Shown: one piece after another, positions 1 through 44,868 of the stretch
Layout: each line of letters opens with the position of its first letter
Position numbering within the stretch: position 1 is the first letter of the stretch
NCBI GenBank assembly: GCA_017853315.1
Contig: JAFMJW010000006.1
Span: forward strand, 1-44,868
Length of the DNA: 44,868 nucleotides
Source: Alphaproteobacteria bacterium
GTDB lineage: Bacteria; Desulfobacterota; Binatia; UBA12015
Reading direction: 5' to 3'
The notes under the pieces: model-generated
The model's input: the letters and a program-made list of their open reading frames with translations, nothing else
The model's database searches: none
Told to the model about the DNA's origin: nothing
Made by a program: the position numbers and the translations under genes

Positions 1-53
1 TGTTCCTCCGGGAGCACCCCGCCCGTCGAGTCGTCGCGCTGCCGGGTCGCCAT
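1..53 (-). CDS. Start of an unidentified gene, cut by the window edge
   Basis: An ATG at 53-51 opens a leftward frame that runs off the window after 17 codons (begins MATRQRDDSTGG). It starts only 11 bases after the stop of the glycosyltransferase gene. A GAGG sequence a few bases before the ATG could serve as ribosome binding site. The tight spacing suggests it is the next gene of the same operon. Too little is visible to assign a function. Confidence 0.5.
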   Translation of the reverse strand, partial: MATRQRDDSTGGVLPEE

Positions 54-64
54 GAGGCCCTCGC

Positions 65-1312
65 TTAGCCCGGGCGAGCCGCAGGGGAAAGCCCGACCCG
101 GCGTCTTCCGAGCGCGATCGCGCTCGACAGCTCGAGCAGGTCCTCGGCGAGCCGAGGCCAGGCGTGTTCCTCGTCGAGCACCGCGCGCGCGTTCCGCCCG
201 CGCACGCCGCATTCCCGCGGGTCGTCGAGCGCCTCGCACAGCGCGCCGGCCAACGCCTCCGCCGACGTCCCGCGCACCACCCAGCCGGACTCTCCGTCGC
301 GGATGCCCTTCGACGAGCCCTCGAGCGCGACCGTCGGGAGGCCCGCCGCCATGTAGTTGAGCGTCTTCACGGGGAACCCGGACCACGACGTCCGCGGCGA
401 AACGCCGACCGTGGCCCGCGACCACTCGCGTCGCACGTCCCCGAGACCGCGCGCGCGCACGAGCTCGACGCGGGCGAGCCCCGGGACGTCGCCCGGCAGC
501 GTGCGGTCCCGCTCGTGGGTGACGACCGCGAGCGTGGCGTCGGGCAGCCGCCGCTCGACCAACGACCAGGACCGCAACAGCAGATCGAGGTTCTGGTAGC
601 GGTCGAGGTTCCCGGTGAAGACCGCGCGCGGCCGCCGTCCCTGCTCGTTCTCCCCGGGCCCCGGCGCCTCGATCCCCGGAGGCACGACCGCGATCCGCGC
701 CGGATCGACGCCGCACCGCTCGAGGTAGCGCGCGACGTCGTCGCTGAGCGCCACGACGTGGTCGGCCAGGCGGGGAAACGTGCGGTCGCACCAGGTACCC
801 AGCCGGCTCGCGACGGCGGTCGGCAGGACGCGCGACGACGCGTAGAGCGGGAGCTCGTCGGCCAGCACCGCGTGTGCGTGGAACACCACCGGGACGCCGG
901 TCGAGGCCCGCACCCGCAGCGACGCGAGCAGGGCCTCGTAGTTGTGGGCATGGAGCACGTCGACGCGCTCCCGAAGAACGGCCTCGCGGAGTCGATTCGC
1001 GAGCCCGACGTCCCCGAGCAGCCTCCGCAGCCTCGTGCCGAAGGCCGGCTCCGCCGACGGAAACGCGCCCTCGCCCGCGATCGAGTGCAGCGGGTAGGGC
1101 CGGGCACAGCCGGGCACGATCGGGGCGAACAGGTGGACGTCGACGCCGGCCCCGGCGAGCGCGCACGCCATGCCGTCGACCAGCACCTGCGATCCCCGCG
1201 GCGCCGGAAACGGGCACCCGGCGACGAGACCGACCCGGGGCGAGCGCCCGCGGCCCGACGGCGCGCGCCGCACGGGCACGGTACCCGACGCGCCGGCTTC
1301 CGGCCCCCTCAT
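65..1312 (-). CDS. GT4-like (GT-B fold) glycosyltransferase
   Basis: The product of 415 residues probably transfers a sugar from a nucleotide donor in glycan or polysaccharide synthesis. The N-terminal half has the usual glycosyltransferase-4 pattern: GLVAGCPFPAPRGSQ near the start, the DVLHAHNYEALLAS stretch, and VVALSDDVARYL before VVPPGIE. The C-terminal donor domain starts at AVFTGNLDRYQN and includes GFPVKTLNYMAAGLPTVALEG. In most GT4 enzymes this last region holds an E-x7-E motif; the first Glu is not obvious here and Asn replaces the usual second one, so catalysis should not be assumed. The ATG overlaps the TGA of the upstream phosphodiesterase gene by four bases (ATGA), indicating translational coupling. 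Acceptor and sugar are unknown. Confidence 0.85.
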   Translation of the reverse strand: MRGPEAGASGTVPVRRAPSGRGRSPRVGLVAGCPFPAPRGSQVLVDGMACALAGAGVDVHLFAPIVPGCARPYPLHSIAGEGAFPSAEPAFGTRLRRLLGDVGLANRLREAVLRERVDVLHAHNYEALLASLRVRASTGVPVVFHAHAVLADELPLYASSRVLPTAVASRLGTWCDRTFPRLADHVVALSDDVARYLERCGVDPARIAVVPPGIEAPGPGENEQGRRPRAVFTGNLDRYQNLDLLLRSWSLVERRLPDATLAVVTHERDRTLPGDVPGLARVELVRARGLGDVRREWSRATVGVSPRTSWSGFPVKTLNYMAAGLPTVALEGSSKGIRDGESGWVVRGTSAEALAGALCEALDDPRECGVRGRNARAVLDEEHAWPRLAEDLLELSSAIALGRRRVGLSPAARPG

Positions 1313-2967
1313 TCGAGGTACCCCAGGGCGCGCAGACGCCGTTCGAGCACCTCCGACTCGCGCTCGTCGTATTCGGGTCCCTCGCCGGTCGGTCGCCGCG
1401 CGTCGTCCGACGTCGCGCTCTCGACTCCCAGCTCGCGGAGCACGAGCGCGCCGAGATCGGCGAGGCGCCGGTCGGGCCCGTCTCCGACCGCGGCGTCGGG
1501 CGACGCCCAGCAGTAGAGTCCGTGGCTTCGATGCGTCCCGTTCATCCCTGCAGCCTTCGAGCCGGCATGCTCCGAGACGCCGATGCGCCAGGTCGAGGGA
1601 CCGGGCGTTCCCCCGGAGCGCCGGACCGTCGTCGAATACCCGTCCTCGAGAGCGAGGTCCACGACCACGTCGGGGGCCCGCTCGAGGAAGGGACCGTCGC
1701 CGTGAACCTCCCGGCGCGCACGCGCCCGGGCGACGATCGGCGCGCCCGTCTCCGGGTCGCGCCAGTCGAGCAGGTCGGCGACGAGCGCGCGCGCCGTCGC
1801 CTCCACCTCCTCCGGGGCGACGGTACCGAGCGGCTCGCGTCCGACGACGTTCAGGCTCACGCCCGGGGCATAGTTGAGCTCCTCCGAGAAGGCCCGCGTC
1901 GATCTCCAGTCGATGCCCGCGAAGCGCGACCGAGCCTCGAGCCGGGTCGCGATCCCCGCGCCGGGCCCCCGCGCGAGGCGGCCCTGCAGGCGGGCCGGGA
2001 TCGCCCGCAGCGCGAGCCCGCGCAGGGCCCCGAGCGCCGGGTCGACGGCTCCCCCGGGCGCGAAGCGCAGCCAGCCTCGTCCGGCGAGGAAACGGTTCGG
2101 CGCGATGCACCGTGTGCCCGCTCCGCCCATGCCGTGATCGGACAGCAGGAGCACGCGCGCGTCGCGCGGGGCGGCGTCGAGCAGTCGGGAGATCGCGCGG
2201 TCGATCGCGCGGTAGACTTGGCGAAGCCCGTCCGCGAGCGCGCCCGGCCGGTGTCGCGGCGACCGCGGGTCGTGGAGCCACCAGAAGTGATGCCCCGCCG
2301 TGTCGGACTCGCCGAACAGCACGAAGAACAGGTCCCAGCGGCCGCGGCGCAGGAGGTCGAGCGCGATCTCGCCCCGGCGCGCGACGTCGCGAAGGAGCGT
2401 CTCCAGCGCCTCCTCGTGCCAGCGCTCCCCGATCCGCACCTCGTTCAGGTCCGAGATCACGAGCGGCCCGTGCCTGCGGGTGAGCTCCGCGTGCAGCCCC
2501 CGGGGGTGCACGAACGACGGGTCGATCGCGGTGGCGACAGGCGTGTCGAAGCCGGAGACGAAGATCCCGTCGCGCAACTCCTCGGGCGGGTACGACGCCG
2601 GCAGGTTGTAGACCGCGACGCGACGGCCCGCGGCCGCGGCTCGCGACCAGATCGAGGTGCGCCCGCGATCGCGTGCCGAGACGAAACGGATCGAGTAGCC
2701 GCGCCGCAGCGTGAAGTCGAAGATCCCGTGGTCGACCGGCTCGCTCGCGGTCGCGAAGGACGTCCACGCGGGAAAGGTCGCGGGCGGGTCGGTCGACACG
2801 CTGCGCCCCCGCGTGCCCCGCTCGCGAAGTGCGGCGATCGCCGGCAGGTCGCCCTCGCGCAGCCACGGTTCGAGCAGGTCCCAATCGGCGCCGTCGATGC
2901 CGACCACGAGCACCGGGCCGGGCGGGCGGCCCGTCGCGATCGGGCCGGGCCCCATGGCGGGCGTCAT
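1309..2967 (-). CDS. AlkP-superfamily phosphodiesterase / nucleotide pyrophosphatase-like protein
   Basis: The 552-residue product belongs to the alkaline phosphatase superfamily, type I phosphodiesterase branch. It begins with VLVVGIDGADWDLLEPW, giving the first metal-binding Asp near residue 25. PPATFPAWTSF follows, where Thr 64 matches the nucleophile of NPP enzymes. Later come GESDTAGHHFW and LLLSDHGMGG, with the remaining metal-binding Asp and His residues. The ending LRALGYLE is common in bacterial members found in glycan loci. No signal peptide is evident. It overlaps both neighbours by four bases (ATGA at each end). The substrate cannot be read from sequence; hydrolysis or transfer of a phosphate-linked group is an inference. 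An alternative ATG lies at 2955. Confidence 0.85.
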   Translation of the reverse strand: MTPAMGPGPIATGRPPGPVLVVGIDGADWDLLEPWLREGDLPAIAALRERGTRGRSVSTDPPATFPAWTSFATASEPVDHGIFDFTLRRGYSIRFVSARDRGRTSIWSRAAAAGRRVAVYNLPASYPPEELRDGIFVSGFDTPVATAIDPSFVHPRGLHAELTRRHGPLVISDLNEVRIGERWHEEALETLLRDVARRGEIALDLLRRGRWDLFFVLFGESDTAGHHFWWLHDPRSPRHRPGALADGLRQVYRAIDRAISRLLDAAPRDARVLLLSDHGMGGAGTRCIAPNRFLAGRGWLRFAPGGAVDPALGALRGLALRAIPARLQGRLARGPGAGIATRLEARSRFAGIDWRSTRAFSEELNYAPGVSLNVVGREPLGTVAPEEVEATARALVADLLDWRDPETGAPIVARARARREVHGDGPFLERAPDVVVDLALEDGYSTTVRRSGGTPGPSTWRIGVSEHAGSKAAGMNGTHRSHGLYCWASPDAAVGDGPDRRLADLGALVLRELGVESATSDDARRPTGEGPEYDERESEVLERRLRALGYLE

Positions 2968-3962
2968 GCGCCGTTCCTCGACGGCGACGCGAACGCCGCG
3001 CGGAAGCGCTCGGCGCCCTCCCCCTCCTCGGCCAGCTCGCACGCGACGAACGCGTCGCGGATCGCCGGCCAGTCGTCCGCGAGCCGCTCGCCGACCACCA
3101 CCGCCCGGCTCTCCGCGACCGGAAACGGCAGCCACTCGAACTCGACCCGTCGGCGGACGGCGTTGAACAGGAGCCCGAGCCGACTCTCCCGAACCCGCAG
3201 GATTCCCTTGGCCCGGTGCACTCCCGGTGGAAGCGCGTCGAGCACCGCGCGAAACCGCTCGGGGTCGACCGGACGCACGGTCCGGTGGACGCGCGCCTCG
3301 ACGTCGTGTTCGACCGGCCCGGCACGGCGAGGCTCGACGGTGGACGCGCGGGTCGGCTCCGCCGCGCGCGCGAGCGTTCGCACGCCGGTCGCGAAGAGCA
3401 GCGCCGGGTCGACGGCCGCGCGCACGCATCGCCGCAGGAGCGCGCGCGGGTTCGCGCGCACGATCCGCCGCGCGAGGGAATCGACTGCGACCGCCCCGGC
3501 CAGGTCGACGCGGTTCAGCAGGACGAAGTCCGCGGCCTCGACCTGCGCCCTGCCGACCGGTCGCCCGAGGTCGCGCCCGCCGTGCTCCGCGTCGACCATC
3601 GCGATCACCGCGTCGAGCGTCAGCCCGGCGTCGCGCAGGCGCCCGACCGCGGGCCCGGGATCGGCGGCCCCGCTCGTCTCGACGACCACGAGGTCCGGCT
3701 GCACCCGGTCGACCAGCGAGGCGACCGCCCGCGAGAGCCTCGTCTCCTCGACCTCGCAGCACAGGCATCCGCCGGCGAGCTCGACCGCGCGATCGACGCC
3801 GTCGAGCCCCGTGATCGTCCGGCCGTCGACGTCGAGTCCCGCGATCTCGTTCACGATCACGGCGACGCGAGCACCCCCCGGCGTCGCGAGGAGCCTGCGG
3901 ACGAGCGTCGTCTTGCCGCTGCCGAGCCAGCCCGTGACGACGTCGACCGGAGCCCGGAACAC
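2964..3962 (-). CDS. CobW/COG0523-family G3E GTPase, putative metallochaperone
   Basis: The 332-residue product is a G3E P-loop GTPase of the CobW group. Visible motifs are Walker A (GWLGSGKTT, residues 11-19), the family's metal-binding GGCLCCE (residues 64-70, CxCC type), a Walker B-like DLVVVETSGAADP, and LLNRVDLAG in the place of the NKxD guanine-specificity motif. A shorter C-terminal domain follows. Family members deliver Zn, Co or other metals to client enzymes. The start is GTG, preceded by GGGAGG at a suitable distance. It overlaps the metal-dependent AlkP-type phosphodiesterase gene by four bases, so that enzyme is a natural candidate client; this is inference from gene order. Confidence 0.88.
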   Translation of the reverse strand: MFRAPVDVVTGWLGSGKTTLVRRLLATPGGARVAVIVNEIAGLDVDGRTITGLDGVDRAVELAGGCLCCEVEETRLSRAVASLVDRVQPDLVVVETSGAADPGPAVGRLRDAGLTLDAVIAMVDAEHGGRDLGRPVGRAQVEAADFVLLNRVDLAGAVAVDSLARRIVRANPRALLRRCVRAAVDPALLFATGVRTLARAAEPTRASTVEPRRAGPVEHDVEARVHRTVRPVDPERFRAVLDALPPGVHRAKGILRVRESRLGLLFNAVRRRVEFEWLPFPVAESRAVVVGERLADDWPAIRDAFVACELAEEGEGAERFRAAFASPSRNGA

Positions 3963-4008
3963 GCCCTCGCCTCCCGACCGGCCGGCTGCGGGCGCGTGCC
4001 GGCCCGCC

Positions 4009-4941
4009 TCAGGCGGCCTGCTGGCGGAACCAGTCGACGGTGCGGCGCATGCCCTCTTCGAAGTCCACCTTCGGCTCGTAGCCGAGCAGCTTGCGGGCCT
4101 TCGAGATGTCGGCGAGCGTGTGCTTCACGTCGCCCGCGCGGGCCTCCTCGTGCTTGCGCGCGACCGGGTGGCCGAGCCCCTTCTCGATCGCGTGGAGCAC
4201 GTCGAGCAGGGTGAAGCGCCCGCCGCAGGCGATGTTGAAGGCCTCGCCCGCGACGCCGGGCACCTGGCCGGCGAGAAGGTTCGCGTCGACCACGTTGTCG
4301 ACGTAGGTGAAGTCGCGCGACTGGAGCCCGTCGCCGTGCACCTCGGCCGGCTCTCCCGCGAGCGCCGCCGTGATGAACCGGGGGATCACCGCCGCGTACT
4401 TCGACTCGGGATCCTGCCTGGGACCGAAGACGTTGAAGTAGCGCATGCTGACCGTCTCGAGCCCGTAGAGCTGCGAGTAGATGCGGCAGTAGTACTCGCC
4501 CATGATCTTCGAGGCCGCGTAGGGCGAGATCGGCCGAGGGGTCTGCGTCTCGACCTTCGGCAGCGTCGGGTCGTCGCCGTAGACCGACGACGAGGACGCG
4601 TAGACGACGCGACGCACGCCCGCCTTCTTCGACGCGACCAGCAGCTGCAGGATGCCGGTCACGTTCACGTCGTTGTTCGCGAGCGGATCGTCGATCGAGC
4701 GCGGCACCGAGCGCAGCGCCGCCTGCTGGTAGACGACCTCGCAGCCGGCGACGGCGCGGGCGAGCGCCGCCGGGTCGCGCAGGTCGCCCTCGACGAGTTC
4801 GACGCGCCCCTGGAACGGGGCCACGTTCGACGGCTTGCCCGTCGAGAAGTTGTCGAGGATGCGGACCTTCTCCCCGTTGGCGAGAAGCCGCTCGACGATG
4901 TGCGAGCCGATGAACCCGGCGCCGCCGGTCACGAGATGCAT
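4009..4941 (-). CDS. NAD-dependent epimerase/dehydratase (UDP-glucose 4-epimerase-like)
   Basis: The 310-residue product is an extended short-chain dehydrogenase acting on nucleotide sugars. The Rossmann signature GGAGFIGSH is at residues 6-14, the catalytic Tyr-Lys pair is in YAASK (Y141, K145), and the catalytic Ser is in YASSSSVYG (about 115-122). RYFNVFGPRQDP and the substrate-binding DGLQSRDFTYVDNV are typical of UDP-glucose or UDP-N-acetylglucosamine 4-epimerases such as WbpP. It would supply an activated sugar to the glycosyltransferase downstream. A GGAGG ribosome site lies four bases before the ATG. Epimerase and dehydratase cannot be told apart with certainty, though the motifs favour an epimerase. 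Confidence 0.9.
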   Translation of the reverse strand: MHLVTGGAGFIGSHIVERLLANGEKVRILDNFSTGKPSNVAPFQGRVELVEGDLRDPAALARAVAGCEVVYQQAALRSVPRSIDDPLANNDVNVTGILQLLVASKKAGVRRVVYASSSSVYGDDPTLPKVETQTPRPISPYAASKIMGEYYCRIYSQLYGLETVSMRYFNVFGPRQDPESKYAAVIPRFITAALAGEPAEVHGDGLQSRDFTYVDNVVDANLLAGQVPGVAGEAFNIACGGRFTLLDVLHAIEKGLGHPVARKHEEARAGDVKHTLADISKARKLLGYEPKVDFEEGMRRTVDWFRQQAA

Positions 4942-4969
4942 GGAGCCTCCGTCGGATGGGGGAAGCCGC

Positions 4970-5131
4970 TCAGAAGAGCGTGTAGGTGAAGGGCGAGGTG
5001 GCGCTCGAGCGCCCGAACCACAGGAGCAGGCCGGTCAGGAGCAGGACCGCGATCGCCGGCGTGAGCCACCAGATCTTGTTCCTCCACAGGAACGCCATGA
5101 TCCCGCCGTCCGAGTCCCTGCCTGACGCCAT
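4970..5131 (-). CDS. DUF5989-family small membrane protein (53 aa)
   Basis: The short reading frame encodes FLWRNKIWWLTPAI followed by a hydrophobic helix, ending SPFTYTLF. This matches my recollection of DUF5989, in which a Trp-rich amphipathic start, one membrane span and a terminal PF.YTLF are constant. Family members sit in exopolysaccharide, exosortase and carbamoyltransferase clusters, and their function is unknown. The start at 5131 is supported by AGGAGG six bases upstream; a second ATG at 5098 would give 42 residues. It lies 28 bases before the epimerase gene, on the same strand. The family name rests on motif memory, not a search. Confidence 0.75.
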   Translation of the reverse strand: MASGRDSDGGIMAFLWRNKIWWLTPAIAVLLLTGLLLWFGRSSATSPFTYTLF

Positions 5132-5220
5132 CTCGAGCCTCCTGCGCCGCCCGGGGGCGGTCGAGTCGAGGTTCCTACCGTCCCCGCCCCCGGCTTTCCA
5201 GCCCGGGTCGGCCCCCGCGG

Positions 5221-6684
5221 TCAGTGCCGTGTCGCCGACGGAACCCCCGGCGGGAGGCCGACCCCCTCCGCCTCGGGCTCCCGCCCCCGGCCCCGGGAGC
5301 GGAACTCCTCCCGGCGGATCCCGTGGGCCTTCATCTTGCGGTGCAGCGTCGCCGCGTCGACCAGGGCGTGCTTCGCGCTCGCGCCGATGCCGCCGCGGTG
5401 CTTGCGCAGCACGTGGGCGAGGTAGTCGCGCTCGGCGCGGCGCAGGAACTCCTTCAACGGCACCTCGTAGTCGACCCCGCGGGCCCGGGCGGGCTCCGGG
5501 CCGCGCCGCTCCCGCCCGGGAAGGTCGACCTCGCGGATGACGTCGCCCTGGCAGCGCAGGATCGAGCGTTCGAGGACGTTGCCGAGCTCGCGCACGTTGC
5601 CCGGCCAGTCCCAGCCCATGAGCTGCTGGAGAGCGCGGTTCGAGACCCGCTCGACGCCGCGGTCCTTCGCCATCTGCGAGTTGCGCAGGAACTCGCTCAC
5701 GAGCAGCGGAACGTCCTCGATGCGGTCGCGAAGCGGCGGCAGGTCGATCGGCACCACGTTCACGCGGTAGTAGAAGTCCTCGCGCATCGCGCCGCGCGCG
5801 ACCAGGTCGTCGAGGCGGACGTTCGTCGCCGCGATCACGCGCATGTTCACGCTGATCCGCTTGTTGCCGCCGAGCCGCTCGATCTCGCGCTCCTCGAGGA
5901 CGCGCAGCAGCTTCAGCTGCATGCTGAGGGAGATCGACTCGATCTCGTCGAGGAACAGCGTCCCGCCCGAGGCGAGCTCGATCTTGCCGATCCGGTCCGC
6001 GATCGCGCCGGTGAAGGCGCCGCGTTGGTAGCCGAACAGCTCGCTCTCGAGCAGCGTGTCGGGAAAGGCCGCGCAGTTGATCGCGACGAACTTGCCGCCC
6101 CTGCGGCGCCCCTGGAAGTGGATCGCGCGGGCGCAGAGCTCCTTGCCGGTGCCCGACTCGCCGGTGAGCAACACGGTCGCGTCGTTCTGCGCGAGCGCCT
6201 CGATCTGCGAGAAGATCTCGTGCATGCGCGGGTTGCGCGACACCATGTTCGCGAACGAGTAGCGCTCCGCGAGCTGCCCGCGCAGCCACGCGATCTCGTC
6301 GACCAGCCGCCGCTTCTCGATCACCTTCTCGGTCGCGAGCAGGATCTCCTCGACCTCGAAGGGCTTCGTCACGTAGTCCGACGCGCCGATCCGGATGGCC
6401 TCGACCGCGCCCTGGATCGTCGCGTGCCCGGTCACGAGGATGACGTCGAGGTCGGGCCACCGCTCCTTCATGTCGCGCACGAGGTGGAGCCCGTTGGTGT
6501 CCCGGATGCGGAAGTCGACGAAGGCGAGCGAGTAGTCCTTCTGCTCGAGGGCGGCGATCGCGCCCCGCCCGTCGAGGACGCAGTCGACCACGTGCCCCTG
6601 GGCCCGGAACAGCTCGCCGAGCTGCCGGCCGACCCCGGGGTCGTCGTCGACGACCAGGATGCGGGTCTCGCCGACGGCGCTCAC
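5221..6684 (-). CDS. Sigma-54-dependent response regulator (NtrC family)
   Basis: The product has three domains. The receiver has acidic residues in VVDDDPG, the phosphoacceptor Asp in LAFVDFR, and Lys in YVTKPF. The AAA+ sigma-54 activation domain shows Walker A GESGTGKE, the GAFTGA loop that contacts sigma-54, Walker B GGTLFLDEIE, and WPGNVREL. A Fis-type helix-turn-helix lies near the C-terminus (LRKHRGGIGASAKHALVDAA...). With the GTG at 6684 it is 487 residues and the receiver begins about seven residues in, as usual; the frame stays open to another GTG at 6714. It presumably activates sigma-54 promoters for the surface-glycan cluster below it. No cognate histidine kinase is in the window. 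Confidence 0.93.
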   Translation of the reverse strand: MSAVGETRILVVDDDPGVGRQLGELFRAQGHVVDCVLDGRGAIAALEQKDYSLAFVDFRIRDTNGLHLVRDMKERWPDLDVILVTGHATIQGAVEAIRIGASDYVTKPFEVEEILLATEKVIEKRRLVDEIAWLRGQLAERYSFANMVSRNPRMHEIFSQIEALAQNDATVLLTGESGTGKELCARAIHFQGRRRGGKFVAINCAAFPDTLLESELFGYQRGAFTGAIADRIGKIELASGGTLFLDEIESISLSMQLKLLRVLEEREIERLGGNKRISVNMRVIAATNVRLDDLVARGAMREDFYYRVNVVPIDLPPLRDRIEDVPLLVSEFLRNSQMAKDRGVERVSNRALQQLMGWDWPGNVRELGNVLERSILRCQGDVIREVDLPGRERRGPEPARARGVDYEVPLKEFLRRAERDYLAHVLRKHRGGIGASAKHALVDAATLHRKMKAHGIRREEFRSRGRGREPEAEGVGLPPGVPSATRH

Positions 6685-6840
6685 GGCCGGCCCCCGGCGG
6701 ATCGCGAGGGGCACCCGCCCGGCCCCCGGCCCTCGGCGAGCGCGCCGGCCGCCCCGGAGCGCATCCGGTCGATGCTGCGGCAGGGGGTGATCAGCGAAGA
6801 CACCCGGCCCGCGAGGCCCGGCCCCGGCCGCCCCGGGGGG

Positions 6841-6990
6841 TCACTCGAGGATCCCCGTCAGCCAGAACAGCAGGTGCGCGCCCAGGATCGACCCCAGGAT
6901 GAGCAGCATGAGGCGCCCCGGCGGCGGGGTCATGCGCGGCCCCGAGCCCTTGCGCCGCTGCGGCATGTGGAATTCCACGCGCACGGCCAT
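6841..6990 (-). CDS. Hypothetical small membrane protein (49 aa)
   Basis: A leftward frame of 49 codons starts [15 protein letters not shown], then has one hydrophobic stretch ([20 protein letters not shown]) and ends ILE. A basic N-terminal half followed by a single membrane span suggests an inner-membrane protein with a cytoplasmic N-terminus. Internal ATG codons at 6966 and 6933 could also be starts. No strong ribosome binding site is seen. It lies upstream of the sigma-54 activator on the same strand. I do not recognise a family; support is the clean hydrophobic pattern in an otherwise gene-free gap. Confidence 0.45.
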
Positions 6991-7193
6991 GCGGCGCTTC
7001 GTATGGCGCCGACGCGCCGATTGTCAACCGACGTTTCTCGCAGGCCTGCAAGGTTCGGGCGGCGGCGCACGGCTCTGCGGCGGAGGCCCGCCGCTCCGCG
7101 TCGGGGTTGCGACGGGCCGAGCGGACGGCCACGGTACGAGGCTCCGGCCGGCCACGACGGCGCGGCCGCGGATCCGAGGAAGGGGACGGGACG

Positions 7194-8873
7194 ATGGCGC
7201 AGGGTCTGAACCGCAGGAGCCGGGTGGTCACCGAGGGCGACAGCCGCTCTCCCAACCGGGCCATGCTGCGCGCCGTCGGGTTCTCCGACGCCGACTTCGC
7301 GAAGCCGATCGTCGGCATCTCGAACGCCCACAGCACGATCACCCCGTGCAACGCCGGCATCGCCGGCCTCGCCGAGCGGGCCGCGAAGGGCGTGCGCGAG
7401 GCGGGCGGCATGCCGCAGGTCTTCGGCACGATCACGATCAGCGACGGCATCTCGATGGGCACCGAGGGCATGAAGTGCTCGCTCGTCTCGCGCGAGGTGA
7501 TCGCGGACTCGATCGAGACCGTCGTGCGCGGACAGAGCCTCGACGGCGTGATCGCGATCGGCGGCTGCGACAAGAACATGCCCGGGGCGATGATCGCGAT
7601 CGCGCGCCTCGACGTGCCCGCGATCTTCGTCTACGGCGGCACGATCAAGGCCGGCCGCTGGAAGAGCGACGATCTCACGATCGTGAGCGTCTTCGAGGCG
7701 GTCGGCGCCTGCAGCGCAGGCGCGATGTCGCACGACGACCTGCTCGGCATCGAGCGCAACGCCTGCCCCGGGATCGGCTCCTGCGGCGGCATGTACACGG
7801 CGAACACGATGTCGTCGGCGATCGAGGCGATGGGCATGAGCCTGCCGATGACGTCGACGATGGCGGCCGAGGACGCGGAGAAGGCCGACACGACCGAGGA
7901 CGCGGGTCGCGCGCTCGTCGGGCTCATCGAGCGCCAGGTGCTGCCGCGGCAGATCATGACGCGCGCGGCCTTCGAGAACGCGATCGCGGTCACGATGGCG
8001 CTCGGCGGCTCGACCAACGCCGTGCTGCACCTGCTCGCGATCGCGCACGCGGCCGAGGTCCCGCTCACGATCGACGACTTCGAGCGGATCCGCCGCAAGG
8101 TCCCGGTGATCGCGGATCTCAAGCCGAGCGGCCGCTGGGTCGCGACCGACCTGCGCCGCGTGGGCGGCGTGCCGCTCGTCATGAAGATGCTGCTGCGGGC
8201 GGGGCTGCTCGACGGCTCGTGCCTCACCGTCACCGGCAAGACGATCGCCGAGAACCTGGCCGACGTGCCCGACGCCCCGCCGGCCGGGCAGGACGTGGTG
8301 CGCCCGATGGAGAAGCCGGTCTACGCGCAGGGTCACCTGGCGATCCTGCGCGGCAACCTCGCCCCCGAGGGCTCGGTCGCGAAGATCTCGGGGCTCAAGC
8401 TGCCGCGGATCACGGGCCCCGCGCGGGTCTTCGAGTCCGAGGAGTCGTGCCTCGAGGCGATCCTCGCCGGGCGGGTGAAGGCGGGCGACGTGGTCGTGAT
8501 CCGCTACGAGGGCCCGAAGGGCGGCCCCGGCATGCGCGAGATGCTGGCACCGACCTCCGCGATCATCGGGCAGGGACTCGGCGACAAGGTCGGCATGGTC
8601 ACCGACGGGCGCTTCTCCGGCGGCACCTACGGCATGGTCGTCGGCCACGTCGCACCGGAGGCCGCGCTCGGCGGCCCGATCGCGCTGGTGCGCGACGGCG
8701 ACCGCATCACGATCGACGCCGACCGCAACCTGCTCCAGGTCGAGGTCGACGACGCCGAGATCGCGCGGCGGCGGGCCGCGTGGAAGGCGCCCGCACCCCG
8801 CTACACCCGCGGCGTGCTCGCGAAGTACGCGAAGTCGGTGGGCAGCAGCTCGCTCGGCGCCGTCACCGACTGA
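7194..8873 (+). CDS. ilvD: Dihydroxy-acid dehydratase
   Basis: IlvD dehydrates 2,3-dihydroxy-3-methylbutanoate and its methylpentanoate analogue to 2-keto acids, the third step of valine and isoleucine synthesis. The 559-residue product has the normal length. The three conserved Fe-S cysteines are Cys52 (ITPCN), Cys125 (GGCDKNMPG) and Cys197 ([12 protein letters not shown]). The family signatures [10 protein letters not shown] and [11 protein letters not shown] are present near the C-terminus. The frame is open further upstream, but the ATG at 7194 follows GAGGAAGGGG at a suitable distance and gives the canonical [10 protein letters not shown] start. It stands alone, divergent from the small membrane gene on the other side of a roughly 200-base gap. 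Confidence 0.97.
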
Positions 8874-8961
8874 CGTCGCACGCGACCGCGCTTTCCGGTC
8901 GAGGCGGGCGACCGGTCCCCGGCCTCGCGCCCGGGATGCGACCCGACCGGGCCCTCCGACG

Positions 8962-9411
8962 TCACCTGCGGGGGAACAGTCGGACGACGTTGCCCGGGCG
9001 ACGCGGTTCCGCCTCCGGGGCTGCCGCGGACGAGGCCTTGCCCGCAGCCTGCTCGCCGTCACCCGGCGCGCCCCCCCCCGATTCCGCCCCGGCCGGAGCG
9101 TCCGTCGCGCCTTCCGCCGCTCCCTTCGCACGCTCGGCCGCGCGCATCTGCTCGTGGACCACGCCCACGTCGGGCGCCCTCTCGATGCGCACCGGCTGGC
9201 CGCCCATCGTGAAGCCGACCCCGTCGATCTGCTCGCGCTCGAGGATCCAGGTCATCGGCTGGGGCGGGACGGTGAGCACGAGCAGGTCGCAGAAGAACCA
9301 GCCGGGGCGGCCCTGCGCTCGGATGTCCTCGACGCGGGCGAAGGTCGCCGGGCGGCCCTGGAGGTGGATCAGGACCAGGTCGCCGGGGCCGGTGCCGCGG
9401 GGACGCGCCAT
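8962..9411 (-). CDS. Conserved hypothetical protein (149 aa)
   Basis: The N-terminal 80 residues look like a compact folded domain: GDLVLIHLQGRPATFARVEDI, then GWFFCDLLVLTVPPQPMTWILER, and FTMGGQPVRIE. I recall this pattern from uncharacterised proteins of delta-type proteobacteria but know no function. The C-terminal third is low-complexity Ala/Gly/Glu sequence ending VVRLFPRR. The ATG at 9411 begins the conserved domain directly, so I prefer it over an upstream start at 9471. It converges with ilvD and is divergent from the SDR gene, separated by 86 bases that must carry both promoters. Confidence 0.7.
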   Translation of the reverse strand: MARPRGTGPGDLVLIHLQGRPATFARVEDIRAQGRPGWFFCDLLVLTVPPQPMTWILEREQIDGVGFTMGGQPVRIERAPDVGVVHEQMRAAERAKGAAEGATDAPAGAESGGGAPGDGEQAAGKASSAAAPEAEPRRPGNVVRLFPRR

Positions 9412-9497
9412 CGGGCGAACCCTAGCGCCGGCCGGAGCCCGGGCCAAGCCGACGCGACCCGCTTCCACCATCGCACGCGATCCCGTAGACCGCGCCC

Positions 9498-10253
9498 ATG
9501 AGGCTCGCGGGCAAGGTCGCCGTCGTCACCGGCGCAGGCCAGGGCATCGGCCGCGGCATCGCCCTCGTCTACGCGCGCGAGGGCGCCGCGGTGGTCGTCG
9601 CCGAACGACGGGAGCACCGTGCCCGGCGCACGGCGGACGAGATCCGGGCGGCGGGAGGCACCGCGCTCGCGGTCACGACCGACGTCGCCGACCGCGCGAG
9701 CGTACTCGCCATGGTCGAGCGGACCGTGGCCGACTTCGGCCGCCTCGACGTGCTGGTGAACAATGCGCAGGGGATGCACGAGCACCGCCCGCTCGAGGAC
9801 CTCACCGACGAGCAGTTCGACGTCTTCCTCGTCTCGGGGCTGAAGGGCACGTTCTGGGCGATGCAGGCGGCCTTTCCCCACATGAAGGCGGCCGGGGGCG
9901 GCCGCATCATCAACATGGTCTCGCTGAACGCGCTGGTCGGGGCCCCCGGGCTCGCCGACTACAACGCGACCAAGGGCGCGATCCAGGCGCTTTCGCGCAC
10001 CGCCGCGCGCGAGTGGGGCCGCCACGGCATCCTCGTGAACTGCATCGCTCCGGGCGCGACCTCGAAGCGGGGACAAGAGTTCCTCGAGAGGAACCCCGAC
10101 GCCGCGCGACGGATCGCCGAGGAGCGCCCGCTCGGGCGCCTCGCCGACCCCGAGGCGGACCTGGCACCGGTCGCCGTCTTCCTCGCCTCCGACGACGGCC
10201 ACTTCGTGACCGGGCAGACCTACTTCGTCGACGGGGGCGCCCACCTCACCTGA
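9498..10253 (+). CDS. Short-chain dehydrogenase/reductase (SDR)
   Basis: The 251-residue product is a classical SDR oxidoreductase using NAD(P)H. The cofactor motif TGAGQGIG is at residues 11-18, and NNAQG (88-92) replaces the more common NNAG. The catalytic Ser142, Tyr155 and Lys159 lie in MVSLN and YNATK. The C-terminus (TGQTYFVDGGAHLT) is typical of the FabG-like group. The residue after the glycine motif and the acidic sites do not settle NADH versus NADPH. The substrate is unknown, and gene order gives no pathway. It converges with the oxidoreductase gene that follows. Confidence 0.9.
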   Translation: MRLAGKVAVVTGAGQGIGRGIALVYAREGAAVVVAERREHRARRTADEIRAAGGTALAVTTDVADRASVLAMVERTVADFGRLDVLVNNAQGMHEHRPLEDLTDEQFDVFLVSGLKGTFWAMQAAFPHMKAAGGGRIINMVSLNALVGAPGLADYNATKGAIQALSRTAAREWGRHGILVNCIAPGATSKRGQEFLERNPDAARRIAEERPLGRLADPEADLAPVAVFLASDDGHFVTGQTYFVDGGAHLT

Positions 10254-10373
10254 CGAGCCCCGGCGCGAGGCCGGTCGCGCGCCCCGCGCGGCAGGCTCTC
10301 CGCACATGACGCGGCGCCGAGTCGTCCCCGGCGCGAGCGGACCTTCCGGCCGCGACCGGGCCGCGCGGCTCGG

Positions 10374-11255
10374 TCAGAGCTTCAGGTTCGCGAGCGCGTC
10401 GAGCACGCGCTCGTCGGGGAGCGGCGCGCCGTCGGGTCGCAGCGGCAGGAAGCAGACGTGGCTCGCGCCCGCGTCGAGCTGGGCGCGCAGCCGCGACACG
10501 ATCGCCTTCTCGTCGCCCCAGGCGACGATCGCGTCGACCAGGCGATCCGAGCAGCCATCGGCGAAGTCGGCGTCCGTCCATCCCAGCGACCGGAGGTTCT
10601 CGGTGTAGTTCGGGAGCGCGGGGACGTAGGTGCGCATGTAGCTCCGAGCGACGGCGCGCGCGCGGTCCGGGTCGCTCTCGAGGATCACGGCCTGCGCGAC
10701 GCAGAGCCACTTGTCGGGCCCGATCGCGGCGCGCGTGCGCGCGGTGTGCTCGGGCGGGACGAAATAGGTGTGCGTCCCCATGGTCCGGGCCGCCGCGAGC
10801 TCGATCATCTTCGGCCGGATCGCACCCAGCACGATCGGCGGCGTCTCGGCCGGCCCGACCGCGACGAACGGCGCCGACTGCATCTTGTCGAGGTAGTCGC
10901 GCATCGTCGTGAGCGGCTTGTGGTAGTCGTGCCCGCGCAGCCCCTGGACGAGCGGCGCGTGGCTGACCCCGATGCCGAGCAGGAAGCGGCCGCCCGAGGC
11001 CTCGGCGAGCGTCTTCTGGCCCGCCGCCATCGTCATCGGGTCGCGCGCCCAGATGTTCGCGATCCCGGTCGCGACCACGATCTTCTCCGTGCGGGCGAGC
11101 AGGAAGCCGCACTGGGCGAACGCCTCTCGTCCGACCGCCTCGGGAAGCCAGAAGGCCGGGTAGCCCCGCTTCTCGAGGCCCTGGAGGAACTTCGCCGCTT
11201 CCTCCGACGGCATCGTCTCGAGGAAGAACCAGACGCCCAGCTTTCCGATGTCCAT
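10374..11255 (-). CDS. LLM-class, probably F420-dependent oxidoreductase
   Basis: The 293-residue product belongs to the luciferase-like monooxygenase fold. It starts MDIGKLGVWFFLE and has the typical WLPEAVGREAFAQ, RTEKIVVATGIANIW, GRFLLGIGVSH and GASHVCFLPL segments. The combination GIANIWARDP with GIGVSHAPLVQG matches the F420-dependent group (MSMEG_4141-like) rather than FMN enzymes. That assignment is from family resemblance; no F420 biosynthesis gene is in the window. AGGAAG lies upstream of the ATG at 11255. It is divergent from the photolyase gene across about 186 bases. Confidence 0.85.
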   Translation of the reverse strand: MDIGKLGVWFFLETMPSEEAAKFLQGLEKRGYPAFWLPEAVGREAFAQCGFLLARTEKIVVATGIANIWARDPMTMAAGQKTLAEASGGRFLLGIGVSHAPLVQGLRGHDYHKPLTTMRDYLDKMQSAPFVAVGPAETPPIVLGAIRPKMIELAAARTMGTHTYFVPPEHTARTRAAIGPDKWLCVAQAVILESDPDRARAVARSYMRTYVPALPNYTENLRSLGWTDADFADGCSDRLVDAIVAWGDEKAIVSRLRAQLDAGASHVCFLPLRPDGAPLPDERVLDALANLKL

Positions 11256-11441
11256 GGCGTCGCTTCCTAGCGCACCGGGAGCGCGATGCCCATCGCGCCG
11301 CGGGTGAAGGCAGGGGCGGAGCCGTCGCCCCGGGGTCGAGATCGCCCGGGCTGCACGCGAGTCCGCGGCGCGAGCCCGCCGGCGTTTGGCCCCGCCCGGC
11401 CTTCGGGTATCCTGCGGCTGGGCGCCGCCGCCCGACGCGCC

Positions 11442-12908
11442 ATGGGCATCGTCCTCCACTGGTTCCGCCGCGACCTGCGGCTCGCCGACAACACGGCACT
11501 CGCCGCCGCGGCGCGCGACGCCGATCACGTCGTGCCGGTGTTCGTGCTCGACCCGCGGATCCTCGCCGCCGACGACATCGGCGCCCCGCGCGTCTCGTTC
11601 CTGCTCGAGGCCCTGCGCTCGCTCGCAGCCGACCTCGACAAGACCGGCGCACCGCTCGTCTTCCTTCGCGGGGACCCGGAGAAGGAGATTCCCCGGCTCG
11701 CGCGCTCGCTCGGGGCCGACGCGGTGCACGCGAACGTCGACTACAGTCCCTACTCGCGCGCCCGCGACGCGCGCGTCCGCGAGGCGCTCGGAAAGGAGCG
11801 CGTGGCGTGGCGGGAGTTCCACGATCAACTGCTGGTTGCGCCCGAGCTCTGCGTGAAGGACGACGGCCTGCCGTACACCGTCTTCACACCGTTTGCCCGC
11901 CGCTGGCGCACCTTCGAAAAGCGCCCCCCGCTGCCGCGTCCCAGGCTCGCGCGGCTCGACCCCTCGCTCGTCACGCGCGCGGGCGGGGGCCCCGTCCCGG
12001 CCTCCTCGGCCGAGCTCGGGCTGCCGCTCGAGGCGGAGATCGAGCCCGGCTCCGAGAAGCAGGCGCGCCGCCGCCTCGACGCCTTCGTCGAGGCAAAGCT
12101 CCTGCGGTACAAGACCGAGCGCGACTTCCCCGGGCTCGAGTCGACCTCGCACCTCTCGCCCCACCTCAAGTTCGGCACGATCTCGCCCCGCGCGATCTAC
12201 CACCGCGTCGGCGAGGCGATCGGAGCCGATCTCGCGGGGCTCGACCCCTCGAAGCCGGGCAAGCCGCTGTCGCAGGCCCAGGGCGAGCGGCTGCGCGAGG
12301 CCGGCAGTTTCCTGAACGAGATCATCTGGCGCGAGTTCTACCAGGCGGTGCTGTTCCACTTTCCCCACGTCGTGCACCGCCCGTTCCAGGAGCGCTTCGT
12401 CGGCTTCCGCTGGCCGAAGGCCGACCCGGCCCACGTCGCCGCCTGGCGCGACGGCCTCACCGGCTTCCCGATCGTGGACGCGGCGATGCGGCAGCTCGCC
12501 CGGACCGGCTGGATGCACAACCGGCTGCGCATGGTGACGGCGATGTTCCTCACCAAGACGATGCTCGTCGACTGGCGGATCGGCGAGCGCATCTTCATGC
12601 AGCGGCTGGTCGACGGGGACGTCGCCTCGAACAACGGCGGCTGGCAGTGGTCGTCGTCGACCGGGACCGACGCGGCGCCCTACTTCCGGATCTTCAACCC
12701 GCTCTCCCAGTCGCTCAAGTTCGATCCCGACGGCGCGTTCATCCGCGCGTGGGTGCCCGAGCTGCGCGAACTCCCCTCGCCGCTCGTCCACTCGCCCGAC
12801 GACGAGCCCCTGCGTCGGGCGGCCTGCGGCTACCCCGCGCCGGTCGTCGACTACGCCGCGGGGCGGGCGCGCGCGCTCGAGCTGCTGGCACCGCTCGCCA
12901 AGGGCTGA
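11442..12908 (+). CDS. phrB: Class I CPD-type deoxyribodipyrimidine photolyase
   Basis: The 488-residue product repairs UV-induced cyclobutane pyrimidine dimers using light and FAD. The N-terminal antenna domain begins MGIVLHWFRRDLRLADNTAL and contains VHANVDYSPYSRARD. The FAD-binding helical domain includes LSPHLKFGTISPR, FLNEIIWREFYQ, GFPIVDAAMRQL, GWMHNRLRMVTAMFLTK, and the Trp/Asn-rich NGGWQWSSSTGTDAAPYFRIFNP. All are diagnostic of class I photolyases. The open frame extends upstream to 11286, but the ATG at 11442 gives the standard N-terminus. Nearby genes imuA/imuB are also DNA-damage genes, though on the other strand and not in an operon. Confidence 0.95.
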   Translation: MGIVLHWFRRDLRLADNTALAAAARDADHVVPVFVLDPRILAADDIGAPRVSFLLEALRSLAADLDKTGAPLVFLRGDPEKEIPRLARSLGADAVHANVDYSPYSRARDARVREALGKERVAWREFHDQLLVAPELCVKDDGLPYTVFTPFARRWRTFEKRPPLPRPRLARLDPSLVTRAGGGPVPASSAELGLPLEAEIEPGSEKQARRRLDAFVEAKLLRYKTERDFPGLESTSHLSPHLKFGTISPRAIYHRVGEAIGADLAGLDPSKPGKPLSQAQGERLREAGSFLNEIIWREFYQAVLFHFPHVVHRPFQERFVGFRWPKADPAHVAAWRDGLTGFPIVDAAMRQLARTGWMHNRLRMVTAMFLTKTMLVDWRIGERIFMQRLVDGDVASNNGGWQWSSSTGTDAAPYFRIFNPLSQSLKFDPDGAFIRAWVPELRELPSPLVHSPDDEPLRRAACGYPAPVVDYAAGRARALELLAPLAKG

Positions 12909-12951
12909 ACCCGGCGCGCTGCGGACGCGACCCCCGAGGGGCGCGCGCGCC

Positions 12952-13722
12952 TCAGCCGCGCAGCAGCGCGAGCACCGGCTCGCGGAGCGCGCGCGGCACG
13001 GCGATGCCCGAGTCGCCGTAGATCGTCGGGCTTCCGTCCCAGGCGAAGAACGCGCCGCCCGCCTCCTCCACGATCGGCACGACGGCGGCACTGTCCCAGG
13101 GGTTCAGCTGCGGATCCACCATCACCTCGGCGCGCCCGGTCGCGACCAGCGCGTAGCCGTAGCAGTCGCCCCAGCCGCGGTGACGGCCGACGCCGCGCAG
13201 CAGGCGCTCGAAGCCCGTCCAGCGCTCGCCGTAGTGCTGCGGGCGCGCGTCGCTCGTGAGCAGCGTCGCGTCGCCGAGGCTCGTCGCCGCCGACACCGAG
13301 ATGCGCTCGCCGTTGCAGAAGGCGCCCTGCCCCGTCGCCGCCCACAGGGTGCGGCCGAGCGCCGGCAGGCCGATCGCGCCCACCACGCAGCGACCCTCCT
13401 CCTCGAGGCCGACCAGCACGCCCCACAGCGGCACGCCGCGCACGAAGGACTGCGTGCCGTCGATCGGGTCGAGGATCCAGCGCCGGCCGCTGCGGCCCGG
13501 GCTCTCGCCGTGCTCCTCGCCGAGGATCCCGTCGTCGGGGAACGCCTGCGCGAGGTGGCGGCGCAGGATCTCCTCGGCGCCGCGATCGGCGATCGTGACC
13601 GGGCTCGCGTCGGCCTTGCGCTCGACCAGGAGGTCGCGGCCGAAGTGGTCGAGCGCGAAGCGACCGGCGAGGTCGACGGCCTCGCACGCGACGCGGAGCT
13701 CGCGGGAGCGATCGCGGGACAT
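12952..13722 (-). CDS. hisN: Inositol monophosphatase-family protein, probably histidinol-phosphatase
   Basis: The 256-residue product is a metal-dependent phosphatase of the IMPase family. Metal-ligand motifs are ILGEEHGE (about 66-73), WILDPIDGTQSFV (82-94) and NPWDSAAVVPIVEEAGG near the C-terminus. The GWGDCYGYALVATGRAEVMVDP segment is characteristic of the HisN-type histidinol-phosphate phosphatases, which complete histidine synthesis in many actinobacteria and delta-type proteobacteria. HisN is preferred over an inositol or fructose-bisphosphate phosphatase on that ground only. It starts 42 bases beyond the imuB stop codon and could share a transcript with the imuA-imuB genes. Confidence 0.85.
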   Translation of the reverse strand: MSRDRSRELRVACEAVDLAGRFALDHFGRDLLVERKADASPVTIADRGAEEILRRHLAQAFPDDGILGEEHGESPGRSGRRWILDPIDGTQSFVRGVPLWGVLVGLEEEGRCVVGAIGLPALGRTLWAATGQGAFCNGERISVSAATSLGDATLLTSDARPQHYGERWTGFERLLRGVGRHRGWGDCYGYALVATGRAEVMVDPQLNPWDSAAVVPIVEEAGGAFFAWDGSPTIYGDSGIAVPRALREPVLALLRG

Positions 13723-13764
13723 GGCGCCTGTTGCACACGCGACCCGCGGACGGTCAAGGCGCCG

Positions 13765-15396
13765 TCAGTCGTAACAGCCGTCGACCCACCAGGCGTCGGC
13801 CTCGCGGAACACCCGGTAGACGCCGCCGTCGGACAGCTGCACCTCCCAGTAGTCGCGCCGGCAGCGGGTCTCGCTCCACCACTCGGCGTCCACGCGCCAG
13901 GGCCCCGCCGCCGCCACCGTGCGTCCGCCGAAGCCGGCGGCGCGCAGGTAGGCGATCCGGCCCGCCTCGACGAAGACCTCGACCGGGCACGGCGGGCGGA
14001 TCGCGCGCAGCGCGATCGCCGGCGCAGCGAGGCCCTCGGGCGGCACCGGCTCGTCGACGCGGCGCGGGCCGGCGAAGTCCGACAGCGCGAAAGCCTCGGG
14101 CCGGTGCCCCGCGGACGGCACCGGGCGGCCGACGCGACCGGGGCCGCAGAGGGCGGCCACGCGGGCGAGCGTGGTCGCGAGCCGCGCGGGCGCCGGGCCG
14201 GCCGGGCGGAAGAGGTCGAGCTGGTCGGGGCGCGCGCGGTCGGGCAGCGCGGCCAGGCTCACCGCCTCGATCGCCGCCTGCGGCGGGTCGGACTCGAGCG
14301 CCGCGCGGACGAGCAGGGCCAGGCTCTTCACGTCGCGGGTCGGCGCGAGTACGCCGACCTCGCGCTCGACGCGCGAGCCGTCGTCGAGGCGCAGGGCGAG
14401 CGCGAGCCCGCGACAGGCGAGCGCCTGCATGCGCAGCCGGCCCGCGAGCCGGTCGACCAGGCCGCGCACCACGAACATGAGCGCCTCGAGCGAGGTCTCG
14501 CCGTACTCGAGGGAGGCGCCCTCGACGATCTCGACCGGCGGCGGGACCGGTACGAGCGGCTCGTCGTCGAGGCCGCGCGCGATGCGCCACAGCCGGGCGC
14601 CCGCGGCGCCGAAGCGCGTCGCGACGCTCGACGCGTCGAGGGCCGCGAACTCGCCCACCCGGCGCAGCCCCAGGCGTTCCATCTCGCCGCGCAGGCGGGG
14701 CCAGCCCGCCTGCGCGGCCCGGGCGCGTCGGCGCCCCGGCGCGCCCGGCTCTCCCCTGCCGTCGGCGACGACCGCGAGCACGTCGATCGACCGGGGCGCG
14801 AGCCAGGCCGCGTCGCCACCCGGCGGCACGACCAGCGCTTCGCCGCGGCGCGCGGCGAGCCCCGCCGCGATGCGGGCGGTCGCGCGGCGGTCGGCGATCG
14901 CGGCGCCGCCGCCCAGGCCGATCGCCGCCGAGCGGTACAGCAGGGCCGCGAGCAGGCCCTCGCTCGAGCCGTGCAGCCGGTCGAGGCCGTCCACGTCGAG
15001 GTGGAGCACGCCGCGCGCGCACCGCGGGTCGGTCGCCGCCGCCGGGTCCACCGACGGGAGGCCGCCCTCGATCTCGACGCGCGGCGAGATCGACGCGCCG
15101 ACCTCGAGGAGAGCCGCGCGCGCCGCGGCGAGCGAGACCGGGTCGAGCGGGCGCACGACGAGGTCGCTCGAAGCGCCGAGCGCCTGCGCGACGCTCGCCC
15201 CGACGCGGACACCGCGACGCTCGGCCTCCGGCGAGACCTCGACCAGCGGCGCGTGCGGGCGCACGCGTTCGGATGCGTCGCGCGCTCCCGACGCCACCTC
15301 GCAGACCGCGACCGGGCAGCCGCGCAACTCCGGCTCGGCACGGTGCAGTGCCGCGACCGCGAAGCGGGGGACGACGAGGCAGGCGACGCGTGGCAT
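13765..15396 (-). CDS. imuB: ImuB-type Y-family DNA polymerase homologue
   Basis: The 543-residue product is a non-catalytic relative of DinB polymerases. ImuB acts as a platform joining the beta clamp, ImuA and DnaE2 in damage-induced mutagenesis. The start MPRVACLVVPRFAVAAL aligns with the Y-family N-terminus, but hydrophobic residues stand where DinB has its first catalytic Asp, as known for ImuB. A later DPRCARGVLHLDVDGLDRLHG and HhH-like RLGLRRVGEFAALD are recognisable. PDQLDLFRP resembles a clamp-binding QLxLF motif. The C-terminal WWSETRCRRDYWEVQLSDG is typical. The frame is open upstream, but the ATG at 15396 begins the domain. No dnaE2 gene is nearby. Confidence 0.88.
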   Translation of the reverse strand: MPRVACLVVPRFAVAALHRAEPELRGCPVAVCEVASGARDASERVRPHAPLVEVSPEAERRGVRVGASVAQALGASSDLVVRPLDPVSLAAARAALLEVGASISPRVEIEGGLPSVDPAAATDPRCARGVLHLDVDGLDRLHGSSEGLLAALLYRSAAIGLGGGAAIADRRATARIAAGLAARRGEALVVPPGGDAAWLAPRSIDVLAVVADGRGEPGAPGRRRARAAQAGWPRLRGEMERLGLRRVGEFAALDASSVATRFGAAGARLWRIARGLDDEPLVPVPPPVEIVEGASLEYGETSLEALMFVVRGLVDRLAGRLRMQALACRGLALALRLDDGSRVEREVGVLAPTRDVKSLALLVRAALESDPPQAAIEAVSLAALPDRARPDQLDLFRPAGPAPARLATTLARVAALCGPGRVGRPVPSAGHRPEAFALSDFAGPRRVDEPVPPEGLAAPAIALRAIRPPCPVEVFVEAGRIAYLRAAGFGGRTVAAAGPWRVDAEWWSETRCRRDYWEVQLSDGGVYRVFREADAWWVDGCYD

Positions 15397-15422
15397 CGGG
15401 GAGAGGGCCGGTCGGGGGGAGC

Positions 15423-16229
15423 TCAGAGGTGGAGCTCGATTTCTCGCTCCGGCCGTCGCGAGCCGCGGCGGCGACCGACGAGGACGCGCGCGCGCATCCC
15501 GCGCAGCAGCGCGGGCGCGCCGCCGCGGCGATCCCAGAGGATCTCGGCCGGCCGCATTTCGAGGCGAAGCGACGCCGCGGTCGACGCCCCGCCGTCGCGG
15601 CGCAGCGCGAGCAGCGCCGTGCGCGAGCGCGAGCACGCGCGCGCGAGCCTCGTCCACGGCTGGGCGGTCGCGACGAGACGGGCGGCGTCGCGCGCGTGCG
15701 CCCCCCGCACCCCGGAGAGCCGGGGGCCGTGCGCTCGACCGCCGTCGCGAGCGGGACCGCCCGTCGCGACGGGCGGCGAGACGTCGAGCACGACCAGCGC
15801 GAAGCCGCCCAGGACGAGCAGTTGCTCGGCGGCCCCGAGCGCAGTGCGCAGGTCCGGCGGTCGCACCCAGAGGAGCGACTCCGGGTCGAGACCGGCCCCG
15901 AGCGATCCCACCGGGTCGAAGGCGTCGGCGGCATCGACCCAGGCCACCCATTCGCCCCGGGCGACCGCTCCCGCCGCGACGCGCAGGGCGAGACTCGTGA
16001 TGCCCGCCGAGCCGGTGCCCCGGACCTCGCTCAGGCAGGCCCGGGGGATGCCGCCGTCGAGAGCCTCGTCGAGAGGCCCGAGCCCCGTGGGCAGGCACTC
16101 GTCCCGCCCGACACGGGCCGGCGGCGCATGGCCGAGCCGGACCGTGCCGGGCAGGCGGGCGAGCAGTTCCTCGAGGCGAAGCGCGACCGACACGGCCGCG
16201 ATCTTCGTCTTTTCTTCGCCCCGAGGCAA
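15423..16229 (-). CDS. imuA: ImuA-like RecA-fold protein
   Basis: The 268-residue product resembles ImuA/SulA-like RecA relatives. It has CLPTGLGPLDEALDGGIPRACLSEV, the layout seen in RecA before the P-loop. Where RecA has GPESSGKTT, this protein has GTGSAGITS (residues 71-79): the Walker A lysine is Ile77, so ATP hydrolysis by the normal mechanism is unlikely. A Walker B-like ALVVLDVS follows. The C-terminus ends EREIELHL. The stop codon is 26 bases before imuB, so the two are probably cotranscribed and cooperate in translesion mutagenesis. I could not identify a LexA box upstream, where only 16 bases separate it from the sodC stop. Confidence 0.75.
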   Translation of the reverse strand: MPRGEEKTKIAAVSVALRLEELLARLPGTVRLGHAPPARVGRDECLPTGLGPLDEALDGGIPRACLSEVRGTGSAGITSLALRVAAGAVARGEWVAWVDAADAFDPVGSLGAGLDPESLLWVRPPDLRTALGAAEQLLVLGGFALVVLDVSPPVATGGPARDGGRAHGPRLSGVRGAHARDAARLVATAQPWTRLARACSRSRTALLALRRDGGASTAASLRLEMRPAEILWDRRGGAPALLRGMRARVLVGRRRGSRRPEREIELHL

Positions 16230-16245
16230 CCCCCGGGACGAAGCA

Positions 16246-16923
16246 TCAACGGGCGGGCTCGATCACGCCGCAGGCGATGCGGGCGCCGCTGCCGCCGTTC
16301 GTCGGGGTGTCGGTGTAGTTGTCGGCGTTGGCGTGGAGGATGACCGTCTTGCCGACGAGTTCGCCCAGCGTGAAGCGGCTGGTCGTCGCCTCCATGATCC
16401 CGGTCCCGTCGTTCAGGATCCGGATGTTGGGCAGGTCGCCCGCGTGCCCGGCACCCTGGGGGCCCTTGTGCGAGTTGGTCGCGGCCGGGTCGTAGTGCGG
16501 ACCGGCGGCACCCGCCGGAACCACCTTGCCGTCCTGGGTCGTCGCGGCGCACGAGCCGCCCGAGTGGACGTGCAGGCCGTGCGGGTAGAACACGCCCTGC
16601 CCGTCGGCGACCTGCATCGCCTCCTGCCCGGCGATCGAGGTGATGCCGGCCACCTGCGCGAGAACGTTGAGCTGGCCGCCCGTTCCCTGCTTGAACGACA
16701 CCTTGCCGAGGCTCACCGAGGAGTCCACGGCACCCGCCGAACTCACCGGGTGGAGAACCGCGACCAGCCCAGCCGGCCCGACCGCGCCGCCGGCCACCGC
16801 CGAACCCACGCCCGAAACTCCCCCCGCCACCGCCGACGCGGGGCGCGTGACCGTGGAGGTCGAGCATCCCAGAGCCGCGGCGGCGAGCGCCACCATCGTG
16901 ATTCCGATCGTCGTCTGTCGCAT
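16246..16923 (-). CDS. sodC: Cu/Zn superoxide dismutase, lipoprotein
   Basis: The 225-residue product has a lipoprotein signal (VALAAAALGC, modified Cys20) followed by a flexible Gly/Ala/Val stretch and the SodC domain. Copper and zinc ligands are all present: His118 and His120 (HGLHVH), His143 (GPHYDP), His152, His160, Asp163 (GHAGDLPN) and His197 (VILHANADNY). The disulfide cysteines are Cys125 and Cys218, and the active-site Arg is in ARIACGVIEP. It converts superoxide to peroxide and oxygen in the periplasm, probably membrane-anchored. AGGAGGG lies six bases before the ATG. The frame extends upstream to 17088, but the ribosome site and signal peptide fix the start at 16923. Confidence 0.93.
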   Translation of the reverse strand: MRQTTIGITMVALAAAALGCSTSTVTRPASAVAGGVSGVGSAVAGGAVGPAGLVAVLHPVSSAGAVDSSVSLGKVSFKQGTGGQLNVLAQVAGITSIAGQEAMQVADGQGVFYPHGLHVHSGGSCAATTQDGKVVPAGAAGPHYDPAATNSHKGPQGAGHAGDLPNIRILNDGTGIMEATTSRFTLGELVGKTVILHANADNYTDTPTNGGSGARIACGVIEPAR

Positions 16924-16981
16924 CTCTGCCCTCCTCGCGCGCGGTCCGCTGGGCCGGCGCCGGTTGCCGTCGTCGTTCTCT

Positions 16982-17632
16982 TTATTCGGGTCCGATCCCG
17001 CCGCAAGCGAGCAGGACCTCGTCGGAAAAACCTCCGCCCTCGGGGCGCACCACGAGCAGGCTGCGGCCTCGCAGCTGGGCGTAGGCAAGAGCCGAGTGCG
17101 CCCGGAGCCCGGCCCGCCCGTCGGGCGGCGAGGTGAAGTCGCCGAGCTCCTCGAGGCCGCCGCGCGCGCCCCGCAACGCCGCGCCGCAATTGCCGGCGAC
17201 GACCTGGAGGCGGCGTTCGAGGTCGACCGCGACGGGCGCGCCCGCGGCGTCGGCCGCGGCTTCGAGCGGCGCCGTCAGCTCGATGCGGACGTCCATGCCG
17301 GGATTCGCACCGGGCGTCGGCGTCGCGGACGGATGCGCCTCGCTCGCCGGGACTGCCGCGACGGATGCGACGGCAGCGCCCGTCGCGAGCGGCGGCGTGA
17401 ACCTCGCCTGCCCGACCGTGCGTCCCTCCTCGAGCGAAAGGAAGCCGTCGACCCGACGCAGCGGGTGGAGCACTGCGACGAGCGGCCGGTGCGGAAGCGG
17501 GGTCGGCGTGGCGACCGCCTCGGCGCAGGCGAGATCCGGAGTCGCGGCCGAGATCGCGGCCGCGGTCGCAGCCGTCGCGATCACGCGCCGTGCGCGCGCC
17601 CGATCTCCGCGCTTCGAGGGATCCTTCTCCAA
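16982..17632 (-). CDS. Secreted SodC-like paralogue lacking the metal ligands
   Basis: The 216-residue product has a basic N-terminus and hydrophobic stretch ending ACAEA, consistent with a signal peptide. It shares VAVLHP, a GNC motif (Cys149), GRSLLVV and a terminal LLACGGIGPE (Cys210) with the adjacent SodC (VAVLHP, GGSC, GKTVIL, RIACGVIEP). This suggests the same beta-barrel with the disulfide kept. None of the SodC histidine ligands are retained: the HGLHVH, GPHYDP and ILHAN segments are gone or replaced. It is probably not a dismutase. The longest frame begins with TTG at 17632 without a good ribosome site, so the start is uncertain. It lies upstream of sodC on the same strand. Confidence 0.65.
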   Translation of the reverse strand: MEKDPSKRGDRARARRVIATAATAAAISAATPDLACAEAVATPTPLPHRPLVAVLHPLRRVDGFLSLEEGRTVGQARFTPPLATGAAVASVAAVPASEAHPSATPTPGANPGMDVRIELTAPLEAAADAAGAPVAVDLERRLQVVAGNCGAALRGARGGLEELGDFTSPPDGRAGLRAHSALAYAQLRGRSLLVVRPEGGGFSDEVLLACGGIGPE

Positions 17633-17748
17633 GGTGGAGGGTGCCTTACACCACCCCCGCCACGCGGCCCAAACGACGGCGCCGGCAGCACCTCGGACCG
17701 CGATGCGAATTGCGCACGCGGAGCACGGGTGGTACCCCCCGGTTTCGA

Positions 17749-17824
17749 TCCCCGGTAGCTCAGTTGGTAGAGCAATCGGCTGTTAACCGATTGGTCGCTG
17801 GTTCGAGTCCGGCCCGGGGAGCCA
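17749..17824 (+). tRNA. tRNA-Asn (GUU)
   Basis: The 76 bases fold as a complete cloverleaf. The acceptor stem pairs TCCCCGG with CCGGGGA and is followed by discriminator G and an encoded CCA. The D arm contains AGCTCAGTTGGTAGAGC. The anticodon arm ATCGG-CTGTTAA-CCGAT places GTT at the anticodon positions, for Asn. The T arm has GGTTCGAGTCC. A strong terminator hairpin begins five bases after the CCA. This gene is the left boundary of the genomic island, a common integration target. Confidence 0.98.
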
Positions 17825-17854
17825 TTCATGCGGGGTCGCGGAAACGCGACCCCG
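17818..17854 (+). repeat. Left copy of the island-flanking direct repeat (probable attL)
   Basis: These 37 bases run from the last acceptor-stem bases of tRNA-Asn through its terminator hairpin. They match 35388-35424 at 35 of 37 positions (differences at 17826 and 17828), with an unbroken 26-base identity from 17829 to 17854. The two copies enclose the defence and metal-resistance genes, as expected for att sites made by site-specific integration at a tRNA 3' end. Confidence 0.75.
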
Positions 17855-17862
17855 CACCTTTT
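17829..17862 (+). terminator. Rho-independent terminator of tRNA-Asn
   Basis: A perfect 12-bp stem (GCGGGGTCGCG and its complement plus one T-A pair) closes a GAAA tetraloop and is followed by CCTTTT. It lies five bases after the tRNA. The same hairpin occurs at the far end of the island with a longer T tract. Confidence 0.9.
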
Positions 17863-17867
17863 AACAG

Positions 17868-17906
17868 CGGCCTCGGAGAGCGATCTCCGGGGCCGTTGTC
17901 TTTTCT
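17868..17906 (+). terminator. Second hairpin terminator behind tRNA-Asn
   Basis: A 12-bp stem (CGGCCTCGGAGA with TCTCCGGGGCCG, one G-T wobble) closes a GCGA loop at 17880-17883 and is followed by TTGTCTTTTCT. It directly follows the first terminator. It lies on the island side of the repeat and has no counterpart at the right end. Confidence 0.7.
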
Positions 17907-18203
17907 CCCCTGTTTCCCCGAGGGTTTGCGCGTGGGCGAGCGTCGCGCGCGCCGGGATGGCGTTCGCAAAGAGAGCGACGCGCGCGTGAAGACGAGCGCG
18001 TCGAGCGCGCGCGGGACGGCGTTCGCGCTCTCATCTCGGTCCCGTGGGGAGAGAGAAGCCGAGACGCGGTTAACAGCCGACCCTCGGTTTCCGGGACCGT
18101 GACCGGGCGATCAACCGTCCCGCGCGAGGTGGGACTGTTGATCAACGGGGCGCTGTCCCGCGCGAGCGCGGAACCGGCGCCCACGTTGGCGCGTGGCGCG
18201 CTG
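17907..18203. other. Non-coding left end of the island
   Basis: About 300 bases without a convincing gene. The stretch holds many CGCG-rich segments, an inverted copy of the tRNA-Asn anticodon stem (18067-18079) and a GTTGATCAAC palindrome at 18137-18146 with a further GATCAAC half-site at 18109-18115. These may be remnants of recombinase or regulator binding sites. Open frames here look like shadows with no recognisable protein. Confidence 0.5.
18067..18079 (-). repeat. Inverted copy of the tRNA-Asn anticodon stem-loop core
   Basis: CGGTTAACAGCCG at this position is the exact reverse complement of CGGCTGTTAACCG at 17777-17789 in the tRNA-Asn anticodon arm. The match is 13 bases. It may be a trace of the element's own attachment region or chance; see findings. 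Confidence 0.5.
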
Positions 18204-19199
18204 TCAGGCACCGGCCGCCCCTTCCGCTCGCCGCTCGCCGGACGGCGCGAACGGGCACAACGTGGGCGCGCACGTCGCGCAGGGGGCGCCACGTCCGGCA
18301 CACGCGTCCCCTCGCGCCACACGGTTCGACTTCGAGCAGAAGGTGTAAAGCGCCTCCTGAACGAGCCTCGGCGAGTACGCGGGCAGCTCGGGCGCGAACA
18401 GGCGGAGGTCGAGTCTCGAAGCCTGCTCGCGCACCCACCGCTCGCGCGCGTCGTAGGTCTTGGCCGCGCCGCGCGCGCGGAGAGCGTCGACCGCGCGCGC
18501 GACGTTCGTGTCGACGACCACCAGCTCGTTGCCGTCAACTTCCGGGAACCAGGGCGTGAGACCCGGAGCCAGCGCAGGCGTCGAGAGCGCGCTCACGAAC
18601 ATCGTCGCGAGCTTGCGCCCGACGCGATGCACGGCGGCGAACCGCTCAACGAGGAGCACGGCGCGCCTCGTGGGTGACGGCTCCTCGCGGCAGACGTCGT
18701 CGAGCAGCGCTTTCACCCCACCGCCCCGCCAGAGTCGAAGCCACGCTGAGGTCGGCAGCTTGCCCATGTCGCCCATGCGGTTGAAGACGCGCGTTGCGTC
18801 CTTTACGTGGCAGGACTCACCAGGGCACGTGGCGCACTCGACGTCGTCGCCGTCCTTCACGACGTCGCAGCCTTCCTCGAAGGCCTCGACGGAGTGCAGC
18901 GTCGGGCAGGCGTGCCGCGCGATCGACCGCTTCAGCGTCGCGACGTCGGCGACGACGCGCATCGAGGAGCGCGGCAGCGAGCGCTGCTGGCGCATGATCA
19001 CGACGTCGCGCAGCGCCTGGTACATTGAGAGCGTGACGAAGAGCCTGAACACGGCGGCGTCGGTGCCCGCCCCGAGCTCGTCGGGCTCGATGGCGAACGC
19101 TCCGATACGGGTCGGGTCGCAGTAGAACGGCACGCCCTCGCTGCGCGCCTCGTCGAAGTACCAGCGGACGATGGCTTTGGTCTCCTTGAGGACGCGCAT
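18204..19199 (-). CDS. HhH-GPD DNA glycosylase-like protein with Fe-S cluster motif
   Basis: The 331-residue product has features of endonuclease III relatives. The hairpin motif region HRVGRKLATMFVSAL (191-205) keeps the lysine (Lys196) used by Nth for lyase chemistry, and VVVDTNVARAVDAL keeps the catalytic Asp (Asp230). At the C-terminus Cys300, 307, 310 and 315 form C-x6-C-x2-C-x4-C, close to the Nth Fe-S loop (C-x6-C-x2-C-x5-C). A further cysteine group, ECATCPGESC, lies at 121-130. The start overlaps the stop of the protease gene by one base (TGATG). In a defence operon it may recognise or excise modified bases in foreign DNA; that role is inference. Confidence 0.7.
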   Translation of the reverse strand: MRVLKETKAIVRWYFDEARSEGVPFYCDPTRIGAFAIEPDELGAGTDAAVFRLFVTLSMYQALRDVVIMRQQRSLPRSSMRVVADVATLKRSIARHACPTLHSVEAFEEGCDVVKDGDDVECATCPGESCHVKDATRVFNRMGDMGKLPTSAWLRLWRGGGVKALLDDVCREEPSPTRRAVLLVERFAAVHRVGRKLATMFVSALSTPALAPGLTPWFPEVDGNELVVVDTNVARAVDALRARGAAKTYDARERWVREQASRLDLRLFAPELPAYSPRLVQEALYTFCSKSNRVARGDACAGRGAPCATCAPTLCPFAPSGERRAEGAAGA

Positions 19200-22018
19200 C
19201 AGCCCCTCTGCTTGATGCGGGCGCGCTGCGTGGCCCTTGGCCTGATGCGCGTCTGGAGTTCCTGGTGGATGTCGACCGTCGCATCCTCGTGCCAGAGCCG
19301 AACCGCGAGCCCGTACCACTGCTCCGCTTCCACGCCGTGCGCGAACCGATTCTGGCAGCCGACGAGAACATGCAGCGTCGGCTCCGTCTCGCCATCGACC
19401 TTGGTGAGCTGCGGCGCCTTCTGCCATTCGATTCGACGCACCTGGAGCGTTGACCAGACGAGGTCCCGCTTCGAGGGGCGAAGTCCGAGCTGGTTCTTCT
19501 GTGGAAGCGACGGCCCCTGTTCAGCCGCACCCGGAGTCTGTCGGCCACGGAACGCGGCGATCTGGTCGCCCGAGATGCCCTTGAGAACCTCGAGCCACAT
19601 CGTGCGCGCGAGGTAGTCCTTCCTCGAAGAACGCACGGGCGGATCATAGGCAAGCGACACCACCATCCCGCGACGCCCCTTGCCGGAGAGAAACGCGGGC
19701 GGGACCTTCACCGAGTAGACGTGCCAGTTGTCCTCTGCCACGACGTCCTCCGCGAGCAGCACTGTGCTGTTGCGGCGGGAGTGCTCGACAAGATCTGCAT
19801 CGACCGCCCCGTAGCCGACGAGCCGAAGCTTCTCCCAGCTCTCGTCGCCCTCGGGGTCCAGGAGCCATTCCTGGGGACACGGCGGCAAGACTGTGCAGGC
19901 GCCAAGGAGCGCGCGGACCGTGTTCGCGGAAGCGGGCTCATCGAGAATCGTCGAGGCGGCTTCGAGCGCGAGCGCTGCGCTGTGCGTGATGTGAGGAGCC
20001 GCAAGCGAGGTCCCGAGCCCTGACGTGAGATGTCTGCCCGTGGTGCCGGGCAGTCCCGTCGTCGGCTCGCCAAGATGAGGGTCCAGACCCGCACGCCTGT
20101 TCGCAGTGAGATCGGGCACCCAGGACAGCGACCCACCCGCGAAGGTTCTCAACCCGAAGTTCCCACCATAGGCCACCACGTCGGGCTTCACGGAGCGCTG
20201 GCTCGCCTTGGCTTCGTAGCCCGGCCCCACTCGCGAAAACGGCGCTGGGGCCCCTACCGGGGCAGCGGCAACCGTCCCGCTGGTGTGAGGAGCATCGGAG
20301 CGGGCCAAGGCTCCAACCGTGATCGCGATGCCAGCGGTGCCCGGGGTACAAATCCTCGTCGTCGACTCCCGCAACCGAGCGTCTCGAACGGACGCTTGCA
20401 GGGCATCGCGACCCGAGGCCGAACCGTCCGGCAGCGGAGGTACATCGACGTTCCCGGCACTGACCACGATGACGATATCGAGCTCGCGCGCCAGTTGGTC
20501 GAGCACCTCGGCCCACGCGAATTGGCGCCCTCCCGCATAGACCTGCGCGGAGTCGCCTGCCGAGAGATTGAACACGCGGCATTGCTGGTGTTGGTGCAGA
20601 TACCGAATGGCGGCCTCGACGAGCTTTTCGGGGCGGTGCCCGTCCGGGAATCGAGTGCCCCCGTCGTCCCGGCGCATGAGGACCTTCCCGCTCGCCACCA
20701 GAACACGTGGCGTCCACGCGTTCGTCGAGATGCAGCGGTGAACATCACCGTACACGACGAGCCCGGTCACCTGCGTCCCGTGCCCTTGCTGATCCGATGA
20801 CCCCTCCCCGGAGAAGTCGACCTCGGAGAGCACCCAGTTCTGCAGCAAGGGATGCCCACTCAGCGTGCCGCTGTCGATGACTCCCACGCGCGGCTCCGAG
20901 CCCGTCGGTGTCGGCGGGGTTGGGAGCGCCTGCGTCGGGTCGAGGACCACTGCGTAGGCTGGCGACAAGACAGGCGGCAGCTCCACCAGCGCGACGAGAT
21001 CGAGGTCGAGCAGCGCCTCTGCCAGCGCGCGGGTGGCCTTGATGCGAGCGAGGATCAGACTCTGCGTCCTCAGCTCGTCGATGTACTCGCCGCGATGTCG
21101 CGAGCACAGCGCGCGCAGCGCGGTGATGACTTCGTTGGCCGTCTGCCCGCCCGAGTGCCAGAGGTCGACATCAAGCTCAAACGTCGGTGTCGTCGGGAGC
21201 TGCTCACGAGCGAGGCGAGGCCCCGTTCGGTCTGCGCGCGTCCTCGCGCCCGACCATTCCAGCGCGTCGAAGAGGCGGGCTCTAACACCGGGCGGGATGT
21301 CGCCCTGGCCCTCGTCGCCTCGCCGGTACCGATCGAGTTCCCGCTGGAACGACGTCACGTCTTGTTGCGCCGGGAACTGCACCGTCACGCGCGACACCTG
21401 CTGCTTCGCCGGTAGCGTCGCGACCTGGTTCACCAAGGCGGCCCGTAGTGCTGCCTCCACTGACGCAGGCCACGTCGCGCGCTCGAGGACGGCCAGTTTG
21501 GAAGCGTCCGTGTGGCGGAAGGTCGGGTCAGCCCTCTTGGCCGTTTCGAGGTCGTTCTTCGTCGCCGAGCGAATGCGAAGTTGCTCCTGCGCCTCATCGG
21601 TTTGAACGAGGTGGGTCGCGATGGCGGTGTTGAGCGTGTCAACCGTCTGCCTCGCGGGGAGCTGCACCAGGCGACGCTGGGTGGCGCGGCTCTCCACCTG
21701 TTCATCCACCACCGTCGCGTGAAACCGGCTCTCGAGGACCTCGCGGATCGACGAGTCCCAGCTTCGCAGCTCGAGGACCAGAAGGCGGTCCGCCGCGATG
21801 CCCTGCGCGGTTCGCGTAGCCTGTGTCTGCGTGACGGCGTTCTGGACGCTGTCGGCGACCTGGCCACCGTGCCCGCCGCGCCCGATGACCTTGGGAGGCT
21901 GCGGTGGCGGGTTCCCTCTGCGGCGCTCCCCAGCGATGTCCTCGCGATCGATTGCGAGATGCCGAACGGGCGGCGGCGGCCCGCTCGGCATCAAGGACAT
22001 CTGGGCGCGCGAGGTCAC
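19199..22018 (-). CDS. Subtilisin-like (S8) serine protease, IetS-like
   Basis: The 939-residue product has an N-terminal region of about 370 residues of unknown fold, then an S8 protease domain. The catalytic triad is Asp382 (VGVIDSGT), His413 (QGHGTQVTGL) and Ser671 (GTSLAAPH); the oxyanion-region Asn lies in VSAGNVD. A C-terminal domain of about 200 residues follows. There is no signal peptide, so it is probably cytoplasmic. The gene overlaps the AAA ATPase gene by four bases (ATGA). An AAA ATPase next to a subtilase is the composition of the IetAS anti-phage system, so it may act as a death effector or cleave phage proteins once triggered. Confidence 0.88.
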   Translation of the reverse strand: MTSRAQMSLMPSGPPPPVRHLAIDREDIAGERRRGNPPPQPPKVIGRGGHGGQVADSVQNAVTQTQATRTAQGIAADRLLVLELRSWDSSIREVLESRFHATVVDEQVESRATQRRLVQLPARQTVDTLNTAIATHLVQTDEAQEQLRIRSATKNDLETAKRADPTFRHTDASKLAVLERATWPASVEAALRAALVNQVATLPAKQQVSRVTVQFPAQQDVTSFQRELDRYRRGDEGQGDIPPGVRARLFDALEWSGARTRADRTGPRLAREQLPTTPTFELDVDLWHSGGQTANEVITALRALCSRHRGEYIDELRTQSLILARIKATRALAEALLDLDLVALVELPPVLSPAYAVVLDPTQALPTPPTPTGSEPRVGVIDSGTLSGHPLLQNWVLSEVDFSGEGSSDQQGHGTQVTGLVVYGDVHRCISTNAWTPRVLVASGKVLMRRDDGGTRFPDGHRPEKLVEAAIRYLHQHQQCRVFNLSAGDSAQVYAGGRQFAWAEVLDQLARELDIVIVVSAGNVDVPPLPDGSASGRDALQASVRDARLRESTTRICTPGTAGIAITVGALARSDAPHTSGTVAAAPVGAPAPFSRVGPGYEAKASQRSVKPDVVAYGGNFGLRTFAGGSLSWVPDLTANRRAGLDPHLGEPTTGLPGTTGRHLTSGLGTSLAAPHITHSAALALEAASTILDEPASANTVRALLGACTVLPPCPQEWLLDPEGDESWEKLRLVGYGAVDADLVEHSRRNSTVLLAEDVVAEDNWHVYSVKVPPAFLSGKGRRGMVVSLAYDPPVRSSRKDYLARTMWLEVLKGISGDQIAAFRGRQTPGAAEQGPSLPQKNQLGLRPSKRDLVWSTLQVRRIEWQKAPQLTKVDGETEPTLHVLVGCQNRFAHGVEAEQWYGLAVRLWHEDATVDIHQELQTRIRPRATQRARIKQRG

Positions 22019-23049
22019 TTGCGGTCCACCAAGGGCGCCCCCTCACCGGGAGCAGCCCGCTTGAGTACCGTTCGACGATAGGCGAAGCGCTCGAGCGCCG
22101 CCTCCACGTCGGCCGAGCGCAGCGTCTGGCTGCCATCGAGGGCGCATGCCTTCCGAGCGTCGAGGCACACGCGCTCGGCGTCGGCGAAGCTGGCACCGGC
22201 GAGCTTCGTGACGAGCCCGCTCACCTGCTTCGTGTTCGTTCGGAGCGGCCGGAGCCGCTTCGTCACGAGCGCCTTGAGTGCCTCCTTGTTCGGGAGGTCC
22301 AGCCGCAGGACGTCGTCGAAGCGGCGCCAGATGGCCGGGTCGAGAGCCTGCTCGAAGTTGGTCGCCGCGATGATGAGCGAGCGACCGTTGAAGCTGTCGA
22401 GGAGCTGGAGGAACGAGTTCACGACGCGCTTGATCTCGCCGTGCTCGGTCGCGTCGTCACGCGAGCGCCCGATGGCGTCGAACTCGTCGAAGAAGATGAC
22501 CCACTGCCCGCGCGCGGCGTAGTCGAAGACCTTGCGAAGGTTCGCCGCGGTCTCGCCCAGCAAAGACGACACCACGCTGTCGAAGCGCACGTAAAGGAGC
22601 GGCAGCGCAAGCTCGGCAGCGAGCGCTTCTGCCGAGGCCGTCTTCCCGCATCCTGAAGGACCGCACAGAAGCAAGCGCCGCGTCGGGGCGAGCGCGTTCG
22701 CTTCAAGGATCTCCCAGCCGCGCACCTCCTTGAGCACGCGGTCGAGCGACGCGCGAACGCCGGGGGCCAACACGAGGTCCTCGAAATAGCGCTCGGGCGT
22801 GCGCACCGTGAGCAGCGGCGTCCGCCGCTCGCTGTCCATCGGCACCGGATCGAACGCGGGTTTCGTGCCCCGCAGGTCTTCCATCGAGCGCACGCCGTTC
22901 GACAGGATGCGCTGCAGCTCGTTGGCCACCACGGCGTGGTGCTTCTTGCGCTCGTCTTCCACGAGCTCGTTCGCGGTCAGGCGGAAGGCCTGGTCGTCAC
23001 GTCGCTGGTAGGCCTCGAAGAGTCTCTTGAGCAAGTCGGCGCGTGCCAT
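22015..23049 (-). CDS. AAA-family ATPase, IetA-like
   Basis: The 344-residue product has one AAA module: Walker A GPSGCGKT (130-137), Walker B VIFFDEFDAIG (184-194), sensor-1 IIAATN (226-231) and arginines in WRRFDD (241-246). A helical C-terminal lid ends with DVEAALERFAYRR. The N-terminal 90 residues are charged and probably helical. It resembles COG0464 ATPases that accompany subtilases in IetAS. The start at 23049 is chosen because ATG overlaps the mcrC-like stop by one base (TGATG); the open frame extends further. It probably controls the protease or remodels its target. Confidence 0.88.
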   Translation of the reverse strand: MARADLLKRLFEAYQRRDDQAFRLTANELVEDERKKHHAVVANELQRILSNGVRSMEDLRGTKPAFDPVPMDSERRTPLLTVRTPERYFEDLVLAPGVRASLDRVLKEVRGWEILEANALAPTRRLLLCGPSGCGKTASAEALAAELALPLLYVRFDSVVSSLLGETAANLRKVFDYAARGQWVIFFDEFDAIGRSRDDATEHGEIKRVVNSFLQLLDSFNGRSLIIAATNFEQALDPAIWRRFDDVLRLDLPNKEALKALVTKRLRPLRTNTKQVSGLVTKLAGASFADAERVCLDARKACALDGSQTLRSADVEAALERFAYRRTVLKRAAPGEGAPLVDRK

Positions 23050-24374
23050 CAGCGCGCTCCGAGCTGGTTCGCACCCGAGATCACTCGGGGTGAAACCGAA
23101 GGCGCGACGGGCAGCGGCCACCACCGCTTGACCGTGCCGTCGAGGAGGTCGTCGACCGGAACGCCCACAAGCCGGATGCGTACCTGCTGGCCCGCTGCCG
23201 AGGGCGCGAAGAGCAGCGTCGTCGCACGCTCGAACTCGCCTCGCGCCAGTGGATGAAGGAGCAGCACCTCGCGCGGCTCAGGCATCGCGTAGGCCAGCCC
23301 GTAGGTCGTGAGCTGGTACAACTCTGCCGACGACGGCGGGTTCTCGTGCCGATTCTTGTACTTCGCATCCGCGACGGCGACGATCTGCTTGCGGCGGCGG
23401 AAGACAAAGTCGGGGCGGATCGTGGGCTGGTTCCAGCCCCCGACGTTTTCGAGGTAGCTGAAGACATCGGAGCGCACGTCCTGCATGCCGATGCGCACGT
23501 CATCGGGAGAGTGCTCAGACAGGTAGCGCCCGAGGAAGCGCTCGAAGACCATGTTCATGTTGAGCGTGAAGCTCGAGAGCGGCATCGCGCCGGCCTCGAC
23601 GTGCTCGCCGAGGCGCGCACCGTGGTGGATGAGCGCGATGAGCGTCAGCGCGGTTCGGTAGTGGCTCGACCGACGATCGAGGCCGGAGAGCATCGCTTCG
23701 AGCCAGTCCGTACTGAGCGGGCGCCGTTCGAGGTCGCCGAAAAAGCGGTCGGCTGAGCGGGCGAGATCGAGTCGGAGATCGCGCGAGTCCATCACCGACG
23801 CCGCAAGGCGAAGGCCTGCGGCCAAGACCTGGTTCAGCTCGTGGTCAACGGTCAGATCGTCGTAGGTGCAGCGCAGGGTCGCCCGGCGCGGGTGCGTTGC
23901 GATGTGGCGTAGGTCGAGGCGGCCGCGCGGCGTGGCGAGGTCCTCGTTGCGCGATTGGTACGTCGGCAGCAGCCCGCCTCGGACGATGCGCTCGACGGCT
24001 CGAAGCAGCGAAAGCCCGAGAAGGTCAACGAGCCCGTGTTCCGCGCTCTCGTAGGTGGTGCGCGTCTCCGTGACGAGCAGGTCCGAGAGGTCGAAGGCGT
24101 AGGCCACCATCCGCATCAGGTTGTCGAGGCGCAGCTTCGGCAGGATGACGAGCCGCATCGAGCTGAGATTCACGGTGCCGATGTGCGGGCCGACGGACAC
24201 CGAGAGCCCCGAGCGTAGCTCCGTGAAGCGCAGGCTCGCGCGGCCCTCCAGTTCCGCAATCAGCTCGCGGTCGGCAGCAGAGAGGCGCACGTCGCGAAGG
24301 AGCGCGCCAGCACCCGGCGTGTCGGGCGTGGTGCTGCTCCACTCGCGAACCTGCAGAACAGGAGGTGGGGTCAT
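23049..24374 (-). CDS. McrC-like restriction component with PD-(D/E)xK nuclease site
   Basis: The 441-residue product resembles McrC (5-methylcytosine restriction system component). The N-terminal half has the family-like beta-rich region (GLSVSVGPHIGTVNL, LRLVILPKL) and the LATPRGRLDL segment. The C-terminal half has a nuclease core RPDFVF...AVADAKYK, with Asp322, Asp336 and Lys338. In classical McrBC this subunit cleaves DNA and needs the GTPase McrB. No McrB is encoded here; the next gene is a different type of AAA ATPase. Its ATG overlaps the stop of the truncated upstream frame by four bases, so a gene once preceded it in the operon. Confidence 0.85.
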   Translation of the reverse strand: MTPPPVLQVREWSSTTPDTPGAGALLRDVRLSAADRELIAELEGRASLRFTELRSGLSVSVGPHIGTVNLSSMRLVILPKLRLDNLMRMVAYAFDLSDLLVTETRTTYESAEHGLVDLLGLSLLRAVERIVRGGLLPTYQSRNEDLATPRGRLDLRHIATHPRRATLRCTYDDLTVDHELNQVLAAGLRLAASVMDSRDLRLDLARSADRFFGDLERRPLSTDWLEAMLSGLDRRSSHYRTALTLIALIHHGARLGEHVEAGAMPLSSFTLNMNMVFERFLGRYLSEHSPDDVRIGMQDVRSDVFSYLENVGGWNQPTIRPDFVFRRRKQIVAVADAKYKNRHENPPSSAELYQLTTYGLAYAMPEPREVLLLHPLARGEFERATTLLFAPSAAGQQVRIRLVGVPVDDLLDGTVKRWWPLPVAPSVSPRVISGANQLGAR

Positions 24375-24583
24375 GCCTTCGGCCCCTCGTCATCGTGCGC
24401 CTCTTCGAGGTCCTCATCGTCCGGCAGGTCCTCACCAAGCACGGCGTCGTGCTTCTTATCGTCCGGGGTGACGATGGCGGTGAGCGCTTGGGCGAGCGCG
24501 TCTTCGCGGCCCGGCTCGAACAGCTCGAAGCGCAGGTTCGCCGTCTCGCGATCGAACACGCCGCCCTGGTGAGGTACTCGAGG
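24371..24583 (-). pseudogene. 3' remnant of an unknown gene upstream of the mcrC-like gene
   Basis: This frame ends in ATGA overlap with the mcrC-like start and encodes an acidic tail: VFDRETANLRFELFEPG, then TAIVTPDDKKHDAVLG and a run of Asp/Glu ending DDEGPKA. Codon use fits the strand and the spacing fits the operon. Upstream of about 24583 the frame becomes an anti-sense-like, Arg/Pro-rich sequence, whereas a neighbouring frame reads as the start of a transporter. I interpret it as the C-terminal end of a lost first operon gene. The family is not recognisable from the fragment, and McrB cannot be confirmed. Confidence 0.5.
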
Positions 24584-24681
24584 CGCAGCGCGCGGTTCAC
24601 CGCCTCCGGCCGGAGGTCGGGTTCTGATGCGCCGCAGGCGGTGTGGCATCCGCAGGACGTGGCTGGGGCGATGGTCTCCAT
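24568..24681 (-). pseudogene. 5' fragment of a probable cation transporter
   Basis: An ATG at 24681-24679 starts METIAPATSCGCHTACGASE and continues to PEAVNRALRLEYLT, then loses homology. The Cys-rich start followed by an RALRLEYLT-type segment is how I recall cation transporters of heavy-metal islands beginning, just before their first membrane span. The transporter body is missing. The fragment is divergent from the blaI-type gene and would have used the same regulatory region. It abuts the remnant of the defence operon, so the junction lies near 24570-24585. Assignment is from motif memory only. Confidence 0.45.
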
Positions 24682-24712
24682 GGTGCTCCGATTCGGTCGC
24701 GAAGAGTCGCAC

Positions 24713-24741
24713 TCGACATCGGCCAGAATTGCAACTACTAT
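24713..24741 (+). promoter_or_regulatory. Sigma-70-type promoter of the metal-efflux operon
   Basis: TCGACA at 24713-24718 and TACTAT at 24736-24741 are separated by 17 bases, matching -35 and -10 elements. The -10 lies inside the operator palindrome, so repressor binding would block polymerase. The repressor gene starts 35 bases further on. Confidence 0.6.
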
Positions 24742-24753
24742 AGCGGCTAGTAG
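24735..24753 (+). promoter_or_regulatory. Operator palindrome 1 (BlaI/CopY type)
   Basis: CTACTAT-AGCGG-CTAGTAG forms an inverted repeat with 7-base arms (one mismatch) and a 5-base centre. The core TACTA..TAGTA resembles known BlaI/MecI operators. The same site recurs at 26255. It overlaps the -10 of the promoter of the repressor gene. Confidence 0.65.
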
Positions 24754-24776
24754 ATGAGAAGCCACAGGAGCCAGCC

Positions 24777-25193
24777 GTGACGTTCCGCCTTCGCTCAGGG
24801 AAGAAGGGCCTCGAACTCCGTCTTCACGACCTCGAGGCGACCATCATGGACGTGGTGTGGGGCAAGCAGCTCTCCTCCTTCGCCGTCGGCGACGTGCTCG
24901 CCATCCTCGAGAAGCAGCGGGACATCGCCTACACCACGGTGATGACGACCGTGACGCGGCTGTACGAGAAGGGGATCCTCGAGCGCGAGCGCGACGGCAA
25001 GCGCTACCTGTACTCGCCCAAGCTCAGTCGGGAGGAGTTCCTGCAGTCGACGGCGCGCGAGGTGTTGGACGAGGCGGTCGGTGGCCATCAAGCGATGGCC
25101 ATGCTGGCGGAGAAGGTCTCTGAGGCGTCGGCCGGCGAGCTCGATGACCTCGAGGCGCTCATCCAGAAGCGACGAGAGGAACTCGACGCGTGA
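24777..25193 (+). CDS. BlaI/MecI/CopY-family transcriptional repressor
   Basis: The 138-residue product has the winged-helix domain of this family: LHDLEATIMDVVWGKQLSSF, then a recognition-helix region IAYTTVMTTVTRLYEKGILERERDGKRYLYSP. The C-terminal helices (about 85-138) form the dimerisation and protease-sensitive region. In this family, derepression follows cleavage by an M56 membrane protease, or metal binding in CopY. The next gene encodes an M56-type protease and overlaps it by four bases (GTGA). The GTG start is preceded by CAGGAG. It probably binds the two palindromes at 24735 and 26255. Confidence 0.9.
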   Translation: MTFRLRSGKKGLELRLHDLEATIMDVVWGKQLSSFAVGDVLAILEKQRDIAYTTVMTTVTRLYEKGILERERDGKRYLYSPKLSREEFLQSTAREVLDEAVGGHQAMAMLAEKVSEASAGELDDLEALIQKRREELDA

Positions 25194-26212
25194 TCGAGGC
25201 GACCTTCCCGCTGCTCGGCACGGCGTTCGTCGTGCTCATCGTGCTCCCCGCGTTCGCGTTGCTCGCGAAGGCGGGTCTCGTGACGCTCGAGCGCGACGAG
25301 GCGGGAGGGCCGCTTCATGGCCTCAACCTTCGCTACGTGCTGCTGACCGGGTCGAGCGCGCTCCCCATCGCGTGGCTTCTCTCCGCGGGCCTGCATCAGG
25401 CCGAGACCGGAAAGTCGGCGCTCGCGTGCCTGTTCGATCACGACACCGCTGAGCTGTGCTTCGAGCCTGGCTTCTTCGCCCTCGTGCTGGCGGCTGCCAT
25501 CTTTGCCTCGTCGATCGGCGTCGTGCGGAAGCATCGAGGCGCACGAGCCTCTTCGACTGACGCCGCACGCACGCTCGTTCGACGTGTCGCGCGCATCATC
25601 GCGAGCGATCCCGCGCTCGCCGGCCTTCACGATCGCGTCGTCGCCACCGACGACGTGGGCTTCGCCCTCGGCACCCACGGGTTGCTCAAGCCGCGCGTGT
25701 TCATCGGCACCGATTTCGCCGCTCGGCTCTCCGACGAGATGCTCGCGAGCGCGCTCGGGCACGAGGCCGAGCACCTCCGCGCCCTCGACCCACTGCGCTA
25801 TCTCATCCTTCAGCTCGCGCTCGCTGTGAATCCGTTCGGGCGGTTCTTGCTCGAGCCGCACGCCGCTCGCTGGCGGGCCGCTCGCGAGGCGCACTGTGAC
25901 CGCGAGGCCGTTATTCACGGCGCGGCGCCGCTCCCGCTCGCGGACGCCATCGTGAGAGCGGCGCGGCCCGGAGCTCGCGAGGCCGTCGCGCTCGGCGCGC
26001 GTGACACCGCAGTCCTCCGGTTGCGCATCGGGATGCTGCTCGCCTTCTCCGAACGCACTCCCGCTCGCTGCTGTCACCAGGGTCCGTCGGCCTTCCCGGT
26101 GGCGTTCGTCCTCCTGCTCATCGCGCTGCTTCTGCCGCATCAAACCGGCACCGCCGCGCTCGATGTGCTCCACACGGGCGCAGAGCACGCGCTCACCTAC
26201 TTCTGGCGCTGA
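25190..26212 (+). CDS. BlaR1-type M56 membrane metalloprotease
   Basis: The 340-residue product has several N-terminal membrane helices (about residues 5-30, 45-70 and 92-112) and a zinc protease domain. HEAEH (191-195) is the HExxH site, and Glu233 in REAHCDREA is the probable third ligand. A C-terminal hydrophobic helix (VAFVLLLIALLL) follows. Unlike BlaR1 and MecR1 there is no penicillin-binding sensor domain, so the signal is probably sensed differently, perhaps as metal. It would cleave the neighbouring repressor and release the efflux genes. GTG start with four-base overlap. Confidence 0.8.
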   Translation: MIEATFPLLGTAFVVLIVLPAFALLAKAGLVTLERDEAGGPLHGLNLRYVLLTGSSALPIAWLLSAGLHQAETGKSALACLFDHDTAELCFEPGFFALVLAAAIFASSIGVVRKHRGARASSTDAARTLVRRVARIIASDPALAGLHDRVVATDDVGFALGTHGLLKPRVFIGTDFAARLSDEMLASALGHEAEHLRALDPLRYLILQLALAVNPFGRFLLEPHAARWRAAREAHCDREAVIHGAAPLPLADAIVRAARPGAREAVALGARDTAVLRLRIGMLLAFSERTPARCCHQGPSAFPVAFVLLLIALLLPHQTGTAALDVLHTGAEHALTYFWR

Positions 26213-26220
26213 GGAACTCG

Positions 26221-27660
26221 ATGGCCCGATCGCACCGTACACGCTTGCCTTCAACTACTATGGCGCATAGTAACAGCGCGGTCGCGGCGGCGTTCTCGCT
26301 CCTCGTCGGCGCATGCGCGCACGCCGCTCCGACGAGGAGCGCCGTCGACGCTCGCGAGGCACCGCCGCCTCATCTGCGCGGACCTGCCGTCGGCGGCGCT
26401 GACCTCGGACATGCCGAGCACACGGATCCGGTCCCGGACCCTGCGGCCGGAGGCGAAGTTTCGTTGGGCGGCATTCTTGCCTTCGCGGATCAGCATTCGC
26501 CGGTGCTCACGGTCGCGCGGAGCACGCGCTCTCGGGCCGAAGCCGCGCGCGTCGCTGCGTCCATCCTCCTCCCTACAAACCCGGAGGTCACCGCTGCCGT
26601 AGGACCTCGATTCGGCATCCAGGGAACGGGCGTCGACGTCGATATCATTCTGATGCAGCAAATCCAGATCGCCGGTGAACGAGGCGCGAGGCTCGACGCG
26701 GCCGACCGCCTACGGGAGCTCACGGACGCCGAGATCGAGCAGATCCGCTGGGCCGTCCACACCGACGTCCACGCGGCGTTTCACCGCGCACTCGTGGAGC
26801 AAGAGCGAGCTCGGCTCGCTGGGCGCGTCGTCACGTTTCAAGAGGACGTGCTTCGAGTGGTCGAGGGGCAGATCTCCGCCGGAGAGACCGCGCCGCTCAC
26901 GCTTCGCCTCGCGCAGGCAGAGGTCGCCCAGGCGCGCCAGACGCAGGTCGCCGCGGAGCAGGCGTTCCTCGCGTCGCGCATTCGCCTCGCGCAGCTCTCC
27001 GGCTGGCCCGTGAGCTCGCCGCCCACGCCCGCGGGCACCGTGGACCAGCCGCGCGATCCGCCCTTGCTCGAGCAACTCCTCGCCGTCGCGCGCGAGCGCC
27101 TCCCGAGCTTGCGCGCCGCGGTGGCGCGGATCCGTGAGGCGGAGGCGCGCGTCACGGTGGCGAACCGTGAGGCGTGGCCACGCCCTTCGATCGGCGTGCA
27201 GTACCGCCGTGAGGGGAACCCGACGGCTGAAGGCGCCTACGACATCGTGATGGGCGTCCTGTCGATCCCCATCCCGACCTTTCAGACGAACCAAGGCGAC
27301 CGTGCCCGCGCTCGGGCGGACGTGACCGTCGCCGAAGCCGAGCTCGAGGCCGCCCAGAGATTGCTCGAGGGGCAGATCGCCGAGGCCCGCAGCGAGGTCG
27401 TCGCGGCGGCGCAGCGCACGAGGACCTACGGCACGGAGATCCTGCCGCGCTTCGAGGAGAACCTGACGATGCTGCGCCGCGCGTTCGAGCTCGGCGAGAT
27501 CGATCTGCTCGCGCTCTCCACGGGCCGCGAGCGTTTCCTGCGCATCCAGAGCGACGCCCTCGGCGCGCAGCTCGACTACTTCGTCGCGCTCGCCGCGCTC
27601 GAGCGCATCGTCGGTGTCGACCTTTGGCGCGATGACCACCACGAGGAGAGCACCCCATGA
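26221..27660 (+). CDS. czcC: Outer-membrane efflux protein (TolC/CzcC-like lipoprotein)
   Basis: The 479-residue product is an outer-membrane factor of a tripartite RND pump. A basic start is followed by a lipoprotein-type signal (AFSLLVGAC). The mature part has the repeated helical OMF pattern: SRAEAARVAASILLPTNPEV, QISAGETAPLTLRLAQAEVAQ, and a second repeat with TFQTNQGDRARARADVTVAE and FELGEIDLLALSTGRERFL. The ATG at 26221 follows GAGGA and gives a normal n-region; an alternative ATG at 26260 lies inside an operator palindrome. Its stop overlaps the start of the adaptor gene (ATGA). The symbol indicates the class, not proven orthology. Confidence 0.87.
   Translation: MARSHRTRLPSTTMAHSNSAVAAAFSLLVGACAHAAPTRSAVDAREAPPPHLRGPAVGGADLGHAEHTDPVPDPAAGGEVSLGGILAFADQHSPVLTVARSTRSRAEAARVAASILLPTNPEVTAAVGPRFGIQGTGVDVDIILMQQIQIAGERGARLDAADRLRELTDAEIEQIRWAVHTDVHAAFHRALVEQERARLAGRVVTFQEDVLRVVEGQISAGETAPLTLRLAQAEVAQARQTQVAAEQAFLASRIRLAQLSGWPVSSPPTPAGTVDQPRDPPLLEQLLAVARERLPSLRAAVARIREAEARVTVANREAWPRPSIGVQYRREGNPTAEGAYDIVMGVLSIPIPTFQTNQGDRARARADVTVAEAELEAAQRLLEGQIAEARSEVVAAAQRTRTYGTEILPRFEENLTMLRRAFELGEIDLLALSTGRERFLRIQSDALGAQLDYFVALAALERIVGVDLWRDDHHEESTP
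26255..26273 (+). promoter_or_regulatory. Operator palindrome 2 (BlaI/CopY type)
   Basis: CTACTAT-GGCGC-ATAGTAA is an inverted repeat of 7-base arms with one mismatch. It shares the 10-mer CAACTACTAT with the site at 24732. It lies within the first codons of the outer-membrane gene, so it may act as an internal roadblock or mark a second promoter for the pump genes. Confidence 0.55.
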
Positions 27661-28844
27661 GCCGCCGCATCCTGGTTTCTATCCTATTCATCGCGCTCGC
27701 CGGGCTGACGGCCGCCTGCAACAAGGGCGGCGGCGAAGCGGAGCAGGACGAGCACGGTCACGAAGAGGGCGCTCACGGGGAAGAAGAGGGCCACCGCGAG
27801 GCAGGGCACGAGAACGAGGTCCGCCTGTCCCCCGAAGCCCAGGAGCGCGCCGGAATCCGTATGGGCGTGGTCGAGCGGCGGGCTCTCACCGGAGGCGTCG
27901 CCATCCCTGCGGAGGTGCAGTTCGAACCGAGCAGCACTGCTCACGTCGGGCCGCTCGTGCCCGGACGCATCACCAAGGTGACAGTCGCGCTCGGCGATCG
28001 AGTGCGACGCGGACAATTGCTCGGGGTCGTGGCATCGAGCGACGTGTCCGAGGCGCGCGCTCGCCTCGATCAAGCCCGCGCGAGGCTCTCCGCGGCCGAA
28101 GCGACCCTGACGCGCCAGCAGCAGCTCTCGACCGAAGGCATTGGCGCGCAACGGTCGCTGATCGACGCGGAGGCCCAGGTCGGCGAGCTCCGCGCCGAGG
28201 TCGCCGGACTTCGCCGCCAGCTCTCCGTGTTCGGCTCCGGCAACGCGGGCGAGCTGGCCCTGACCGCGCCGATCGACGGCGTCGTCGTGGCCCTGCACGC
28301 GACCCTCGGTGAAACCGCCAAACCGGACGAGCCGGCGTTCATCGTCACGGACCCCACCAAGGTCTGGATCCGCGGCAACGTGCCCGAGCTCGAGATCAGC
28401 CGCGTGCAGATGGGCTCCGGCGCGATCGTCCGGCTGCACGCGTTCCCCGACCTCGCCATGACCGGAACCATCACCTACGTCGCGCCCGCGCTCGAAGAGA
28501 GGACCCGTTCCCTGCCTGTGCGCGTCACCATAGAGAACCCGGACGCGCGACTGCGGAGCGGGCTATTCGGCAGCATCGAGTTGCTCGGCGGCCGCGCGGA
28601 CGAGCGCGTGCTGGTCGTCCCGGCAGAAGCCGTGGCGTCGCTCGACGGTCAGACGGTCGTCTTCGTCCCCGCCGACGAGCCCGACACGTTTCGGCCCCAG
28701 CCGGTGGCGCTCGGACGGCACGCTGGCGGCTTCTTCGAGGTTCGCTCCGGGTTCGAAGAAGGGGCGCGCCTGGCGACGAGCGGCGCGTTCACGCTGAAGA
28801 GCGCCCTGCGCAGCAGCGAGCTCTCCGAAGGCCACTCTCACTGA
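27657..28844 (+). CDS. czcB: RND efflux periplasmic adaptor (CzcB-like lipoprotein)
   Basis: The 395-residue product is a membrane-fusion protein linking inner-membrane pump and outer-membrane channel. A lipoprotein signal ends LTAAC. A long His/Glu-rich stretch follows (HGHEEGAHGEEEGH...), and the C-terminus ends EGHSH; both suit metal capture. The lipoyl-like halves are PGRITKVTVALGDRVRRGQLLG and LTAPIDGVVVALHATLGE, separated by an alpha-hairpin (ARARLDQARARLSAAEATL...). The start overlaps the upstream stop by four bases. The His-rich ends argue for a metal pump rather than a drug pump. Confidence 0.9.
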   Translation: MSRRILVSILFIALAGLTAACNKGGGEAEQDEHGHEEGAHGEEEGHREAGHENEVRLSPEAQERAGIRMGVVERRALTGGVAIPAEVQFEPSSTAHVGPLVPGRITKVTVALGDRVRRGQLLGVVASSDVSEARARLDQARARLSAAEATLTRQQQLSTEGIGAQRSLIDAEAQVGELRAEVAGLRRQLSVFGSGNAGELALTAPIDGVVVALHATLGETAKPDEPAFIVTDPTKVWIRGNVPELEISRVQMGSGAIVRLHAFPDLAMTGTITYVAPALEERTRSLPVRVTIENPDARLRSGLFGSIELLGGRADERVLVVPAEAVASLDGQTVVFVPADEPDTFRPQPVALGRHAGGFFEVRSGFEEGARLATSGAFTLKSALRSSELSEGHSH

Positions 28845-28856
28845 GGACCGATCGCC

Positions 28857-31800
28857 ATGAAGAAGCTCCTCGAAATCTGCCTCAAGTGGCGCCTCCTCGT
28901 GTTCGCCTTCGCGGTGATCGTCGCGGCCCTCGGGGCGCGCAGCGCGCAGCAGCTCCCGATCGACGCCGTGCCCGACGTCACCAACATCCAGGTCCAGATC
29001 CTCACGAACGCTCCGGCGCTCGGCCCGGTAGATGTGGAGCGGACGATCACCTTTCCGGTCGAGGCCTCGATGAGCGGTCTGCCGGGTGTCGAGCAGATCC
29101 GCAGCGTCTCTCGCTTCGGGCTGTCGGCCGTGACGGTCGTGTTCGAGGAAGGCACCGACCTGCTCCGCGCGCGACAGCTCATCTCGGAGCGCCTCACGCA
29201 AGCCCGCGAGCGCCTCCCTCCAGGCACCTCGCCCGAGATGGGGCCTCTCAGCACCGGCCTCGGGGAGATCTTCCAGTTCGAGGTGCGGGCTGAGAACGCG
29301 TGCGTCCAGGGCCAGCCGGACACGGACCAGTGCTATTCCCCGATGGAGCTACGCTCTATCCTCGACTGGTTCCTGGCGTACGAGCTGCGCTCGGTCCCAG
29401 GTGTCGTGGAGGTCAACTCGTTCGGCGGCGAGCTCAAGACCTACGAGGTCGAGGTGCTCCCCGACCGCCTGCGCGCCCTCGACGTATCCTTGAACGAGCT
29501 CTTCGACGCGCTTGAACGGAACAACGCGACTGCGGGCGGCGGATACCTCGTTCGCTCGGGAGAGCAGCTCCTCGTGCGCGGCGAGGGGCGCATCCAGACC
29601 CTCGACGAGATCGGGGACGTCCTCATCGAGACCCGGGAGGACGGCGTGCCGGTGCGCGTACGGGACGTCGGCCGCGTTCACCTCGCGCCCATGATTCGAC
29701 AAGGAGCGGTCACGAGAGACGCGCGCGGCGAGGTCGTGACCGGCATCGTGATGATGCTCGTCGGCGCCAACGGCCGAGAGGTCGTAGAGAACGTGAAGGC
29801 GAAGATCGCCCAGATCGCTCCGTCGCTCCCGCCCGGCGTTCGCATCGACGTGTTCTACGACCGCGCCGACCTGGTGAACCGAACGATCCGCACCGTGGCG
29901 AAGAACCTCGCAGAGGGAGCGCTCTTCGTCATCGCCGTCCTCTTCCTGCTGCTCGGGAGCATCCGCGGTGGCCTCATCGTGGCGGCGGCCATCCCCTTCG
30001 CGATGCTCGTCGCGTTCACCGGGATGAAGGCGCTCGGGCTCAGCGGGAATCTCATGAGCTTGGGAGCCATCGACTTCGGCATCGTCGTCGATGGTTCCAT
30101 CATCGTCGTCGAGAACGCGGTCGTGCACCTGGCGGCGGCAGCGCGCGGGCTGAAGCGCCCGATGACCTATGGGGAGGCCGCCAACGTCGTGATGGGCTCC
30201 ACGCTGGACGTGCGGAAGGCAGCGCTCTTCGGCGAGGCCATCATCGTTATCGTCTACATCCCGATCCTCACGCTCGCCGGCATCGAGGGGAAGATGTTCA
30301 AGCCGATGGCCATCACGGTGCTCTTCGCGCTGCTCGGGGCCTTCATCGCGTCGCTCACGTTCGTGCCGGTGCTGGTCGCGACCTTCCTGCGGCAGCACAC
30401 CGAGGAGAAGGAGCCGTTCCTCGTTCGACTGTTGCACCGCGTGTATCCCCGACTGCTCGCGCCCCTGATGCGGGCGCCCAAGAAGGTCATCGCCGTCTGC
30501 TTGGTCCTCCTGGTGGCAGCGGGGCTGATCGCGTCCCGGATGGGCGCGGAGTTCGTGCCGCGGCTCGACGAGGGCGCCATCGCGATTCAGATCCTCCGCC
30601 TGCCGAGCGTCTCGCTCGAGGAGAGCGTTCAGGGCGCGACGCGCTTCGAGCGCGTCCTGCGCGAGTTCCCGGAGGTGGTCACGGTCATCTCGAAGACGGG
30701 CCGCGCCGAGATCGCCACGGATCCGATGGGCGTGGAGCTCTCGGACGCCATCGTCATCCTGAAACCCTCCGAGGAGTGGACGACCGCGCACACCCGAGAG
30801 GAGCTCGTGCAGCGCATGTCTGCGCGCCTGACCGAGGCGCTTCCGGGGCTCGGCTTCTCGTTCTCGCAGCCGATCGAGCTTCGAATGGCCGAGCTCATCA
30901 GCGGCACGCGTTCGGACGTCGCCATCACGATCTACGGCGATGACCTCGCCACGCTCGAGCGCCTGAGCCAGGAGGTCCAGGGCGTCGCGCGGGGAGTCCC
31001 CGGTGCCTCCGATGTCCGAGGCGAACAGCTCGCCGGCCTTCCAACGCTGGAGGCGACGGTGGACCGCGCGGCGGCCGCTCGCTACGGCGTCTCGGTGCGG
31101 GACGCGCTCGACGCGATCGAAGCCTTGGGAGGCCGGGCCGTGGGCGAGGTCTACGAAGGAGAGCGGCGCTTCCGCCTTCAAGTGCGCGTCCCAGCCGCGC
31201 TGCGCGACGACATCGACGAGGTGCGAACCCTGCCTGTCAGCGGCGCGAGCGGTCTGCTGGTGCCGCTCGGACAGATCGCCAGCATTCAGATCGTGGACTC
31301 TCCGGCGAGCGTGAGCCGCGAAAGCGTGCGCCGCCGAACGAACGTCGAGGTGAACGTGCGCGGGCGCGATCTCGCGTCCTTCGTCAACGAGGCGCAGGCG
31401 CGGGTTCAGGAGCAGGTGGAACTGCCGCCCGGCTACGTCGTCCATTGGGGCGGGCAGTTCGAGAACCTCAGGGCCGCCTCGGAGCGCCTGGCGATCGCCG
31501 TGCCCCTCGCGCTCGGGCTCATCTTCATCCTCTTGTACATGGCGTTCGGTCAGCTCAGGCCGACGTTGCTCATCTACCTGAATGTGCCGTTCGCGGCCGT
31601 GGGTGGCGTGTTCCTGCTCGCGCTGCGCGGCATGCCGTTCTCGATCAGCGCGGCCATCGGGTTCATCGCGCTCTTCGGCATCGCGGTCCTCAACGGCGTC
31701 GTGCTCCTCACGACGGTCAAGAAGCTGCGCGAGCAGGGCAGGTCGCCGCTCGAGGCTGCCAGAGAGGGAGCCGAGGCGCGGCTGCGCGCCGTGGTGATGA

Positions 31801-32051
31801 CGGCGACGGTTGCCGCCCTCGGGTTCCTGCCGATGGCGTTGTCGACGAGCGCGGGCGCAGAGGTGCAGCGGCCGCTCGCCACCGTCGTCATCGGCGGCCT
31901 CGTGAGCGCGACCTTCCTGACCCTGTTCGTGCTCCCCACCGTCTACGCGTTCATCTACCGCAAGGATGAACCGCCGCCCTCGGGAGACGCCGGGGAGGAG
32001 ACCGCACGAGATGCGGGTGGCGGTGCAGCGCAAGCCGAGGGAGCGGTGTGA
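28857..32051 (+). CDS. czcA: Heavy-metal RND efflux pump (CzcA-like)
   Basis: The 1,064-residue product is the inner-membrane RND transporter of the heavy-metal group. The proton-relay and metal-path residues of CzcA-type pumps are kept in GAIDFGIVVDGSIIVVEN: Asp406, Asp412 and Glu419, with the same spacing as CzcA Asp402, Asp408 and Glu415. This distinguishes it from CusA-type Cu/Ag pumps, which lack this DFG..D pattern. RND signatures QLPIDAVPDVTNIQVQI, GAEFVPRLDEGAIAIQ, VNVRGRDLASFV and the C-terminal membrane block are present. Substrates are probably divalent cations (Zn, Co, Cd, Ni). GAGGA precedes the ATG. It overlaps the next gene by four bases. Confidence 0.94.
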   Translation: MKKLLEICLKWRLLVFAFAVIVAALGARSAQQLPIDAVPDVTNIQVQILTNAPALGPVDVERTITFPVEASMSGLPGVEQIRSVSRFGLSAVTVVFEEGTDLLRARQLISERLTQARERLPPGTSPEMGPLSTGLGEIFQFEVRAENACVQGQPDTDQCYSPMELRSILDWFLAYELRSVPGVVEVNSFGGELKTYEVEVLPDRLRALDVSLNELFDALERNNATAGGGYLVRSGEQLLVRGEGRIQTLDEIGDVLIETREDGVPVRVRDVGRVHLAPMIRQGAVTRDARGEVVTGIVMMLVGANGREVVENVKAKIAQIAPSLPPGVRIDVFYDRADLVNRTIRTVAKNLAEGALFVIAVLFLLLGSIRGGLIVAAAIPFAMLVAFTGMKALGLSGNLMSLGAIDFGIVVDGSIIVVENAVVHLAAAARGLKRPMTYGEAANVVMGSTLDVRKAALFGEAIIVIVYIPILTLAGIEGKMFKPMAITVLFALLGAFIASLTFVPVLVATFLRQHTEEKEPFLVRLLHRVYPRLLAPLMRAPKKVIAVCLVLLVAAGLIASRMGAEFVPRLDEGAIAIQILRLPSVSLEESVQGATRFERVLREFPEVVTVISKTGRAEIATDPMGVELSDAIVILKPSEEWTTAHTREELVQRMSARLTEALPGLGFSFSQPIELRMAELISGTRSDVAITIYGDDLATLERLSQEVQGVARGVPGASDVRGEQLAGLPTLEATVDRAAAARYGVSVRDALDAIEALGGRAVGEVYEGERRFRLQVRVPAALRDDIDEVRTLPVSGASGLLVPLGQIASIQIVDSPASVSRESVRRRTNVEVNVRGRDLASFVNEAQARVQEQVELPPGYVVHWGGQFENLRAASERLAIAVPLALGLIFILLYMAFGQLRPTLLIYLNVPFAAVGGVFLLALRGMPFSISAAIGFIALFGIAVLNGVVLLTTVKKLREQGRSPLEAAREGAEARLRAVVMTATVAALGFLPMALSTSAGAEVQRPLATVVIGGLVSATFLTLFVLPTVYAFIYRKDEPPPSGDAGEETARDAGGGAAQAEGAV

Positions 32052-34492
32052 AGCACAAGCTCGATATGGACCTTGTGCTGCCGAGCGAGGCGGCAGAGTG
32101 CGACGCCTGCGTCGAGCGTCTCGTGGCCACGCTCGGCGCGACCCGAGGCATCACGCACGTGCACGTGGACCGTGCCGAGCCGGGCCGGCCGAAGCTGTGC
32201 CTCCACTACGAGCCCACGTCCGTGCGACTCGAGGAGGTGGAGGCGCTCGTGGAGCGCACTGGCGCCGAGCTGAGGGCGCGCTACGAGCACCTGTCCGCGC
32301 CGGCAGTGGGCTTGCGCCACGAGCGCCAGGCGCGCCTCGCCGAGGGTGTATTCGCACGACAACCCGGCGTGCTGTATGCCTCGGTCGCGTTCGGGACGCG
32401 CCGCTTGTACGTCGAGTTCGATCCCGCAAAGACGAGCCGGGAGGCGCTCCTCGCGGTCGCGTCCAAGGCAGGGATCGTCTCCTACGCGGAGCCCGCATCT
32501 CCCGCGGCGGCCGTCGCAAAACACGAGGAGCAAGAACATGAGCACGGAGGTCCATTCGGTGAACGCTCCGAGCTCGTCTTCAGCGTCGCGTGCGGTGTGC
32601 TCACTGCCGTCGGGTGGGGCCTCGAGAAGGCAGAAGTCGGCGCGACCGTCGCGACCGCCCTGTTCTCCCTCGCGTACGTCCTCGGCGCGTGGTTCACGGT
32701 GAAGGAGGTCGCCGTCGCGCTGCGAGCGCGCAGGTTTGAGATCGATTTCCTCATGCTGCTCGCGGCCATGGGAGCGGCCGTTCTCGGCGAGTGGTTCGAG
32801 GGGGCGCTCCTGCTGTTCCTATTCACGCTCGGCCACGCCCTGGAAGGCTATGCGATGCGGCGGGCCCGCAACGCCATCGAGGCGCTCGCGAAGCTCGTCC
32901 CAGAGACAGCCCTGCGGCTCGACGACGACGATCGCGACGAGGAGGTGGCGGTCGCCGAGCTCGTCGGAGGTGACCGCATCTTGGTCAAGCCGAACACGCG
33001 CATCCCTGCGGACGGCTTCGTGAACGCCGGGACGAGCAGCGTGAACCAGGCGCCGATCACTGGAGAGAGCGTTCCCGTCGACAAGCGGCCGGTCCCGGAC
33101 CCGGAGGCAGCGCTCGCGGTGCCCGACGAGCTCGACGCCGAGCATCGCGTGTTCGCGGGCACCATCAACGGAGCCGCAGCCCTGACCGTCATCGTCACCA
33201 AGACCGCCGGCGAGAGCACGCTCGCGCGCGTCGTGAAGCTGGTGGCCGAGGCCGAGACCCAGAAATCCCCGACACAGCAGTTCACGGATCGCTTCGAGCG
33301 CGTGTTCGTCCCGATCATCCTGGTCGTCGTCGTGGGCCTGCTCTTCGCGTGGATGGTGCTCGACGAGCCGTTCGCGCGGAGCCTCTACCGCGCGATGGCG
33401 GTGCTGGTCGCCGCGAGCCCCTGCGCGCTCGCCATCGCGACCCCGAGCGCGGTCCTTTCGGGCGTGGCCCGTGCCGCGCGAGCCGGCGTGCTCTTTAAGG
33501 GTGGTGCCCACCTCGAGTCGCTCGGCTTCGTTCGAGCCATCGCGTTCGACAAGACGGGCACCCTCACGGAAGGCAAGCCGCGCCTCACGGACGTCGCAGC
33601 GCTCGACAGCGCGTCGGAGGACGAGCTCCTCGCGATCGCGACGGCGGTGGAGAAGCAGTCGGACCACCCGCTCGCAGGTGCAATAGTTGACGGCGTGCGA
33701 GCGCGTCGCCCCGACCTCACGGTGCCGGAGGCCACGGAGGTCGAGGCGATCATCGGCTATGGTGTCCGCGCCAAGGTCGGTGAAAGCGTGGTGAGCATCG
33801 GCAAACCCGGCCTGTTCACGCGAGAGGGCTCGCTTCCGCCGAGCGTCGCCGATGCGGTCAGCAAGCTCCAAGGAGACGGGCGCACCGTCATGGTCGTGCA
33901 CTCGGGCGAGCGCTTTCTCGGTGTTCTCGGCGTGATGGACACACCTCGGGAGAGCGCACGCACGGTCGTTGCCGAACTCCACGCGCTCGGCGTTGAACAG
34001 ACGATCATGATCACGGGCGATCATCAGCTCGTGGCCGATGCCATCGCGAAGCAGGTCGGGATCCGGCTCGCGCGCGGAGACCTCCTCCCGGAGCAGAAGG
34101 TCAGCGCGATCGCCGAGCTCGCGAGATCGAAGAGTCGGGTCGCGATGGTAGGCGACGGCGTGAACGATGCGCCCGCGATGGCCAACGCCACGGTGGGCAT
34201 CGCTATGGGCGCGGGCGGCTCGGATGTCGCGCTCGAGACCGCCGACGTCGCGCTCATGGCCGACGACTTGCGCGCGTTGCCGTTCGCGGTCGGGCTCAGC
34301 CGCGCGGCGCGCAGCATCATCCGTCAGAACCTCTGGGCCAGCCTCGGCATGGTGGCGTTCCTCATCCCCGCGACCATCTTAGGCCTCGCCAAGATCGGCG
34401 TCGCCGTCGCGCTGCACGAGGGCTCGACCTTGCTCGTCGTCGCGAACGCGCTGAGGCTCCTGGCCTACGAACATCGACGGGGAACGACATGA
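32048..34492 (+). CDS. P1B-4-type heavy-metal ATPase with unusual N-terminal domains
   Basis: The 814-residue product is a metal-exporting P-type ATPase. Core motifs: actuator ITGES, membrane SPC (457-459, SPCALAIATP), phosphorylation DKTGT (Asp501), HP in SDHPLAG, GDGVND, and HEGST (790-794) in the last helices. SPC with HEGST marks the P1B-4 group (CoaT/CtpD-like; Co, Ni, Fe or Zn). Typical members have little N-terminal extension. This one has about 170 residues with two HMA-like folds (CDAC near residue 18; a second lacks the Cys pair) and a His-rich linker (KHEEQEHEHGG). GTG start overlaps czcA. Confidence 0.92.
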   Translation: MKHKLDMDLVLPSEAAECDACVERLVATLGATRGITHVHVDRAEPGRPKLCLHYEPTSVRLEEVEALVERTGAELRARYEHLSAPAVGLRHERQARLAEGVFARQPGVLYASVAFGTRRLYVEFDPAKTSREALLAVASKAGIVSYAEPASPAAAVAKHEEQEHEHGGPFGERSELVFSVACGVLTAVGWGLEKAEVGATVATALFSLAYVLGAWFTVKEVAVALRARRFEIDFLMLLAAMGAAVLGEWFEGALLLFLFTLGHALEGYAMRRARNAIEALAKLVPETALRLDDDDRDEEVAVAELVGGDRILVKPNTRIPADGFVNAGTSSVNQAPITGESVPVDKRPVPDPEAALAVPDELDAEHRVFAGTINGAAALTVIVTKTAGESTLARVVKLVAEAETQKSPTQQFTDRFERVFVPIILVVVVGLLFAWMVLDEPFARSLYRAMAVLVAASPCALAIATPSAVLSGVARAARAGVLFKGGAHLESLGFVRAIAFDKTGTLTEGKPRLTDVAALDSASEDELLAIATAVEKQSDHPLAGAIVDGVRARRPDLTVPEATEVEAIIGYGVRAKVGESVVSIGKPGLFTREGSLPPSVADAVSKLQGDGRTVMVVHSGERFLGVLGVMDTPRESARTVVAELHALGVEQTIMITGDHQLVADAIAKQVGIRLARGDLLPEQKVSAIAELARSKSRVAMVGDGVNDAPAMANATVGIAMGAGGSDVALETADVALMADDLRALPFAVGLSRAARSIIRQNLWASLGMVAFLIPATILGLAKIGVAVALHEGSTLLVVANALRLLAYEHRRGTT

Positions 34493-35115
34493 CCGACGGC
34501 GACCGCAGCTACTGGGACAAGCACGCCAAGAACTACGAGCGCTCGATGGCGCTCCTGGGTCGGCCTATCCCACGCATGGTGGAACTGGCCGGCGAAGCGG
34601 TACGCGGTGCGGAGCGCGTGCTCGAGGTGGCGGCCGGCACCGGGCTCGTCACGCCCGCGCTCGCTGCTGGCGCAGGGGAGGTCATCGCCACCGACTACTC
34701 GGCGGCGATGGTCGCCGCGCTGGAGCGGCGCGTGCGAGATGCCCAGGTGGCGAACGTGCGATGCGAGCAGGCCGACCTCTACGCCCTCCGGTTCGACGAC
34801 GCGTCGTTCGACGCGGTCGTCGCAGCGAACGTCCTCCACCTCGTTCCGGACTTGCCGAGCGCCTTGGCGGCACTTCGACGCGTGCTGAAGCCGGGCGGCC
34901 TGCTCGTCGTTCCGACCTTCTGCCACGACGAGACTGCGCTCTCGTGGGTCGTCTCGCGGGCGCTGGCCGTGACCGGCTTCCCGGGGCACCGGCGCTTCAC
35001 GGCGAAGTCGCTCCGGCAGGCGGTCGAAGAGGCGGGTGTCCGCGTGACGCGAGCGGAGGTGCTGCCGGGCGTCATCCCGATCGGCTACGTCGCAGGGAAG
35101 TTCGGGCCCGGGTGA
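34489..35115 (+). CDS. Class I SAM-dependent methyltransferase
   Basis: The 208-residue product has the methyltransferase-11 Rossmann pattern: motif I VLEVAAGTGLVTPAL, the acidic residue in ATDYSAAMV, LRFDDASFDAVVAANVLHLV, and LRRVLKPGGLLVVPTF. The substrate is not evident. It is the last gene of the metal-efflux operon and overlaps the ATPase stop by four bases (ATGA). Possible roles are detoxification by methylation of a metalloid or modification of a lipid, but neither is shown by sequence. Confidence 0.85.
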   Translation: MTDGDRSYWDKHAKNYERSMALLGRPIPRMVELAGEAVRGAERVLEVAAGTGLVTPALAAGAGEVIATDYSAAMVAALERRVRDAQVANVRCEQADLYALRFDDASFDAVVAANVLHLVPDLPSALAALRRVLKPGGLLVVPTFCHDETALSWVVSRALAVTGFPGHRRFTAKSLRQAVEEAGVRVTRAEVLPGVIPIGYVAGKFGPG

Positions 35116-35387
35116 CGGCGCGCCGTTTCGCCCGTGTGGCCAGTCTCCCGGCCGAGGGCCTCTGGGCCACGCGGCGCCTCGAACGCGCGCCAGCGGCCAA
35201 CGTGGGCGCGCCTGCCGCGCTTGGCCCCCGCGTTCGCAGCGGGACGGCGCGAATCAGCGAGAGCGTCCCGGCTCGCCAGGCGTAACCACCTGGATTCGCA
35301 GGCGTTCGCATTTTCGGGACAATGCGAGCGGAGAGAACCTGTCCCGCCGAGAGGCTTGCGAATGGGTTGGTGAACGGCTACGAATCC
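35116..35387. other. Non-coding right end of the island with nested inverted repeats
   Basis: No convincing gene. From 35294 to 35363 three interleaved 7-bp inverted repeats occur: ATTCGCA/TGCGAAT (35294-35300 and 35357-35363), TCGCATT/AATGCGA (35306-35312 and 35321-35327), CGGGACA/TGTCCCG (35315-35321 and 35340-35346). The region directly precedes the right repeat copy. The 35380s contain a tRNA-like TACGAATCCGG. It may be a recombinase binding region or a remnant of a tRNA end. Confidence 0.5.
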
Positions 35388-35424
35388 GGAGCCATCCTTG
35401 CGGGGTCGCGGAAACGCGACCCCG
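35388..35424 (+). repeat. Right copy of the island-flanking direct repeat (probable attR)
   Basis: Matches 17818-17854 at 35 of 37 positions, including 26 consecutive bases covering the whole terminator hairpin. The bases before it are a weak match to the tRNA-Asn T arm. Confidence 0.75.
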
Positions 35425-35433
35425 TTTCTTTTT
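35400..35433 (+). terminator. Hairpin terminator at the right island end
   Basis: The duplicate hairpin (CGGGGTCGCG-GAAA-CGCGACCCCG) is followed by TTTCTTTTT, a longer T tract than in the left copy. It could end transcription of the metal-efflux operon. It also fits the idea that this side carries the original flank of tRNA-Asn. Confidence 0.75.
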
Positions 35434-35501
35434 CCCGGCCGCCGAAACGACCCCGGGGGGCCGCCCGACCGGGAGGGCCGAAGCCGAGGCTCGGCCTCGC
35501 G

Positions 35502-36404
35502 TCAGGGCATCCGGGGGTTCGAGACCGCCTCGCGCACGACCTGCCTCGTTCGCGCGATCAATTCGATTCCCCCGGGCGATCCGTGCCCCGGCACCACGGT
35601 CGTCGGCCCGGGAAACCGGGCTTCGACCGCTGCGAGCGAGGCCTCCCACGTCGAGAGCGACGCGTCCGCGCGGTTGCCGACGTCGGTCGCGTCGCCCGAC
35701 CGGATCATGCACGAACCGAACAGGATGCGCGGCCCGGGCAGCCAGACGACCACGTTGTCGGGCGAGTGGGCGGCGCCGGGAAAGAAGACTTCCGCCCGCA
35801 CGTCGTCGACGGCCAGCAAGGCCTCCGAGGCGAAGACTTCGTCCGGCGGCGGCCAACCGTCGGCGCTCGCGCGTCGCGCCGTCCCCTCGAACTCGTGGAC
35901 CCGGATCCCCCGGCGCCGGGCCTCCCGGATTCCACCGATCCGGTCGTCGTGGGAGTGGGTCACGACCAGGTCGGTGGCGCGACGGCCGGTTTCCCGCTCG
36001 ACCCAGTCGAGGAGCGCCGCCGTCGCCTCGTCGCCCCACGCGGTATCGACCAGCAGGGCGTGGCGGGAGCCGAGCACGACGAGCCCGTTCGAGCCGATCG
36101 GGCCCAGGCCCGGCAGCGCCCGCGTGGACTCGTGGAGAAAGACCCCGGGCGCGATCGGGCGAACGGTCAGGTCGGCGCGCAGGCGGACGGCACCGTGAAA
36201 TTTCTCGGCCGCGAGCCCGTTGCCCGCCGCGACGACGTCCGGCGAGTTGGTCGGAGGAGCGCCTCCCGGGGCAGGTCCGCCGCGGAGCCTCGACGGAGCA
36301 GCCGTGCACGCGGCCTGGAGCAGCCCGAGCGCCGCGAGCGCCACGAGGACGCAACCTCGCCGACCCACGCCCCGCAGAAACCTCGCCCGACCCGGCTCCG
36401 CCAT
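35502..36404 (-). CDS. Putative subclass B1 metallo-beta-lactamase (VIM-like motifs)
   Basis: The 300-residue product has a signal peptide with a Cys after LLQAA (weak lipobox) and a metallo-beta-lactamase domain. All B1 zinc ligands are present: His150, His152 and Asp154 in THSHDDRIGG; His213 in FFPGAAHSPDN; Cys232 in ILFGSCMI; His274 in VVPGHGSPGG. DNVVVWLP, GNRADASL (substrate-contact Asn) and a basic residue after the Cys (Arg) follow the order of VIM and NDM enzymes. It would hydrolyse beta-lactams in the periplasm. The gene lies just outside the right repeat of the island. A GTG at 36422 is an alternative start. Beta-lactamase activity is untested; the motif set is stronger than for generic MBL-fold hydrolases. 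Confidence 0.85.
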   Translation of the reverse strand: MAEPGRARFLRGVGRRGCVLVALAALGLLQAACTAAPSRLRGGPAPGGAPPTNSPDVVAAGNGLAAEKFHGAVRLRADLTVRPIAPGVFLHESTRALPGLGPIGSNGLVVLGSRHALLVDTAWGDEATAALLDWVERETGRRATDLVVTHSHDDRIGGIREARRRGIRVHEFEGTARRASADGWPPPDEVFASEALLAVDDVRAEVFFPGAAHSPDNVVVWLPGPRILFGSCMIRSGDATDVGNRADASLSTWEASLAAVEARFPGPTTVVPGHGSPGGIELIARTRQVVREAVSNPRMP

Positions 36405-36585
36405 GCACCGGCGGGATAGCACGGACGACGTCCGAGGCTCTCGCCCAGCTCCCGGGCCGGGCCGGAGAAAATCGGGGGACCCCGTAGGATTTGCTCTTGA
36501 AGTCCCCTAGTCACCCGTGGGATTAGGTCGGCCGACCGAACGGGCAGGAACCGGTCCAACCTCGCGCAAGGATGGGGGAAACGTG

Positions 36586-39500
36586 ATGCGAATCCAGAAG
36601 GGGCTCTTCTTCGTCGTGGCCGTGGCCTGCATGGCCATGGCCTGGTCGCCGCGCGAGGCTTCGGCCGACGCGTACTCTTGCATCGCCAAGGTCACCGACG
36701 GCGCCCAGAAGGTGCTGCTCGCCGAGACCAAGGCGATCGCCGGCTGCGCGGCCTCCTACGCGAAGGGGACGACCTCGCAGGTGCTGCCCTGCGCGGCCCC
36801 GTTCGCGAACGCTTCGGTGAAGAGCGCGCAGGACAAACTGATCGCCGACACGGCGTCGTCCTGCGGCACCTCGCTGCCGGCCTTCGGCCTCACGTCGCTC
36901 GCGACCCCGCCGACGCTCGCGTTCCAGCACAGCGTGGACCTCTACAAGGACATCTTCGGCCAGGACGTGAACGCGCTCACGCGCAAGGACACGAACGGGC
37001 TCAAGTGCCAGGACACGATCCGCAAGGCGGTGTCGAGCTGCCAGGACACCCGCGTGAAGGGTCTCGAGGACTGCCTGAAGTCCGCCTGGAAGGCCGGCAC
37101 GCTGAACGGCGTGAACGCGATCGCGGCCTGCTTCGGCGGCGTCGGCGGCAACGAGCAGCCCGACGACAAACAGAAGATCGACAAGGCCTGCCGCACCGCC
37201 ATCCGCGACAAGGTCATCCCGGTCTGCACCTCGCTCGGCATCTCGGTCCCCGTGGCCATGCCGGGCTGCGGCGCGACCGACCCGGTCAGCGCCGGCTACT
37301 GCGTGAAGAATCGCTCGCTCTGCCGCATCTGCACGCTCGCCAACGCGATGTACGGCACGGCCAAGGACTGTGACCTCGCCGACGACGGCAACGACTCGAA
37401 CGGCTCCTGCCCCGAGCCCACCGCCTGTGGCGACGCCGTGACCGACGGCACCGAGCAGTGCGACGACGCCAACACCGCCAACGGCGACGGCTGCTCCTCG
37501 GCCTGCGTGGTCGAGACCGGCTGGACCTGCAGCGGGACCTCCTGCTCCCCGATCCACGGCGACGGCCTGATCAAGGGCAACGAGCAGTGCGACGACGGCA
37601 ACACGACGAACGGCGACGGCTGCTCGTCGAGCGGCACGATCGAGAACGGCTTCACCTGCACCGGCCAGCCGAGTGTCTGCAAGGACGCCTGCGGCAGCGG
37701 CAAGATCCGCTTCACCGAGCAGTGCGACGACGGCAACAAGGTGAGCGGCGACGGCTGCTCCGCCACCTGCCAGATCGAGACCAACGCCCTGTGCGCGGGC
37801 GAGCCGAGCGCCTGCCGCTTCAAGCAGTGCGGCGAGGGCATCATCGACGCGCCCGAGGCCTGCGACGACGGCAACAAGAACAACGGCGACGGCTGCTCCT
37901 CGACGTGCACGGTCGAGGCGACCGCGACCTGCACCGGCCAGCCGAGCGTGTGCCGCGCGGTGGGCTGCGGCGACAGCCTCATCGACGGCGTCGAGACCTG
38001 CGACGACGGGAACCTCGTGGGCGGCGACGGCTGCTCCGTCACCTGCCAGAAGGAGAGCGGCTGGACCTGCGGCGGCGTGCCGTCGGCCTGCGCCACCATC
38101 CCTGCCGACGGCCTGGTCCGCGGCGGCGAGCAGTGCGACGACGGCAACACCCGCAACGACGACGGGTGCAGCAGCACCTTCGGGATCGAGACGGGCTGGT
38201 ACTGCGAGCCCAACCGCGAGCCCAGCCGTTGCGAGCTGCAGTACTCGGTGGTCATCGACTCGCCGGCGAACGGCCTCTTCACGACCAACAGCTCGACGAC
38301 CGTGACCGGGCACGTGACGAACCTCACCGCGGAGCGGTCGAACCTCGACATCAACGGCGTGATCGTTCCGGTCGCCGCGAACGGCACCTTCACCACCACC
38401 GTCGCGCTCGACGCGGCCAAGATCTTCAACCCGATCCGCGTCCAGTTGAACGACAAGTGGCGCACGGGCTGGAAGGCCTACGACCGCACGGTCCAGATCC
38501 GCGGCAACTCGATCGCCGACGCGGACTACTCGTCGAACACGATCGCGCTGCGGGTGAACGACTCGGGCCTCGACAAGATCGAACCCGCGATCGTGAACCT
38601 GCTGGGCAGCGGCCTGGACCTCGCGGCGCTCCTGCCCGTGGGCACGAAGGTCATCGACAACGTCTGCGTGCAGGATTCGTTCGCGGGGTGCCTCGCGCGC
38701 GCGTCGGCCTACGTCACGAACCCGCCGCCGTCGTTCAACAGTTTCGCGGTGAACCTCGACGCGCAGAGCGGGTATGCGATCGCCTACCTCACCATCTACG
38801 GCGTGAATGCGAACGTCCGCATCGACAGCGTGGTCGACTGCGGCCGTATCGGCTTCACCTCGACCGACCTGCACGTCGACGGAGACTACTCGCTCGCTCC
38901 GGACGTGACGACCAACAACGAGTACCTCGACGTGAACCTGATCGGCTCGCCCCGGGTCGCGCTGAATGGCTACAGCCAGAACAACGACGGCAGCGCCGGC
39001 TGCGGCATCGTCCAGTTCTTCGCCGGCAACCTGCGCGACACCGTCCAGGGAGCGCTGGTCAACTTCCTCAAGGACCCCGACGGCAGCGGCCCCGCGGACG
39101 CGCCGGTCGCCGACGCGATCGAGACCGCGCTCTCGGGTCTCACGATCGCGACCACGCTCGGCGATGCGCTCGGCGTCTCCTTCAAGGCGCCGTTCACGGC
39201 CGTGATCGTCGACAGCGCCGGCTTCACCTTCAAGTCGAACGCGCGGATCGTGTCGTCGAACGGGACGGGCACGGGCCAGTGCGTCTACCCGCCGGGTGCC
39301 CCCAAGTTCTCGCGGACGCTCTCGTTCACCGAGGCCTACCCGACCTTCTCGGGGAACACCCCGGGCGGCACGCCCTTCAACCTGGGCTTCGGGCTGTCCG
39401 CCACGGCCTTCAACCAGCTGCTCAAGACCCAGGTCGAGTGCGGCCTGCTGAACCTGACCTTCTCGGCTTTCGACTTCGGCAACGGAGCCGAGCCGCTCAC

Positions 39501-40005
39501 GGCGGCCACCATCGGGGCGCTCTTCCCCGAGTTCCAGAAGCTCCCCGGCACGACGCCGGTCCGCCTCGAGGTGGTCCCGACGATCGCGCCGATCGTCACG
39601 GGCGACGTCGGCCTGAACGGCGAGACGACGGAGCTCCGCATCTCCAACATCATCGTGCGCATCGTGCAGAACGACGGCAGCGAGAAGATCCTCCTCGAGG
39701 GTGCCTTCGACGCCCGTCTCGGTGCGAGCTTCGGGTTCGCCAACGGGGCCCTCGCGATCACGCTCGGCGGCGTCGACGCCTCGAACGTGACCGTGAACCT
39801 CCTGAAGAACGCAATCGGTGTCGACCAGGTGGCCTTCGAGACCCAGCAGTTGCCCGGGCTGGTCGCCTCCCTGGTCCCTCTGCTCACGTCGGACGCCCTG
39901 CCCGCCATCCCGCTGCCGGCCTTCCTCGGCTTCAACCTGGGCGGCGTCGGCGTGGCGAAGCTCGACAAGTTCCTGACCGTCTACACCAACCTCTCGGCTC
40001 CCTGA
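36586..40005 (+). CDS. Large secreted Cys-rich DUF4215-repeat protein
   Basis: The 1,139-residue product has a signal peptide (FFVVAVACMAMAWSPREASA) and an N-terminal region with many Cys residues of the kind seen in delta-type secreted proteins. Six DUF4215 (myxococcus cysteine-rich) repeats follow, about residues 280-550, each with the pattern C.....G.E.CDDGN...GDGCS; repeats two and six have lost some cysteines. A probable Ig-like segment (SPANGLFTTNSSTTVTGHV) is near 565-640, and the last 450 residues are a beta-rich region of unknown fold. No membrane anchor or sorting signal is seen at the end (YTNLSAP). The ATG at 36586 follows GGGGGAA. It is probably an extracellular or surface protein; function is unknown. 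Confidence 0.85.
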   Translation: MRIQKGLFFVVAVACMAMAWSPREASADAYSCIAKVTDGAQKVLLAETKAIAGCAASYAKGTTSQVLPCAAPFANASVKSAQDKLIADTASSCGTSLPAFGLTSLATPPTLAFQHSVDLYKDIFGQDVNALTRKDTNGLKCQDTIRKAVSSCQDTRVKGLEDCLKSAWKAGTLNGVNAIAACFGGVGGNEQPDDKQKIDKACRTAIRDKVIPVCTSLGISVPVAMPGCGATDPVSAGYCVKNRSLCRICTLANAMYGTAKDCDLADDGNDSNGSCPEPTACGDAVTDGTEQCDDANTANGDGCSSACVVETGWTCSGTSCSPIHGDGLIKGNEQCDDGNTTNGDGCSSSGTIENGFTCTGQPSVCKDACGSGKIRFTEQCDDGNKVSGDGCSATCQIETNALCAGEPSACRFKQCGEGIIDAPEACDDGNKNNGDGCSSTCTVEATATCTGQPSVCRAVGCGDSLIDGVETCDDGNLVGGDGCSVTCQKESGWTCGGVPSACATIPADGLVRGGEQCDDGNTRNDDGCSSTFGIETGWYCEPNREPSRCELQYSVVIDSPANGLFTTNSSTTVTGHVTNLTAERSNLDINGVIVPVAANGTFTTTVALDAAKIFNPIRVQLNDKWRTGWKAYDRTVQIRGNSIADADYSSNTIALRVNDSGLDKIEPAIVNLLGSGLDLAALLPVGTKVIDNVCVQDSFAGCLARASAYVTNPPPSFNSFAVNLDAQSGYAIAYLTIYGVNANVRIDSVVDCGRIGFTSTDLHVDGDYSLAPDVTTNNEYLDVNLIGSPRVALNGYSQNNDGSAGCGIVQFFAGNLRDTVQGALVNFLKDPDGSGPADAPVADAIETALSGLTIATTLGDALGVSFKAPFTAVIVDSAGFTFKSNARIVSSNGTGTGQCVYPPGAPKFSRTLSFTEAYPTFSGNTPGGTPFNLGFGLSATAFNQLLKTQVECGLLNLTFSAFDFGNGAEPLTAATIGALFPEFQKLPGTTPVRLEVVPTIAPIVTGDVGLNGETTELRISNIIVRIVQNDGSEKILLEGAFDARLGASFGFANGALAITLGGVDASNVTVNLLKNAIGVDQVAFETQQLPGLVASLVPLLTSDALPAIPLPAFLGFNLGGVGVAKLDKFLTVYTNLSAP

Positions 40006-40091
40006 CCGGGGTCGCCGCGGGGCGGGAGGAGTCGGCACGCCGGCCCCTCCCGCCCCGCGAGCGATCGCCTTCGAGGGCCGAGGCAGACCAC

Positions 40092-40118
40092 AGGACCGAG
40101 GGTGTCCCCCTCGGTCTT
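40092..40118. terminator. Possible bidirectional terminator hairpin
   Basis: GACCGAGGG (40094-40102) pairs with CCCTCGGTC (40108-40116) across a 5-base loop, with two further weaker pairs at the base. It lies between the convergent DUF4215 and DUF1501 genes. There is no clear T tract. Confidence 0.45.
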
Positions 40119-40197
40119 GTCGCGAGTGGACCGGAACCGGGACGTCGATCCCGGGCGCGTCGGCGCTCCGGGGTGAGGCGTCGCCGCGAAGGTCGCC

Positions 40198-41733
40198 TCA
40201 GGCCGCGAACAGCGGGGCGCCGTCGACGGCCCGCCGCAGGTCGAAATTCGCGACCGTCCAGCGCTCGTCGGGCGGCCCGTCGTCGAGGCGCAGCATGCCG
40301 GTCGCCGGGTCGATCACCGCCGCCGCGGGAACGCCGAGCCACTGCACGAGGAGCGTGCCGTAGACGTCGCGCACATCGGTCGAGCGGAAGTCGTGGGTGC
40401 CCTGGCGGTAGCGGGTATTGCCGTCGCTCGCGAGATCGGACGAGGCGATGTTCGGATGATTGCCGACCACCCCGCCGTTCACCCCGCCGCCCACGACGAA
40501 CATCGGCCCCTGCGAGCCGTGGTCCGTGCCGGAGTCGTTCTGGCGGACCCGCCGCGAGAACTCGCTCCACACCAGCACGGTGACGCGCCGGTCGAGCGCC
40601 GAGCCCATGTCGGCGAGGTCGTCGAAGAAGTGCTTGAGCGACGCCCCGAGCTCGGCGTGCAGCGCCCAGTGCTGGCCCGCCGGGTCGGCGCCACCCTGGT
40701 CGGAGTGCGTGTCGTAGCCGCCGTTGTCGACGCGGAAGGCGAAGGCCTGCACGCGCTCGTCGCCCGACTCGCGCGCGTAGATCGCCTTTGCCACCTCGCG
40801 CAGGTCGCGGCCGGTGCCGAGGCCCATCTTGTCGTAGCCTGCGGACCAGGCCGCCCGGTCCGCGAGGTAGAGCTTGCTCGCGGCGGGGAAGACGTCCATG
40901 CAGCGGAAGGTCGCCGTGCCCGCGTCGCCGAGCTCGCGCCACGGCCCGGGGCGGCTCGACTGGGCCGCGTAGAGCGCCTCGATCGCGGCGAGCTTCGCCG
41001 CATTGTCGGACGAGTAGGCCGAGACGTCCTTCGGCATCGTGAAGTCCGAGAGTCGGCGGGCGGCGGCGACGGCCGTCGCGTGCTGCCGGAACTCGCCCGC
41101 CACCGCGTCGCGGAAGTTCAAGCCCGGGACGTCGGTCGCGCCGAACCCGGCGGCCGGCCGGGCCAGCGTCCGGCCGAGCCACCCGCTCGTGGCGAGCGCG
41201 GACACGCCTCGCGGATTCGCCGTGTGGAACACCCGGCGGGCCTCGTCGTGCGAGAGGTTGTAGTCCGGGAAACCGCAGCCCTGGACGACCGCGACCTTGC
41301 CCGCGGCCCACAGCGCGTGCAGCCCGCCGAAGCCCGGGTCGCCCGAGGCCTCGATCACCCCCGGGACGATCCCGGCGAGTCCCGGGTGCATGCCGAGCTC
41401 CGCGCCCGTGTTGGGGTCGCGGCCGGCGAGACCGGCGACGGAGAGCGGCAAGAGCGGATTCGGGCCGTCGACCGCGAGCCGCAGCCCGCCGGTGCCGCCG
41501 AGCCTCGCCGCCTCGTAGTCCGAGCGCAGCGAGCCGTCGCCGTCGTCCATCGGCACGATCGTGTTCAGGCCGTCGTTGCCGCCGTCGAGCACGAGCGACA
41601 CGAGGTAGCGATCGCCCTGCGCGGCGAGCGCGCCTCGCACGAGCGGCCGCGAGAAGAGCCCGGGCCCGAGCAGCGCCCCCGCGGTGAGCCAGCCGGTGCG
41701 CGAGAGGAATCGGCGTCGATCCATGTCCGGCAT
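40198..41733 (-). CDS. DUF1501-family protein with Tat signal
   Basis: The 511-residue product starts with a twin-arginine signal (DRRRFLSRTGWLTAGALLG) and matches DUF1501: LVSLVLDGGNDGLNTIVPM at the start of the mature part, VVQGCGFPDYNLSHDEARRVF, DNGGYDTHSDQ, and VLVWSEFSRRVRQNDSGTDHGSQGPMFVVGG. The last motif and the Asp/His residues resemble the alkaline-phosphatase/sulfatase fold. Proteins of this family are exported and nearly always paired with DUF1800 proteins, as here. The start is four bases from the DUF1800 stop. An ATG at 41724 is also possible. Biochemical role is unknown. Confidence 0.9.
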   Translation of the reverse strand: MPDMDRRRFLSRTGWLTAGALLGPGLFSRPLVRGALAAQGDRYLVSLVLDGGNDGLNTIVPMDDGDGSLRSDYEAARLGGTGGLRLAVDGPNPLLPLSVAGLAGRDPNTGAELGMHPGLAGIVPGVIEASGDPGFGGLHALWAAGKVAVVQGCGFPDYNLSHDEARRVFHTANPRGVSALATSGWLGRTLARPAAGFGATDVPGLNFRDAVAGEFRQHATAVAAARRLSDFTMPKDVSAYSSDNAAKLAAIEALYAAQSSRPGPWRELGDAGTATFRCMDVFPAASKLYLADRAAWSAGYDKMGLGTGRDLREVAKAIYARESGDERVQAFAFRVDNGGYDTHSDQGGADPAGQHWALHAELGASLKHFFDDLADMGSALDRRVTVLVWSEFSRRVRQNDSGTDHGSQGPMFVVGGGVNGGVVGNHPNIASSDLASDGNTRYRQGTHDFRSTDVRDVYGTLLVQWLGVPAAAVIDPATGMLRLDDGPPDERWTVANFDLRRAVDGAPLFAA

Positions 41734-41737
41734 CCCT

Positions 41738-43261
41738 TCAGTGGAGCTGGTAGGCCGGCGACTGGAGCACGAGGCCGATCAGGCCCCGCAGCTTCTTGTC
41801 GACGGTGACCGGGTCGAGCAGGTTCACCGGACCCGCGCCGAGGTAGCCGACGAGGGCCGCGCGCTCCCCCGCCGAGAGGTCCTCCCGCACGCCGAGAAGC
41901 TCGGCGACCGCATCGACGATGGCTCCCGGGTCGGTCAGCGTGGAATCGACGAGCTTCTCCGGTCGCATCCCGCCGGTCGAGCGCGCCGTGTAGACGTCGC
42001 GTGCAAACCCGAAGCGCGCGAGAAGCGACTGGCTGCCGACCCAGGCGCCCTCCCAGTCCCAGCCGAACACGCTCGGCGGGTTCAGCACGACCTGCCCCAT
42101 GTTGGAGAGGTGCGTGTAGACGCTGCGGTCGCCGAGCCCCGGCACGCGCGAGTCGCGGCCCATGAGCTTCACCCCGAGGGTCTTCAGCGTCGTCACCGCG
42201 AAGTCGATCGGCCACTTCACCGACTTGCGCGCGGGGTCGTCGAGGCCGGCGTAGAACGCGTCGTGGACCAGGATCTCGCGCACCAGCGCGCCGACCTCCC
42301 ACCGGGTCGCGAAGCCCGAGCGGGAGATCACCTCGTCGATCGCGAGGCGCTCCTCGGAGCCGGGCTCCGGAGAGGCGAAGCCGCCGCGGTCCACGCCCTG
42401 CGCATCCCGGTAGGCCCCGTACGCGAAGAACTCGAAGAGCCGCTTCGCCGTGCGTCGCGCCACGGTCGGCACCCCGTCGCCGTCGCGGTGAGCGAAGACG
42501 ATCTCGGTCACCCGATCGATCTCCTGCGCACCCTCGCCGGCGTCGGCGAAGCTCGCTCCGCCGGGGCCGAACCCGCCGTAGCCCTGCGGGCTCGCGTCGT
42601 CGGCCCCGAACAGGATCTTGGGGCCCCGCTCCGGATAGGCCGCCTGCGTGTCGTGGCGAGAGTCGCGGAAGACCGGCGCCCCGCTCGTGCGGTCGATTCC
42701 CCAGCCGGAGAACGCACGCGCGATCGCGGCGGGGTCCTTCTGGTCGGAGTAGTTGCGCCGGCCGTCGAGGTCGACCGTCCCGAGCGTGAAGAGCTCGAGC
42801 ATCTCCCGGCCGTAGTTCTCGTTGGGCTCGGTCTTCGAGTTCTTCACCGTGTCGAGGAAGATCATCATCGCCGGGTCGCGGTTCACGGCCTTCACGAGGT
42901 CGATCATGTTCCCGCGACAGGCCTTGCGGAGCACCTGGTTCTGCCGCCCGACGAGGATCTCGTCGCCGACCTTCCCGAAGGACGTCGCGAAGTGGTCGTG
43001 CCAGAAGAGCACGAGCTTCTCGTTCAGCCCCGAGCGGGCCTTCAGGAGGTACTTGACCCAGGCGTTGTGCAGCTCGCCCAGCGAGCGTCCGCCGGGCTTG
43101 AAGCCCGCGGGCGTGAAGGACACGAGCTCGTCGGCCGCCTGCCCGCGGGTCAGGCCGAAGCGCAGCCAGCGGTCGACCACCCGCTCGCTCGCGCCGAAGC
43201 CGCTGCGCCGCAGGAGGTGGCGCGCCGAGCGCCGGTCGAGGATCGTCGTTTCGCCGCCCAT
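41738..43261 (-). CDS. DUF1800-family protein
   Basis: The 507-residue product begins with DRRSARHLLRRSGFGAS and contains KLVLFWHDHFATSFGKV, NRDPAMMIFLD, ENYGREMLELFTLG, ARAFSGWGI, and LNPPSVFGWDWEGAWV, all DUF1800 signatures. It has no signal peptide of its own and may be exported with its Tat-targeted DUF1501 partner. The frame is open upstream to 43441, but the ATG at 43261 begins the family domain and lies eight bases after the upstream gene. The function of the pair is unknown. Confidence 0.9.
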   Translation of the reverse strand: MGGETTILDRRSARHLLRRSGFGASERVVDRWLRFGLTRGQAADELVSFTPAGFKPGGRSLGELHNAWVKYLLKARSGLNEKLVLFWHDHFATSFGKVGDEILVGRQNQVLRKACRGNMIDLVKAVNRDPAMMIFLDTVKNSKTEPNENYGREMLELFTLGTVDLDGRRNYSDQKDPAAIARAFSGWGIDRTSGAPVFRDSRHDTQAAYPERGPKILFGADDASPQGYGGFGPGGASFADAGEGAQEIDRVTEIVFAHRDGDGVPTVARRTAKRLFEFFAYGAYRDAQGVDRGGFASPEPGSEERLAIDEVISRSGFATRWEVGALVREILVHDAFYAGLDDPARKSVKWPIDFAVTTLKTLGVKLMGRDSRVPGLGDRSVYTHLSNMGQVVLNPPSVFGWDWEGAWVGSQSLLARFGFARDVYTARSTGGMRPEKLVDSTLTDPGAIVDAVAELLGVREDLSAGERAALVGYLGAGPVNLLDPVTVDKKLRGLIGLVLQSPAYQLH

Positions 43262-43268
43262 CGCCGTC

Positions 43269-44285
43269 TCACTCCTCCGTGCCGGGAACCCAGCCGGTCG
43301 CGGGGGCCCCGGCGTCGATCCAGAGCCGCACGATCTCGACGAGGCGCGAGGGCAACGCCCTGCGCCGCAAGGGCATGCGCTCGCCCAGCCCGGCCCCGAG
43401 GTCGCCCGAGAGCTTGCGGAACAGGAGGCTCGTCGCCGCATCGCCCGGTGTCACGCGATTCCAGCCGAGGTCGGCCGCCGCCGTCGTGGTCGGCGTGACG
43501 CCGACGAGATTCGACCGGGACGCCCCCACCTCGAGCAGCAGTCCCGCCATGCGGGTCTGCGAGTCGTGGCAGCCCGACAGGGCGCACGAGCGATCGAAGA
43601 CCTGTCCCTGGATGCGATCGAAGGTGCCGTCGAAGAGTGTCGTCGGGATGCAGGAGTCTTCGGCGGGCACACACGAGAGCCGGAGGACGTCCGCGTCCTC
43701 GATCCGGCCGATGCCGGGGATCGGGAGCGAGATCGCGTGCGTCCGGAGCGTCTTGCGCGCCCCCCGACACCGGTTGCCCGCGAACGGCCCCGCAAGCGGC
43801 ACGACCACCCGCGCCGCGCTCGTGCAGAGGTCCTGCTCGGTTCGCGGGAGGTCGAGTCCGTCGACCCGCGACTGGAGCGCCTGGAAGTCCGGGTCGAATT
43901 GCGGGTCACCGTCGTCGAGCGCATGGGCGACCACGATTTCGTCCGCGCCCGGCGACAGGCAGGAAGACGCATCGCGCGTGCTGCTCGCACAGATGCGTAC
44001 CGTGAACGCACAGGACCCGTTCACCGTGCCGTCGGCGTCGCAGGCGGGGTCTCCGTCGCGGCACCGGATCGAGGAGCCGCCGGCGGCCGGTTCCGCGTCC
44101 GTGCGGAAGATCGAGACGCAGTCTCTCGATCGGGGTCCGCCGCCGGGAACGTCCGCGGCGACGGCGGGTCGGGACGCCGCCATCGCGAGGCAGGCGGCGA
44201 AGAGTGCGACCGCCGATCGCGGGCCCGGTCCCGATGGGGTCGCGAAGGGTCGCCCCGCACCCCGTCTGCTCGTCCAAGCCTTCAT
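43269..44285 (-). CDS. Secreted Cys-rich protein with Cx4CH cytochrome-like motif
   Basis: The 338-residue product has a signal peptide (VALFAACLAMAASRPAVAA) and about 11 cysteines. Near the C-terminus the segment QVFDRSCALSGCHDSQTRMAGLLL, then RVTPGDAATSLLFRKL and VEIVRLWIDAGAP, follows the layout of planctomycete-type cytochrome domains. The heme-type motif is CALSGCH (Cx4CH) instead of CxxCH. It is the first gene of the operon with DUF1800 and DUF1501, separated by seven bases. A role in electron transfer is possible but not shown; heme may not be attached. Some low-similarity repeats of Cys in the first half are unexplained. Confidence 0.7.
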   Translation of the reverse strand: MKAWTSRRGAGRPFATPSGPGPRSAVALFAACLAMAASRPAVAADVPGGGPRSRDCVSIFRTDAEPAAGGSSIRCRDGDPACDADGTVNGSCAFTVRICASSTRDASSCLSPGADEIVVAHALDDGDPQFDPDFQALQSRVDGLDLPRTEQDLCTSAARVVVPLAGPFAGNRCRGARKTLRTHAISLPIPGIGRIEDADVLRLSCVPAEDSCIPTTLFDGTFDRIQGQVFDRSCALSGCHDSQTRMAGLLLEVGASRSNLVGVTPTTTAAADLGWNRVTPGDAATSLLFRKLSGDLGAGLGERMPLRRRALPSRLVEIVRLWIDAGAPATGWVPGTEE

Positions 44286-44412
44286 CCCCGGCCCCGATCG
44301 CTCCTCGCCGCTCGACCGCCCGGAGAGGGACGGGACCGACGTGTCTGCGATCTAGCCGCAGGGACCGACCTGCGACAATCGGGAAAATTCCGACGCGCCG
44401 AGGCGCCGGGGA

Positions 44413-44517
44413 TCAGAGCGTGAGCAGTCCGCCGATGATCGTGGCCACGAGTGCGATGGCCGTCAGGACGTCGGTGAAATTGAGTGTCTTGGTGGTCTTC
44501 GGTGCCGTGGTCTGCAT
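44413..44517 (-). CDS. Possible small membrane peptide (34 aa)
   Basis: ATG at 44517 opens 34 codons: MQTTAPKTTKTLNFTD followed by a hydrophobic helix VLTAIALVATIIGGLLTL and TGA. The charge and helix length fit a single-span inner-membrane peptide. The ribosome site (GGGGAC) is weak. A good promoter lies 118 bases upstream. I do not recognise a family. Confidence 0.4.
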   Translation of the reverse strand: MQTTAPKTTKTLNFTDVLTAIALVATIIGGLLTL

Positions 44518-44634
44518 GGATGTCCCCGGGATCACGCGTCTCGACCCGGCGAGGGCCGTCGACGGTGTCTTCCGATTCGATGGTTGTCGAGAAAGGCCGC
44601 CCGTAGGGTGGAACCCGATCGGGGCGCGAACCGT

Positions 44635-44663
44635 TGTATCGGCCTCACGAATTCCAAAGTCAA
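44635..44663 (-). promoter_or_regulatory. Sigma-70-type promoter, leftward
   Basis: On the minus strand, TTGACT (44663-44658) is followed by 17 bases and GATACA (44640-44635). The spacing is ideal and -35 matches five of six bases. It points to the 34-residue peptide gene, giving a leader of about 110 bases. Confidence 0.45.
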
Positions 44664-44868
44664 GGAAATTCGCGCCGCGGCCGCGCCCTCGGCGCCCCTA
44701 GGGGGAGCGGACCCATCCCCTGCCCGAGACCGGGTCAGGAGCGCCTGCGGGGGCTCCGCACCCCGCTCGACGGTACCGCGGCCTGCCCGGCCCCGGGCGC
44801 GCCCGGTCCCGTCCCCTCGCCTTCGGCGGGCAGGTGCAAAGGGCTCGCCGTCACGCTCTCCCAGCGTC
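44664..44868. other. Gene-free right edge of the window
   Basis: I see no gene, tRNA or clear hairpin in the last 205 bases. The stretch is GC-rich with short CCCCTAGGGGG-like symmetry at about 44695-44705. Confidence 0.4.

Follow-up and report, generated by a model that had tools for sequence, protein, structure and literature searches.

The NCBIfam family to which IetAS belongs is named as an anti-phage ATPase/protease pair, and the homologous S026-S025 pair of SGI1 has been called a functional toxin-antitoxin system (PMC5006074, in excerpt). Among DNA glycosylases, many Brig1 proteins, described as primarily monofunctional, are encoded in defence islands, often with BREX/Pgl (PMC11078745, in excerpt), and both Brig1 and Brig3 are assigned to the uracil-DNA-glycosylase superfamily or taken to derive from it (PMC11078745; PMC13160076, both in excerpt). 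Among the literature matches listed, taken as titles and the beginnings of abstracts and mostly without subscription papers, no HhH/Nth-like gene appeared in IetAS, BREX, Hma or Druantia operons, and the words glycosylase, HhH and iron-sulfur were absent from the excerpt of PMC12458937 covered by a word search.

In the window, the whole stretch of 44,868 nucleotides analysed here, a leftward operon of four open frames with short overlaps occupies 18204-24374 on the minus strand. With moderate confidence, we read it as an IetAS operon carrying a decayed McrBC system and an Nth-like module that is transferable and probably acts on DNA, possibly at the edge of a tRNA-bounded island; the defence operon would combine an IetAS core, an McrBC tail and an HhH gene from three sources. 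The initial annotation is partly confirmed in its observations and partly supported in its interpretation. Its four overlapping genes are real, and the McrC/IetA and IetS/HhH junctions both read TGATG, as it had stated. The middle junction, between IetA and IetS, had been given as ATGA and reads GTGA, with an overlap of 4 nt. ATGA joins McrC to a further frame upstream of it (24712-24371), a fifth, truncated gene that had been missed.

The proposed identity of the ATPase and the S8 protease as the IetAS pair is borne out by the PADLOC profiles. The AAA+ ATPase IetA (22015..23049, minus strand; 344 aa from the ATG at 23049) matches the IetA profile at 1.7e-91 and Pfam AAA at 5.5e-29, and the S8 subtilase IetS (19199..22018, minus strand; 939 aa from a GTG start, the true start possibly lying downstream at an ATG) matches the IetS profile at 3.1e-96 and Pfam Peptidase_S8 at 6.5e-31. 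Like known IetAS pairs, the two genes are adjacent and their products match both PADLOC profiles over most of their length, whereas the operon differs in adding two further genes and the McrB remnant. The motifs of IetA (Walker A GPSGCGKT, Walker B FFDEFD) and the D/H/S motifs of IetS (VIDSGT, GHGTQVTG and GTSLAAPH, the last at 669) are intact. The catalytic residues named beforehand are present in S671 of IetS, D336 of McrC and K196 of the HhH protein; K136 of IetA is correct when counted from the ATG at 23049, GPSGCGKT standing at 155 of the longer frame. Since the NCBIfam scores fall far below the equivalog cut-offs (IteA, 252 of 510 bits; IteS, 98.8 of 900 bits), the pair represents a divergent branch.

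IetAS would be the working core of the operon. IetA probably restrains IetS, and a phage cue may free the proteolytic activity of IetS, which would stop infection or growth. Given the toxin-antitoxin designation of the SGI1 pair, IetAS could alternatively be an addiction module that keeps the island, with the neighbouring genes hitch-hiking; the anti-phage naming of the family argues against this reading, to which we assign a minor share of probability, and defence and addiction are not mutually exclusive.

The IetAS core is preceded by an McrC-like PD-(D/E)xK nuclease (23049..24374, minus strand; 441 aa), which matches Pfam McrBC PF10117 at 4.4e-35 and bears the motifs RPDFVF and DAKYK (at 336), as in McrBC type IV restriction. 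It is 74-78% identical to the McrC of one genome (G579), where a full-length McrB precedes it and the start of an IetA follows. In the window, the frame upstream of McrC ends like the McrB-like frame of locus L146: the C-terminal McrB remnant (24371..24568, minus strand; about 65 codons and a stop codon overlapping the McrC start at ATGA) shares 71% identity over 56 aa with the C-terminal end of that frame, as present in L137/L146 (E 2.4e-25). At the locus, to which this comparison is confined, McrB thus consists of its last ~65 codons without Walker motifs, so that McrBC, unlike the described system, is incomplete. The McrC is thus not a McrB-free variant: McrB has been lost, and its C-terminal piece remains upstream. 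The segment in front of IetAS would be the tail of an McrBC restriction system from which all but the end of McrB was deleted, and because of this deletion McrC is probably an orphan, cut off from its partner.

The remnant is joined, in another frame, to the start of an unrelated gene (24569..24681, minus strand), which by eye resembles the N-terminal part of a CDF-type cation transporter; a search with the fragment gave no telling match for this identity. The order of McrB, McrC and an IetA start recurs once, in L146, where IetA itself is cut short, and hence the junction did not arise solely in the window genome. No McrC relatives were found in viral contigs and no match to the McrB tail in plasmids; the plasmid matches to McrC were distant (13 records). 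In an Azospirillum plasmid, the frame upstream of McrC is full-length and, as read by eye, contains Walker and MNTADRS motifs.

The last gene of the operon encodes the HhH/Fe-S (Nth-like) protein (18204..19199, minus strand), most likely of 331 aa from the start at 19199 rather than from the longer frame beginning at 19427. No Pfam, PADLOC or NCBIfam family matches the protein; the Pfam HhH-GPD model matched one of nine close members, at E 0.21, below its curated cut-off. It contains K196 (in RVGRKLA at 192), D230, a C-terminal cluster of C300/C307/C310/C315 and an additional set of C98/C111/C122/C130. The K196/D230 pair and the additional Cys4 set are invariant in all 20 aligned proteins, the frame-shifted member at L046 having been left out of the alignment (A4) and the tree.

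Compared as a whole-family profile with 13 EndoIII/MutY proteins, A4 gave a probability of 75.8% (P 2.3e-5), the best of three A4 targets (the others giving 33.1 and 60.8%) and uncorrected for this choice, while six unrelated control alignments gave 0.1-1.4%. Other pairs of sub-profile and target ranged from 77% down to 0.7%, most sub-profiles being weaker. The EndoIII/MutY target comprised the 13 of 30 loci that passed a filter requiring both the hairpin motif and a Cx6Cx2Cx5C cluster; six loci showed the hairpin motif but lacked the cluster, and the remaining ones failed. The default alignment, which spans residues 187-320 only, places K196 and D230 on the EndoIII Lys/Asp pair and aligns the C-terminal four-Cys cluster, and a relaxed alignment places D65 on the Asp near the barrel start, with the Gln one position off. 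The protein differs from EndoIII/MutY in falling under the Pfam cut-off, in the Cx6Cx2Cx4C spacing of the window member, and in being ~100 residues longer with a second invariant Cys4 set. As judged from these profile comparisons, it appears to represent an unnamed Nth/MutY-like HhH-[Fe-S] family that probably acts on DNA. Profile A2 found no match among the sequences of solved structures, and AlphaFold2 on nine close sequences gave a model too poor for use (pLDDT 45). Another candidate, the aGPT-Pplase of phage thymine hypermodification, was rejected (SN1_020/SN1_024, probability 0.1-0.6%; single-sequence targets, a weak test).

Including the window, the family occupies 21 loci. The 20 further loci comprise eight from genome_contigs, one from viral_contigs and 14 among 282 genomes of the phylum of G395, three of which had already been found. 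As identified by PADLOC, Pfam and homology, defence or defence-like neighbours are present at 19 of them: BREX, Hma, methylase/GmrSD/HEPN, helicase/SMC and TIR genes, and Druantia in a divergent clade. Two loci count as defence-like on weak grounds (L045, helicase and SMC-like ATPase; L046, BrxA-like at 39%), and at L074 no defence neighbour was recognised. In agreement with the defence role proposed earlier, the neighbours at other loci thus suggest such a role for the HhH gene. The same defence queries found nothing at 30 HhH-GPD (EndoIII/MutY-type) loci from 15 genomes (~1.5 kb per side), a control that is biased because its queries were partly taken from the HhH loci. All eight loci of the divergent clade have DruA or DruE in the same stretch. 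The 20 family members compared match no PADLOC model, Druantia's included, and the four window genes gave no match to Druantia models, DruA and DruE occurring only beside the divergent clade.

In 14 of the 21 loci, the gene directly upstream and on the same strand is of a recognised defence type or encodes a nuclease. In six of these 14 (the window, L042, L075, L080, L081 and L082), the HhH start, in each case chosen by us, overlaps the stop codon of that gene by 1-4 nt. Elsewhere the HhH gene is convergent to its Hma neighbour (L073), divergent from DruA (L078), separated from its neighbour by two opposite-strand genes (L072) or preceded by a small intervening frame (L045), and it is not always last, since same-strand genes follow closely in L041, L074, L075 and L078. 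In the tree, proteins 72-78% identical to the window protein sit behind different systems. These arrangements are consistent with a transferable add-on, with close relatives behind BREX, Hma, HEPN/GmrSD and other genes, and with a divergent clade that would belong to Druantia-like operons; in the window, the gene behind IetS would be translationally coupled to it.

The HhH protein would most likely excise bases from DNA as a glycosylase/AP lyase, or else serve as a sensor that uses the same DNA-binding fold, and may add a further barrier to phages whose modified or damaged DNA lets them escape the core system. Its chemistry, whether excision, sensing or repair, and its enzyme activity, substrate and anti-phage effect are put forward here as predictions. 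More tentatively, as a generalisation that we consider possible but would not yet lean on, the Nth-like family with two conserved Cys4 sets may serve immunity in general, as a transferable base-excision effector or sensor that has joined, often through translational coupling, the operons of at least five systems with different mechanisms (IetAS, BREX, Hma, methylase/GmrSD/HEPN and Druantia) and would give each of them a common second line of defence when phage DNA is modified or damaged.

The protein might instead serve self-protection, repairing damage that the defence systems inflict on host DNA, and not act on phage DNA. The EndoIII-like profile match and the intact Lys/Asp pair suit this role, as do the DNA methylases or nucleases in many partner systems, including the Vsr-type nuclease and C5 methylase at L011. 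We nevertheless regard it as unlikely, since the host has other HhH-GPD proteins (four matches in G000) and, to our knowledge, IetAS contains no DNA-modifying enzyme.

A further reading, in which the HhH gene would be a passenger, or serve mobility, at tRNA-type island edges and defence operons would have arrived upstream by chance, draws on the DNA behind the operon. The 3' end of a tRNA-Asn (GTT; 17749..17824, plus strand), a possible island edge, lies 379 nt behind the HhH gene, and DNA downstream of the gene (17818..18097) is common to L039 (81% over 285 nt) and in part to L045, ending at the tRNA 3' end. A tyrosine integrase follows the HhH gene in L042, and a tRNA-like stretch, seen by eye, in L011. 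However, no tRNA was present in the nine scanned of the 20 other loci, the start/stop overlaps involve different upstream genes, the DruA-HhH order recurs in the divergent clade and the glycosylase residues are conserved, all of which make a passenger quite unlikely.

The IetAS-HhH combination was seen once, in the window. No McrC or HhH relative was found at 27 short IetA loci (~1.5 kb per side where the contig allows), five of which are also among the 14 genomic loci that, with five viral ones, make up the 19 longer-flank IetA loci (of 59 matches). One integrated four-part machine, in which the sensing or processing of modified DNA by McrC and the HhH protein would license IetA and IetS, with the ATPase controlling the protease, a scheme for which gene order is the sole evidence, is very improbable: the genes overlap, and McrB-McrC with an IetA start recurs in L146, but IetA, IetS and McrC are absent from all 20 other HhH loci (3.5 to 21 kb each), McrC and HhH from all 19 longer-flank IetA loci, the four-gene order recurs nowhere in the sample and McrB is gone except for its tail.

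If, as in the reading that we favour, the HhH gene is a transferable module, it would escape defence catalogues, which score core genes, as it has no PADLOC model and lies under the Pfam cut-offs. Were it a glycosylase, it would resemble Brig1 and Brig3 as a DNA glycosylase in defence islands and bring the HhH/Fe-S superfamily to the defence glycosylases, differing from these UDG-superfamily proteins in its HhH type and in the Lys of a bifunctional lyase (PMC11078745; PMC13160076, in excerpt). It would also allow a direct test of whether one interchangeable effector or sensor serves unrelated systems.

In the window's phylum, a search with the single HhH protein found one genome in 395 and profile A4 one in 198, each time the window's own, and in the phyla of G400 and G401 the genome already known was the one found (one of 129 and one of eight). 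Plasmids gave no match to the HhH protein, viral contigs none to the divergent profile A3, and phages and plasmids chance-level matches only to a divergent member. A phage tblastn match (H74, E=1), with no long open frame across it, was taken as chance. The G+C content is 68.1% in the operon, 74.3% in the left flank and 70.1% in the right flank.

Four consecutive leftward genes, all on the − strand, make up the operon: an McrC-like gene (24374-23049; Pfam McrBC, 4.4e-35), the AAA ATPase gene IetA (23049-22015; Pfam AAA), the S8 protease gene IetS (22018-19199; Pfam Peptidase_S8) and the gene of a 331-residue Nth-like HhH/Fe-S protein (19199-18204), hereafter the HhH protein. The frames and junctions bear out the short overlaps described in the initial annotation. 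Read directly from the sequence, the McrC/IetA, IetA/IetS and IetS/HhH junctions are TGATG, GTGA and TGATG; both TGATG overlaps were correctly described, whereas the ATGA placed in the middle belongs to the junction before McrC. PADLOC supported the proposed IetAS pair (IetA, 1.7e-91; IetS, 3.1e-96), a family that NCBIfam names anti-phage, and inspection found the catalytic motifs in IetA, IetS and McrC. The G+C content of the operon (0.681) is below that of both flanks (0.743 and 0.701). To the left of the neighbouring tRNA, the − strand frames at 10374-16229 resemble, by eye, what we take to be a DnaE2/ImuB/ImuA mutagenesis cassette.

The McrC-like protein had been described as an extra operon component with no McrB; the preceding frame (24712-24371, − strand), which ends in the ATGA overlap with McrC, accounts for this. 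In genome G579, whose McrC is homologous to that of the window (78% in the genome search, 74% by tblastn), the frame directly upstream of McrC has 792 residues and contains GPPGTGKT and MNTADRS, motifs that we read as those of a probable McrB-type protein. Its C-terminal end aligns with the 24712-24371 frame at 71% across 56 residues (E 2.4e-25), and in genome G554 the McrB tail was matched at 59%, ahead of a 65% identical McrC. Given these homologous tails, the window keeps the last ~65 McrB codons, joined to the beginning of a different gene, and McrC is probably a leftover. We read the four genes as an IetAS operon preceded by a decayed McrBC. In the G554 stretch, the C-terminus of McrC occurs again as a broken copy (L147:13162-13465), ~2.5 kb from the intact one. 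Beside the operon, divergent + strand frames at 24777-34492 resemble, by eye, a BlaI/MecI-like regulator, an M56-like protease, and TolC-like, HlyD-like and RND-like proteins. After the McrB deletion, the defence operon may now be transcribed from the divergent promoter region on this side.

Behind the G579 McrC begins an IetA that matches 81 residues of the longer IetA frame, the one extending upstream of the ATG at 23049 (35%, E 1.7e-5), and then breaks off; McrBC beside IetA is thus seen one further time, in a damaged state. No IetA was found in the McrC stretches of G554 and G478, and McrC relatives (E<=1e-10) occur in 7 of 187 genomes in the phylum of genome G395. IetA relatives were found in 27 of the 395 genomes searched from the window's phylum, its own included, in 31 of 282 in the phylum of G395 (both E<=1e-40), in 563 plasmid records (E<=1e-30) and in five viral contigs. 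Neither McrC nor HhH lay beside IetA in the 19 loci examined, some of them cut short by contig ends (14 genomic stretches, of 59 non-window matches in two phyla, and five viral), nor was either present in 27 short loci from the search of the window's phylum. One of the 14 stretches lies at the other end of the contig bearing HhH locus L039, with ~19 kb between IetA and HhH. No second instance of the four-gene order turned up in the sample; to the extent of that sample, this is the first of the outcomes that the initial annotation had named as refuting its proposal. Upstream of 8001 in three viral loci (L007, L008 and L010), large serine recombinase-like frames, identified by eye, precede IetA, which suggests carriage of IetAS by large serine recombinase elements. 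The IetA ATPase would control the IetS protease; a homologous pair of SGI1 is termed toxin and antitoxin in one report (PMC5006074).

The interest of the finding rests on the last gene, the Nth-like HhH module. The HhH protein matched no family in Pfam, PADLOC or NCBIfam. Relatives were found in one viral contig (60%), in eight genome_contigs loci, among which the L046 copy is disrupted by frame shifts, and in 14 of 282 genomes in the phylum of G395, 11 of them new, giving 21 loci with the window. Beyond this phylum the family is rare: searches of the window's phylum (1/395 and 1/198) and of two further phyla (1/129 and 1/8) returned only the already known genome each time.

Defence or defence-like genes occur in 20 of the 21 HhH stretches, L045 and L046 being counted on weak grounds; in L074, where three frames were scanned, no defence neighbour was recognised. 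HhH is preceded by IetS in the window, and by PglX, BrxH, PglZ and BrxA of BREX in L039; L046 has a frame resembling BrxA (39% identical to the L039 BrxA, no Pfam match). HmaC stands in front in L044 (PADLOC), L043 and L041 (68% and 55% identical to that of L044), and L073 has HmaA-B-C convergent with HhH. L042 carries a methylase, an SNF2 helicase, a methylase, GmrSD_N and HEPN, and next an HhH gene that overlaps in ATGA; L072 shares the second methylase and HEPN (74% and 67%), followed by two opposite-strand genes and HhH, and L040 has HEPN. L045 shows a ResIII helicase, an SMC-like ATPase and a small frame before HhH, and L011 a C5 methylase, a Vsr-type nuclease, a ThsB-type TIR and frames that resemble, by eye, an IS3-type transposase. 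DruA precedes HhH in L075, L077, L079, L080 and L081; in L078 it is divergent, with a 2099-residue DEAD/MZB helicase behind. DruA/SspF-like, SspG-like and DndH-like genes lie in front in L076, and in L082 a PD-(D/E)xK nuclease does so directly, with DruE-like and SNF2/DEAD helicases further up. A defence gene or nuclease is directly upstream on the same strand in 14 of 21 loci, and in six of these 14 the HhH start, as picked by us, overlaps the upstream stop. HhH is not always last: same-strand genes follow closely in L041, L074, L075 and L078. The same defence queries, partly drawn from HhH loci, matched none of 30 control HhH-GPD loci (~1.5 kb each side).

A HATPase-DruA-HhH unit recurs in L075, L077, L080 and L081 (HATPase partial in the first two), possibly as a stable form of type I Druantia. 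The methylase-GmrSD_N-HEPN unit conserved in two genomes (L042:6450-9974, adjoined by the SNF2 helicase, and L072:3044-6595) might form a separate defence system. In L039:1509-19250, BREX is followed by HhH and then by opposite-strand Hma-like genes, with IetA ~19 kb off.

The family profile, with L046 left out, was compared with a profile of 13 EndoIII/MutY proteins from related genomes (four EndoIII-like, nine MutY-like), giving a probability of 75.8% (P 2.3e-5), against 0.1-1.4% for six unrelated alignments. The EndoIII-like and MutY-like parts alone gave 33.1% and 60.8%; sub-profiles of the family ranged from 77% down to 0.7% on these targets and reached 2.0% on the controls. Pfam HhH-GPD matched only one of nine close members (E 0.21), and a sequence search matched no solved structure. 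K196 and D230 align with the EndoIII lysine and aspartate, and the last four cysteines with the Fe-S ligands; a relaxed alignment reaches the N-terminal half, setting D65 on an EndoIII Asp, with the Gln one position off. K196, D230, Q61 and D65 are invariant in all 20 aligned proteins, as are seven of the eight cysteines (C307 in 19). None of the EndoIII/MutY sequences compared has an equivalent of the additional set C98/C111/C122/C130. With its Lys/Asp pair intact, the protein is a putative bifunctional glycosylase/lyase. Its company with many defence systems argues for foreign or damaged DNA as the target, on which the HhH protein would act during infection; repair of host DNA is a possible alternative. 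For such a defence role of the HhH protein, Brig1, a defence-associated glycosylase of another superfamily, is a precedent (PMC11078745).

In a tree of 20 members, again without L046, the Druantia-linked clade (eight rows) is a fully supported group apart; the earliest branches of the other clade are L074, followed by three Hma loci. The HhH proteins of L039, L042, L072 and L044 are 72-78% identical to that of the window; the window has IetAS as partner, L039 BREX, L042 and L072 methylase/GmrSD/HEPN, and L044 Hma. Support is weak at several inner forks (12 of the 17 lack a star), and the tree does not fix the sequence of partner exchanges. From the 26th base of the HhH gene onwards, the DNA of the window and that of L039 share 81% identity, and blastn between them found no match upstream of the gene. 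The last gene may be an island passenger; the data suggest instead a transferable Nth-like module that defence operons carry and that has no classification yet.

Distant hosts share conserved DNA beyond the HhH stop (window 17818-18097, L039:10996-11274 and L045:11002-11151). In the window this stretch ends at the 3' end of a tRNA-Asn, 379 nt behind the stop, and is a possible attachment edge of an island. In L011, HhH is likewise followed by a tRNA-Lys-like stretch (L011:8945-9185), not called by ARAGORN, which parallels the tRNA-Asn of the window.

Follow-up and report, generated by a model that had tools for sequence, protein, structure and literature searches.

The described enzymes closest in kind to the one reported here are MYX-1, STA-1, and ANA-1, chromosomal metallo-beta-lactamases of environmental bacteria that belong to group B1-1 of the Alpha- and Deltaproteobacteria (PMC5637372). 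When 21 predicted B1 genes were tested in that work, 18 hydrolyzed imipenem, these three among them, and 3 were inactive in E. coli. In NDM-1, Lys224 helps to bind the substrate (PMC10740994); NDM and some Chryseobacterium B1 enzymes are known to be anchored to the membrane (PMC12326980). By the 2017 convention, identity below 70% defines a separate B1 family.

The gene analyzed here lies in a 44,868-nucleotide stretch of DNA, referred to below as the window. Its product is likewise a chromosomal, environmental B1 enzyme of delta-type bacteria, but it carries Arg224 and FGSC where MYX-1, STA-1, and ANA-1 have Lys224 and FGGC. MYX is also its best named NCBIfam subfamily, at 180.9 bits, followed by PYX (174), COR (167), and VIM (154.9), all far below their own cut-offs. 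Since the blaMYX cut-off is 520 bits, and the M. xanthus protein is about 43% identical to it, it was not assigned to the MYX family.

Identification of the gene and its product

A sequence-only reading of the window had put forward the open reading frame at 35502-36404 as a candidate B1 metallo-beta-lactamase. The family model, tree, predicted fold, and zinc ligands bear this out, and the frame encodes a real member of the subclass, one of the zinc-dependent beta-lactamases, which break down penicillins and carbapenems. It runs on the minus strand with no internal stop over the 300 residues of its translation; an alternative in-frame GTG start at 36422 would give 306 residues. The protein scored 223.2 bits (E 3e-66) against NF033088, the NCBIfam subclass B1 equivalog model, whose curated cut-off is 200 bits, and the gene was the sole B1 match in the host genome. 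The metallo-beta-lactamase domain begins at about residue 72. The 60 best PDB chains by sequence were metallo-beta-lactamases, with no glyoxalase II or other hydrolase name among those 60. The features of the gene are as follows, with ligands in standard BBL numbering.

35502..36404, minus strand: B1 metallo-beta-lactamase gene, 300 aa, ATG at 36404 (NF033088 score and fold match)
36306..36404, minus strand: N-terminal signal region, ending ...VLVALAALGLLQAAC, Cys33; probable lipoprotein signal
35940..35957, minus strand: zinc ligands H116, H118, and D120, with R121; residues 150-155, HSHDDR within THSHDDRIGG
35766..35768, minus strand: zinc ligand H196; residue 213, GAAHSPDN
35709..35711, minus strand: zinc ligand C221; residue 232, FGSC, then R224 at residue 235
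35583..35585, minus strand: zinc ligand H263; residue 274, PGHGSPGG

Active site residues, predicted fold, and signal region

The ligands of both zinc sites are present: H116, H118, and H196 of Zn1 are residues 150, 152, and 213, and D120, C221, and H263 of Zn2 are residues 154, 232, and 274. When 87 B1-type proteins were aligned, H116, H118, D120, H196, and C221 were invariant (87/87), and position 263 was His in 86 of them. The motifs that the sequence-only reading had listed as complete and in order (H-x-H-x-D-R, GAAHS.DN, FGSC, and PGHG.PGG) were all found in the translation, but its two comparisons with VIM were wrong in detail. GNRADASL is indeed present in the protein, but GNxADA is widespread across B1 enzymes and not specific to VIM. 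Similarly, Arg does replace at position 224 the Lys of most B1 enzymes, but not as in VIM, for the aligned residue is Tyr in VIM-2 and Lys in NDM-1 and IMP-1. Arg224 occurred in 21 of the 87 B1 rows, mostly gammaproteobacterial and myxococcal, and Ser220 was a minority state (4/87). Because Lys224 serves substrate binding in NDM-1, Arg at this position is a plausible conservative replacement.

An AlphaFold model was built from 38 homologues, with plasmid-derived records left out, and had a pLDDT of about 96-98 over residues 71-290. The predicted fold matches solved B1 enzymes at TM-scores of 0.96-0.97 by target length, with Foldseek values of 0.97 (rmsd 1.1) for CcrA (1a7t) and 0.96 (rmsd 1.2) for BcII (1bvt). 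The top 50 Foldseek matches were all metallo-beta-lactamases (VIM, BcII, CcrA, GIM, and a Pontibacter enzyme).

The N-terminus is hydrophobic and ends in GLLQAAC, and the protein is probably exported and anchored to the membrane by lipidated Cys33. In five relatives (L116, L049, L060, L056, and L055) a canonical lipobox stands at the corresponding position of the alignment, reading LVAC and LAGC in the nearest ones. In LQAAC, Gln at -3 departs from the canonical [LVI][ASTVI][GAS]C, and because of this non-canonical sequence we place lipidation no higher than probable.

Phylogenetic placement

Of 172 encoding stretches returned by the scan of species-representative genomes, 80 were retained. 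Within the collections searched, the protein was closest to L116, from the uncultured Myxococcaceae MAG SRR9109402_bin.20 (59% identity), and L049, from the Myxococcota MAG KLAP97 (56%), followed by proteins of delta-type MAGs (47-49%) and Myxococcus enzymes (about 43%). Like L116 and L049, the protein has the full set of ligands, an SHDDR motif, Arg224 within CM[IV]R, and a probable lipoprotein-type N-terminus; they differ from it in host phylum and gene neighbors, and identities below 70% set it apart as a separate family by the 2017 convention. No conserved gene neighbors were found. Since identity was below 70% to any B1 enzyme found in the collections searched, the protein would represent a new B1 family.

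The sequence-only reading had proposed a phylogeny with B1 enzymes as a check and had named placement with glyoxalase II or other hydrolases as grounds for rejection; the protein fell among the B1 enzymes instead, in one clade with L116 and L049 (support 100/98). The tree is read here as unrooted within B1, since most outgroup rows dropped out for lack of a match to the query, and splits deep between B1 groups had weak support. The suggestion of a divergent, ancestor-type lineage is not supported by this placement at a tip, as sister to two Myxococcota enzymes, with active relatives of the MYX-1, STA-1, and ANA-1 kind already known. On these sequences the new family would be of known myxobacterial type, not an ancestral lineage.

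The mature domain is about 40% identical to that of VIM enzymes, which also share R121 and GNxADA with the protein and gave the top Foldseek E-values. VIM membership was nevertheless ruled out by score (154.9 against a blaVIM cut-off of 500 bits), by Tyr224 in VIM-2, and by the tree, in which a larger clade (98/97) holding VIM-2 and the B1 enzyme of G003 excludes it. VIM-2 in L045 is plasmid-borne between aminoglycoside-resistance genes, unlike the gene in the window. NDM-1 is also a B1 enzyme and has a lipoprotein signal (LSGC), as the protein probably does, but it is only about 33% identical and belongs to a different subclade, and the gene studied here is without mobile context.

G003 is a genome of the host's own family, and its B1 enzyme belongs to another subclade; a single clade of the two enzymes was rejected (AU p 0.026), an indication that one bacterial family gained B1 genes twice, from different subclades. 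In the RpoB tree the host grouped tightly with its congener and G003 inside its own class (100/99). The genome encoding L116 grouped with Myxococcus and Archangiaceae (100/99), apart from the host, and its RpoB was the binning check made among the nearest relatives. By RpoB, then, the host class is placed outside Myxococcota. Because the gene and host histories disagree, horizontal transfer is the best explanation, and its direction would be from relatives of myxobacteria, the most likely source.

The sequence-only reading was correct that the host group is not a well-known source of B1 enzymes: 2 of 148 genomes of the host class reached the B1 cut-off, as did 3 of the 395 genomes sampled in the phylum. 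Among 13 other genomes of the family, only G003 has a B1 gene above the cut-off, and it lies at another genomic place.

Several further placements were observed. The neighbors of VIM-2 in the tree, set on short branches, were chromosomal-type enzymes from Parahaliea, Bowmanella, Rubrivirga, and a Bacteroidota MAG (L068, L105, L091, L092, and L094), a lead on VIM origin. L043 and L044 (genomes G394 and G452, of another family in the host's phylum) encode B1 enzymes above the cut-off with an NHWHKD motif resembling CcrA, and their genes adjoin MurJ-like and ribonucleotide-reductase-like genes recognized by eye. The metallo-beta-lactamase of L057, a record titled Comamonas sp. KCTC 72670, was nested among Myxococcus enzymes, and the record is possibly mislabeled or contaminated.

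Genomic setting of the gene

The region between a tRNA-Asn gene and a native flanking gene contains the following features.

17749..17824, plus strand: tRNA-Asn (GTT), found by ARAGORN; left edge of the insertion; in G001 and G002 the same tRNA adjoins the empty site
17818..17862, plus strand: att-like direct repeat copy 1, comprising the tRNA 3' end and a terminator hairpin
17828..36461, no strand: stretch of about 18.6 kb without counterpart in G002 and G001, from blastn synteny and junction sequences; includes the metallo-beta-lactamase gene
19199..24374, minus strand: IetS-like subtilase, IetA-like AAA ATPase, and McrC-like gene (defense); PADLOC for IetS and IetA
24777..35115, plus strand: CopY/BlaI-type repressor, M56 peptidase, CusCBA-like efflux (OEP, HlyD, RND), metal P-type ATPase, and methyltransferase
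35388..35432, plus strand: second copy of the att-like direct repeat (45 nt, 89% identity), with the stop end of the metallo-beta-lactamase gene 70 bp away
36517..40005, plus strand: gene for a DUF4215-repeat protein in the native flank, pointing away from the metallo-beta-lactamase gene; the protein encoded at the orthologous place in G002 is 92% identical

The sites in G002 that match window positions 17827 (the tRNA end) and 36462 (upstream of the DUF4215 gene) are L160 3688 and 3560, 127 bp apart, and the same interval is also short in G001. Because these 127 bp compare with about 18.6 kb in the window, the metallo-beta-lactamase gene lies inside a stretch missing from both congeners, and it is absent from their orthologous site. 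Both flanks are on the same contig and syntenic with G001 and G002 (68-92% DNA identity). The gene occupies the last kilobase of the stretch, outside the inner repeat that bounds the other 17.6 kb. Its description as beside the island calls for amendment: relative to the two congeners the whole insertion contains it, although it stands 70 bp beyond the inner tRNA-end repeat. Of the 45-nt repeat only 7 nt come from tRNA-Asn itself, and the assembled genome contains just two copies of the 22-nt hairpin core. GC content was 68.8% between the repeat copies, 74.2% to their left, 70.7% to their right, and 74.5% in the metallo-beta-lactamase segment; GC3 was 0.88 for the gene, 0.81-0.89 for island genes, and 0.93-0.96 for native neighbors.

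The island cargo includes adjacent IetS and IetA genes at 19199-23124 (PADLOC E 3e-96 and 2e-91); the McrC-like gene at 23049-24374 had no PADLOC match. The repressor overlaps the M56 peptidase gene (24777-26212), directly upstream of the OEP-HlyD-CusA/CzcA metal-efflux operon, and no penicillin-sensor domain was matched in the peptidase. The nearest NCBIfam model for the repressor was CopY (TIGR02698), whose cut-off it did not reach, and a CTACTA...TAGTAG dyad, not seen upstream of the metallo-beta-lactamase gene, lies just before it. From its CopY affinity, the run of the M56 gene into the efflux operon, and the dyad position, the repressor more likely controls metal efflux, and we rejected BlaI/BlaR1-type control of the metallo-beta-lactamase.

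Of the marks of an integrative element, a tRNA 3'-end direct repeat is present at both edges, but Pfam found no integrase or transposase in the window ORFs tested. Among 72,556 plasmid records, 2,736 matched the metallo-beta-lactamase, none with at least 60% identity. Phage records gave no match, viral contigs searched with patterns of its clade encoded no relative, and the island DNA had only short plasmid matches, to metal-transporter genes. With no close relative in these plasmid, phage, and viral collections, carriage on a mobile element was discounted, and the earlier suggestion that its position could allow mobilization is unproven.

Discussion

We hold with good confidence that the locus carries a functional B1 metallo-beta-lactamase from a myxococcal-type subclade, which reached the host horizontally within an insertion next to tRNA-Asn. 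From its sequence the protein is most likely a di-zinc beta-lactamase of horizontal origin, probably with a lipid anchor, and by analogy with its relatives beta-lactamase activity is likely. After export it would probably be held at the membrane through lipidated Cys33 and would fold as the B1 alpha-beta/beta-alpha sandwich, with Zn1 bound by H116/H118/H196 and Zn2 by D120/C221/H263. A zinc-bound hydroxide would open the beta-lactam ring, and R224, in place of Lys224, would meet the substrate carboxylate; the substrate range is likewise inferred. In the cell the enzyme may protect the cell wall against beta-lactams from neighbors.

More than one history of the locus was considered. As the gene sits beyond the inner direct repeat, it did not necessarily enter together with the remainder of the insertion: either it was in place before the 17.6-kb piece, or the locus grew by accretion of two pieces. 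If it was already next to tRNA-Asn in the genus ancestor, it would have been lost in the two sequenced congeners and only the 17.6-kb stretch would have been inserted later, between the tRNA and the gene. Its place outside the repeat, the high GC of its segment (74.5%), and the small number of congeners, only two, fit this history. Losses would be required in both congeners, however, the one B1 gene above the cut-off in 13 other family genomes (G003) belongs to another subclade and has a different genomic location, and GC3 of the metallo-beta-lactamase is island-like, so that we regard long residence as unlikely. A chimeric or mis-binned contig, with the gene foreign to the host, is very unlikely: the assembly is fragmented (398 contigs, 3.9% contamination), but flanks syntenic with the congeners on the same contig speak against mis-binning, as does the tRNA-end direct repeat in the insertion.

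The assignment of function was weighed in the same manner. With Arg224 and Ser220 different from the majority, and with 3 genes of 21 inactive in E. coli (PMC5637372), a protein with the B1 fold and its ligands might be a poor beta-lactamase that performs another hydrolysis, for example of a lactone or peptidoglycan fragment. We consider this improbable, as the score exceeds the curated B1 cut-off, the protein branches within a set of families whose hydrolysis of imipenem has been measured, and Arg224 in 21 of 87 rows is a common variant. Short motifs alone may mislead, and three long ORFs overlap the gene in high-GC DNA, but the chance of a distant metallo-beta-lactamase-fold hydrolase such as glyoxalase II, or of a fortuitous ORF, is negligible: the family E-value of 3e-66, Cys221, tree, and fold rule out the former, and the overlapping ORFs had no Pfam match. 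A bolder reading, which we find very improbable, would make the locus an accreting resistance-and-defense island at tRNA-Asn in a barely sampled class, where an active lipid-anchored new-family B1 carbapenemase, IetAS phage defense, and metal efflux move as a unit between myxobacteria and the host class.

As a B1 enzyme most likely acquired horizontally, the protein is ordinary in kind and a useful catalog entry. It adds a B1 family, at less than 70% identity to any B1 enzyme found here, and a host class where B1 is rare, and it extends the environmental B1 reservoir known from myxobacteria; clinical risk is not demonstrated by the finding alone.

The junction from tRNA-Asn to the DUF1501 gene varies across the family, with a short spacer in G004 (L164) and G008 (L165), the DUF4215 gene in G001 (L159) and G002 (L160), and the 18.6-kb insertion in the window, and by sequence comparison it looks like an insertion hot spot. 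G003 matches the left end of the insertion (window 17746-18080) with 78% identity across its own tRNA-Asn and the downstream sequence (L162 1124-1447); the contig ends about 1.1 kb beyond the tRNA-Asn match, and a related insertion there is possible. Within the DUF4215 gene, at window 37426-38229, a unit of about 129-138 nt is repeated six times in tandem.
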